Assembly (NCBI RefSeq): GCF_002775205.1
Contig: NC_036445.1
Location: 3,554,802-3,618,801 of the forward strand
Source: Xiphophorus maculatus
Taxonomy: Eukaryota; Chordata; Actinopteri; Cyprinodontiformes; Poeciliidae
Direction of reading: 5' to 3'
DNA: 64,000 bases
Shown here: one piece after another, positions 1 to 64,000 of the stretch
Layout: every line of letters starts with the position of its first letter
Position numbering within the stretch: the first letter of the stretch is position 1
Program-made: the position numbers and the translations under genes
The notes under the pieces: model-generated
Told to the model about the DNA's origin: nothing
Database searches by the model: none
The model's input: the letters and a program-made list of their open reading frames with translations, nothing else

Positions 1-880
1 TTCAGTGTCAGAAAGAGTTATGACCCAAAATATTCATGTTTACTATTTATTATTTTCCCATGATATGAGAGCATTAAAAAGCTGTATCTATGAGAACATT
101 TTACCTGTCCGTCAAATGAAATGTAGTTTTTGCCACCAATTCTTAAAAATAATCTTCTAAATAAACTTTGACATTCAATGAACTGCCATGGCTTACTGTA
201 TATTAAGAAGCTTTTTAAACTATTAAATATATAGTCTCGTATATAATCTTGTGAATTTAAAGTACACATCAAGTTTTAAAAAGAAATACAATAAATAAAG
301 TAATTTAAATGTAAGTAATGTGAAAGAAACTAAATACATTAGATTTTTTTTTTTACCTGACTGTAGATCTGTTTGAGCTGGCATTGCTCTCACAGAATAA
401 TTAGGTCACAAATTCTCATTATGTGCAGGCTGCTGTGGTTTTACACTCTCCACCCTCTCTGTTTTATGTTTTCTGAGAAATCAAGTTACAGTTACATGTG
501 CTGATTTTACCTTCTGGTTTCAGATTAATTTTTAGCAACTTCATGATTTTTTTTTCTTACACTGAAAATCCTGAGTTGTTTGTAGTTTTGCTCAAAACTA
601 AAGTACAATAGTCATAACATTTGAACCCTTTTTGTTGTTGTTGTTGTTTAAAGTGGATCAAGTTACTATGGAAATTCTTTATCATTAAAATATAACATCA
701 TGACGTATTTTTCTCAAACACATGAAAGTTTATGTGGAAATTATTGCCTTTGTAAATTTAAGGAAAGCTTCAGATGTAATCTACAATTCCTGTACAATAC
801 TTTCTGTTTGGTACTTTACTTTTACCTAAACTTCACATCAATATTTCTCTGTATTTTATTATCATTATTACTTTTTCTAG
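1..880. other. lsr intron sequence, no exon recognised
   Basis: AT-rich DNA ending in a polypyrimidine tract and the acceptor at 879-880. Nothing in it resembles the LSR Ig or transmembrane exons. The other two lsr introns (1167-2284 and 2733-3419) likewise show no repeat or gene that I recognise. Confidence 0.45.
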
Positions 881-3455
881 TGGAAAACATGAGCACAGTC
901 AGCTCCCTGCATGACAGCGTGGAACCTCGAGGACGCGGTGGTCGCCCACCGATGCCCACACTTTACGACCGAGACGAAGCCATGAGCACCATCAGCAGCG
1001 TTTCCCAGCAAGGGCAACGTCGTGATGACTACCCACGCCATGGTGGAGGTCACATGAGTAATCAAGCACGTGCTCGCTCTATGGATAACCTTGATGACAT
1101 TGGACGGCGATACAGAAATGATCACCCACCTCACAGGGGCCCCGATGCGCCCAGAGGCAGGAGAGGGTAAGTCTTACCTTTCAGCACAAATCCAGTATTT
1201 CACTATTCTGTCTCCCAATAATGCAACCGCACAACATTAAAAACAACTTTTTTGAATTTTTTTTTACAGTCACCATAAATAAATAACTGCAGTTTAACCT
1301 TTATTACTACATTCTTGTGTTTTAAGTGTTTTAACAGCACTTGAGCTGTTACATGAGTTGTAATTTTCCAGTAGCTTCTTCCACTCCCTCTCAGTTAATA
1401 TCTCTGTTTTCAGGTTAACTGAACAATCTATGTTTGGTAAAGTTATTTCAGATATATTTTCTGAGTGAGATGCCATTTTTAGGGCAACAGTTGAATAGCC
1501 ACAATGTAAGAGTTTTCCTTTTATTTACTAACTGTTTTGTGGTGTCAGACATTAGACTCACAACATGACACTGAAGAGCACTGATTCTACATTTCCTGGT
1601 GCACTAGCTTTGACTGAAAACAAGAAACCCCGTGTTTTACTTCAGCAATGCCTCATCAGTCAGATTTAAGTCAACGCATATAAAGATTCTTGTTGCTTTC
1701 AAATATGTCTCAAAAATCTTAGAAGTAACCAGTCTTCACTTCTCAAGTTTACCAACTGTTTTTAGAAAAAACATTTGCTCTCAGATATGCCAAGTTTTTG
1801 CTTAAAATCTACAGTTTTAAAATAAATTTCTGTTTGTCAACATTTGGTCAAACCATAGCTTTTTATACAACAAATGACTTCAATGAATTTCAAATACACT
1901 TTTGCCACATATCAACAGATCAAATATATACATACAGCCCACCAACAGGAACATGAAGGGGACAAGTTCTAGCCCCTGGAATAGTTTCAGATCACTTTTC
2001 ATGGGCGGAGATGGAAAGGTTTAACTTCATAGCATCACCCACTAAAAAGAGTGCAACATCACCAACTGCCTTTAAGACATATTTTTGAAAACAGCCAGGA
2101 AGTCAGTAGTACTACTGCTAAAGTTTACTTACAAGAAGAAGAAAAAGGTCTTACTAATCATGTGGAAGTTGTAGTACTGAGTAGTTCTACATTCTAGTCT
2201 TATAATGTTCAAAGTTTGCTCTAGGTCAAAAGATTCGACATGTAGATCAGAACTGCAATAAGAGTGTCCTTGCTGTCTTATCAGCTCTGATGATGAGTGG
2301 AGCAGCAGCGCTCGCAGTGGCTACGACGACCGGAGACGTCGTGACTACTCCCCTGATGATCGCAGAGAAAGAGACAGAGGGCCACCGGGAGCCCTCTCCG
2401 GGCGCCGTACCCATAGTCGCGACGACCTTATGGAGATGGAGAGGGACCGTAGGTATGGCGGCGGTGGCAGGGAAGATTATGATGACAGCTTGCTACGAGA
2501 GGCCATGGAGAGGAAACGGCTGGGGGAGCAACAGAGGGCGCGCAGCCAGGATCGACTGGACAGCGAGAGTGACCGGTCAGAATGGGGAAGGGGTCAACGT
2601 GGGCCACCACCACTTCCGCTGAACCCGCCGTCTGGAATTCCTGGTCGCCGGGACGATTACCCGCCACCTCAACTGCCTCCGTACAGTGACAATGAGAGCG
2701 TCTCATCTTCAAAGAAAACTAACCTCCGCAAGGTAGGTTATGACTTATAGATGCTTTTCGAAACTTGCAAGTAAAGGTTCTGACTCAAAGAGAACAAATG
2801 GAGGCTGATGTTGGTGAAAGTAATATATTGCAGCTAATAGAAGATTCTGATGACACATGAAATGTCAACTTAAAATCATTTCATCTGTTGTAGTGTTTTA
2901 CAGCAACTCCTCAGTCACAGTGTGGGGTGTCACTCACTCGTGACAATAAGGCTAGAAAGAAATATTTTTAACCCTCTTCCCTATAATTCATGAAGAAAAG
3001 TAGGAAGGAACTAAAATTTTGTATTGGCAGGTCCAAGCTTTTAAAAAAAAAAAGAAATCGGTCCCATTTCTACTGACGTCTTATCCCAGTGTGAGGCATA
3101 TTTTGTTGAAAATTGGAAATGACAATGTCGGAGCATATGATCTTTAGCAGAGTTCCACAGAAGCAGACAATTAACATCCCTTAAATAAATAATGCAGAAT
3201 TACCAGTTTAACTGTAGATAACTCAATGCTGAAGAAAGTTTAATATATTGTACACATTTAAGTTGTAGAATTAGACCTACTGCTCTCCTACCTATTGAGT
3301 GACTAACACTACATAGAACAGGAAGAGAAAATATAGATTATCACTTTACAGAAAATGCATGTGAAGCATGTTTTTTGTGGTTATTTTGTAAAATTGACAT
3401 ATCTGTGCTTGCTTTGCAGAATGGAGCAGTGAGTCGTGAGAGCCTGGTTGTGTGA
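881..3455 (+). CDS. lsr: LSR (angulin-1), last three coding exons; 5' part lies outside the window
   Basis: Exons 881-1166, 2285-2732 and 3420-3455 join in frame across clean GT-AG junctions and end at TGA 3453-3455. The product is the cytoplasmic tail only. It is rich in Arg, Asp, Ser and Pro, with ARSMDNLDDIGRRY in the first exon, SRDDLMEMERDRRYGGGG and proline runs in the second, and a last exon ending in SRESLVV. This composition and C-terminus are those of the LSR/ILDR (angulin) family. These are single-pass Ig proteins that recruit tricellulin to tricellular junctions; LSR also binds lipoproteins. The terminal LVV could act as a class II PDZ ligand (inference). The choice of LSR over ILDR1/ILDR2 rests on mag lying directly downstream, as in mammals. 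The Ig domain and membrane exons must lie upstream of base 1. Confidence 0.83.
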
Positions 3456-4090
3456 ACCAAACTTCAACGCAGCTTTGACCGATTAATAAAGATGCGGTTG
3501 GTTTCTACCATTGTAAATATTACTCCCACTGCTAATCTGATGTTCTGATTTTATTTGTATGGTTGTTAATTCAGTTATGTTATATATTTTTGGAGGTACA
3601 ACTCTGTGCCACCTAATGTATAAAAATTGTGGCTGCCACAAGTGCCTTAATGTGTACAGAGCTACAGCTGTAGATCCTAAATCATTTTAACCATCCCGTT
3701 CTGTTAGTGGATTTACATCTCGACAAGTTCAAGTAAATATGCTTCAGTTGGGTTTTAATACTTTGATCCTTTCGATTAGTGACTAGTTTTAGTTAACTTG
3801 CAGGTGTTCATGTAGATTTAGAGTTTATGCTGTTATGCCTTTTGCTTTTGTACTTGTGTTTTTTTTATGGATTTATGTACGTTTAAATGAATTTGTTTTT
3901 CTTATTGATTAGTGATTAGGCTTGTCACTGTTTTTACTGACTTGATGAACAACCTACTCTTTCATTCATTTTTAAAGATGTGCTGTTTCAATTCATATTG
4001 TGATGTACAGTTGACCAGTTTTATGCTTTGAACATTCAAATATGTGATACGATGTAATTTTACAATAAAAACTATGTTTTTGCTAATCTG
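3456..4090 (+). other. lsr: lsr 3'UTR with poly(A) signal
   Basis: AT-rich sequence follows the lsr stop. A canonical AATAAA at 4064-4069 is the likely cleavage signal. An earlier ATTAATAAA near 3482 is only about 30 bases after the stop and is a weaker candidate. Confidence 0.5.
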
Positions 4091-4462
4091 TGCAGTGAAT
4101 TTAAACAGTTTCACCACTAGATGTCATTATCTTGTTTATTTTACAAGTGTGACGGTTTTGTTTTACACAAGCTTTTTCTTTTTCAAAAGCACTAGAATGG
4201 TAAGTAAATATTCTATTTTGCATAATTTTACATATTTTTTGGAGGGTTTAGAAAGCATTTTGATTGCTATTGAGTTGATGTATATTATTCCCTGCAAATA
4301 CTTGAGCAGGGTTTTAAAAATAATTAATATTGGATCAATAATGTTTAAATATCAAATTAGTTTAAATTTTTGCATTATTCTTATGTACATCACACAGCAT
4401 CAATACAACCTATGGTGAATGGACTGTAAATAGTGCTTTTCCAGTCATTTTGACCACTCAAG

Positions 4463-4600
4463 CTTTACACTAGAGTCACATTCACCCAGTCGCACACACA
4501 ACACACACACACACTTGTACACCGATACGCAGATCTGTGCCTACACTGGTAGGCAATTTGGGGTTAAGTGCCTTGCCCAGAGGCACATTGACACATGAAT
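4463..4600. repeat. Degraded dispersed teleost repeat with CA tract
   Basis: A CA-rich tract (about 4494-4514) is followed by a phrase of the type seen in a very common fish repeat (gggttaagtgccttgcccag). Family assignment is from memory of such sequences and is approximate. Confidence 0.4.
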
Positions 4601-4904
4601 GCATTTCAATCAAGACTATTGTTAAACTTTCGCACATTCTCTCATTTCTATGTGCACCTGCAGACCCTTCACACAAAAGTTTTCATTATTCATAAAATAT
4701 TCTGTGGTTATAGTATTTGGCAAACTCCTGATCCAAATATTTATGTTACACCCCCACCAAGTGCGCTCCGCATAGTGGCATGTAGACTGTTGCATAACTG
4801 TTGTTGGCTGTAGGAGGACCTCCTCCAAAGAAATACAGAAATGGGCAGTAGCAGAGTTTTGATGATTATAACTGCAGACAAAGTGAAAATGATGAATGGT
4901 TGAA

Positions 4905-5800
4905 AAAGAGACTAACCTTTATGATTTTCCAGGTGTTTATAGAAGACAGCTCTGAACAGCTGCGTTTTTAGCCTTGATTTAAAAGAGCTCAGTTGATAGG
5001 TATTTCTCAAACCTTCATAAAAAAGAGAACCACAGACAACGTTTTAGTTTTCAATCAAATCTTTGACAAAAGGAGAAAACATAGCAAACCACTTCTCCAA
5101 GGTGTTTACCATGCGTTCTGTCTCTGCATCAGAACTGGTCTTTTATTACAAAACAGAGCAGGAATGGAATGTGAAGGGACGGCTATTCTGAACGCAGAGA
5201 AGGAGAACAGAAACTAACATTCTACGCACAAGCCGTTTAAGGAGTAAGCAGCTGCAACTTCAAGGTTAGGGAAAGAGCAAGTTTTGTCTTTCACACGGTT
5301 TAACAAATTCCTCCTCTCTGGGGTGTGAGTACTAAACCTATGAATGAAAAACAAACAAGTAAAACTACTAATCTAAGAATAACAAAACGTAATTATTCTA
5401 ACATCAGTGTTTTAGCATTTGGCAGTTTTCTGGAAATTTGTTCCAGATTGGAGGAGCATAAAAATTGAGTACTGCTTCTGCATGTTCTGTTTTGATTCTG
5501 GGGATGCAGAGCAAACAAGAACCAGAAGACCTGGGTAGTCCGTAAGGTTGATAGAATGACAACAGGTGTTTAATGTATTTTGGTGTAAGCCACTCAGTGA
5601 TTTATAAACTAAGGTATTTCAAAGTCCATTCTCTGAGCTATAGGGAGCCAATGACTTTAGAACTGAGGTGATGTGCTTTATCTTCCTGAATTTAGTGATA
5701 ACATTAGCAGCAGCATTCTGGATTAGCTGCTGTAGTCTGATTGCATTTTAGGCAGACCTGCAGAGACACTGTTACGGTAATCAATTCTTAAGTTTCTCAA
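4905..5800. repeat. Old dispersed teleost retroelement-like repeat
   Basis: The stretch reads like a diverged copy of a fish interspersed repeat. Recognisable phrases run in a fixed order: a 'ttaaaagagctcagt' block, 'ttctggaaatttgttccaga', 'gaaccagaagacctgggtag', 'cattctctgagctatagggagcca' split by mutations, and 'cagcagcattctggattagctg'. No intact ORF remains. Class is not resolved. Confidence 0.45.
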
Positions 5801-6579
5801 TATCTTGTTTGGAAATGATTCCTTTAGTGCTTCCCCTGCTGGTCACACTGGAAATTTCTTGTGGTGATAGAAGGCTGGCTTTGTAATTGTTTTTATGTGC
5901 CTCTGAAGGTCCAGACCTGAAACCATCACTACACCGGACAGCAAGTGAAGTGCATCCTGTGAGATGGTCACTATAAAAGGTGATTAACAAAAATCATTCA
6001 GTTTATACTCACACTTCTGATTCTAATATCATGATTCACTCAGCGTTATTTTGCAGTAAAGATAAAAATACATTTGCATGTACTTTAAGCTCTACTCACA
6101 GTTATGTGTTGTTGTTTTGTCTGATTTTCAGACTGCTCAGATCGTTGCACTTGTAGTTATCTGGTTCTAATTGAAACTAACTAATTGAAACTGAATTATG
6201 AAACTGACGTGGTCATGATTCTGACCACTCTGAATCATGAAGACAGACCGTTACCATCAGGTGGAAGATATAGGGTTCCACGGTTTATTAAAATTAAAAT
6301 GAGAAATGCTTTTATCAGTCAACCCTGAAATTAAACATTGAACATTAACTAATGCGGAATGCCATCATCCACTCCTCACACAATTTATACTTTTGATCCT
6401 GTCTGTTTGCATAAAGTCTGTCAACAAAAGTGCTGCGATGTAGCACACATTTCAGACTTGTCCTGACAATAAAAAATATTACATGGTATCATATAATTAG
6501 TCTTTGATTAAATAATTATGGAATCTGCCTTTTCTCTGTAAAAAAAATCACAGGTTTGTTTTGCCAAAGAGCCAATCTG
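5801..6579. other. Intergenic, no feature recognised
   Basis: AT-rich unique-looking DNA. A small inverted repeat (tcatgattc / gaatcatga) lies near 6214-6241. No gene, RNA or known repeat was found. Confidence 0.4.
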
Positions 6580-6687
6580 CTGACACAGAGAGAGTGAAAG
6601 AGAGGGAGGAGGGAGAGCAGCAGAGTAAACAAATGTTGAAGGAGAGAGAAGGACTCTCACTGGCTTCTGATCAGATCAGCTGATAAG
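6580..6687 (+). other. mag: Candidate first noncoding exon of mag
   Basis: A purine-rich GAGA stretch is followed by a strong donor (AAG|gtaaga at 6688). It lies between lsr and mag on the mag strand. Mammalian MAG has noncoding 5' exons, so a distant leader exon is plausible. No promoter element was identified and the 15 kb gap to the first coding exon makes this only a suggestion. Confidence 0.22.
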
Positions 6688-9100
6688 GTAAGAGAAATCT
6701 CGCTCTATAACTGGCAGTTTTTATAATAATCTTACATTTTGCTTTTAGAAACAATCAAACCTGCTATTCTCTTCTTCTCCTCTGTCACTCATGAATGTAT
6801 GTGTTAACTGTAAAACTTTATCCTTTCAACAAAATGTGTGGTAGTGATAATTTAATAGAACTATATGATGCTATCTGATTGCAATGTTGTATCTCTGATC
6901 TATGAACTTCTTCACATATGGAAAACTGCACAATATGTCTATATGTACCTACGGTATGTCTTCTGGGTTAGAGCTTAAAATAATACATCGTAGTACATAA
7001 TCTTGTGTAATTGTATAATGTATTACATATCTTTTGATTAAAATCCTTTAGAATGTTTTCTATCTTAAAATATTATCTGATCACAGGTTTTGACTTTTCC
7101 TATCACCACAGCCACTACTTACATATTTTTTTTGTTTGGTATGTATCATAAAATTTAACTTATATCAGAGGATATGCTGATAGTTTCAATTAATCTCTAC
7201 TAATACGAAAAGAAAATGCAAAAACATTCTGTTGAGTGTGTCAAAGACCTCAACTGAGCTGTGAGTCAAACAGAATCTAAATCCAAGCAATGACAGTTGG
7301 AGTACAATAAGGGGATATAAACCAAGTAGGACAAATCTGATACGGTGCACCTTTGGGAGTAAAAACCCCTTTTAACCCAGGACAGCAGCATGCCACAGCT
7401 TAGGATCAAGCACCCTAAATGAGGTCAACAATTTTTCAATTTTCACTTGTGAGCCAAGTTTTCTCTCATGATTTGTGATTATATGCAACTGAAACGGTTA
7501 TTTATTAAACATCTTTTTTTTATGTTTTATTCAGTCTCCCTTAACATGGTGTTTAAAACTTTTGAATTGACTTACAATGAAATGAGGTCATGCAAAATTG
7601 GTATTTTTTTCATATTCAAATAGGGTTCTGTTATGTATCAAATGAGGATATGTTAAGCAGTTTGTCTAAATACCTGCAAAATGAAACAGTGAGATATGAA
7701 GTATTAGCATTTTTCCAACTATTTATTCATTTGCTAATGGCAGCCAACCTCCGCCTCTGTCCAATAAAGTGGATAGGGTGGACAATGGATCCTTTCTCTA
7801 TGTGCTATTCTGTTGCTTGTCTCTGTCCAGCACAATTCTAACAACCCCCATCAACACCCGCCCACACATTCCCCCCACAACCTCTCTGGCCCCCAAACCG
7901 CACCGTAAAGCTGTGAAAATGTGTTTTTTGTGTGTGTGTGTGTGTGTGTGCTTACAGTGCTTTTATTTGGATCTTTGTGGTTAGAGTTGATTGAAATAGT
8001 CTTTTTGAAGGCTTGATTGTTTTAAGTGTCTGTCAAGTGACCAAGAAGGGATTCTGTCTGATTTTTGTTTTAGCTGAAGATGATCTTCCTCTTAAACCCT
8101 GTTTTATGAATTTTACACCATGTGAGCTACAGCTCACAGCAAGTTAGTTTCCTTGTTGATTTTAACACCTCTCAATCATCAAATATGACAAGGACAGGAT
8201 TATGGAAAGTTTGACTTTTGCTGGACACAGTCATTTGAAAAACCAAAAAAAACCTAGGAATCATCACGGAAGTGTGCTTAGTCTTTGAACAGGGATAAAC
8301 TATTGAAATGACGTTCACTTGTGAGGTAAGAGATGGAAAAATATACAAAGGATATAAGTTAGCATCAAATATCGATGAATAATCATCGATATTTGTAGGT
8401 TAAAAATATCTCTCCTTGACAATCTCTGAATGTTAGGTCTGCCTTCTCTCAGGTTAGATGTTACTACATCAACATCACAAACCATTAGTTAAACTTAGAT
8501 ATAAACCTATAAATAAGATTAGGTCATTTGAGTTTCACTCCTGCAAGATCTTTTGCTAATTTATTGATGATCAGCATTGACTACTCTTGTATAAAACCCA
8601 AAATTCCTAAGTTACGCCCAAGTTGTGACTGATTAAAATTGCCAGAATTCATAAAAGTTACAACCAGCGGAGCAAGGTTGAACAAGGGACAAAGACAAAC
8701 AAGCAAGAGCAGAGAAAAGGGGATTGTTTTGATTAAAAGACAATTATCTGTGTGCATCGACTTCCCAGTGTTGTGCGGTGTCAGGCTCGAGCTGAGCTGT
8801 TCTGTCCCAGAAGCCCTCTGGGGACAATGGCTACTGTTTCAGGAGGAGGGACAGCGTTTGTTAGCTGGTCCTGGATTTTCATGTCATTGTCGTAGCACCA
8901 TGCAAGTCTGTAGACAATGCTAATGCCATGTAGGTTAATGTGTTTATTAATAGCATCACAACTTAGTTTAGTTGACACCTTAAGAAATAACTAGAAGGTA
9001 ATGATTTGCAAATCTTTTAAATTGGATTAACTAAAAATGTTGAAAGCCAAAAATAAGTTGAGGCAATTATTATAAATATTTTTCTGAAAAAAAAACTGAA
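6688..9100. other. Noncoding stretch with a GT microsatellite and a perfect hairpin
   Basis: Mostly AT-rich unique-looking DNA. It holds a short (GT)n tract at about 7930-7950 and a perfect 12-bp inverted repeat at 8367-8378 and 8383-8394 (aaatatcgatga, 4-base loop). No coding exon is supported. Confidence 0.45.
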
Positions 9101-9110
9101 TAAATTTAAA

Positions 9111-9115
9111 AAAAG

Positions 9116-9186
<71 letters not shown>
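9111..9186. repeat. Poly-A followed by (TA)n microsatellite
   Basis: An A run of about 30 bases runs straight into roughly 22 TA units. It could be the tail of an old retroposon, but no body was recognised upstream. Confidence 0.85.
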
Positions 9187-9188
<2 letters not shown>

Positions 9189-9594
9189 TTTGGTTAAGTG
9201 TTTAACAGAGCTTGAAAAGGCACAAGATTTAAATCTTGCATGCAACTCTGATTTATCATTGGATTACCATATCTTCAGTTTGTCCTGCTCAGTGTGAGGG
9301 TTAGCTTCAGGCAGAAAATAGAGTCATGTTTAAAAGCTGCTTCAGAGTGACACCAGTTGACTGTGTGAGCCATCTAATGGCAATGCAGGAGTGTTAAGTG
9401 CCCTTGTAGAGATAGTAATAGAGAAGCTGTTCATACGCAACTCTTCATACAAAACACGTCAGTCTGTACTGTATGTGCAAAATAAAATTATTTTCATGAA
9501 TAGTCAGCCTGTTCTTTAATTAGCTTTTTAGCAGGTTTAAATGGACATTGTTAAAGTATTTTTTATTTAATGAAGATCACCAAACTTTTTCATT

Positions 9595-10480
9595 GGAAAA
9601 ATCCCCCCAAAAACATCAGTGTGTTTTATTGGGATTTCATACAATAGACAGATACAAAATGAAGTGTATTTGTAACATCAAAGAAAAGGGACTTTTCAAC
9701 ATTTTTTTCAAATAAGGAAATATTTAGCATAAACTGATCCCTTATAATTCATGAATATGCTTCTAGATCAGGGGTGGGCAACTTCAGACCTCGAGGGCCG
9801 GTCTCCTGCAACTTTTAGATGTATCTCTACTTCAACACACTTAAGTCAAATAATGAGGTCATTAGCAGGACTCTGGAGAACCTGACTGCACTTAGGAGGT
9901 GATTCAGCTATTGGATTCAAGTGTGTGGGACCAGGGAGACATCTAAGAGTTGCAGGACACCAGCCCTCTAGGACCAGGATTGCCCACCCCTGTTCTAGAT
10001 CATTGTGGCTCTGGCTGGATGTTTAGGGTCACTGTCCCAATGTGAACATTTGTCCCATTCTCATGTCTTCTTCCAGTATGAACCTACATTTATCCCCATT
10101 CATCTCGCTATCATCTGACCAGGTGTCTTTAAAGTACATGTGCATGTAATATGAGTTACATGTACATTAGCTGTGTCATGGTCCATTACATTAAATGATG
10201 CCTTTAACTCATTGGGTGGGTCTTTTGAAGTTTGCTGAGACAGAACAATTTAAAAAGACTTCAGCCTGGGACTTTCTTTTTTTTTTTGTTGCTGAAGTTA
10301 CTATCAAGGTTATACTCTTTTTGTTTTAATAATCCCTCAAATATAATTGTTGTTTAGATTTTTGCACACAAAAAAGGTGTGAATAACTTTGCATCTTCAG
10401 CTACCGCCAGGCCAAACCACAGATTTATTTTTGCTGGGATAAAACAGGCACATATTTTGCTTTGTTCGGAGGTTTTTTTT
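9595..10480. repeat. Degraded dispersed repeat, interrupted by a hAT MITE
   Basis: Sequence on both sides of the MITE reads like one old fish interspersed repeat: 'ttttattgggatttcatac' on the left, then 'ggctggatgtttagggtcac' and 'cttcttccagtatgaacc' on the right. The MITE at 9779-9992 therefore appears to have inserted into older TE sequence. Class unknown. Confidence 0.35.
9779..9992. mobile_element. hAT-type MITE, 214 bp
   Basis: Terminal inverted repeats begin CAGGGGTGGGCAA and end TTGCCCACCCCTG. The element is flanked by a perfect 8-bp target-site duplication TTCTAGAT (9771-9778 and 9993-10000). An 8-bp duplication with CAGGG-type ends is characteristic of hAT elements. It is too short to encode a transposase. 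Confidence 0.92.
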
Positions 10481-13400
10481 AGCTTCTGAAACATAACATT
10501 GGAAACATTATTTTAAAGGCAAAAATGATGATTCTGCTTGACTTTAAATAGGTTTTTGGAGAGAACATTTTAAAAAATATGAAGAATTTTTCACTCCTTG
10601 CCTTGTACTCCTCTTAACTTCCATTATTTTCCCTTCATGACTTCTTCACTGGTTTATAGAATAAAACACTATGCTGTCTATCAATCCTAAATGATCAAAA
10701 GTTATCAGTTTCATCCAGCTCAGACCAACTGGACAAATGGAGTCGAAACGCCTTGAAATTCAAAGCCTCACCCATGTTGGGGAAAGTTGAGACAGTGCGG
10801 CCCTTTGTGGTCCCCCATGTATTTATGAATGGTTGAGCCTTTGGGCGAAGCTTCAGAACAATGCTGCTACACTGAAGGGCTGATTTTCATAAGAGAAGGG
10901 GGCTGATGTCGGCACTGGTGGTGGGGAGGGCAGTTTATTCTCCACTATTGGGGCTTGGTACTGTGAGTGGCGAGAGGTTCTGCTGGTGTGACTGCTTACA
11001 TGCGGGTATCTGAGGAAAGATTGCTAGAACCACTCATAGAGGAGCTGCTAACATTTGGACTTTGGCCACAGTCACCTACACAGGTGAGGAGCAGCAGATC
11101 TTTTATCTGACTTGCATTCAAATGTAATATTTTCCTGCAAGAAGGAAGCAAGATGAGACAAGCGCACTGTGTGTATTGTGCAAGCCTGTTTTCCTTTCCA
11201 ATTTATACTCCTTTGTTTATAAGATCAAACATCAACATTCATGATGGGAGTCTGCTCTTGTTTGCGTGCGCCCTCAGAACTGATGAGCTAGAGCTCAAAG
11301 TGAATGAGTCACAGGTTAGATGGCATTGGATAATGAATAAGTGTGTATGACTCTGTTCCTTCGTAAATGCCTGGATGAGCGAACGTGCTTGTGGTGATGT
11401 GCAAGTGTTCACACATGAGCGAGGGTGTTTGATGTTAGTCGGAGCTGCCAATTATTAGAGAACAGGAGTTAGTGCCGGAGTTGTTAGCGCCCTGCAGATC
11501 TTTTATTGATCGAATGGATTTCCACATCTAACCAAATGCTAGATAGAAAAGTTTGGCTTTGCAATTGATTTAGCATTTCTTCTCACTCTAGCAAAATTAA
11601 GCATTACATTATCCGCATTAGGTTGCAATATTAAGCTAAAAACATATATTTTTCTTTACCAGAGCCAGTATTGACCCTCTATGACCAGTGTAAATTTGAG
11701 TGCAATGAATTTTCAGTCATCTAAATTTTCAACCAACCCAGACGTGTGATGATGTAAAATGACCTCTCTCTGTTTGTAACAATTAGTTAAGTAGAAGGCT
11801 TTGGAAGGGGCTGCGTTTCATTTGTATATGATGGCGAACAGGTGACAGCTCTGTTTCTCACCTCCTTTAGTTCAGAGCGGAAGGGAGTGCACTCTTATGA
11901 GAGTGGAGGCCTGTGGTTCACCATCTGCTCACAGGGATGGGAATTGCCAGACTTGCTTTGTTTGCCAGGTGGAAAAGAATACAAATAAATGCTGCTTGTG
12001 CTCCTGGTTTGTTGTTTTGTTGGGGATCTTCTAACTAAAGTTCTCCTTGTTGATATATGTTTTTGGTAAAACACTCACAATTAAACCGATGGTGGGAGAG
12101 AAACATTTCAAAGTGGATTTTAAAATTTAAACTACAGTACAAACTGAATAGAAAACAGGGTGAAAACCTACTGAAGATCTAAAGGAGGAAATGTCTGAAA
12201 ATGTAAAAATGGTTAAAGATCTCATAAATTATAAGCAAAAAACAAATTTAATACAATTATTTTTTATCCCATAAAAGTCTAATCTTTCCTTTCTTTTGAC
12301 AGACTGTGTGACTGGATGCTGGCATATCTTCTTTTTAATGTTTATACCGTGTGTCTTTTAGTGTGTGTGTGTGCTCATCACAGCTCAGCGCTCCATGTGT
12401 GGGAAGGGGAGCAGTCATGTTTTAAGACCATCTGCTCCTCTGAGTATTTTGGTGGGAGCCTTAGCTTGTGGTGGATCAATGCGCGTCACAGGCAAGCAGC
12501 AAAGCGCAAGCTGTGAGCGAGCCTGTTCCGGAAAAAATTCCTCCAGTTTGTTCCCCTGCACAATGGGCAGTGTTCTGCAGACAAGGTTCCCATTCTTTCC
12601 CCTCCCTCCCTTCATCTAAGGAGCTGAGCCGTTGCTCTTGTGGACGGACTGCAGACGATATTAACAATGAAAAGGTTCTCCTTGGCACAGCCAATTGATT
12701 TTGTAATAGCAGTTTCAATTGCAAAGATGAATCATCAAAGGTGACAAGACCTGATTTATCTGGGCTGATTGCTGGAGTAGAACAAATATCCCAAAGGAAT
12801 GATTTTGAACAAGCAATACCACTGAAGTTTGATTAGAGAAGGATCTCTTTCAACGCCATATAAATATTAGATAAAACTCTCTCTTTAAATGTATATCTAA
12901 ACTTTTATTTGTGAGAGAACCAATCTGATAATGCATATGAAGTTTGATCTGATGGACAATGACTTCATTCCCAGCAGGACAATAGTGCATGCTTAATTTA
13001 CAACCAGTGCAGAGGGAGTGTGGAGGAAGGTCACATATCAATGTGCCCTACACCAAAGACTGAGCCAGCTTGCCTTATGCTGCATGCATGTGTAGGGGGT
13101 TATGGCATGCTGCTTATTCATTAGTCCATGTCTCCAGTGCCTCAATGTAACATTCTTCACTTCAGCTCCTCTCCAGACTGTTTGCAGAGGGATTCCCTTG
13201 ACCTCATTCGATGCCATCATTCGGCCTGTGGTCTGAAGGCTTTTCAGCTCAAGTGACGCACTCCAGTTGCAACAAAGGCGTTGGAGAACCTTGCTCACTG
13301 GAGACACAATTTAGCCTTGTTGCATTAGTATGTAAACTAGGTGGACCTCTCAGCGGATCTGTGCTTGTGTACCCCACCTCCACACATTCCTCATCAGGGC

Positions 13401-16400
13401 AAATATCAGATTTACATGAGCCTGGAAAGACATAAAATCTGCCCACAAATCAAAGCTGATATAAACACTTTCTTGGCTCTAATTATAGAGCTGTTCAGAT
13501 GCAGTTGAAAAAATAAAGTTAAAGATCAAAGTGTTTCAAAGTAATATAAATTTGCAATTTACATAATCATATTTTTCACAAGTTCCTCCTACACTTCATA
13601 TGTTGCTCTAATGACGCCTTATTCAAAGTGATATTGAGTCATCGCTGCTTCTCTCTTCATGCTAAAGCAGGAATAGCGCTGATGTTTTTTTTTTTCACAT
13701 AAAATTACTGTTTAACCTCTTAGTCACAAACTGCATCTGCAATAATAAAGCCTCTGAGGATAAAATATAATTAGAAGCTTAAAATCTTGGACAGGAAGCC
13801 TATTAGATCAGATCACTGTTTCCAAGAAGCAGAATATTATGGACCTTTTAAAAAAAATTATCAAAAGTTTTAACTTCAAACTTATTTTAAGTGCTTCTCT
13901 GGTTTCTTGATAATGACCATTTGATTTTACTTATGCAACTGGAGCAGTTTCTAAGCAAAGATCAGCCATGTGGTCCTAACAGATCAGAGCAGTTCTTTGT
14001 TTAATTTTAATAGATTGTGTTTCTCTATTTATTACAGTGATGAGAAAAATTGCTTGCCTCTTGCAGCATTTCTGTATTTTGTGTCTCACTCAAATGTTTC
14101 AGATCATCAACCATGTAAAGACAACTTACTTAATTACACATTTTAGGTTTCAAATTTCATTTATTTAGGGAAAGAAGCTAAGCAAACCAAATACACTGAA
14201 TTGACCACAATGTTTTGTTACATTTCATAAGCTAAAACTGGTTAGTGCCAGACCTATTGAACAGCTAAGGATATGCAAGCTTCACTTGCCTTAGTTAAGG
14301 TTAGTGTTGCCTAATTTAAAGACAGTGTTCATGATTCAGCAATAAAAAAATAGAATGAATAAAATTAGAATCCAAGGGTAAAACCACTGCTAAACAACCC
14401 CCATGTCCATCCATCAAAAGACCTCAAGGCTCTTTTTTTACTGTAATTATATTTTTACTGTTTTATGTTTCTGTTGCAAGGTCAAAATAATTTCCCCACA
14501 ATGATTAATGCAGTAATCTTTACCATGATTGCTTTTATATTTGCTAAAAATGCCTTGATGATTCCCAGCAGTTTTGGGAAAGAATTCTACTTGCTGGGCT
14601 GAATGTGCAAAAGATATTTATGAAAACGCATTTGAAAAATAGCATATAGCATTTTTTTAAATGCTATGAAAACAGCATTTAAAACAAAAACATACAGTTG
14701 TCTCATTGTTGACTGTGGACGACTAGCATGCTCTATTACTAGATTTAAGAAGCAAATACTTTCTCACATAGAGCCATTTTGGTTTGGATAGTTTTTTCCC
14801 CTTTTATGAATAAACTGCATTTTGTATTCACTCTGGTTGCCTGATGTTAATTTTTTTTTAATTTGAAACAGTTAATTGTGACACAAAAGCAAAAACTGTA
14901 GAAATCTGTGGGATGAAATATTTCCTGTGAGTCTTAATGAGAATTTTTTTTTATTCTGCCTTGTATTTGCGTTTTAAACAGTGTGTATTATTCTTTATGC
15001 TCTCATGTAACCAAAAGTCCTTGTCAAAGGTGCTGTATTTGTTAATACTTGCCAGCGGTTCCCCTACAAATCAACTATTAAGATAAAGAGTGAAGTTTAA
15101 GTCGCACCAGCCTCTGACTCAGACATCAAGGCGTGAAGACATCGTAGGAAAACCATAAAACAGAGGGAAGGAATGCTGAGTGGGCCACTGACATCTCTGA
15201 ATATGACGGAGGACATACTTAAAACTGCCTACTTCCAGACAGGCTCCATTCTTCTGGTGTCCAAGAAACAGTGCTATATTACCACATTTTCTGTGTTCTT
15301 ACACACAGACTCTGACATCTGGAAACTGGAGTGAGACCACCAGCCCGGGGAGAACAAAAACAACGTGAAGAAAACAAAAAAAGAAGCCTTCAGGACTGCG
15401 AGGCAGCAGGAGCCTGGTGCTGAGGCTGGTATGAGGCAAGTGTTTTCTGTGTGGGCCCTGTAAGCGTGCACACGTATGCAGGGTGCTCTGTGCCAGCCGT
15501 TTGTCTGCTCCATCAATGAGGCCGTTGTTGAGGTTGGTGGTGGTGTCACTGGCCATGCCTGGCTGCACTGCTCTGTTTTCTCCTGCTGTTGCTACTGCAC
15601 AACCTCCTTCTCTCCAGATCATACTCATGAAGCTCTTGGCATTTTGTTGAGAGTGCAGATTTTCCAGGCTCTTGTCCCAGGCCTGAATGTCTCATAAAGC
15701 ATCTCTTTGTCTGTGTCACCTTTAGAACACAATTAATTTTGTGAGATTTCATTTTCCATCTACTTCATGCTAATGCTGCTTCAGATTTCTAAGTGTTGGA
15801 ATAGTCAACAGCTAGAAAGGTCATCATATTAGCCTTAAGTGTGAGGATGCTCTGCTCAGAAATGTATTCTACTGCCCCCATGTGGCTAAAATGAACAAGC
15901 ATGCAGGTTTAAAGGTCAAACTTGCATGAAACTGGAACTATTTAGCAGTCAGACAAGCTTCATAACATGTTGAAATATCACCAGTTATGTGGCTATTTGT
16001 CTGGAGGTTTGGCTGCATGATGAGCAGCATGACGCATCCCTGGCCATGTCAAACAAACAGAAACGTTCCCTGCTGTCCATCAGCAAAGTTAATATTGGTC
16101 ATGGATTCTCCGGGGGATGATGGGATGTGTTAATCATGAAGCTCTGAAGCACCATCCACTCCCAATCTCGCCATCTGCACACACCGGCTGCTGCACCACA
16201 AAGCCAAAATCCTCTTCTTGGTCTTTCATGTTTATTAATTTTTCATCCTTTTGTTGGTGAACATTTGGTTTTTGTTCCATTTTAAAACTGTTATAAATTT
16301 AGGTTTAATATTAGAAATGGAAACCCACGAAACTGACAGAAGGAATTTGGAAACTCCCATGTTATGAATCATAAGATTTATAAGAGAGATTTGGAGAAAT

Positions 16401-16961
16401 TCACATGATTTCAAATTCTTCTGGACATTGATTATTACATCAGGTCAGGTTTTAGCTGTCAAGAAAAAGAAACAAAAACAATGTTTGGTCAAGAATTTAA
16501 TGAAGGGATTTTTCACCAAAAATATACTCCTTACTGTCTATTAAAATAATATAAAAATATTTACTTTTGATCTCAGTTTTATATAACAAGTACCAACATA
16601 TTGATTTTCAGCAGCTGTATAACAGGACCTCAGTTTGTCGTGATTTTTCATAAAATCTAAAACATTCTTGTGGAAATGACGTGGTTGATTAAAAAATGGA
16701 TTTAATTAAGCGATCACCTGAAGCTGAAAGTTCAATTGATTCTCATCAGATATTTCCATCGGATTGTCTAGTGCAAACAACAAACTTGTAAAGGACTTTG
16801 GTAAAGTAACTTGGCGGCAGCTGCGCTTGTAATGACTTGCATAGAAATAAATTTTTTACACAAACAGCAGTACACAGCATTCTTTGCTGTGCTTGTTGAT
16901 ACAATTTTTGATGCTATGTAGCATGCTATGCTATGTTGTAGATCTTTAAGGATATCAATTT
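10481..16961. other. Long noncoding interval (lsr-mag spacer or mag intron 1)
   Basis: No coding exon is supported here. Three islands are visibly richer in GC than their surroundings: about 10.7-11.1, 12.3-13.45 and 15.1-15.7 kb. A possible leader exon ends at a strong donor at 11083|11084. A stretch near 14.04-14.26 kb looks like a degraded repeat. The remainder is AT-rich with nothing recognisable. The islands are candidates for conserved regulatory sequence, which only an alignment could show. Confidence 0.4.
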
Positions 16962-17089
16962 GGAAACCCCACTGGTTTCTGGACTTGAAACTGGAAACTG
17001 TAATGTGGCTAAGTTGAACTCTGTCATTCCCAAATTCAGTTCTGGAATCCAGTATTATGTTCTGTTAGTCCAGAAACCAGTGAGTTTCC
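16962..17089. mobile_element. Small foldback/MITE-like element, 128 bp
   Basis: The left end ggaaaccccactggtttctg and following bases are matched by the reverse complement at 17067-17089, about 23 bp with one mismatch and a one-base shift. It has the form of a palindromic MITE, but I see no clear target-site duplication. Confidence 0.55.
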
Positions 17090-17501
17090 TATTACTGACT
17101 TGCTTGCACAGTCAGGGAGTTGCCTTACATTGCTGCTGGCCAATCTGATTTGTAGATTTCTACTTGGCAGTCATGTCAAATGATGGTTTGCTATTTGGAC
17201 TACATTTGGGCGCCTGTAGTTTTACAAATAAAATACTTAGACTGCTTAGACCTAAGCAGGATTATTTTGCACTGACATAAAAATAGCATCTTTTTTTGGT
17301 ATTATGATCATTTTAAGGTTGGGACATGCAGCAAATCCACAATATATAAACAGTTCAAGACTATACAAAATTGATCAAAGATTCTTCAAAAACATACTTT
17401 TGATTAAATTTGTGAAAACATTTCTCTGTGATGCCAAATTTAGAGCAGTTGATCTCCATATTGGTAGCATATGTTTTCAGAATTTTTACCTTTTAACCAG
17501 A

Positions 17502-17604
17502 GCATGTGACCTTTTGTTGGAGCTATATTAGCAAAAGGTCACATGCCCAGTGCAAAAGGCATTTTATGTATTTTGCACTGGGTCTGTGCAAAAGACATAA
17601 AATA
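17502..17604. repeat. Cluster of three adjacent or overlapping inverted repeats
   Basis: First pair: a perfect 15-bp repeat, gcatgtgaccttttg (17502-17516) with its complement at 17532-17546. Second pair starts on the last base of the first: cccagtgcaaaa (17546-17557) with its complement at 17571-17582. A third, imperfect pairing joins 17559-17578 with the bases around 17586-17604. Confidence 0.8.
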
Positions 17605-18174
17605 CCTGCAATATTCTTTAATGTTGGTTTTATTCAAAGCTTTTAATGTGTTTCAAAGTGTTATTTTCACTTTGGTAGAAATTACAGCTTCTCATTGACT
17701 CAGTAATTGATAAAATGTGATGTAAATCAACATTGGACAAAGTTACAGTGAGCATTTGATAATCATTTTTAATTTGCTTCACTTTTTTGGCATTTTTTTC
17801 AGTATTGACTTTCTAATGTATCCAGTGAGACTTGTTTACACCCACGTTGTCATCAGTGTGTAGTGTTATAACTCCCTCCCTCGCTCCCTCACTCCTGATT
17901 TAATTCTAGCACAGCACAAATAGCATCAGTAATCTACTGATGACATGATGTGTGGTGACTGGTGTTTGGCTTCATGTCAGAACTCAACCAACAGTGAGGG
18001 TCATTCATCGTGAGGTCTTACGTATGGCCACCATAATGAGAGGGGGAGCAAGCAGGTGCCCACTGACGCTGCGTTTATGGGCCTTACTCTGTGTCAGAAT
18101 GAGTCTGATGTAATCGCCAGATCATGGTGATGGGAGTTGTAATGTTTTTTTTTTTTGTTGTTTCTTTCTTGTAG

Positions 18175-18277
18175 AGAACTGGGTTGTCAAGCTGTCTGGG
18201 TGTGAGTAAACACCCTCTAGTGGAGCTGTCGATAAGCTGCAGTCATTCAGTCTGTTGTGAACTATCAGCATTTCAAG
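18175..18277 (+). other. mag: Candidate noncoding exon upstream of mag
   Basis: A long pyrimidine tract ends in an acceptor (tttcttgtag at 18174). The sequence then runs 103 bases to a donor (TTTCAAG|gtaaaa). The pairing of good splice signals on the mag strand makes it a possible leader exon. It has no open frame of note and no support beyond the splice signals. Confidence 0.22.
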
Positions 18278-18531
18278 GTAAAACCTACCTCACTTTGCTA
18301 GTTACAAATCAGTGTCCAAAGGCACAAAAATGACTCTTAAAATATATGTTTTTAATTTTTATTACATCTCACAATTGAAGTTATGACCATGGCAGTCTGT
18401 CAGTGCACGTTTTTATTAATTTTAATGAGTGGATTCAGAGTAAAGTAAGATTAATACAAGTACCACTGGAGTTAGTTAAACTGATGGATAAAAACTTTTA
18501 ATAATGCTGAATACTTTAAGCAGTCCTTTGA

Positions 18532-20053
18532 TACGGAGCCCTCTAGGGGACATGGGGATTTTTTTTTCTTTTGCGTTCCCTCGCAAAACTTTTGCGTTCC
18601 CTCGCAATACTTTTGCGTTACCTCGCAATACTTTTGCGTTACCTCGCAAACCTTTTGCGTTACCTCGCAAAACTTTTGCGTTACCTTGCAATACTTTTGC
18701 GTTCTCTCGCAAAACATTTTGCGTTACCTCGCAAAACTTTTGCGTTCCCTCGCAAAAGTTTTGCGTTACCTCGCAATACTGTACTGGTCAGTTATGCAGC
18801 ATAATTGAATACTGTACGCCTTTCCTACGGTGGGCGCCGTACTTTATGCTTTAATATAAGGTTATGTGAGGTATTTCCATGAATTTTAGTATCTTTTTGT
18901 GAAATATCTGAAGTTTTATATCTTTCCTTAGGATAGAAAGGCACCACAAACCTACGATATAAACAGAAACTTTCCGTAAGTAGGAAAGAAATAAAAACAC
19001 ATTATAATTTGGACTATTTCTGAGTTATTATCGCGGTTAATAAATCATCTGACAGTTTTGATTGTGTTTCTGTTGTGTTCGTAGTCTGAATGGTTTAAAG
19101 AGCTGCTTTCAGTGCCGCTCCATCTTAGCCTTAACAGACATAAACATGCAGTAATAAATCGATTTTCAATCAGTGTTTTGCACCAAGCAGTTTTTACTGT
19201 TAACAAGTTTTTATTATTAAAAACACGACAAACTAATGATGGTAAAGGGCCGCACTGGGTTAACTCGGGGAATCTCATCTGTCGGTGTATCAATCAACTC
19301 CAAACCTTTTCTTTGTTCTGTCACAATTATCGATTTATTCCATTTTGATGATTATGCTCCAAACTTTGCAAGGACTGACCGCCCCGCTCACCGCTTCTTA
19401 ATACACACAAAGCCAGTATCCTTCCCATTCATACCTGGTGACGTCACTCCCACGTCGACACACCTAAGTGTCAAAGCCGCTGCTCCTGTCATATCAATAA
19501 TTACTTATTTCATTCATATGGCTCTTACAGAGCCTCAGTGAAAACTTGTTTATTATTATTAACTGTTTGGTGCAAAACACTGATTGAAAATCGATTCATT
19601 TATTACTGCATGTTTATGTCTGTTAAGGCTAAGATGGAGCGGCACTGAAAGCAGCTCTTTAAACCATTCAGACTACGAACACAACAGAGACACAATCAAA
19701 ACTGTAAGATGATTTATTACCCGCGATAATAACTCAGAAATAGTCCAAATTATAATGTATTTTTATTTCCTTCCTACTTACGGAAGGTTTCTGTTTATAT
19801 CGTAGGTTTGTGGTGCCTTTCTAAAGAAAGATATAAAACTTCAGATATTTCACAAAAAGATATTAAAATTCATGGAAATACCTCACATAACCTTATATTA
19901 AAGCATAAAGTACGGCGCCCACCGTAAGAAAGGCTTACAGTATTCAGTTATGCTGCATAACTGACCAGTACAGTATTGCGAGGTAACGCAAAACTTTTGC
20001 GAGGGAACGCAAAAGAAAAAAAAAATTCCCCATGTCCCCTAGAGGGCTCTGTA
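18532..20053. mobile_element. Long-inverted-repeat (foldback) DNA element, about 1.5 kb
   Basis: The two arms (about 18532-19210 and 19540-20053) are inverted copies over several hundred bases. The ends read TACGGAGCCCTCTAGGGG and, on the other strand, TACAGAGCCCTCTAGGGG. CTTTGA directly flanks both sides (18526-18531 and 20054-20059), a probable target-site duplication. The arms differ by scattered substitutions and by expansion of a minisatellite in the left arm. No transposase is encoded. A single decayed arm of the same family lies at 44.93-45.33 kb. Confidence 0.88.
18569..18779. repeat. 21-bp palindromic minisatellite, about 10 copies
   Basis: The consensus is TTTTGCGTTACCTCGCAAAAC. 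Each unit is itself a hairpin: TTTTGCG pairs with CGCAAAA around a 6-base loop. One unit is 22 bp and others carry single changes. The opposite arm of the host element has only about two units, so the array expanded inside the element. Because 21 is a multiple of 3, it gives repetitive open frames in several registers; these are not genes. Confidence 0.95.
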
Positions 20054-20822
20054 CTTTGATAAAGAGTAATCTGGTGCTTAATAAAACTTAGAAAATATAT
20101 TAATACAATTTTACAAAATCTTAAAGATTTGCTCTAGAAATGTCATTGTTCCTTTCCTATACAGTGACATGACATCCACTCTGTGAAATAATTATGAATT
20201 ATTTGTTTTTGTGTGGAATGTTGATACATGGTGGTCTGATGAGAAGAAACAGATTCATTATTTTATCTGTTTTACTCTGGCAACTAAAGTGGATTCCCAA
20301 AGCATGTGAATAAATACAAGGTTTTTGTGATGTGCAAATGGGACATCAACATTAAGAACTGAAATTGAAAAATTCAAGAAATGAAATTATTTTCATTACT
20401 TGTAACCACTTTTGCTATGACTTTAGCTGAAGGATGTGAATGAGCAAATGTCAGTAAAATCCTACCAGGACAGCTGACCTTTGCTTACTGTTCATCAGAT
20501 TTACTTTAAGTGGTGGCAGCTGTGAACTCAAAAACTCTGAATCAGTTAAGTAGTTAAAAGATTTACACATTTATGCAACCAGGTTATTGTATTGCTTTCT
20601 CCATAAGAAAATGGTTTGTTTTTCAGTTAATTTATAAGAAATATAAAAATCAAATGTGGAATACATTGTGAAGTTATTTATGATAAAATAAATTTTAGTC
20701 ACATAAACTGAGATATGAACTGTTTTCAGAGTCAGTGTATTTCTCCTTATGGCTTCATAGTAATAATATTGTGCAATTCTTAGAGGCACAATAATGTTTA
20801 CTTTTGCAACTTGGGAATATAA

Positions 20823-21192
20823 TAGGGGTGCACCGATTTATTGGTGCCGATTTCCTTAATTTTGGGAGATTGGTGATCGGCCGATTTTTACAGATGAAGC
20901 CAATCTTATCCACCAATCTGATCTAGCTTGGAAAATGTGTAAGAATCAAACACTTTTCACTTTTGCTCTTTGGTGAGAAAGCTTTGACTGACAGACCGGC
21001 CCACCACTTTATGTCTGCACGTTTACATTTAGCAATAGTGACCCCAGTGTTGCCAACTCAACAACTTTCTCGCTATAATGAACAACATTTCAGACAAAAA
21101 AACTGGTATCAGCCACCATCAGAATCGTCAGGTTAAGCGTAAAAGATCGGTAATAGGTGATAGGCCAGAAAACTGCAACTGGTGCACTCCTA
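20823..21192. mobile_element. Old hAT-type MITE, 370 bp
   Basis: Ends are TAGGGGTGCACCG and, inverted, TAGGAGTGCACCA. Flanking 8-mers GAATATAA (20815-20822) and GAATAAAA (21193-21200) match at 7 of 8 positions, an eroded hAT target-site duplication. Confidence 0.75.
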
Positions 21193-21754
21193 GAATAAAA
21201 CTTGAAATTGTATTAGTTTAAATAATGTAAAAAAAATGTTTTTTGTCATGTGAACATTTCAGCTGTTAATATAAAATGACTTTTTCTCAAGTGTTTAGAA
21301 AAATATGTTTCAAACATCAGCTATTGGAGGATCAGGCAAATTGGAGGATCATCATCATTTTGTTATTGTCACACAAATGTTTCTGCCTCTACATTTCCAT
21401 CATAAGTGCCAAAGTGTCAAAAGAGCTGAGGGATTCTTCACTGAGAGTACCCAAAACATGTTTGTTAAGAGTGCTTCACTCATTTTGACAGAAAGTGTTT
21501 TAGATACTTCACTACACTTTAGTCAAGGGTTGGCAAAATTTGATCAAAATATATTTTCCACATATTTAAAATAAAGGTTTTAGATTATTCCAGTAATAAA
21601 AAACAAATAGACCAAACTGGTAAGTAAATCTTTTAATGTGGGTAAAATAGTCATTAGTTTATCTGATCAGCATTGGTATAATCCAAGCATACACATTATA
21701 CAGAGTTTTCCCCTCCTGCTGTGCTGTAATTGAATGTGTGTTTGTTTCTTTTAG

Positions 21755-21784
21755 AAGTCTATGGTCCAGTGCTAAGCCAAGACA
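21755..21784 (+). other. mag: mag 5'UTR part of the first coding exon
   Basis: A pyrimidine tract and AG at 21753-21754 precede 30 noncoding bases and the ATG. This acceptor implies at least one upstream noncoding exon. Confidence 0.6.
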
Positions 21785-24700
21785 ATGTGGTGTTTGGAGC
21801 TGCTCATACCTCTGCTGTTAATTATCAGTGGTAATACATTTCTGTGTTTTCATAATCAATGGAATCACGTGATTTTTCTTCTACTTTGAAATGATGGACA
21901 TCAACTTTGACTCTGTTTCCCTCTACTTGTACAGATGCCAACTGTCAGTGGAATATTTGGTTACCTCGGGACATCTCAGCCATGACAAACTCCTGTGTGG
22001 TCATCCCATGCAGTTTCATGTACCCATCTGGAATCAGGCCCGCCCGGGGTGTTCATGGTATTTGGTATTTTGGCCAGCCCTATCCGCAACTGTTCCCTCC
22101 TGTAGTCTTTAAATCACTCACAGACGTTGTGCACGAGAGCTACAAGGGCCGCACCAAGCTTTTGGGTGACCTCAACCAGAGAAACTGCACATTGCTTATT
22201 GGCAATGTTGGCACAGAGCACTCAGGTAGATACTACTTCCGTGCGGACGTTGGTGGAGCCAACAAATATTCCTACCCAGACTATGCTGAGCTCAAAGTTT
22301 TAGGTGAGCCAACAATAAAGCAAATATTCTCATTGGTAACCTAGACAAACTTAAACTGAGGATGTTTATGCTCTGTTCTGCAGATCAGCCCAACATTGAC
22401 GTACCAGAGGAGATTGTTAGTGATGAGAGCCTGGAGCTGACGTGCTACGCTCCTGATAACTGCCCAGACATGACTCCAGAGATCCAGTGGATGTACACAG
22501 ACTACCTGCCTGATCCGGTGTTTAGCGCTGAATACACAGAGGAGAGCAATACAGCAGTAATCTCTAACACCCTCACCTTCACACCCAGACCTATGCACAA
22601 TGGCCAGCTGCTGGGATGCAGGGTCTACTTCCCCAACACCACACTGGTCTATGAGAGGCTCATCTCATTAGATGTCAAGTGTAAGTGCATTGAAAGCGTT
22701 GGGGTGATGTGTGGGTCTCCTTTTTGGATGTGGCATCTGAAAACGTGAGTGCCAAGAAACAAAGACCAAATTTTTTTGTTACCTTTTAGATTCTCCACGA
22801 TCAGTGTGGGTGAACGTATCCTCTGAAGTGATGGAGGGCAGCTCTGTGACACTGCACTGTGAAGTGGACAGCAACCCTTCTCCCCGTGTCGCCTGGCTGT
22901 TCGAAGGCCAGGAGGTGCTATGGGACACAGCATCCAACATCTCTATCTCCCTTGATGATGTGACGCCTGAAAATGAGGGGATTTACACCTGCATTGGAGA
23001 CAATGGCTATGGCATGATGAACACATCACTGTACCTCGCTGTGAAATGTAAGTCTGGTGACTGAAAATGAGCTCCAGAGAACAATTGTTCTTTTTCCTTC
23101 CAATGTCTGCAGTTTATGGTCTTAGCAAGGGATGTTTTCTAGTATACAGAGAAAAAAAAGACAGTTTTTGGATGCTTGAAGTGAGGTTTGGTTCAAAAGT
23201 TATAAGAAGTTAGTATCTTACCTGCAGTAGAAAACTCTTTTGATGCCTTTATGCACTTGTTATTCAGATTAGCTTGTCCTGCAGGATAAAAGTATTGGGT
23301 AATCCAAATAGGTCCTACTCTAAAATTCACACTTTGCTTCTTAAAAACACTCAAATATCAAAAACAGCATGTTGTTTTTTTTGTGGATGCCTTGTTTTTA
23401 AATCATAGTCAACTATTCACTAGCTGGTTATTTAAACAAAATGTGATGTTTATTTAAACTTTAAATAGAGATAAGAGGCACTGCGCCCCATGTGATCTTC
23501 TTGTGTGAAACACATGCAAAAAACGAAACATGTAAATTGTTTTAGATCATTATAACTACCCCATATAAATGGACTGCAGTGTTAAAATCAGTAAAATAGC
23601 AATAATCTAAACCACTAAATAATTACTTCTTTATATCTTACTTTTGCATCAGTTTAATTGACTGAAAGCACTGCATGTTCTGCTTTTCATATATGTTTCA
23701 AAAAGTAAGATTACTGGTGATGCACCACTGCTTAACTCCATTAACCCTTTATATTTTTGTGGAAATAGTTGACCAACACACTGGTGATAATTGCAAGGTG
23801 TTTAAATAGCAATTGCATAAAAGGAAGTTATGTTTTGAGATTGTTTTAAAATGCTCTGGTCTGGGATCCTTGTTTAATTACCATTAGTTTTTGCCTCTAT
23901 GACCAAATAATTTGCACTAAGTAAATGTCTGAAGAGAGTTATTTAATACAAATGAGATATTATGATCTTACAGTCTGTGAACAGAGCCATACTTAATAAA
24001 CCTCTGAACTATTCCTTTAAAATACAGTCTTTAAAACTATTCTTTCGGTGACAAATTTTAAATTTAATTTTATTCCTGGGAATCAACTCACTCCCCTACA
24101 TTAGTAGTTTTAAAACTGAAAGTGAACTTTAGAACTGTAGTAAAGCTTTTGAGTCATTAGATCTTCTTTTTAAACAGATAAAGTGTATTTAGACAAGAGA
24201 TTTATGGAGGTATTAAATACCTTTTGTGACTGGATATTATCTGTTCTACTGAAATGTCTGAGATGTTTTGTTGTCATAGCATTGATTTTCAGCTTTTTAC
24301 TGGCTTATCAATCGCCTCATAACAAGACAATAAACTGCTGTCAGGTTTAAATATATGTTGTTACTGTGAGAACATTCTTAACAATCAGCAATAAAATGTT
24401 TTTTTTTTCAAAATCTGGGTAGCAGATTTGGAAAAAATCAGATAAAAAGCAGATAAAAACAAACTCTAATAATAATTCTCCCTGGTTTTTTATTTTATTT
24501 TTTTTTTACAGACCCTCCTCGTGAACCTGTTGTGAATGACTCCATGACAGTAGTTCAGGGCTCCTCACTGGCCCTGCACTGTAACACCATGGGGAGTCCG
24601 GCTCCAACCCTGACCTGGCTGAAGGATGGGGAGCTGGCAGGCTCCATAACTGCAGGCGAGCTCTCTGTGCTGGAGATCATGGATATCACGCCTCAGCAAA

Positions 24701-27700
24701 CAGGACAGTATCGCTGCTTGGCAGAGAATGAGCATGGACGAACCAGCGCTTCCCTCAATATCACTGTGGAATGTGAGTGCCTCATTGTCCTGGATTATTC
24801 TCATTGACAAATTTATGGTAGTATATTTATAGAAATGGAATATCGTAATGGCGATTGTAGAAACTTTTAATTGTCTATATCTTTTCATCTATCCTACAGT
24901 GATTAGAAGGTGACTTTATTGACAACATGTCGATAGTGTTTAAATATTTTACAGGCATGTTCTGTTTATCAACTCCTATATCTGTTTGTCCTTTTTTAAC
25001 AGATGCCCCTGTGTTTCTGGAGGAGTCAAAGTGCACAGTAGTGAGGGAGGGCGTCCAGTGTGTTTGTGTGGCTGTGGGAAACCCTGAACCCACGATTGAG
25101 TTTTACCTCCCTGATCTCAACATCACCATCAACGAAACCGACGGTCGGTTCAACTTCTATACTCACACGGACGGTCACACATCCACTGCGATGATCAAAC
25201 TACGGGAGAAAGGTGAGCGGGCCGACAACAACGGGCCGGCCGTGAACGTCCACTGCAGCATGTACAACATCTACGGGAGGGAGAGCGTCCTTTTGGAGCT
25301 CCAACAAGAAAGTGAGTTCAAAGAGTTTATCTTTGCTTTGACTGTTTTCATGTCCTTTCCTTTTTCCAACACAGTTTCAAGAATTTGATTTTAAACATGA
25401 AATATGATTTTTTTTTTTTTTACAGCAGAACCAGATGGTTAACGCGTTTTAAGCAATTAAAACTAAAACCTGTTTATTTTAACAGGGAGGAGTAGAGAAA
25501 ATAATTTGTATATTTTAGCAAAAAACACTTTCAGTGAGCTGCCTTCCACTTATATAAGTGATAGATTTCTAATATAGTTTCATCTTGTTTAGAGCCTGAG
25601 ATTATGTGTTTGAAGAAATGATAGATGTCAGACTTTTTCTAGGAGATACGACTTTTTGTCATTAACACTCCACACCCCCTTTTGACAAAGTTCCTGTTTG
25701 TCTAAGGTTGACTGTGGGGTACAAGGTTCTTATGACAACAGGCACACCTTGGGAATGCTAAAGGAGATATGATCTTAGGATTGCAGATGGTTTTTGAGTA
25801 ATAACTGAAACCAGATGTTGCAGGCGTTTGTATTTTCTGTAATGTATAAATAGGGATGATATGCATAATTCTTTGGAGATTCCTTCTACAACTTGACTCT
25901 CAGATTCTCCCCAAAAGAAATTTTCCCTTTAATGCTCTCACATTGGTATAAAGTTGATGGAAAAAAAAATAAAATCACAATGCAACCCTTTTCATATCTG
26001 CTATCCTACAGCTGGCCATTTCCTTAACAGTTACCTTTTTGGAGTGTTTGTACAATCACCCAGGTTAGTACCTCATTTGTCTGGTATTTTGATTGTTGCA
26101 TGACATGAGCACAGCAAAAACATACATTGCAGTGCACAATATGTCCTATCCAACCTAGTGAAAGTTTTAAGATGGCTTTAATGATTCTAAAAATCTACCA
26201 TAGTTATTCAGATCTGAGCGCCGGATTTGTATCGATTTCTTGGATTACTTTAAAAGTCTGCTGATGTTGGCCCTTCATTACAACAGGCTCAGAGACTGTA
26301 ATTAATCACACACACTCTGTTCTGCTCCAGTAAATTAAATCTGTATTGATCTACAACAAAAATAAATCCCAAATAAAGCACTATTTCTCCTGCTTCAGTA
26401 ACATAACATCTACTGTTTTTAGGATGTGATACATCCCAATATACCCAAATCTATTGTATTCCAATAACCTTCCTCCTGGGAGTTTTCTAAATGCCTACAC
26501 GGACTCATTCATACCTGAGGATAATTTACAGAGACCAGTTGACCAAGCAGTTATGTTTTTGGACTGTGAGAGGGAGCCAGAGAATCTGCAGAGAAGACAA
26601 CGAGAACATGGGAACTGGATGCAGAAAGCGCCCAGGCTACAATTTGAGCCCTGGACTTTCTGGCTGCAAAGCAACAGTGCAACTAACTGTGCAGTCTGGT
26701 TTCAAGCTATGGGTATGTTAAGGAAGTCAGAACATGACCATCACTGACTCTGATGAAGCATCGAGCCTGGGCCAGTGAATCAAAAGAAAAAATGTCAAAG
26801 ACTGTGCACATTTTTTAAATGAAAATTACATGAGATTGAGTCAAAAATGAGAAAATAGAAGAATCTGTGCTGAGACAGTGATGACCACAAGGGACAAAAT
26901 AGGAGGAAAACAGAGTGGAGACATTGTTCCTGATATGTGGTGATATTATTAGGGCTGAGCTTGTTGGCCCTTTACATTTAGTTTAAAACTGGATTATACC
27001 TCCTTTTAGCTCAGATAACATAGCAACTTTTTATTTTTCAATAAAGAAGTGATTTATGCAAGCCTTCCATCACTTGCAGAAGTACTCTAACAATAAAAGA
27101 CCGTAAATGAACAGTAGCTTTTTGAGAAGGTTTTCAACATGTTGATTGTAAACACAAAGACATTTCCAGATTCAATGTTTAGGAAGTTCACTATGTCTAA
27201 AAGAGAAGTAGGAACAGATCATTCCAACTTATTTGCATTATTATTTTCACACTGAAAAGCAAAGAACTAAATGACCTTTTTGACTGACTAATCGGGTTAC
27301 ATTTGCTAAAGTAAAGCTTTTATGAGAAATATAGTTTGTACAATATTTGTGCATTTACTGTAGCGTGTCTACATTATGATCACTGGTTGAACACCTTTTC
27401 TACAGTTGAGTCAAAATATATCCATACCCCATTGCAGATTTAGTATTCAACAAACTTATTGGTTTAATAAAAAAAATAGTCTTAAATATTCAAAATAGTC
27501 CAGGGGTATGGATAATTTTGGGCTTAACATTATCTGTGCAATATTTGTGCAAATGTTACTGTCAGTTTACAGTCCATCACCTTTGTGTTTTTAGAAAAGT
27601 ACATGATGGCAGTTATAGTTGGCACCATTGGAGGAGTTGCAGTCATTGCCTTCATTATTGCAGCAGTGAGATATGTGGGCCAGAATAACAAGAAGTGAGT

Positions 27701-29141
27701 ATAAACAACAAACTAATGGAGAAGACAATGTTAGACGGAAGTCTTTGTTTTGCTTTCTAAGAATTTTATGAGATCCTTGGAAACACTTAAGCCTAGTCAT
27801 CCATTCTAAAACACACGTATGCAGATTGTATTTGAGTGAATGTGGGATTGATGTGGACGTGAGAATCTTCTGTCTAAAGCAATTTCAGTTTATTTGCTAC
27901 AACAAAACTGAGATGAAATCTTTGCAAATTCACACTGGCTGCCTTGTGGGGGTAGTAAGCAAGCTGGACTAACCTTATATTTTGCAGGCATGATTCTCTG
28001 CTCTGACATTGCTTCCGTATCCTTGACCTGCTGTTCTAAATACAACCCAGGTAGCCCTCTTAACCAAGGTGCTTTAATTTAGTCCCAAGGCCTCATTCGA
28101 TCCTCAAATTTGCAAGCTTTCTTCAGTAGAACAGCGATCTCAGCGACTAAACCCATCAAATAACCACGTCACTCACAGCCAAAGACGGCCTCCAGCATAA
28201 CCTTAAACAGCTTGTTTTAAAATGGATGCCCAGGCTTGGCGTGTCGCCCAGCTTTACTGGCAGTTGAGACCGAGTCTGATTATGTGACTCCGTCCCCCAG
28301 AGAGAATGGCAACCCTAGGCAGGACGTGGTCCTGGAGAACCCAGCTTTGTACTACAGCGCAGTCAAGAAGGACAAACAAAATCTGAGGAAGAAAGTGGTG
28401 AGACATAATGATGTCAATAATTCAGATTATAAATACGGAGGGGTTGAACGACCATTCTCAGAATGTTTGGGGTTAACATTTTGTGTAATGAAAATAGTAT
28501 GAGACCCCATTTTAAGCTCTGAAAAGAGATCATGAAGTAATCTCTCCCACTAGCAGTCTAATAACTCCAACAATGACCTTTCGAAACACTGTTTTTCTCC
28601 TGCTTTCATCGCTTCTCTGCGTTTTCTGTCTGTTTTTTCTCTCCCCTAACTCTTGCACAGCTTAAGACAGAGCTGTTGGGCTCAAAGTTTAACTCCATTC
28701 TAGAGGAGACTACGGTAAGGTTCCTAAACAAATCCCTATTAAAACACAAGCCACAGAGACAGATGCATCCCCTTGCATATCAGCTTCTCTTTTCTGTTCA
28801 CTTTAATTTGTTTCCGAAAAGGCCTTCTGCATGGCTTTCTCATTTGTAACACAAACCGCAAGATTAACACCAAACATCGCCAGTCCTATTGTCATTATGT
28901 CAAACCAGTAACTCCTAACTGATTTTTGTTCATGCCTTGGATCTTGATAGTTAGTGGTGGTGAATGCTCCTCCTGTCTGCAGGGAGAAGACGGGGATTAC
29001 CAACCTGTGGGCTCTGTGGCAGGACTGGAGAGGCAAGAGCTGAATTACGCTTCTCTGGAGTTTATTGGCGCCATGCCCAGGGAGGGGGCATCCGGGAGGG
29101 GAGATGACGGCAGCAACTACACAGAAATCAAAGCCAAATGA
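21785..29141 (+). CDS. mag: Myelin-associated glycoprotein (Siglec-4)
   Basis: Ten coding exons: 21785-21830 (signal peptide), 21935-22303 (V-set), 22384-22680, 22790-23047, 24512-24772, 25003-25311 (four C2-set), 27595-27694 (TM), 28301-28397, 28661-28714 and 28983-29141. The product is about 649 aa, close to mammalian L-MAG. The V domain has the MAG-type block HGIWYF, PPVVFKS, VVHESYKGR, LLGDLNQRNCTLL, and the sialic-acid-binding arginine falls at residue 118 (YYFRADV), the same number as in mammals. The TM helix spans about residues 517-541. The tail holds LNYASL (Y619, ITIM-like) and SNYTEIK (Y643), matching the YxEIRVK end of mammalian MAG. MAG is the periaxonal myelin lectin that binds gangliosides and Nogo receptors. 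The start of exon 8 (28301) was chosen because it is the acceptor that keeps frame; an alternative is possible. Confidence 0.95.
23048..24511 (+). other. mag intron 4, no element recognised
   Basis: AT-rich intron between the second and third C2 exons, ending in a long T tract and acceptor at 24511. I see no repeat, exon or RNA in it. Confidence 0.5.
25560..26012 (+). mobile_element. Possible solo-LTR-like sequence in mag intron 6
   Basis: The block contains a TATA-like tgtataaatagg near 25845, followed by a pyrimidine/CT-rich stretch and an A-rich poly(A)-signal-like region, the usual order in an LTR. Neither TG...CA ends nor a target-site duplication could be fixed, so this is tentative. 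Confidence 0.22.
26500..26705 (+). repeat. Degraded dispersed teleost repeat in mag intron 6
   Basis: Phrases such as gtgagagggagccagaga, tggatgcagaaagcgccc and ctggctgcaaagcaacagtg match the general form of a widespread fish interspersed repeat (enclosing 'gcaacagtgc...aac...gtgcag'). The two open frames across it are incidental. Confidence 0.55.
27404..27530. mobile_element. Tc1/mariner-like MITE, about 125 bp
   Basis: CAGTTGAGTCAAAA...ATCCATACCCC on the left is matched by the inverted ggggtatggataattttggg on the right. The inverted ends and small size fit a Tc1-like MITE. Flanking TA dinucleotides are compatible with this. Confidence 0.6.
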
Positions 29142-30250
29142 ATCGCGATCCTTCCCTGATCCCTCGGCTATGCGAGACGCAGTGGCAGCCACGAGTTACA
29201 TACATCTTCAACAAAAACTTTTATTAACTCCTTCACTGGATTTCTCCCTGTTTATGGTGACTCACTGTTTCATTTTTTATCCTTATGTATAATTTATAAT
29301 GTACAACTCCCTGACAGTGGCCTCTCGCTTTGAGGTGCCCCTTTCTTTATGCAATATCCTTTTTATACGCCACTCAAAACTGCCAGTTTTCCAGGATGGA
29401 GCAGGACTCACAGGACAAAATCATACATTATTTTAATTACAAGATTCAACTGTTGTGCATTGTTTCTACATCATTTCATATTTTTTTATTCTTGTAGTTA
29501 TCCGTGTCTCATCAGCCTCATTATTTGATCTGTCTGACTATTGTCACTGCGTCTGCTGCCGGTCGAAGCATCAGGGCAAGGAGTTACTGTGTTTTTCTTC
29601 AGTTTTCTGAACAGGGATTAAATTCTCTCTTTTCTGGTTCTGGTTCATTACATCTTAAGCACATAAATGTATCGAGGCACAACAGAGTTATATAGCTTGG
29701 TATCTTGCCTCATCATTACTGTATTTGATATGTTGTGGAACTCAGTAGACACAGGAAACAGAAAGGTGTCACTTACGTTTGACAGCAATTTGAAAGATTA
29801 AGTGACATGCCACCCACTTACAAAAACTGCCACAATTCATTTCAAGCATTTTCCCTTAATTTATATCAATTTTCGCTTATTGTGGTAAGTGCAAAATGTC
29901 TATTTTCTTCTCCAAAAAATGTTTTCTCACACATTCTAGAAAATACAAACCTAAAGCACAACATATAAATGTGTGTGGGGCCAAAGTGTTATCTCTTCTA
30001 GACAATGTGTGTGTTTGTATGCGTGTCTGTTGAAATTGTGGCGAAAGATCAGATGTCTGTGATCTGTGGGGTATCTGTTAACTTCCCACAGGATTGCATC
30101 AAACTTATGAATGAAAAAAGTAATGCCAACTCGTCAACTGGTTGTGCTGCTCAAATACATTTGATGAACCTGTGATGTAATATTAAAGCACACTAATAGT
30201 CTAACTTGATAATGATGTCTTATAATAAATAAAATTGATGTATATTTATG
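29142..30250 (+). other. mag: mag 3'UTR with overlapping poly(A) signals
   Basis: Follows the mag stop codon. Two overlapping AATAAA signals at 30224-30233 are the first clear poly(A) signals downstream, giving a 3'UTR of about 1.1 kb. Confidence 0.5.
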
Positions 30251-33200
30251 AAGAAGATGATGGCAGTGTGTTTACAACATATTTTGCATGTGTGTTTCAC
30301 CAGTTTGACACATTTAAAAGCAGTCTCACTACACATTTCAAGAGCCAGTTTGGATAAACACTGTCTTAATATAGGCTTCAAATATTAAATAATATTGAAC
30401 TTAACTAGTCAAATCAGAAAATTCAGAAGGAAACTGCCTGCTTAATTTCACTGATTTCAAATTAAAATCAACTAGCTTAAAATATTTATTAAGACCTCAG
30501 TTTTATTAAACTCCCTAATGTACAATAAATTTAGGGCTGTGATATATGCTGTGATTTATAGGCACTCTTCTCATTGGATAAAGACCATACTGTGACTTTG
30601 AAAGTCAGCCAGGATAAGTGCCAGGATTGACTGCTGTGGGCTTGCATGAACCTTGAGAGTTCCTTGACTGATTGGTGTATGCACACAAATTTGTCGTAGC
30701 AACATATCATAACCCATCTTTGGATACGAAGGAATGGGGTGGCATCCATCCAGCTGGGTTGGTGTGTACCTGCATGTCTTTGTTATCTCAAGCGGTCTTG
30801 TCTTGTCAAGGATATTTCCTAACCACACTCACCATGCAGGCAGGATTTCTATCATATTATTGAAATTCTCTGTAATGCCAGTTTTCGGCTTCAGGTTCCC
30901 CCACTGTTAAAACTAAAAGAATCTTCCTGACCACCTATAACAAATAATCCAGTTTTCCTTCTCCACTCCAGAATATAACCTACTATACATAGAAGCTGGC
31001 TCCCTAAGTGATCGATAAGGACACACCTCCAAATTACACCTACATCTGCTCATGCTGCATAGGTTTTGGATTCTGTTGGCATGATTTTTTTTCTTTGCAA
31101 TAGTCATGCAATACAGACAGCATTTAACAGCTGCTAAGTGATTCCAAATGAAGCCTTACTAGTTGTAAATTTCCAAAGGAAGTCGATTCTTTACTTCCTC
31201 TGTAACACCTCAAAGTAATGGATGCACTTGTCATAATTATTAAAAAATACAATGGTTTTATCCAAGGTATCACAAAGGTACCACACAAATATATAGTGTG
31301 AAGAAAATCTATATGCAAGATTCCAGTTTGTAATATGCTGTCCTATTTGGATGTTTGTCAAAGAAATAATGACAAAAAAAATGGTAATTGCTAATATATG
31401 GTCTGACACCAAGAGAGGGCAGAATCTGTGTGGTAAGAATGGCACAACTATTAGAAAAATGTTTTTAAAGTTCTGTTTATTACAGAATACAAACATTGTC
31501 AGCTTTGACCAATTCAAATTAATTCAGCCTTTTATTAAGACAGTGTTCTTGTTACTGTAATGGAGGGTTCCAGATATGCTGGCTTGCAGTCTTACAATAC
31601 CTCTTATTTTATTTTATTTTTTTTTCATACAAGTATTAAATACACCTAATTCTTTGTCACAGTGTGTTGTACAGTTAAATTGTCCAATACTTTGTGATCA
31701 TTATTATTACATTTTTTTTTTACAATTCTGATATTCTCACACAATAATTCAAATCAATAATTGCAATCTCTCTGCAAATTATCAGAGAGATTGCAAAGGT
31801 ATAACAGTTTTGTTATTATATGGTTTGCTCTGTTTTATTTTAAGCAATTCAAAATTCATCTGTCTTCTGTTCCAAATAAATACAAATAAAAGACAAAAAA
31901 TAAATAAATAAACAAAAAACAACAGTGGATTATTGGTAGAAAACAACATATTGTCTGGTGTGCTGTTTTTAAACACAACAAAATGATGGTAATTTTTGGT
32001 TTTAGGTTTTTTTTTCTTTAGTTGAATGAAACAGAAAATAATTTTTTTGTGTTTTTACATGAGTCATCTCTCAGTGGAAGCAGTAGTGGCTTGGATGCTA
32101 GAGTAGGTTGGTCACAAACCAGGGTTCAAATCCTGCTCCTTCCATTCCCAGGGATAATCGGAGGACTGGGATGTGGGTAGGGTGTGTCAGGAAGGGCATC
32201 CAGTGTGAAATATCGGCCACTGCATTATCATGGCAATCAAGTGGAGAAAGGGGCCAAAAGGACAACAACACGATTTCTCAAACCTCAGAAAGTAAAATTA
32301 AAACCAAGAACATATCACTAGCAAAATACAACTGAAGTTTCAGTCATTCTAATTCAATACAAATTTTGTTCTTGTGGCAACCATTTCTGAAGGCCTATGA
32401 TTATTACTAATCAATATCAGAAAAATATAATTAGTTATAGTGTGATACGTTTGACTGTATTATTCAGTCTCTGTCTTTGCAGTTTTGCTCTCTTGAATTG
32501 TGTGCCATCTTGGCGAAAGAAAACCTGATTGGTGTGTCTCAATTCTGACCCACATTTATTTGTATTAGCTTTGATTACATCAACATATCTTAACAGTTAG
32601 ATATGTTTTTGAACTGTGCGCTGGAATCTGGAGAAAACCCACGCCATTCAGCAAAGTAGCAAAAGAAGAAGTTGATGACAGTGAACAATTTATGCTTGCT
32701 GGTTATGTATGATTCAATTTCCAGGCACACAATAGATTTACTACATAATCACTCTTGAGTGGCCGGTTATCCTATCACATATTTTATGGTTTTGGACCGT
32801 TGGAGGTAGCTGCAGAAAAATGCTTATGCAGGCAAAGCTTACATAGAAACACACAAAATAGTTTTTAATAAGATGACTTTTGTGAATCTACAGTGCTAAC
32901 AACCAATGCTACTGACCTAGAATTTTGTGTAGTACTGTATATAGCCTTGACCAGAAGAAGGCAGACTAGTTAAAAACAAACAAAAAGAAAGCCCAATTAC
33001 ATAGCAGCTTTAAAATCATGTTAGTATATATATCAGCATTTAATACAATAAGGCCAACATTGTAAAGTAAAGGTACAGGGGCATGCTGCAGCTTAACCTG
33101 CTTTCTAATCTGTGGAATTGTAAAGCATATAACTTACTGATGGTTTTGGGGAGCAAGTGATGGACTAAGATTTGCACATTTGCAGTAAAAAACAAGCTTC

Positions 33201-33640
33201 AGTGATCTAAACTAGTGAGGAAGCCCTGACTGATATCAGTATACAGGCCAGTGCAAAAGCATTATTGACATATAATAAATGCATAGCTATAACAAACAGT
33301 CACACAGTCCTTAGCATACAATTCAAATACCCTTAAGTTCCTCACAAGATACTGAATTGTGGTTAAAATTGGGGAAGTGATGAAGGGATAAAGGTTTTGC
33401 TTCAGTCCTTTATTGTTGAACACACTTCCTTTATTTAAAAGAGGGCATGCAAATATCAGGTGGTAAAAGAGATCATTTACAGCACTTAAAATGACAAAAG
33501 ATTGATATTTTCAGCCCCATCATAGAATACATGTTTTACTTGATAAAAGGCAATTAATATCAAAGTAATGAAGATGTGTTACGTTAGTATCGACAATTAC
33601 TTCCCTTTTCTGTAGACAGCAAGCTAAAACAACAATTTAG
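30251..33640. other. mag to siglec-like A spacer
   Basis: AT-rich DNA with no gene recognised. It contains one degraded SINE (32075-32280). A somewhat GC-richer block at 30.53-30.85 kb has open frames on both strands, but none shows a domain, motif or splice pattern that would support a gene. Confidence 0.45.
32075..32280 (+). mobile_element. Degraded tRNA-derived SINE
   Basis: A B-box-like ggttcaaatcc lies at 32122-32132, preceded by an A-box-like tagtggcttggatgctagag. The body has the fish SINE phrases gggtgtgtcaggaagggc and atccagtgtgaaa. The tail is A-rich. Confidence 0.6.
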
Positions 33641-33747
33641 CATCTACAAACTTCCTGGAGAACTTAAAATAACAGCTGGAAAATAACTCAGACTTACACA
33701 GATACAGTTCAGTGCAGTGAAGCCAGGCTATGGACAAAGCAACACAG
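33640..33747 (+). other. Candidate 5' noncoding exon of siglec-like gene A
   Basis: The stretch ends in CAACACAG|gtaaac at 33748. The next exon begins at 33888 after a branch/pyrimidine tract and AG, carrying 52 noncoding bases before the ATG at 33940. The upstream end is not defined. Confidence 0.35.
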
Positions 33748-33939
33748 GTAAACAACATTCAATTTGATGGGAATAATGTTACAATATTTAAAACTATTTC
33801 AGAGAGACTTACTCTTTATAAAATTACAAAGTTTTATAAGAGTCATTCAGACCTAATGTTGGATTTGTTTTTATTCTGATGCTGCAGTAAACTGTATCCT
33901 GTGGAGAAATTAGTTTAATACTTCAAGTGTTACATCAAC

Positions 33940-36900
33940 ATGTTTCTTCTTGCCTGGGCAATCATGTTTTTGTCAGGTAAAATATCCACTTTCAAATTTT
34001 CAACATCAAGTTTGAATTAAATTAAAATATGTTGTATTTCATTTTAGTTTACTGTGAAAGGGAAATTCACAATGAAATAATAACAAAGAAAGTACTTCTT
34101 TGCATATTTTTGAGATTCTAAATATGTGTCTTTTTGAAGTACATCATAAACAAACCAATGAAAGATAATATGTAATCTTTGGCTGACAGGTGCATTGGTT
34201 TCGGTGGAAGAGTACTGTCAGCAGGGCAACTACTGCATTACTCTTATCAAAGAAGTAACAGGAGAGGCTGGACTCTGTGTTGTGATACCATGTTCTTTCA
34301 ACACCGATATGAAATTTACACCTATACATATAGTTTGGTACAAATCCAAAGATGATAATAAGTCATGTGTATTTAACTCTGAAAACAATACAAATACTGA
34401 AGCTGGGTTTAAAGGAAGAGTGTCGCTGTTGGAGCCTGATGTGAGTCAGAGGAACTGTAGCATTGTGATCAATGATCTCACTGAGTCGGATTCTGGATAC
34501 TATCAGCTCAGAGTGAATGGGAATCTGAGTGGAAAACCTGATGGATTTTCATACAACAACAAAACTAAAGTTTCTGTCTCAGGTAGGACAATATTTTCCT
34601 TCTTTGGTGTATTATGACTTCAGCTCAAAGAATCTTCGAGAATTTCTGTGTAACTCAATAAAAAAAGGAGTTTTTGAAATGATTTCACCTGTGATCTGTG
34701 CTTTCATCAGCGCTGAAGCAGAAGCCCTCAGTGATGATTCCTTCACTGACTGAGGGACAGCAGGCCACTCTGACCTGCACTGCTCCTGGTCTCTGCTCTG
34801 GATCTCCTCCTAACATCACTTGGATGTGGAGAGGAAAAGGAGAGAATGACTCTTACATCACAGGAAACATGACTGCTTTAAATCCTGAGAATCTGACCGA
34901 TGTAAGACTGAGACACAGTTCAAATTTGACATTTATCCCTACAGCTGGACACCACAACACCAAACTCAGCTGCAAGGTCAGCTTCACTGCTAGCATAACT
35001 GTGCAGGAGGAAACTCTGAATGTGACCTGTGAGTACTAAAATATAAATAGCATGGCACTGTGCTGAATTTAGTTGCAAGGAAATCAATGCAACAAAGTTA
35101 CCTGGTCTGCAGTTGAAAGCAGAAATTGTGTTTAAAATTTGCCCTATTTGGACTTTTTATGTCTCACAATTTCTCTGTGCTCCACAGATGCAAGAAAACC
35201 TCAGATCTCAGGTAGAACAAGCGTGAAGGAGGGACATGATCTTAATCTGACCTGCAGTGTTGACAGCTTCCCTCCTTCAGAAATCAAGTTTTCAAGAAAA
35301 TTAAATGGAAATGTCCCGCAGGAAGTAAATACCTCTTATTATATCACCAATGCAATCAGAGAAGATGCTGGGCTTTACATTTGTACAGCAAAACACCTGA
35401 ATAGCACTCTGACAGAAGAAATTAATGTTACAATAACTTGTAAGTATAATCCGTCATTCAAGCATCCTTTATAACAGTAGTTTGTTTCAATAGTGACAAA
35501 ACAAGAACTCGTTTTTCCTCCTTTTTTCCACATTTTTACCAACAAAGGATACTAACAGCAGGTGATGTTTTGAATTCATTCGTATAACTGAGAATGCAAT
35601 TTTTTTTTTTATTTACAGGGTTTTCGGGGATCCTAAACACTTCTGGATGTGTGCTCAAGTCGGAGCTGCTGACCTGTGTGTGTATAAGTGAGGGGTTCCC
35701 TCTACCCACCATAAATTGGTCAATGCCTTTGGACCACACTGAGGACTCTGTCACAGTGTCAGGTCAAGCTGTCCGCAGCACTGTTAAACAAACTGTCAAA
35801 AGCCATGAAAACATCAGCATTAAATGTTTCAGCAGCAATGAAAATGGAGAAACAGAGAAAAACCTCACAATTCAAAACCTACCAGGTAAATGAAGCCAAG
35901 CTTTAACAGGTGACACCTATGTGCAACTTTTAATCATTTATATGCATGAGAGGGTAGATTACATGAGTTTTCAGGGGTTTATTTCACGTTAGCCACTTTT
36001 TGTACTCTAGTATGACATTTCTGTTACTGCCACCTACTGGGCAGCGTGTGTAAGTTCACAAATATTTGCTTCTACTTGAGCAGAAAAGCAAAAATACATC
36101 GGGGAAATCTTGCCTGTGCAGTTTTTATTTTAGAAACACCTACAATTAAAAAAAAAATGTTGTTAGCATATAATACAGATATAAATAAATCTATCTGATT
36201 ATTTTTGTCAACGTTTGGATGCCAAGACTGTATTTAGTGGAGCTGATGGGACTCAATGAATGATTGCAGCAGATGTGTTCCTGGGAGAGTCGCCTGAGCA
36301 GAAACTTACGATAGAGAGAACTGTAATACTAATTTTTATTTTTCAAGATTTTCTCATTTTTTTATTTGGGAAACAAGTGGACCAGAACTAACTGTTCTGT
36401 CAACGACTATATGTTGAACCTGTGCTTATATGTAAGGATGGATTGCAGACACCTGTGCCTTTTCCCAGCTTATCAAATTGTGCAGTCATAGAAGAGACTG
36501 CCTTGCAAGGTGGTTTACTCATGACAGTTGCAGTATTAGGCTATAACTCCAATTTTTGTTCTAACTAAAATAGTATGTTAATATTGTAATATGTTTGCAA
36601 ATTATTTCAAGTATGTGTCTTATTTTATTTTATTTTACTTTAAGCACAAGACATACACATCAACAGAAAGGCAGGTGGAGCTAACATATACGTCAAATGA
36701 AAATGGTGCAAAGTTACAGAACTAAGATTGGTATTATGTTAGATACTGTGCCCGTATGAGAATGCAAAGAGGGGCATAGATATGACAGCATCTTATAGAG
36801 AACAAGATAAAAAGTCAGAAACAAGTTAATCAGTCCAGCAAAATTATTTTAGAAAATTTTCAAATCTATGGCAACCTAACAAAATTTTAGTTTTCCCTCA

Positions 36901-38312
36901 AAGTTACATTATTAATGCGCAACATGCTATTTTAAAACCAATAGCATGCTGTCCCCCTGTGTGGAAAGGTGAAAAATACATTTAAAAAGTTTTTTTTCAT
37001 GCCAAAAGATAACTGAAAACAGGTATTTCATGGAGTGGTTATATGTAAACCATAAGTATGTATATTTTTTTCACATTATTAAAAAAGAATAACTTTGTCT
37101 GAAGATCTTTGTATGGGCGAACGTGATAACTACACTTTATCTTAATTTTGTTTTGTCTTTTTCTCTGGCGATCAGATGAGTCTTCAACAACAGTTCCCTG
37201 GCTGGAAATCCTCATTGTTGCTTTAATTGGAGGATTTATTTTTATCCTTCTTTCTATTATTGCCATAACATATTACAGGTATATTAGCTCTGTTTATTGA
37301 TCTTGTTAGCATGCAAAGTCAGCATAAACATATTAAGCTTTTGATGAGTGAATATATTTTTTCACAGAAAAAAACTAAAGAAGTCTGGAAATTTGGTTGA
37401 AACTCTTGAAACGATCTCTCCAGATGATCCACAGGTAAGCTGCTTTTAAAATGTGAAATGTTGTTAGGAGTTATTTTGCCAAAGAAAATTTGAGTGAGGT
37501 CTATTGATAAATAAATATTTTTAATAGATTTTTATGGATTTGTCTGGGTTAAAACTGTTAATCTCCAGCAGTAAATCATAACACATATTAAATTTACAAA
37601 AAATATATGTCCATTTAAAGGCCTCTGACAGCATATAAGGAGAATTGTGGATTTTCATACTGAGAGTTGTCAAAGTGCAGGTTAAAAAAACTTAACCTGC
37701 ACTTAATCTGAGTCATATATAAGAAATGACTCAGGCATATAAGGAAGAAAAATTGCAAAAGCTGCAGCATGTCTGATTTCAAAGGCAGCACAGTTGCATT
37801 TCAAACAGACACTCAAATCTTACTTTGAATGAGAATTCCTCCATGTCATTAGTTATTAAACACAGATGAACATTTTTAACACCCTCCAAAATCTTACATA
37901 TAAAATACATAAAAGAGTAGGATAAAAAGAAGCTGTATTCCTCATTTCTAATGTTCTTTGCAGGTCGATCCTTGACAAATGATATATGGCAGAATAGCTG
38001 GCAGAGACTGAAAATTCACAAATTACTATCTGATTAGAGAAAACGTTTCTTGTTTCAGCAATTATGTGATGCCATTCTTTTTTTTGCATCTTTCAGTCTT
38101 GTGGTGGTCAATCAGTGAACAATGCTCAGTTTGAAGTCCAACATGGAGCAATGAATGGAGCCGGGACCCTTGAACTCAACCGTATATCGAACGACTTGAC
38201 GTATGCCGCCATTGATCTCTCCAAGCTTAACATGCGTCTCGAAAAGGAAGAAAACCCCAACAAGAATGAGACGGAGTATGCAGAAATTCAGAGACAAACA
38301 AAATCATGCTGA
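33940..38312 (+). CDS. Siglec-like/CD22-like receptor A with inhibitory-type tail
   Basis: Eight coding exons: 33940-33976 (signal), 34190-34582 (V-set), 34711-35028, 35188-35439, 35619-35885 (three C2-set), 37176-37278 (TM), 37368-37434 and 38097-38312, giving about 550 aa. All Ig exons are phase 1-1. The V domain has the Siglec pattern: B-strand VIPCSF, E-strand NCSIVIND for an intrasheet disulfide, an extra N-terminal Cys that can pair with APGLC of domain 2, and F-strand YYQLRV with the arginine at residue 120, as expected for sialic-acid binding. The TM (IVALIGGFIFILLSIIAI) has no basic residue. The tail has LTYAAI (Y515, a consensus ITIM) and TEYAEI (Y540, ITSM-like), so inhibitory signalling through SH2 phosphatases is inferred. 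A B-cell CD22-type role is likely but unproven. Confidence 0.9.
35886..37175 (+). other. Intron of siglec-like gene A, no element recognised
   Basis: About 1.3 kb, AT-rich, between the last C2 exon and the TM exon. No missing Ig exon was found in it. Confidence 0.45.
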
Positions 38313-38511
38313 GGAAATGAAGAATGAGGATGACACAATAACAAAACATTACGCTTTAAGGAGACTGTGTGGGGTCAAAGATTTTTTTATTAACCCTAAC
38401 ATTTAGTATTTAGTCTATGGAATACAGAAGTGATTTTAATCGGAATTCTAATTTCCATTAATTGTGCTGTCTGTTTATACTATGAAAAGGATTTGCAGCA
38501 AATTAAAGGAA

Positions 38512-38517
38512 AATAAA
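38512..38517 (+). other. Poly(A) signal of siglec-like gene A
   Basis: AATAAA 200 bases after the stop codon, in an AT-rich 3'UTR. Confidence 0.5.
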
Positions 38518-40592
38518 ATTTGTTTACTAAAGGGATGTAAAAAGACATTTTTATAAAAGCAATTTATACACAATTTAGCAATTAAAGAATCACTTAAATG
38601 TGTCAGAATTTATTAGAAGATATATATCATTTATTACTTTTGTAAGCCATTTATTAAGGACAAATTGTATTTGTTTTAAAAAATTAAGGTGAGATTGTTG
38701 ATTTTGTGCACATCAAATGTACAAACAATAATGTTTTATAATTGTGTTCTGTAATGTAGCAATGCAATTCTGACTGACCAACATTTGTTTGTAGTTATTT
38801 TTGCTTTATTAAAACTTTGTATTACCATTTTGTATCAAATTCAATTAATTATTTAATGATTTTTGGATGTGGTATAAAGATGGTCAATAAGCTCCTTTAA
38901 AATTATGCATGATGCAAGCCTGTGTTTATGTGTACAATATATGAACATCATCAATACATGTAAAAGTGGATGAGGTTTTAAGAAAAAAGATGCAAGATGC
39001 TTGTTAAGCAGGCATTTAGAACGAAACACTTGCATAGCTTGTAGTAACAGTCAGCAGAGGGCAGCCTACCACTAACATACAAGTCTGCATTAAAACCTTT
39101 GGCACTCTTCAAACATGTTTGAGACTGATGTGCACAAAGCAATGGACAGTCAAAAGATTTTATATATTTACAGTTTCAGTTTAGCTGCTAAAATAAAGTG
39201 AATGATTTGGCTTTTAAATAAAGCAGCTGCTGGGTTGTTCAGTCATTTTTCATGTTGGTGTGGCTTGTCTTGGTTTCCACGGTGAGGTGAAGCTTTGATC
39301 AGTGAATAGCGACTGGATGCATTGCTCATTCCATCTGTTTCTAACACTGAGACACTATTGAGATGATCTGATGAAAATAAAACTGTAAGATACAGTGTAC
39401 ATGTAATATTTGTCACTCTGATCTGGGTCTCAACTTTACGACAGAAAAAAAAATCAACAAAATCCAAATGTGTAAGTGAACTGTCATAAATTCAGCTGGG
39501 AAGAATTTGAATACAATTTTTAAATAGTTGACATGCAATTATTACTTCATCGTTCTTAGAGTCTTTGAAGCATTAACTGCAACATAGAAAACAATGCAGA
39601 AACAGAATGCATGTCACCATTAGCTCTAAATTATTAAAATAGGAAATCAATGTTGACACACTATACAATGCATAGGAATGGCTACATGATGGAACTTATT
39701 ATGGCTAAAATGTATAAGAGCTCAACTATCAACAAAATGCTTGTTGAATCCCCCACCATACCACTCCACATGTGAACTGGAGTTAGTGAATTTTTAAGTG
39801 TATGAAGTTGTTCCAAAGAGGTCTCTCTAACAAACAAGAGAAAAATATTTCCTTATGAACAGTCTTCATGAGGAAAAAATATGCACTTCTTAGATTAACT
39901 TTTGTTCACGATAATGGTTTACGAATTTTGAAGATGATGATGTCCCAGTTAGCCTTAAACACATACAATTGGTCCTTTTAGTTATTAAAAATCAGTTTCA
40001 TTATTAAAAATATATGCTAATATATTTTTAGATATATAGATGCTAAAGACTACTGCATTAGCACATACAGTAGTGTTAATTATACTTTTAACTAGTGTAA
40101 AGATCAGATCTTAATTTAGCTGCCTGCCAGAAAGAGCCACTAGAGGCCTCCGTAACCTCATGATAAAATGTCTCAATACTACTCCAGTGAACATTGCAGG
40201 TTGGTAAAGAAAACTACATTAGCACATAGTGTTAATTATATCAAATCAAAAATCAAATCAAATTTTATTTGTATAGCACATTTCAGCAGCAAGGCATTTC
40301 AAAGTGCTTTACATCGTATCACAAAGTCATCTAGTGGGGGGTTCTTGTTTTTGCATCCATAAAAGGTTTACTGGTTACACTCCTACTGTGTTATATGGAA
40401 CAAAATGCCTGCCAGAAAGTGCCACTCCCCTTGGTGGAATGTCTCAATGGTATAGCTGAGGAAAAAAAGCCACATCCTGTATTGCTATATTTTGGCATCT
40501 CAAGACTGAACTTTCCACTGAATCCATTTCTGCATTTTAAATGTTCATGCTGCACTGAAGGAGCAGGAGAGTAATCACTGAGGAATCAAACC
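38518..40592. other. Spacer between siglec-like genes A and B
   Basis: AT-rich, with one short fish repeat fragment at 40232-40318. The sequence just before the ATG of gene B (about 40.48-40.59 kb) may be its 5'UTR; no TATA box or other promoter element was identified. Confidence 0.4.
40232..40318. repeat. Fish dispersed-repeat fragment
   Basis: Contains aaatcaaattttatttgtat followed by agcacatttcagcagcaag and caaagtgctttacatc, a very common teleost repeat end. Only this terminal piece is present. Confidence 0.65.
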
Positions 40593-42862
40593 ATGTTTAC
40601 TGTCTTCTGGACGACATTGTTTTTCTTTTGGTGGGTTTCCACCACATATAAAGGTATCAGGAGTATTTTCTTTTTTATTATGATGTAGTGCTTAAAGCAA
40701 TTTTTATGTGACAATATTTTACTTTGATATTAAATCAATTTGTTTTGCTGATAAATGTAATCACAAAATGTTTGTTTAACCCTGTCAAGTTTTTAAAAAA
40801 CTTGTAAATCCTGAAACATTTACACACTTTGTTTCTGTACTAATAAAAATGATTGGTTAGATGAAAGCATCCTCAGTTTGCAAAGGTTTTGTAGTAGATG
40901 TTACAGTTATAACAAACACAAATATATAACTGCTTTGGTCTTTTCCTTCACACTAACAGTTGAATCAGCCCTTGGAAGACCGTCCTGTTACAATGGATTC
41001 TGCATCACTCTCAATGAGGAAATGATAACAGCCAAAGCTGGACTGTGTGTTGTGATACCATGTTCCTTCACCACTGCTGATGGATTTACACCAAAAAGTA
41101 TTGTCTGGCTTAAATGTGAACCACAGAAAAGGAGATGTAGTGACATTGACATAATATTTCACATAAATCGTTACAAGGTTCCATCAGAATTTCTAGGACG
41201 GGTTTTACTGTTGGATCCTGATGTGAGTCAGGGGAACTGCAGCATCATGATCAATGACCTCACAACATCTGATTCTGGATCATATCAGCTCAGAGTTAAT
41301 GGTTTTTACCATGGAACGGCAGATGGAGTTACGTTCCCTTCTAGAACAATTCTCTCTGTCAAAGGTATGAAAGGCAATAATAAGAACATCTATGGTTCTT
41401 CAATTCAGTGATTTGTAAAAATATACAACATGTTTCAAGTCTTTTTATATTACAGCGTCTAAAAAAACTTACCAGAATCTGTCAGTGTTTGTTGACCTCT
41501 GTTGGCAGATTGTAGTAACTGCATCAGCACCAAAACAAATCCACTCCTATTGATCAATGAAAATATCTTTACAGCTAAGCTAAAATTAGCTTGTTCCATT
41601 TAAATGTAAAATAAATAATAATATCTCCACTTGCTTTTATTTATCAACCATGTTATCATCAGATCTAAACCTGAGGCCCTCACTGATGATTCCTCCACTG
41701 ACTGAGGGACAGCAGGCCACTCTGACCTGCACTGCTCCTGGTCTCTGCTCTGGGTCTCCTCCTAACATCACCTGGATGTGGAGAGGAAAAATAGAAGAGG
41801 ACTATATCATCACAGGAAGCACGACTGCTTTAAAAACTCAGGATCTGACTGCTGTCACACAGAGACACAGCTCAACTCTGACCTTTAAACCTTCAGCTAA
41901 GCATCACAACACCAATGTAACCTGTAAAGTCAGCTTCACTGGAGACATAACGACAGAAGAGACAGTTTCTCTGAACGTAAGCTGTAAGTATGATCTGTAT
42001 CTTAGTGGGTTTCAATGTTTTTTTTTTTCAATTCTATAAATATGAAGTGTAAAACATTTATGCCACAGCTATGAGATATTTTACAAACATATGCTTACAG
42101 TGTTGGCAAAAATCCTGAAAGGCTCTGGATGTGTGCAACATGCAGAGGTCTTAAGCTGTGTATGCATCAGTGAGGGGTTTCCTTCACCCACCATCACATG
42201 GCCGCTACTAAAGAACCACACTGAGTACTCTGTCATCAACATTGTGTCAAACAACACTGTCAACAGCATCCTATCTCTTAGAAACCCTGGCAACATCAGT
42301 GTTGAATGTTTTAGCAGCAATGAAAATTGGGAAGTCAAAGAAAACCTCAGGGTGTATCGAGAGCTGTCAGAAGAAGGTACAACTTCCTTTGGCATGTTTA
42401 TTTCCTCTTTTTCCGCCATGTTCATTTAGATCAGAAACAGTGTGCTTTATGTATAATCAACTTTTTAAGCTTCCTTAAATCAAAAGTATCCAAACGCTTT
42501 ATTCAAACTCTGCTCCACAGAAACTCCAATTCACATGTATTTCTGTATTTTTACAGCTTATCACGAGAAACATTGTGTTTCTGGCTTTGGAGCTCTTCCC
42601 TGGGTCATTGCTGGTGTTTCACTCAGTGTACATGTTTTCTGTATGATCTACATTTGGCACCTTTGGTAAGATACATGATGTTTATTTCATGCTTTTCAGG
42701 CCAAATTAAGGTATATGGGCTGTATAGTTGAAATAACGTGTTTCTTTTCTTCAAAGGAACACAAGAAAAAAAACAAACCTCACTGAAGATCAAACTTATA
42801 TGTCTCTGCGAAAACGTGATACATCAGCAGAGTATGATGTTATTGTCCAAAGACCACAGTAA
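40593..42862 (+). CDS. Siglec-like receptor B with ITAM-like cytoplasmic tail
   Basis: Six coding exons: 40593-40653 (signal), 40960-41364 (V-set), 41663-41983 and 42101-42376 (C2-set), 42557-42665 (TM) and 42757-42862 (tail), giving about 425 aa. The V domain keeps [14 protein letters not shown] and YQLRV (arginine about residue 132). The first C2 opens [18 protein letters not shown] and is close to that of genes A, C and D. The second C2 ([15 protein letters not shown]) matches the last C2 of gene A. The TM has no Lys or Arg, only a His. The 34-residue tail has [19 protein letters not shown], which fits D/ExxYxxL-x8-YxxI, an ITAM. An activating receptor is inferred, unlike neighbour A. Identity as a Siglec is well supported; the signalling direction is inference from motif spacing. 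Confidence 0.88.
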
Positions 42863-43122
42863 CATGCTTCCAGAGATCACTCTCACTTGGATCTTACATA
42901 AAGAAAATGACTTTTTAAAAAAAATTAACTTCAGTATTTTACATGCAATAGAAGAGTGGATTTATGTTTTCTAGAAAAGAAAAATGATTTGATCCACAAT
43001 TGCTAAATACAGAGAAATAGTAATTGTCTCTAGATAAGAATAATATATACCATATAATATAACAAGAATGATGAATATTGTATAGATTTGTGTTCTGGAG
43101 TGCTGGCATCAGCTCTTCATTA

Positions 43123-43128
43123 AATAAA
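43123..43128 (+). other. Poly(A) signal of gene B
   Basis: AATAAA 261 bases after the stop. The paralogous 3' flank of gene D lacks this signal because the sequence corresponding to about 43107-43807 is absent there. Confidence 0.5.
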
Positions 43129-44020
43129 GATGGATGAGAACAGATCAGGTTGGTCAGTTTATTTCTCGAGAGTATGGAAAACAGATTAGCACCCCACTGC
43201 GATCTACCCTACTTTGAAGACAGAGTCGAGTTGCACACATACACATATCCTTTCTTACAGAAAGAAAAAATAAACATATTTACTTCCTCTAATATGACTT
43301 CCTTAAAGGAAGGAACAAACATTTTAGATAAGGAGTGCACACATTCAAGTGAGAAAGCCGTTGGCAGTAGGTGTGAACACTTCCCATAAGCATATAGTAT
43401 ATGTTACCCTGCAACCTTAGATGGATGGATGAGGGTAATATAGAGAATGATCTTCCCTCAATGTGTGATGCTGTGGTATGAGAAGGAATTTATTCTTCTT
43501 CATCTGTGTTATAGCACTTCATATACAACATACTTCAGGTATCGCCTACTTCAATAGAGAACTATTAGCTTCATTACATCAGAAATGGATATAATACTCC
43601 TTTAAACCAAACAATTATTCTTTTAACATGCTCCATTTAGCATTATGAATCCCATCAAATGACAAAATTAATTCACAAATAGCTTTTACTTCTCTAAACC
43701 ATATTAAATTTGTAGTTAGTGCTTTAAATCCAATACCTTCTCCCCTTGTCTGAGACCTTTTGTATTTAACTATCAAAATAAAAATGTACGAAATGCCTTT
43801 TAAGTATTTCAATAGCTTTTACCATTTTTAATCAGCACAAATAAAATATATTTTAACATTTAAGCATCTTAGCTTTTAACAGTACTGGTTGTTTCGATAG
43901 AATAATAATAGTTTACATCTCACATAACAAACTCTATTTTGTTGCTATGCCCAAACATTTTGAGACCAAGAGCCACTTTTTACCACACAAGCCGGCTGAG
44001 AGCTATCACGTGTCAAAATA

Positions 44021-44098
44021 CACTGCTCAAAAAAATAAAGAGAACACTTAAACAGGTGTTTAACTCTTAAAGTGTTCCCTTTATTTTTTTGAGCAGTA
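44021..44098. mobile_element. Palindromic Tc1-like MITE, 78 bp
   Basis: Starts CACTGCTCAAAAAAATAAAG and ends with its inverted form (tttttttgagcagta). It is flanked by TA (44019-44020 and 44099-44100). The paralogous site near 57.11 kb has an uninterrupted aaaatagattataaat, which fixes both the insertion and the TA duplication. Confidence 0.92.
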
Positions 44099-44110
44099 TA
44101 GATTATAAAT

Positions 44111-44326
44111 AGGGGCGTGCTGTGGTGGCGCAGGGGGTTAGCACGCCCCACGTTTGGAGGCCTTAGTCCTCGACGCGGACGTCGTTGGTTCGACTCCCGG
44201 TCCCGACGACCTTTGCCGCATGTCTTCCCCCCTCTCCTCACCCTCCTTCCTGTCTGCCTACTGTACAAAAAATACGAGCCACTAGCACTGCAAAAACTCT
44301 TCGGAGAAAAAAATAGAAAAAAAAAA
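44111..44326 (+). mobile_element. tRNA-derived SINE with perfect target-site duplication
   Basis: The head has an A box (tggcgcagggggttagcac region) and a B box ggttcgactcc (44187-44197). The tail is A-rich. A perfect 9-bp duplication ATTATAAAT flanks it (44102-44110 and 44327-44335). The paralogous copy at about 57.11 kb has the empty site. The body (gccgcatgtcttccccc) is a SINE type I associate with cyprinodontiform and related fish, which is weak taxonomic evidence. Confidence 0.93.
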
Positions 44327-44928
44327 ATTATAAATAAAACTCTATTGACTTATTTTATATAAGTTATAGCAGACATATTAAAGAGATAGAAAACCTAAAT
44401 TCTGACACTGGGAGAGGGTTGCTAGTTTGTCCTAGTCGGGCCAGCAGGAGTCAGTGGTTGATTAGCTAATTTCAACACCTGATCTGCTAGTGACCTGTCA
44501 GAGAGTCGGCCTGTGGGTCACCTATTTTTTGCTAATGGAACCAAAATTGGCACACAGAATCGGTGCAACACCTTATTGAAACAATAATTACAGTGACTAT
44601 TGTTTTTGTCTGATCACTTGGATCATTCATTTAAACAAGTTTGTTGAGTTCTTTTTCTTGTCTTTTAAAAACATTTAGGATCTTACTGAATACTTTTTTT
44701 TGCGTGTAGGAAGAGATCGTCTCAGCCTCCTGGTGGAGTTCAGTTTTTTGTCACCAGAAGACGATACTGCCGAGATCAACTCAAAACCTTCCTGAGATCG
44801 ACTAGTGAATTGTGACCGATGTATTGAGCACCCGTAACAGTAGCAATCATACTGCAAATATTGCTTACTGCAATATGTGCTGGCCTATTTTGCATACAGC
44901 CACAAAAGCCAATTTAAAATGTCAAATA

Positions 44929-45335
44929 AAGAGTCTCGGTGAAAATGCGTTTATTATTAACTCTTTGGTGCAAATAATTTATTGAAAATTGATTTATTCA
45001 CTGCACGTTTATGTCTGTTTGTGTAAGGCAGAGATGGAACTGCACATGAAAACGGCCCTTTAAACCAATCAGACCATCAACACAAAAGAGACATAATCAA
45101 AACTGTCAGTTATTACCCCGTGATAATAACTCAGAAATAGTCCAAATAGTTTGAATGTATTTTTTTTCTTTCTTTTATTTCCTTCTTATGGAAAGTTTCC
45201 GTTTATATCATAGGTCTTTGGTGCATTTTTATCCTAAAGAAAAAGATATGTCAGATATTTCACAATATATTAACATACATGGAAAAATCTAACGCAAAAG
45301 AAAAAAAAATCCCCATATTCCCTAGAGGCCTCCGT
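44929..45335. mobile_element. Decayed single arm of the foldback element family
   Basis: Matches the right arm of the 18.5-20.1 kb element from 'gaaaatgcgtttattattaa' through 'ataataactcagaaatagtc' to 'cccatattccctagagg', with many substitutions. The other arm is missing. In the paralogous copy near 57.76 kb only the first about 30 bases remain. Confidence 0.8.
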
Positions 45336-45758
45336 AACCTCAGACCTGCAGAAAGGTAATGAGACAGAGAACTATATATGTTGCCATCAGGAATCCCAGT
45401 CCAGTTTGATTACCTGCTGTTGCTGCTGAACAGGCATGAGCCAACTCAATGAACAGCAGAAGACTCCCCACTCTACTTTGCAATAATCCTTTATTTAAAG
45501 TGGAGTGGACATCTTTGCAGTTGTGTGCTTATAAATAGTAAATGACCTGTAGTCCAGATGGTCCTAAAGTGCTCCACACTATATTCACTCACTCATCCAT
45601 CGATAAATACATTGTAGTCACAGCTTCCCTGGGGCAGTCTGACAAAAGTGGAGCTGCTCTACATGTGGCCCATTTGATAAGTCACATTGTGCTTCTAGGC
45701 CCAATTATTCTATGTAGGTTGTATATTTGCAATAACAATGGTTTTCTTTTCTTCAAAG

Positions 45759-45815
45759 AAACACACACACACAGAAAAAGCAAAGCCCACTGAGAACGAT
45801 CAAACTTACATGTTT
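45759..45815 (+). pseudogene. Relic siglec-like tail exon in the B-C spacer
   Basis: The acceptor context tttcttttcttcaaag and the following bases align to the tail exon of genes B and D. The coding phase is broken by an ACAC expansion and substitutions, though gatcaaacttacatgt is still readable. It is a leftover of a lost receptor gene. Confidence 0.7.
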
Positions 45816-45843
45816 CCTAAAATATTAATTAATTTATTTATAC

Positions 45844-46046
45844 CAGAGGTGTCCAAAGTCGGTTCTCGAGGGCCGACATCTTGCATGTTTTAATTCTCTC
45901 CCTGGTTTAACGCACCTGGATCAAATGACGGCTCATTAAAGGCCTAAGAAGAACATTGACATGCTGAGAAGGTTGTTACTACCACCAGGGAGAGAACTAA
46001 AACATGCAGGATGCTGGCCCTCGAAGATCGACTTTGGGCACCCCTG
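45844..46046. mobile_element. hAT-type MITE, 203 bp, with empty paralogous site
   Basis: Ends CAGAGGTGTCCAAAGTCGG and CGACTTTGGGCACCCCTG are inverted repeats. A perfect 8-bp duplication ATTTATAC flanks it (45836-45843 and 46047-46054). The paralogous sequence near 58.13-58.15 kb lacks it, so it inserted after the 14-kb duplication. Confidence 0.95.
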
Positions 46047-46199
46047 ATTTATACCTTAAATAAGAAGCTAAATGCAAATGGTAAACCACTAAGTTCAATA
46101 ATGGCTGTGAATTAAATGCATAAAAACAAAGTTATGAAAGTTGCACATAGCCTTAGCCATAGAAAAAATGCAAAGCAACAACATACTTACAAACCAACT

Positions 46200-46298
46200 T
46201 CCCCATTCTTAATGGTGCAGAAACAGGAAGAAATATAGAAAGAAGACAAGAATGTAGTTTCACCTTCAGTGAAGAGATTCACTGAAGACGAAACAGAG
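46200..46298 (+). other. Candidate 5' noncoding exon of gene C
   Basis: A purine-rich block with ggaagaaata ends in a donor (AACAGAG|gtaaat). Homologous blocks lie at about 51.86-51.97 kb upstream of gene D and 58.29-58.39 kb upstream of locus E. Conservation in all three copies and purine-rich GGAA sequence, as in many leukocyte promoters lacking TATA, make a leader exon or promoter-proximal element plausible. Confidence 0.35.
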
Positions 46299-46636
46299 GT
46301 AAATAAATCTTTGATTAATGCAATGCAGTTTAGCCCACATCAGACTGATAAACAGTACTTTCTTGCTGAATGAAATGAAAGTAACAATATAATGATTATA
46401 AATATAAATGTTATTCATATTTATATGCATTTGTCTTTACTGAAAAGTCACAATTGACTAACAGTAAAATTTATCTTAAACATTCTGCAAAGTAGTTATG
46501 CTGTCAGGAAATAAAATCCAGTATGGAAATGCTGTACTAAACGCAACGTTATGTCTGAACTTTATTTTGATTCAGTTTCAGTATTTTTCTGAACCTCGTA
46601 CGTAAAAGTTTCTCAATTGTTTGGAATGGACTGAAC

Positions 46637-49124
<2,488 letters not shown>

Positions 49125-49831
49125 CATGTTGATGTCAGGGATTACTGTCAATTGGATGCTCCATGCTGAAACTAGATTCATATCACTACTGTTTTAGACA
49201 CAACAGAAAAGAACAGGTGGTGAATGTTTCCTGGAGAAGAGAAATCAGTCCCACTAAAATTGTTAAAAGTACAGACATAGTAATTGTCTTAGCACAGGAA
49301 TAAGATATATCATGAATACAACTGGAAAGAAAAAATATTATAAGGATCTTCCAATTTATTTGTAATTACTTTTTTGTTTCCCCTTCTACGATTCGTTATT
49401 GAAGTTATATTGTTTTTTTTAGTTTTTCTGGAGTATATTTAAATTGTTGAATATTTATACACTCTGTAAATATTTATTGGAAATATTTATGTCCATATAT
49501 GCCTAAACAACGTATCTTCCTTAAAATGCAAGATTATCCTTTATAACTTACATTTCAATTGTAAATGTCAATTGGGTTTTTCTTTCTCATTTTACCTGAC
49601 ATGTCGTGTATGAACCTTAGGAAATAGTTTTTCTAATATAAATTACAGATAAAACATTATGCAGTCATTGATGCTCTTGTATAATACATTAAAGGTAATT
49701 TTATATTATTTTTGAACTTTAGGTGTGTATATTTGTGTGATTTATTCAATGTGTATCTCACCTATGGACTGCTAGAAAAATTCTAAAGGCCTCTCTAATC
49801 CTATAATGATAGTGGGTGTAGAAAAAGCATG

Positions 49832-49837
49832 AATAAA
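49832..49837 (+). other. Possible poly(A) signal of gene C
   Basis: AATAAA about 0.7 kb after the stop, conserved in the 3' flank of locus E at 63929-63934. Confidence 0.3.
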
Positions 49838-51480
49838 TGTTACCCTTTTTTGCTTTCCAAAAAAAAGAAGTAAATTCATACCTAGAAAAGAAAAACCTGA
49901 TTACCCTTGAATATACCAAATTACATTTTAGTTTACATATAATATATGTGCTTCAGTAGTCAGCATTTATTAGTTATGTTTTTCATTTTTACCACATAAA
50001 TTGAGGAAGTAAAGATAAAAGGAGATGGATGAGACGAGCTAATACACACTCATATATCAGAAATAAGATCTAGACTGACTGCAACATGAATATTAGAGTA
50101 GAATAAAAAAAACTTTAATGTCTCTTGACTTGGTAGCAGCAGCAAAGTAACATGCGAGTTAAAGCATCTAGGTTCAAAATAAAAAAAACATTCAAAAAGA
50201 GAATAAGAATAACTAACTGTGCAAAAAGAGCAAACTTACAGCATAAAGTTACACTGTATAATTTTCAAAAACAGTATAATCAGATTCAAAGAAATGTCCA
50301 ATTGTGTAGAAAAATAAAAATATAAAATGTTAATGTACATTTCTGCATAAAAAATAACATACTATTTACTAAAAAAAACTATAACGGCAGGGATATAGAT
50401 GCCTTTAGAATATAAAGACAGTTATAAATTCTAACAGATGCTCGGAGGAAGTACAAATATGGTAATGCTCTTTTGTACACCAACGATGCATCAGTCACTG
50501 AATGAAGTCTATAGTTCTGCAACAGTTTCCTGCCTGGAGACGTTATTCTTGATGGTATTTTATTATTAGCAGTAATATATACCAGTACATATATCCATAT
50601 ATGGCAGCCTGCAGCTCTGACCATCTTTAAACACTTCAGCCACTTGTCTTAAAATAGTTACTGAGATCTTGAGATAAAATCTGTTAGACACTAAACTGGT
50701 CTTTCTTAAGAGCCTATGAAACCACTTCCTCTCAGCTCCTGATGAGCAACACACTACAGAAGACAGTGGATGCCATCATCGAGTAAAAAATGTTTTTAAT
50801 ACACAAAAATGTTAGAAATTTTTCTTCCATAATTACTAAAAAACAATGTATGTCCCTAAATTTAGTTTACATACTTTTTCCTAAGGGGGGCAGCATTGTG
50901 AAAGATTGCTGTGTCAACATGGGATTGTCAGATGAAACCTACAGGAAGTTGATGCTGTCGCCCTCTCTACCTCAAACCTGCAGAAAGGTGGGGGGGAGCT
51001 GTTGGTAATATATGTATGAATGTAACCCTTTCTTTAACCAGGTGTGTCTCATTGAGATTAAAAATGTCTTTTTCAAGAGAGATCCGGCCAAGACTAAGAT
51101 CTACAACTATGGTGATATCAGAAAACTTACTCTGGCTTCTTTACCTGCAGCTGCTCCTGAACAACCATGAGGCAACATAGTGAGCAGTAGAGGACTCAGC
51201 ACTCTACTTTGCAATGATCCTTTACTGAAAGTGGGGTCAGCATCATTGTAGTTGGGTGTCTATGGCAATTAGGAAGTGGCCTGTAAATGAAATTATTCCA
51301 AAGTGTTTAGCATTATAATCATCCATTCAGCCATTCAGATGCACATTCATATTGATTGTGGTAAGATACATTGTAGACACAGCTTCTACAAGACAGTCTG
51401 ATAGAAGTGACACTGCCATGAGACAGACTGAGTGGGGGATCTACCACAGGACGAACTACTGTATATAGGCTGTACATTTG
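49838..51480. other. Spacer between genes C and D with old repeats
   Basis: A stretch at about 50105-50755 may be a heavily decayed LINE 3' portion on the minus strand, but no diagnostic reverse transcriptase motif is left. At about 51020-51115 lies a fish dispersed repeat (tttaaccaggtgtgtctcat followed by tctttttcaagagagatc). The rest is AT-rich and unassigned. Confidence 0.4.
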
Positions 51481-51503
51481 CAATGGTTTTCCTTTCTTCG
51501 AAG

Positions 51504-51562
51504 GAACACAAGAAATAAAATAAGAAACTAGTGAAGAAGATCAAACTCATATGTCTCTGCAA
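51504..51562 (+). pseudogene. Relic siglec-like tail exon in the C-D spacer
   Basis: The acceptor-like ttcctttcttcgaag and gaacacaagaaat align to the tail exon of genes B and D. The frame is broken by stops, yet gatcaaactcatatgtctct remains readable. It marks another lost receptor gene. Confidence 0.7.
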
Positions 51563-52424
51563 ATTTGGATTCATCTGTTTTTGCTCTAAATAAGAAGTTA
51601 AATGAAATGGTAGGCTTAAATGCAATAATGGCTGCAATTTAAAAGCATAAAAAATATTGTTGTCAAAGTTTTCCATGTTCATAATCATAGAAATAATGCA
51701 AAACAACCTCTTAGTAAATGATTTATGATGATGAAATAATGAAAAAATATACAAACACATGCATTATCACAACTTATTAAATTTATAGTTTATAAAGCCT
51801 GAGTCTCACTCATTGGTTGAGCAGCTTTTTTTTCATAAAAGTGCTCACAAACCAACTTCCCAATTCTTAATGCAGCAAAAAAGGAAGAAATATGAAAGAG
51901 AAAAGAAGAAGGCGGTTTAGACGCCTGTGAAGAAAGTCACTGAAGACGAGTGGAAAGGTGGACAAAAAAAGAGGTGAATAAAACTTTTATTTACACAATA
52001 CTTTAGCTCTCAGATTGATGAACAAAATAATTCAATGTCTACGTGTGTGTGTAAGTTGGGGTGGGAGAGTTAAAGAGAAAAATCAGTGCTTTCTTGCTGA
52101 ACAAGGTTACAAATGAATTGTAATGCCACAGAGGTGTGCAGTATATAAATTCTCCTGATGATTACAAATTTTAATTATTCATAGTTCCATTTTATTTGTC
52201 TTTACTGAAAAGTTGTAAAGTCATAATTAGGTAGCAAAACATTATGTAAAACATTCATAAAGTGCAGTTATATATACTGAAATAAAATCCAATACAGAAA
52301 TGTTGCATTGAATGTGTGATGTTATGTCTGAACTTTGCTTCAGTTTCAGTATTTGTCTGAAACTCCTGGATAAAAGTCTTTTCCCTGTTTGGAATGATCT
52401 GAATGTTTCAAGCTTCAAATCAGG

Positions 52425-55400
52425 ATGTTTGTTTTCATCTGGTTAATCGTGTCTCTCCCTACTGGCAACGGTAATGTATGAATCGTCTAATTCATGAACA
52501 TGAATCAATACTAAAATTAAATACACTATATGTATATGTATCCACATTTGCTTGTAACAATATTTATGGCAAATCTCTAAAGTTTATATATTTGTTTTAC
52601 AAATTTGCAAATGAATAAAGTTTTTCTGTTATGTGGAGAAACTTAAGGAAAAATTAATGGTTAGTGTTTAAACATCTTATAAATAATATCTGGTTTATAT
52701 AAACATTTACTGACAAGAAACTTTAGTCAGGATGAAACTGTCATTACTTTGGCATTGTTTCATTTCATTGAAATAATTTTTGAACAAATCCTGAGTTTAC
52801 TTGTTTTTCTTATTAACAGGTGCATTACAATGGAAAATCCCCTGTCAACAGGAAGGTTATTGTGTTTCTTTCAATGAGGATGAAATAAGAGCAGAAGCTG
52901 GACTCTGTGCTGTGATACCATGCTCTTTCACATCTTTCTTTGTACCCGAACATATTATTTGGTATAAATGTGAAAAACTTGAGGACAATTGTGCCAAATC
53001 TGTCCCTGTATTTCACTCTGACAAGAACGAGGAAAACATTCAACCTGGGTTCAAAGGTCGTGTGTCACTGCTGCACCTGAACATGACTGAGAAGAACTGC
53101 AGCATGGTGATCAATGATCTTCAGAAATCTGATTCTGGATCATATCAGCTCCGAGTTGTGGGAAAAGAAACAGGAGAAGCATTTGCATATCTTGCAAAAA
53201 CAAAACTCTCATTAGTAGGTAGGAAACATTCCAGTATACAATTCCCACATCAGATTACTAGACTTAATGAAGAAAATTAATAATTTTATCTTTATATTTT
53301 TAGAGAAGATTGTTGAAGCTTTATTGTTGACAAAATAAAGGAAATATTTAGTCAATCTGTCTTGTCAAGCTCACACTGTTTACCATTTTTGTGATGATTA
53401 ATTTGATGAACTGTTTCCATCAGATCTGAACCAAAAGCCCTCAGTGATGATTCCTCCACTGACTGAGGGACAGCAGGCCTCTCTGACCTGCACTGCTCCT
53501 GGTCTCTGCTCTGGGTCTCCTCCTAAAATCACCTGGATGTGGAGAGGAGAAGGAGAGAATGATTCTTACATCATAGGAAACATTACTGCTTTAAAAACAG
53601 AGAATCTGACTGCTTTCACAAAGAGACATGTCTCAACTCTGACCTTTAACGCATCAACTGATCACCACAACACCAGTATAACCTGCAAAGTCAGCTTCAC
53701 AGGCGACATAAATATAAATGAGACTGTGACTCTGAATGTGACATGTGAGTACCTCATTGTCTTACAAATCCTGCTGATGATGTTTTAATTACAATTTATG
53801 AACATTTGCTCATAAAATACCCCTCTTTTAAAACTGGCTTTATTTTATTGTAATACATTATTTTTATTTCATTGATGTGAAGTAAATTTTGATAACAGAG
53901 AATACTGTGGTGAAGTCAGGAGACTTTCATTGTGACCAGGAGTATTAACATTTTCCCTCCAGCATTATGAAATGGTTCAAATTTAACCAGAGATGACTTA
54001 ATAGAAGAAAAAATGTGCAGTTTTTACCATGCTAACGTGACAGCAAATAATTCTGGACTTTACATTTGTACAGAACAATATCTGAATAACACTCTAAGAA
54101 AAACAATCAAAATAACAATGGCATGTCGGCTGAGATTTTTCAAAAGCAAAACAAGAAGAAATATATTTATTTAGATAAATACATCCACAACAAATTACAA
54201 TCTAAAATACTTTCTTGATTTATTAATTGGTATATAAATTGGCCAGTAACAAGAGTATGTTCTTTGTGTGTCTGCTTTACTGAAAATTTAAATATTTTGT
54301 TTATATTTGCTCTGCAGATGCAAGAAAACCTCAGATCTCTGGTAGATCAAAAGTTAAAGAAGGAAATTAACTGAATCTGAACTGCAGTGTGGACAGTTTC
54401 CCTCCATCAGTTATCACATGGACTAAATCTAGAAAACAAGCCGAACAGCAGAGTCACAATGTATCTAAAAATTGTGGCAGCAGTAAAATCTGTCAGCGAC
54501 AAAAAAGAAGTTGCTTGTTTTCCGTCACTAATGTGACAACAGAAGATGCTGGTCTTTATATCTGCACAGCAAAACATCTGAACAACACTCAGAGAGAAAC
54601 AATTACTGTAACAGTGACATGTGTGTTTAATACATTTTGAAGAAATATTTCTCAAACTATTAGATGCAATTATCTAAGCTTGAGCTTCATATGGAGTTCA
54701 TAACAAAAGTGTTTAAACCTTTTGTTTATACTGTGTTCCACAGATGCAAGAAAACCTCAGATCTCTGGCAGGACAACCGTCATGGAGGGAGACAATCTGA
54801 ATCTGACCTGCAGTGTTGACAGTGTTCCTCCATCAGTCATCACATGGACTAAATCTAGAAAACAAGCCGAACAGCAGAGTTACAATGTATCTAAAAATTG
54901 TGGCAGCAGTAAAATCTGTCAGCGACAAAAAAGAAGTTGCTTGTTTTCCGTCACTAATGTGACAACAGAAGATGCTGGTCTTTATATCTGCACAGCAAAA
55001 CATCTGAACAACACTCAGAGAGAAACAATTACTGTAACAGTGACATGTGTGTTTAATACATTTTGAAGAAATATTTCTCAAACTATTAGATGCAATTATC
55101 TAAGCTTGAGCTTCATATGGAGTTCATAACAAAAGTGTTTAAACCTTTTGTTTATACTGTGTTCCACAGATGCAAGAAAACCTCAGATCTCTGGCAGGAC
55201 AACCGTCATGGAGGGAGACAATCTGAATCTGACCTGCAGTGTTGACAGTGTTCCTCCATCAGTCATCACATGGACTAAATCTAGAAAACAAGCCGAACAG
55301 CAGAGTCACAATGTATCTAAAAATTGTGGCAGCAGTAAAATCTGTCAGCGACAAAAAAGAAGTTGCTTGTTTTCCGTCACTAATGTGACAACAGAAGATG

Positions 55401-56654
55401 CTGGTCTTTATATCTGCACATCAAAACATCTGAACAACACTCAGAGAGAAAAAATTACTGTAACAGTGACATGTGTGTTTAATACATTTTGAAGAAATAT
55501 TTCTCAAACTATTACATGCAATTATCTAAGCTTGAGCTTCATATGGAGTTCATAACAAAAGTGTTTAAACCTTTTGTTTAAACTGTGTTCCACAGATGCA
55601 AGAAAACCTCAGATCTCTGGCAGGACAACCGTCATGGAGGGAGACAATCTGAATCTGACCTGCAGTGTTGACAGTGTTCCTCCATCAGTTATCAAGTGGA
55701 CTAAATCTGGAATAGAAATCAAATGGCAGGACAACATTTTAAGCAAAGCAGAAAGCAGAAAAGTCTACCTGCTGGAAAAAAGTGGATGTGTCTCTTTTTC
55801 CTTCATGAATGTAACATCAGAAGAAGCTGGACGTTACATTTGTACAGCAACGTATCAGAATGAAAGCATGACAGAAGAAGTCCATGTTAAAGTGACTTGT
55901 AAGTATATTTTCATAGTTAATTTGCAGAAGGTATATAATTATTTGGGCTTCTAAGTCAGGATTATTTCGTGTTAGGTTTTGTAATTTCTTCAGAATACTT
56001 AGCACTTGTGTATGTTATCAAATATCTGTTTTAAAATGCCTTATTTTAAATATCTGACAATACACCTTAGAAAATAGAACAAAAGCTACAGAGGGAGGCT
56101 GTGATCTTGAGCTGGAAAAGGGTAGATTGCCTTTTTCAGAGCAGGGATGAGGTCCTGCTTCAAGTGGAAGCATTAAGCGTTTCATAGTCTTATTCACTAT
56201 TGAAGGGAAAATGGAGCGGGACATTGATAGGCAGATTGGTGCTGCATCTGCAGTGATGCTAGTGCCTTATCAGTCAGTTTTGGTGAAGAGAGGCCCAAGT
56301 TAAAAGGTGAAGAAACCCCAATTCACATGTATTTCTGTAATTTTACAGCTTATCATGAGAAACATTGTGTTTCTGGCTTTGGAGCTCTTCCCTGGGTCAT
56401 TGCTGGTGTTTCACTCAGTGTACATGTTTTCTGTATGATCTACATTTGGCACCTTTGGTAAGATACATGATGTTTATTTCATGCTTTTCAGGCCAAATTA
56501 AGGCATATGGGCTGTACAGTTGAAATAACGTGTTTCTTTTCTTCAAAGGAACACAAGAAAAAAAACAAACCTCACTGAAGATCAAACTTATTTGTCTCTG
56601 CAAAAACGTGATACATCAGCAGAGTATGATGTTATTGTCCAAAGACCACAGTAA
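52425..56654 (+). CDS. Siglec-like receptor D, multi-Ig, ITAM-like tail, one nonsense exon
   Basis: Proposed coding exons: 52425-52470 (signal, MFVFIWLIVSLPTGN), 52820-53218 (V-set), 53424-53744 (C2), 54744-55046, 55170-55472 and 55596-55898 (three C2), 56349-56457 (TM) and 56549-56654 (tail), giving about 629 aa. A further C2 exon at 54318-54620 has an in-frame TAA and must be skipped; phase 1-1 exons allow this without a frameshift. The V domain keeps NCSMVIND and YQLRV. The tail has [19 protein letters not shown], a full ITAM pattern. The 5' half is nearly the same as gene C, while the TM, tail and 3' flank are nearly the same as gene B, so D is a chimera. If the nonsense exon is included, the product would be a truncated V+C2 protein, possibly secreted. 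Confidence 0.82.
53940..54127 (+). pseudogene. Degenerate half C2 exon in gene D
   Basis: Follows the C2 pattern from ttccctccagcattatg to the YICT region (aattctggactttacatttg) and a TMAC-like end. It lacks the 5' half, carries stops and has no acceptor at its start. It is a fossil Ig domain. Confidence 0.7.
54318..54620 (+). pseudogene. Nonsense-bearing C2 exon (unit 1 of the tandem set)
   Basis: The acceptor (tgctctgcag) and donor (acat|gtgtgt) are intact, and the exon has the same 303-base length as its neighbours. TAA at 54368-54370 is in frame where the other units read AAT. The Cys of strand B and the YIC of strand F are otherwise kept. Confidence 0.85.
54318..55595 (+). repeat. Three tandem 426-bp exon-intron units
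   Basis: Exon starts are 54318, 54744, 55170 and 55596, exactly 426 bases apart (303-base exon plus 123-base intron). Units 2 and 3 are nearly identical over the full length. Unit 1 matches them from about mid-exon onward. The fourth exon (55596) matches them only in its 5' part. Confidence 0.95.
56055..56312 (+). mobile_element. LINE reverse-transcriptase fragment
   Basis: One frame reads MERDIDRQIGAASAVM followed by VLVKR-like residues, a block I recognise from the C-terminal half of fish LINE reverse transcriptases (family not resolved). It lies exactly where gene D switches to gene-B-like sequence. Confidence 0.6.
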
Positions 56655-56929
56655 CATGCTTCCAGAGATCATTCTCACTTGGATCTTACATAAAGAAAAA
56701 TATGTATATATATAAAATCAATTTCAGTATTCTACATGCAATAGAAGAGTGGATTTATGTTTTCTAGAATAAGAAAAATGTTTTGATCCACAATTGTTAA
56801 ATAAAAAGAAATAGTAAGTGTCTCTAGATAAGAATAAGATATACCATATAATATAACAAGAATGATGAATATTGTATAGATTTGTGTTCTGGAGTGCTTC
56901 AATAGCTTTTACCATTTCTAATCAGCACA

Positions 56930-56935
56930 AATAAA
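56930..56935 (+). other. Candidate poly(A) signal of gene D
   Basis: AATAAA 276 bases after the stop. In the gene B copy the homologous AATAAA lies about 0.97 kb downstream; the sequence in between is absent here. Confidence 0.4.
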
Positions 56936-58056
56936 ATATATTTTAACATTTAAGCATCTTAGCTTTTAACAGTACTGGTTGTTTCAATAGAATAACAATA
57001 TTTTACATCTCACATAACAAACTGTACTTTGTTGTTATGCCCAAACATTTTGAGACCAAGAGCTACTTTTTCCCACACCAGCCGGCTGAGAGCTACCACG
57101 TGTCAAAATAGATTATAAATGAAACTCTATTGACTTATTTTATATAAGTTATAATAAGTTATAGCAGACATATTAAAGAGATAGAAAACCTAAATTCTGA
57201 CATTGGGAGAGGGTTGCTAGTTTGTCCTAGTCGGGCCAGCAGGATTCAGTGGTTGATTAGCTAATTTCAACACCTGATCTGCTAGTGACCTGTCAGAGAG
57301 TCGGCCTGTGGGTCGCCTATTTTTTGCTAATGGAACCAAAATTGGCACACAGAATCGATGCAACACCTTATTGAAACAATAATTACAGTGACTATTGTTT
57401 TTGTCGGATCACTTGGGACATTATTTTAATTCATTTAAACAAGTTTGTTGAGTTATTCTTCATGTCTTTTAAAAAAATTTAGGATCTTAGTGAATACTTT
57501 GATTTGCGTGTAAGAAGAGATCGTCTCAGCCTCCTGGTGGAGTTCAGTTTTTTGTTACCAGAAGACGATACTGCCGAGATCAACTCAAAACCTTCCTGAG
57601 ATCGACTAGTGAATCGTGACCGATGTATTGAGCACCCGTAACAGTAGCAATCATACTGCAATTATTGCTTACTGTAAAGTGTGCTGGCCTATTTTGCATA
57701 CAGCTACAAATGTCAATTTAAAATTTCAAATAAAGAGCGTCGGTGAAAATGCGTTTATTATTAACTCTTTGATACTACTTACTTAAAGTGGAGTGGACAT
57801 CTTTGCAGTTGTGTGCTTATAAATAGTAAATGACCTGTAGTCCAGATGGTCCTAAAGTGCTCCACACTACATTCACTCACTCATCCATTGATAAATACAT
57901 TGTAGCCACAGCTTCCCTGGGGCAGTCTGACAAAAGTGGAGCTGCTCTACATGTGGCCCATTTGATAAGTCACATTATGTTGATTTTGTGTTTCTAGCAC
58001 AATAATTCTATATAGGCTGTATATTGGCAATGACAATGGTTTTCTTTTCTTCAAAG

Positions 58057-58113
58057 AAACACACACACACAAAAACAGCAAAGCCCACTGAGAACGATCA
58101 AACTTACATGTTT
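58057..58113 (+). pseudogene. Relic siglec-like tail exon in the D-E spacer
   Basis: Paralogue of the relic at 45759-45815, with the same ACAC expansion after tttcttcaaag, so the decay predates the 14-kb duplication. Confidence 0.7.
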
Positions 58114-58496
58114 CCTAAAATATTCATTTATTTATTTATTTATACCTTAAATAAGAAGCTAAATGCAAATGGTAGACCACTAAGTTCAATCATGGCTGTG
58201 AATTAAATGCATAAAAACAAAGTTATGAAAGTTGCACATTGCCTTAGCCACAGAAAAAGTGCAAAGCAACAACATACTTACAAACCAACTTCCCCATTCT
58301 TAATGGTGCAGAAACAGGAAGAAATATAGAAAGAAGACAAGAATGCAGTTTCACCTTCAGTGAAGAGATTCACTGAAGACAAAACAGAGGTAAATAAATC
58401 TTTGATTAATGCAATGCAGTTTAGCCCACATCAGACTGATAAACAGTACTTTCTTGCTGAATGAAATGAAAGTAACAATATAATGATTATAAATAT

Positions 58497-61184
58497 AATT
58501 AAAGCTGCAAGCAGCCTCGGGCGGCCCTCGCAGCAAGCACCGCTCCGGCCTATTGGCCACCGCGGGGGTTCCGGCCACCGCAGAAGCTCTTGCACAGTTT
58601 CCAGAGCCGCAGCCCGCTCCCCACCGCAGAAGCTCTGCCGCAGTTTCCAGCACCGCCGCCCGCTAGCCGCCGCAGAAGCTGTCGCGCATTTTCCCCGCCC
58701 GTCCACTGGGCGACACACGTGAATGCGTTCGGCGGCGCTCCCCGATGACTGTCAAAAAATCTGGTGCAGATCGGTCAATGCATCGAGGAGATACAGCCGA
58801 TGTATTAACTTAGGGGGCGCAGTGGAGTCAAATTACATCTCAAACCCGTTGGGCTCTTTAGAGGTGCACTAAGGTCATACATATCCAGTTTGGTGCCAAT
58901 CGGATGATCCATGTGTGAATTAGAGCCAAACGTATGAATATGGCGAGGGACTGATATTCGCCATTTGGCCACGCCCACACGGTTCAGCCAGCAGCGAGCA
59001 TTGACAGAGTTTATCATCCGAATCATCTTGATTAGGTCAAGAGAGCCATAAACAGAGCTTTCCAAGGAAAAAAACGGCACTTCCTGTTCTGAGGGGGCGG
59101 GGCTTAGATGACGTCATAATATGATGACGTAGGATCGACGGGCATCCCACCAGGATCACTCAGGCCAAGTTTGATGCAGCTCGGTCAAAGTATGTGGAAT
59201 GTAGAGGCAAACGTATACGAACGGCGTTGCCGCCATTGAAAACTTTTGGCACTTTAAAGCAAGCGAGACCAACTTCCTTTCTGTCATCCAACACAGAATC
59301 ACCTTGATTAGGTCAAGAGAGCCATAGATGAAAGTTTCCAAGGAAAAAAATAGCACTTCCTGTTCTGAGGGGGCGGGGCTTAGATGACGTCATAATATGA
59401 TGACGTAGGTCCGACGGGCATCCCACCAGCATCACTCAGGCCAAGTTTGGTGCAGAAGCTATCGACCGTTCACAGTAAAATATGAGACTTCCTGTTGTCA
59501 GGGGGCGTGGCCTAAGTGATGTCATCATTTGACCATTGGATATTATTGGACACCCGATGATGATCAATAACTGAAGGTTTGGTGTCTCTGTGAGTTTTTG
59601 TTAGAATTACAAATTTTAAATTTTTTCCTTTTCATTACAAAATTGAACTCTGTCATTCCGTAGGGCAATGCTGCCCTCTGGTGTCGAATTACTGACATAA
59701 TGAAACTATTTCAGTGGGCAGCAGGGGGCAGCATTGCCCTACAAATGACAAACATGGACTGTTTATTATGTAATTACACAGAAGATCTCTCTAATTCATT
59801 CTGAGGGGGCGGGGCTTAGATGACGTCATAATATGATGACATAGCATTGTCAGGCATCACACCAGGATGAGTCAGGCCCCCTTCAGCAAGCTCATACAGC
59901 CACCGTTTTGATAACTTTAAATCAAACATGCCTTATGATCAGACTGACCGAGTTTGAAGCCGATCAATCGAAATCCCTAGGAGGAGTTCGATCAAATACA
60001 AAGGCTGTAAATGTCAAAATCGCAGTCCAAATCTGAACTTCAATCCAAAATGGCCGACTTCCTGTTGGGTTTAGAGCATGGCTTTAAGAGACTTTTTTGT
60101 GCGTCCTGACAAGATACACATGTGTACCAAGTTTCGTAATTCTAGGTTAAAGCATGGCTTGGGGCTGTTCATTTAAAATACTCTAGGGGGCCCTATAGAG
60201 AAATTAGGCCACGCCCACCAAATTTTGTTATGAATTCCTGTCGGTGGGTGGATAAGGATCCATCCTAGTGAGTTTGGAGCAGCTGGGCCCGAAATTGTGG
60301 AATTCAGAGCCAAACGTATGGCAACGGCATTACAGGTCACTTCGCCACGCCGCCATGCCCACCTGCTATGTCAAAGCTGGTCAGGGTTGGAATGCTCCAC
60401 ACACCAACATGTCTTCTGTCTCTGGACACAGTTTCATGTTGATTAGGTCAAAGGGCTAAGATAGCGACCGTTCACAGTAAAACATAACACTTCCTGTTCT
60501 CAGGGGGCGTGGCTTAAGTGATGTCATCATTTCACCACAGGGTATTTTAGGACACCCGATGACGATCAATCACTGAAAGTTTGGTCCCTCTATGTGTTTT
60601 TGTATAGGAAATATAAGAGTTTCGTGTTTCATGGCGAGTAGGTGAACTTTGACCCCTGCTAACCCCCCTTCAACATACTCCAAAACTCACCAATTTGATA
60701 ACTTTAAATCAACCATGCCTTATGATCAGACTGACCAAGTTTGAAGCCGATCAATCAAAATCCCTAGGAGGAGTTCGATCAAATACGAAGGCTGTAAACG
60801 TCAAAATCGATGTCCAAAATGGACATTCAATACAAAATGGCCGACTTCCTGTGATAGTTGGCTTATAACATTAAATGTAAGTTCTGAGTCTTTTGGTGAG
60901 CTCTACAAGTGTACCAAATTTCATGTCTCTACGATGAAGTACGTTCATACCATTGTGTCAACAGAAAATTGCTAGTTGCCGCCGTTGAGCAATTTTTTTT
61001 GCGATTTTTGCGACAACCATAAAATTCAAAATTTTTAAATTTTCTAGTCGCGACCGCCAAGTTTGGTGAGTTTTTGAATATGATAAAGCCCCCAAAAAGG
61101 CACCTCTTTAGGGGGGCAGAATCGTAATAATAAGAAACAGTACAGATACAATAGGCCTTCGCAGCGCTTTGCTGCTCGGGCCTA
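58497..61184. mobile_element. Unclassified non-autonomous element, about 2.7 kb
   Basis: Interrupts sequence that is continuous in copy 1 at about 46.40 kb. It starts ttaaagctgcaagcagc and ends gcagcgctttgctgctcggg plus cct. It is GC-rich and built of repeated modules: gggggcggggcttagatgac with TGACGTCATAATATGATGACG at about 59.1, 59.4 and 59.8 kb; agggggcgtgg with gatgtcatcattt at 59.5 and 60.5 kb; and a block with ccttatgatcagactgacc at 59.9 and 60.7 kb. It has no transposase-like ORF. This is a type of repeat I know from many fish genomes but cannot place in a superfamily. Confidence 0.85.
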
Positions 61185-61414
61185 AATATTATTCATATTT
61201 ATATGTATTTGTCTTTACTGAAAAGTCACAATTGACTAACAGCAAGATTTATCTTAAACATTCTGCAAAGTAGTTATGCTGTCAGGAAATAAAATCCAGT
61301 ATGGAAATGCTGTACTAAATGCAACGTTATGTCTGAACTTTATTTTCATTCAGTTTCAGTATTTTTCTGAACCTCCTACGTAAAAGTTTCTCAATTGTTT
61401 GGAATGGACTGAAT

Positions 61415-63220
61415 ATGTCAAGCTTCAACTCTAGGACGTGTGTTTTCATCTGGTTAATCATGTATCTCCCTACATACATCGGTAATGTATGAATCCTCTC
61501 ATTTGTAAACATAAATCAATACTAAAAGTAAATATACTATATGTATCTATATTTGCTTGTAACAATACTCATGGGAAATCCTTAAAAGGATATGACTTAG
61601 ACTTAGACTTAGACTTAGACTGACTTTATTGTCATTTTGCATGCACAGGGTGTATACAGAATGAAATTTCGTTGCACACGGCTCAGGACAATGTTTTGAG
61701 CTTTCAATGTTGTGAGGTTACTCCAGAATAAAATAAAATACAGTATAAAATATGAATATAAAATATAAAATATAAAGTGCAGGAATGACAGTAAAATATA
61801 AGTTATTTAGCTCTGTACATGTGCAAGGTATAAAGTGGAGACCAGATGTGCAGTCCAGTTAAGAGTTCAGCAGTCTGATGGCAAGTGGGAAAAAGCTGTT
61901 TCGGAAGCTGGTGGACCTGCACCGGATGCTGCGGAACCTCTTTCCAGAGGGCAGCAGGGAGAACAGTCCATGGTGGGGGTGTGAGGGGCCACTGATGATG
62001 TTTCGGCCTCGGGACACGCAGCGCTGGGATGAAATGTCCTGGATGGAGGGAAGGGGGGCCCCGATGATCCTCTCTGCTGTCCGCACCACTCTCCTCACGT
62101 TCTTCCAGTCGGAGGCGCTGCAGCTTCCACACCACACAGAGAGGCAGCTGGTCAGAATGCTCTCTATGGTGCTTCTGTAGAACGTCTTGAGGATGGGCGG
62201 GGGCAGGTGTGCTCTTCTCATCCTCCGCAGGAAATACAAACGTTTCTGTGCCCTCTTGGCCAGAGACGTGGTGTTCACAGTCCAGGTGAGGTCGTTAGTG
62301 ATGTGCACCCCCAGGAATTTGGTGCTGCTGACCACCTCCACAGCCGAGCTGTTGATGAGCAGTGGAGCGTGGCTGGGCCGGTTATTCCTGAAGTCGACGA
62401 TCATCTCCTTCGTCTTGTCAACGTTCAGGATCAGGCTGTTGTCTCTGCACCAGTCCACCAGCTGCTCCACCTCCTCTCTGTAGTCCAGGTCGTTGTCGTC
62501 TCTGATGAGGCCCACCACCATTGTGTCGTCCGCGAACTTCACGATGTGGTTGGTGGCGAACCTGGGGACGCAGTCGTGTGTCTATATACTGCTTTCACAA
62601 ATGTGCAAATGAATACAGTTTTTGTATTATGTGCAGACATTAAAATAAAAGAATGTAAACTAGGACAGTAAACTACCTGCTGGAAAAAAGTGGACATGTC
62701 TCTTTTTCCATCATGAATGTAACAGTAGAAGAAGCAGGACGTTACATTTGTACAGCAACATATCAGAATGACAGCATGACAGAAAAAATTCATGTCAAAG
62801 TCAATTGTAAGTAAGTCAAATTCATATGCTTCCTTAATTCATGAGACATGTTTAATTCAATCTATGCTCCTCAGAAACCCTAATTAACCAGCATTTCTAT
62901 ATTTTACAGTTAATCATGTGAAACATTGTGCATGTGGCGGTGGAGCTCTTCTCTGGGTCGTTGCTGGTGTTTCACTCAGTGTGCATCTTTTCTCTATGAT
63001 CTACTTGTACCACATTCGGTAAGTTACATTTAGTTTATTTTCTCCTTTCCAGGTCCAATTACTGTATGTAGGCTGTGCATTTGCAACAATTATGTTTTCC
63101 TTTTTTCATAGGAACACAAGAAAAAAGGCTGAACCCACTGAAGATGATCAAACTTACATGTGTATGCAAAAAACCAATGCATCAGCAGGGTATAATGTTA
63201 TTGTTCAACAACCGCACTGA
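61415..63220 (+). pseudogene. Siglec-like locus E, decayed relative of gene C
   Basis: It keeps a signal exon (61415-61481, same ACG change and same upstream in-frame ATG as gene C), the 3' part of one C2 exon (about 62661-62806, reading YLLEKSGHVSFSIMNVTVEEAGRYIC in two pieces), a TM exon (62910-63018) and a tail exon (63112-63220). The V exon, first C2 exon and 5' half of the other C2 are gone. A LINE and a 2.7-kb element are inserted. The remaining full exons still splice in phase, so a short V-less membrane peptide cannot be excluded, but there is no ligand-binding domain. Confidence 0.85.
61594..62583 (-). mobile_element. 5'-truncated L2-like LINE with reverse-transcriptase C-terminal half
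   Basis: The minus-strand ORF (61859-62542, 227 aa, open to about 62583) begins at the FADD catalytic motif (KFADDTMVVGL) and runs through VDWCRDNSLILNVDKTKEM, FLGVHITNDLTW and KRLYFLRRMR to IRLLNS. These are the late palm and thumb blocks of L2/Jockey-group reverse transcriptases. The 3' end is a short (AAGTCT)n-type tandem next to tttattgtcattttgcatgc. Copy 1 has an uninterrupted aggatatatactgc at this site. The 5' end is truncated just before the active site, so it is dead. Confidence 0.93.
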
Positions 63221-64000
63221 CATGTTGATGTCAGGGATTACTGTCAATTGGATGCTCCATGCTGAAACTAGATTCATATCACTACTGTTTTAGACACAAC
63301 AGAAAAGAACAGGTGGTGAATGTTTCCTGGAGAAGAGAAATCAGTCCCACTAAAATTGTTAAAAGTACAGACATAGTAATTGTCTTAGCACAGGAATAAG
63401 ATATATCATGAATACAACTGGAAAGAAAAAATATTATAAGGATCTTCCAATTTATTTGTAATTACTTTTTTGTTTCCCCTTCTACGATTCGTTATTGAAG
63501 TTATATTGTTTTTTTTAGTTTTTGTGGAGTATATTTAAATTGTTGAATATTTATACACTCTGTAAATATTTATTGGAAATATTTATGTCCATATATGCCT
63601 AAACAACGTATCTTCCTTAAAATGCAAGATTATCCTTTATAACTTACATTTCAATTGTAAATGTCAATTGGGTTTTTCTTTCTCATTTTACCTGACATGT
63701 CGTGTATGAACCTTAGGAAATAGTTTTTCTAATATAAATTACAGATAAAACATTATGCAGTCATTGATGCTCTTGTATAATACATTAAAGGTAATTTTAT
63801 ATTATTTTTGAACTTTAGGTGTGTATATTTGTGTGATTTATTCAATGTGTATCTCACCTATGGACTGCTAGAAAAATTCTAAAGGCCTCTCTGAATCCTA
63901 TAATGATAGTGGGTGTAGAAAAAGCATGAATAAATGTTACCCTTTTTTGCTTTCCAAAAAAAAGAAGTAAATTCATACCTAGAAAAGAAAAACCTGATTA
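63221..64000 (+). other. 3' flank of locus E, duplicate of gene C flank
   Basis: AT-rich and near-identical to 49125-49905, including AATAAA at 63929-63934. No other feature seen. Confidence 0.7.

Follow-up and report, generated by a model that had tools for sequence, protein, structure and literature searches.

Receptor B, encoded in a 64,000-nucleotide stretch of the Xiphophorus maculatus genome (C3:3554802-3618801, hereafter the window), is probably a single-chain activating Siglec and one half of an activating/inhibitory pair with gene G, which lies downstream of the window; receptors D and F may be a second pair. Coordinates above 64000 continue the numbering past the window end, and the genome searched comprised 704 Mb in 101 contigs. 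A MAG-like gene (21973-29138; tail motifs LNYASL and SNYTEI), which from its sequence we take to be MAG, heads a same-strand array of Siglec-like receptors. A, B, C, D and E lie within the window, all on the forward strand, and the next 50 kb hold F, G, I and J, interspersed with decayed copies. The last open stretch of the MAG-like gene (28923-29138) contains two ITIM-type motifs, in agreement with the ITIM known in fish MAG according to the available text of PMC7226832. Receptor A (putative extent 34190-38312, V domain from 34190) has a related ectodomain and a tail (38097-38312) with an ITIM-type LTYAAI and an ITSM, TEYAEI, their tyrosines 25 apart.

The spliced model of receptor B has six exons (40593-42862, forward strand) joined across GT-AG introns, encodes 425 amino acids and is intact at all splice sites. 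Exon 1 (40593-40653) supplies the ATG and signal peptide and ends at a GT donor in phase 1, exon 2 (40960-41364) encodes a V-set domain, exons 3 (41663-41983) and 4 (42101-42376) a first C2-set and a second C2-type domain, exon 5 (42557-42665) the transmembrane segment, and exon 6 (42757-42862) the whole cytoplasmic tail with the ITAM tyrosines Y405 and Y417 and the stop codon. Exon 6 is directly preceded by AG, ends in TAA and joins the transmembrane exon at phase 2, giving the 34-residue tail that the original prediction had placed there; translated from its first base the exon runs into stops, since the phase 2 intron sets the coding frame from the second base. The transmembrane segment spans 25 residues (367-391) and, as had also been predicted, contains neither Lys nor Arg. 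From sequence reading, a possible polyadenylation signal (AATAAA) lies at 43123-43128 on the forward strand.

The tail of receptor B reads, in order, Asp at Y-3, YMSL, exactly eight residues and YDVI, which is the complete ITAM first claimed for it. Scored as [DE]xxYxx[LI]x6-8Yxx[LI], the consensus form as printed in the available part of PMC2832619, the strict pattern has two matches in the six frames of the window, one in B and one in D (56580), and still just these two across 114 kb. The six-frame count alone is not decisive, because 60 first-order Markov sequences of window length gave a mean of 0.23 matches and a maximum of 2. Residue shuffles of the B tail yielded the pattern in only 12 of 200,000 cases, and with the tyrosine spacing also preserved in far older paralogues, the ITAM within this tail is not a product of chance. 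A motif scan found no fit to ITIM or ITSM at either tyrosine of the B tail and none in the tails of D, C/E, K (a Siglec-related gene on another contig) or its neighbour L; ITIM was scored here as [ILVS]xYxx[ILV], a looser form than the printed L/V, because the latter would drop several classical tails that end in Ile. The ITAM, the lack of a basic transmembrane residue and the lack of ITIM and ITSM support the predicted signalling of the receptor through its own ITAM. With the B tail alone as query, a PDB search returned chance-level matches only, and searching its peptide words in full-text literature gave only noise among the matches listed.

The ectodomain of receptor B is that of a Siglec, with predicted sialic-acid binding. 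The PDB relatives of the spliced protein are CD33 (2.2e-20), followed by Siglec-5, Siglec-8, CD22, MAG and Siglec-10, and among the best 60 of 78 matches the top twelve are all Siglecs. In the CD33 alignment, R132 of B falls on the Arg of the CD33 FFRM motif in the F-strand, which we take to be the sialic-acid-binding residue, and the cysteines of GLCVxxPC and NCS in the V domain and the extra Cys in the first C2 domain, presumably the Siglec cysteine pattern, are preserved. An Arg occupies the F-strand position in A, B, C, D, F, G and MAG, and a Lys in I, K and L. The available text of PMC7226832 names R120 as the sialic-acid Arg of CD22. Pfam gave V-set, several Ig models and Ig_CD22, the last above its cutoff, and the V domain as modelled by AlphaFold (mean pLDDT 82) had sialoadhesin with sialyllactose as its top fold match, with other V-set proteins (SIRP, CAR) scoring close behind. 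PDB ranking, Ig_CD22, fold match, Arg and cysteines agree with the original description of B as Siglec-like. No relative was found in viral contigs searched with a C2 domain of B.

Gene G is represented by an open 8-exon model (79780-84576) of 636 to 644 amino acids, depending on one donor. Its tail is of the ITIM/ITSM type and its V domain is identical to that of B at 127 of 134 positions, so that the two genes combine a near-identical ligand domain with opposite tail motifs, as paired receptors do. The similarity extends at the DNA level over a tract of ~1.35 kb (40434-41783, forward strand; ~97% identity, 1275 of 1316 aligned bases with 34 gap columns excluded) that runs from the upstream region through the leader and V exon into the start of the first C2 exon (C2a). 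Past this tract identity falls to 119/147 and then 84/128, and the second C2 exons are 75% identical over 263 columns by blastn; the global alignment beyond ~42060 is excluded from the identity figures on account of an additional exon in G. Synonymous divergence shows the same contrast, with dS of 0.011 in V as against 0.269 in C2a. The ~97% tract with the subsequent drop, together with the dS contrast, points to a recent exchange between the ITAM gene B and the ITIM gene G. Positive selection on the V domain was considered from dN/dS values of 2.4 (B-G) and 2.1 (D-F) and discounted, there being very few changes.

Receptor D (52425-56654) joins a C/F-type V and C2 and C2-like repeat exons to a B-type transmembrane segment and tail, and its tail exon (56549-56654) encodes a full ITAM. 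From the transmembrane exon through the tail it is 98% identical to B, which makes the ITAMs of B and D one event, recently copied. Its V domain matches that of F at 119 of 131 positions, and the DNA of the two genes is 95% identical over 3.5 kb. One repeat exon of D (54318-54620) holds a stop, so an intact reading frame requires this exon to be skipped. On that proviso, D and the ITIM gene F, itself a candidate model, may form a second activating/inhibitory pair. The region 54308-55885 consists of a 426-bp unit repeated four times head-to-tail with one C2-like exon per unit, the stop being in the first, and gene F has a longer run of exons related to these.

Four further tail exons of the ITAM type were identified, two of them in the array. 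Receptor C (46637-49124) has an intact reading frame and the tail QTYMCM-x8-YNVI, in which the ITAM is lost through a Met at Y1+3; the tail exon of receptor E (63112-63220) is identical to it and has the same Met. Both are older copies and both keep the tyrosine spacing. E is probably a dead gene, as the interval between its leader and remaining exons (61480-62660), which may hold an insertion, gave no match to V or C2a. The B-C comparison gives dN/dS of 0.57 for the tail and 1.48 for the transmembrane exon, over few sites, indicating modest rather than strong constraint. The YMCM of the C tail (49016-49124) is a YxxM motif, the PI3K p85-binding motif, and could bind that subunit. Three decayed B-type tail exons lie at 45740-45880, 51480-51640 and 58030-58180 and, added to those extant, indicate that the array once had at least seven.

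The other two tails are those of K and L, two Siglec-related genes of contig C2 (L014 5712-7806 and L015 475-2184) with Lys substituted for the sialic-acid Arg; sialic-acid binding by the whole ITAM group is for this reason unsupported by K and L. Their tails read INTYMSLKKADVEEEYSVI and ADTYATLRKADMDEAYSTI, with the motifs YMSL-x8-YSVI and YATL-x8-YSTI, and their transmembrane exons have an ALPW motif and intron phases in common with B. A PDB search with the K ectodomain placed MAG first (1.6e-9). The C2a domain of K is identical to that of B at 35 of 98 positions, the L domain is about 29% identical to that of B over 116 columns, and dS in C2a reaches 2.7 for B-K and 1.8 for K-L, near saturation; dN/dS of the K-L tail is 0.31. 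A whole-genome search with the B tail recovered B, D, C, E and K only, among the matches listed at E-values up to 10, the K match having an E-value of 0.73, and L surfaced when the K tail was the query. Capture of the tail from an unrelated receptor is unsupported by this search, again among the matches listed.

The two tyrosines are spaced by 12 in every ITAM-type tail exon, six in all with five distinct sequences (B, D, C, E, K and L). YxxL/I-x8-YxxL/I is present in four of the six, and only two, the recent copies B and D, match the strict consensus by having an acid at Y-3; K and L have no acid at Y-3 and a Glu at Y-4 instead. The original prediction had made its case depend on conservation of spacing across species; within this one genome the spacing stood across the paralogous exons, while the strict consensus did not. 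K and L rule out a spacing private to B and D, and in the predicted tails of these deep paralogues the ITAM spacing YxxL-x8-YxxI is retained despite near-saturated synonymous sites.

This spacing bears on the possibility that the B tail is the usual Siglec pairing of ITIM and distal motif in a form whose spacer has shortened, and that it would inhibit through SHP phosphatases or as an inhibitory ITAM. Both tail types (B and A) have a TYxx(L/I) near the membrane and an EYxxI farther out, so the ITAM-type and classical motif pairs may be homologous, and a short-tailed tilapia CD22-like protein has been labelled ITSM-like in the accessible sections of PMC12837193. However, position -2 in B is Gln and Ala at the two tyrosines, and none of the six ITAM-type tail exons fits ITIM or ITSM. 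It is the six classical tails (MAG, A, F, G, I and J, the exon limits of F, I and J being putative) that fit, with an ITIM in five, an ITSM in five and at least one of them in all six, and their paired tyrosines are 24-27 apart as against the invariant 12 of the ITAM type. We therefore regard a shortened inhibitory tail as unlikely. A little less likely again is that the motifs are mainly endocytic and B a ligand-uptake receptor: YxxL/I also matches Yxx-hydrophobic, the general endocytic motif, but we know of no endocytic signal that requires a tyrosine pair exactly 12 apart, and this spacing is preserved across very old paralogues. Internalisation by ITAM-like tails is left open by the CEACAM authors in the available part of their paper (PMC2832619). 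Finally, that B is silent or its tail exon unused in a decaying array, to which the V-less E, the three decayed tail exons, the stop in one D exon and the immediate stop upon read-through of the intron after the B transmembrane exon (which makes a tail-less form of B possible) would lend themselves, is very improbable given that B is intact in each exon and splice site and that the B-C tail has diverged less (83/106 identical) than the intron (62/91) and 3' flank (162/269).

As a single-chain activating receptor, B would bind a sialylated ligand through its V domain, and, following established ITAM biology, its clustering would lead a Src-family kinase to phosphorylate Y405 and Y417. The doubly phosphorylated YxxL-x8-YxxI would then recruit Syk or ZAP-70 through their tandem SH2 domains, with phagocytosis or some other activating outcome that does not involve DAP12. 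LYN, SYK and ZAP70 have been measured as fish genes (PMC7226832, available text), so parts of the ITAM pathway exist in fish. Gene G would have its V domain in common with B through recent sequence exchange and yet carry ITIM/ITSM motifs, and from their sequences B and G resemble an accelerator with its matching brake. More broadly, we lean slightly towards the view that single-chain Siglecs with an ITAM form an old lineage in fish, that this lineage has its own pair of transmembrane and tail exons on two chromosomes, and that it has repeatedly borrowed V exons from ITIM Siglecs and thereby produced DAP12-free activating/inhibitory pairs.

The closest functional parallel is CEACAM3/CEACAM1, in which, as in B/G, a single-chain ITAM-type receptor has a V domain near-identical to that of an ITIM/ITSM partner, and in CEACAM pairs the leader and N-domain exons have been homogenised by recombination or gene conversion (both from the available part of PMC2832619). 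The likeness to CEACAM3 had been proposed from the tail and transmembrane segment of B; it becomes better than first proposed because gene G, downstream of the window, carries ITIM/ITSM motifs and a B-like V domain. As described in the same part of the literature, CEACAM3 belongs to another IgSF family and has several cytoplasmic exons, whereas B has a Siglec ectodomain and its ITAM tail in one final exon. The Siglec-14/5 and Siglec-16/11 pairs resemble B/G in that each has a Siglec ectodomain in common with an inhibitory sister (PMC13233462, PMC2832619; available passages). Activating Siglecs signal via the adaptors DAP12 or DAP10 in the accessible text of PMC13233462 and PMC7226832; Siglecs 14, 15 and 16 couple to DAP12 through a basic transmembrane residue (PMC13233462, same passages), which B lacks, having its own ITAM instead. 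Teleost NILTs and the few NITRs with an ITAM are, like the B array, fish single-chain Ig receptors with ITAM or ITIM within one family, but their V-type domains are of another kind and not Siglec (PMC3022915, available sections). With NILTs and CEACAM3 as precedents, single-chain ITAM receptors are an already known kind. The original remark that no described Siglec with a built-in ITAM was known is in line with the open-licence literature, in which none was found among the matches listed and in the portions available.

If this reading is correct, the CEACAM3/CEACAM1 solution has been reached also in the main family of sialic-acid receptors, as a system of one chain where a change of tail is enough to turn sialic-acid recognition from brake into accelerator. 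According to the available text of PMC7226832, just four Siglecs (CD22, MAG, Siglec1 and Siglec15) occur regularly in fish and inhibitory CD33-related Siglecs are absent from them; no ITAM-bearing Siglec is described there. The ITIM and/or ITSM tails of receptors A, F, G, I and J bear on that stated absence; these genes are grouped here by tail motif, and their orthologues may lie among either the CD33-related Siglecs or CD22. The tilapia CD22-like protein may be a relative of B under another name. Nile tilapia On-CD22 is short like B (356 aa) and has one tyrosine motif, ITSM-like, ending 15 residues before the C-terminus; its overexpression raised basal NF-kB and STAT1 reporters and lowered IFN1 and IFN3 reporters (PMC12837193, accessible sections), and its kinship to B, compared by description only, is a guess. 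Outside the receptor genes, the interval 18737-20015 of the window contains long inverted repeats, 97% complementary, possibly belonging to a mobile element.
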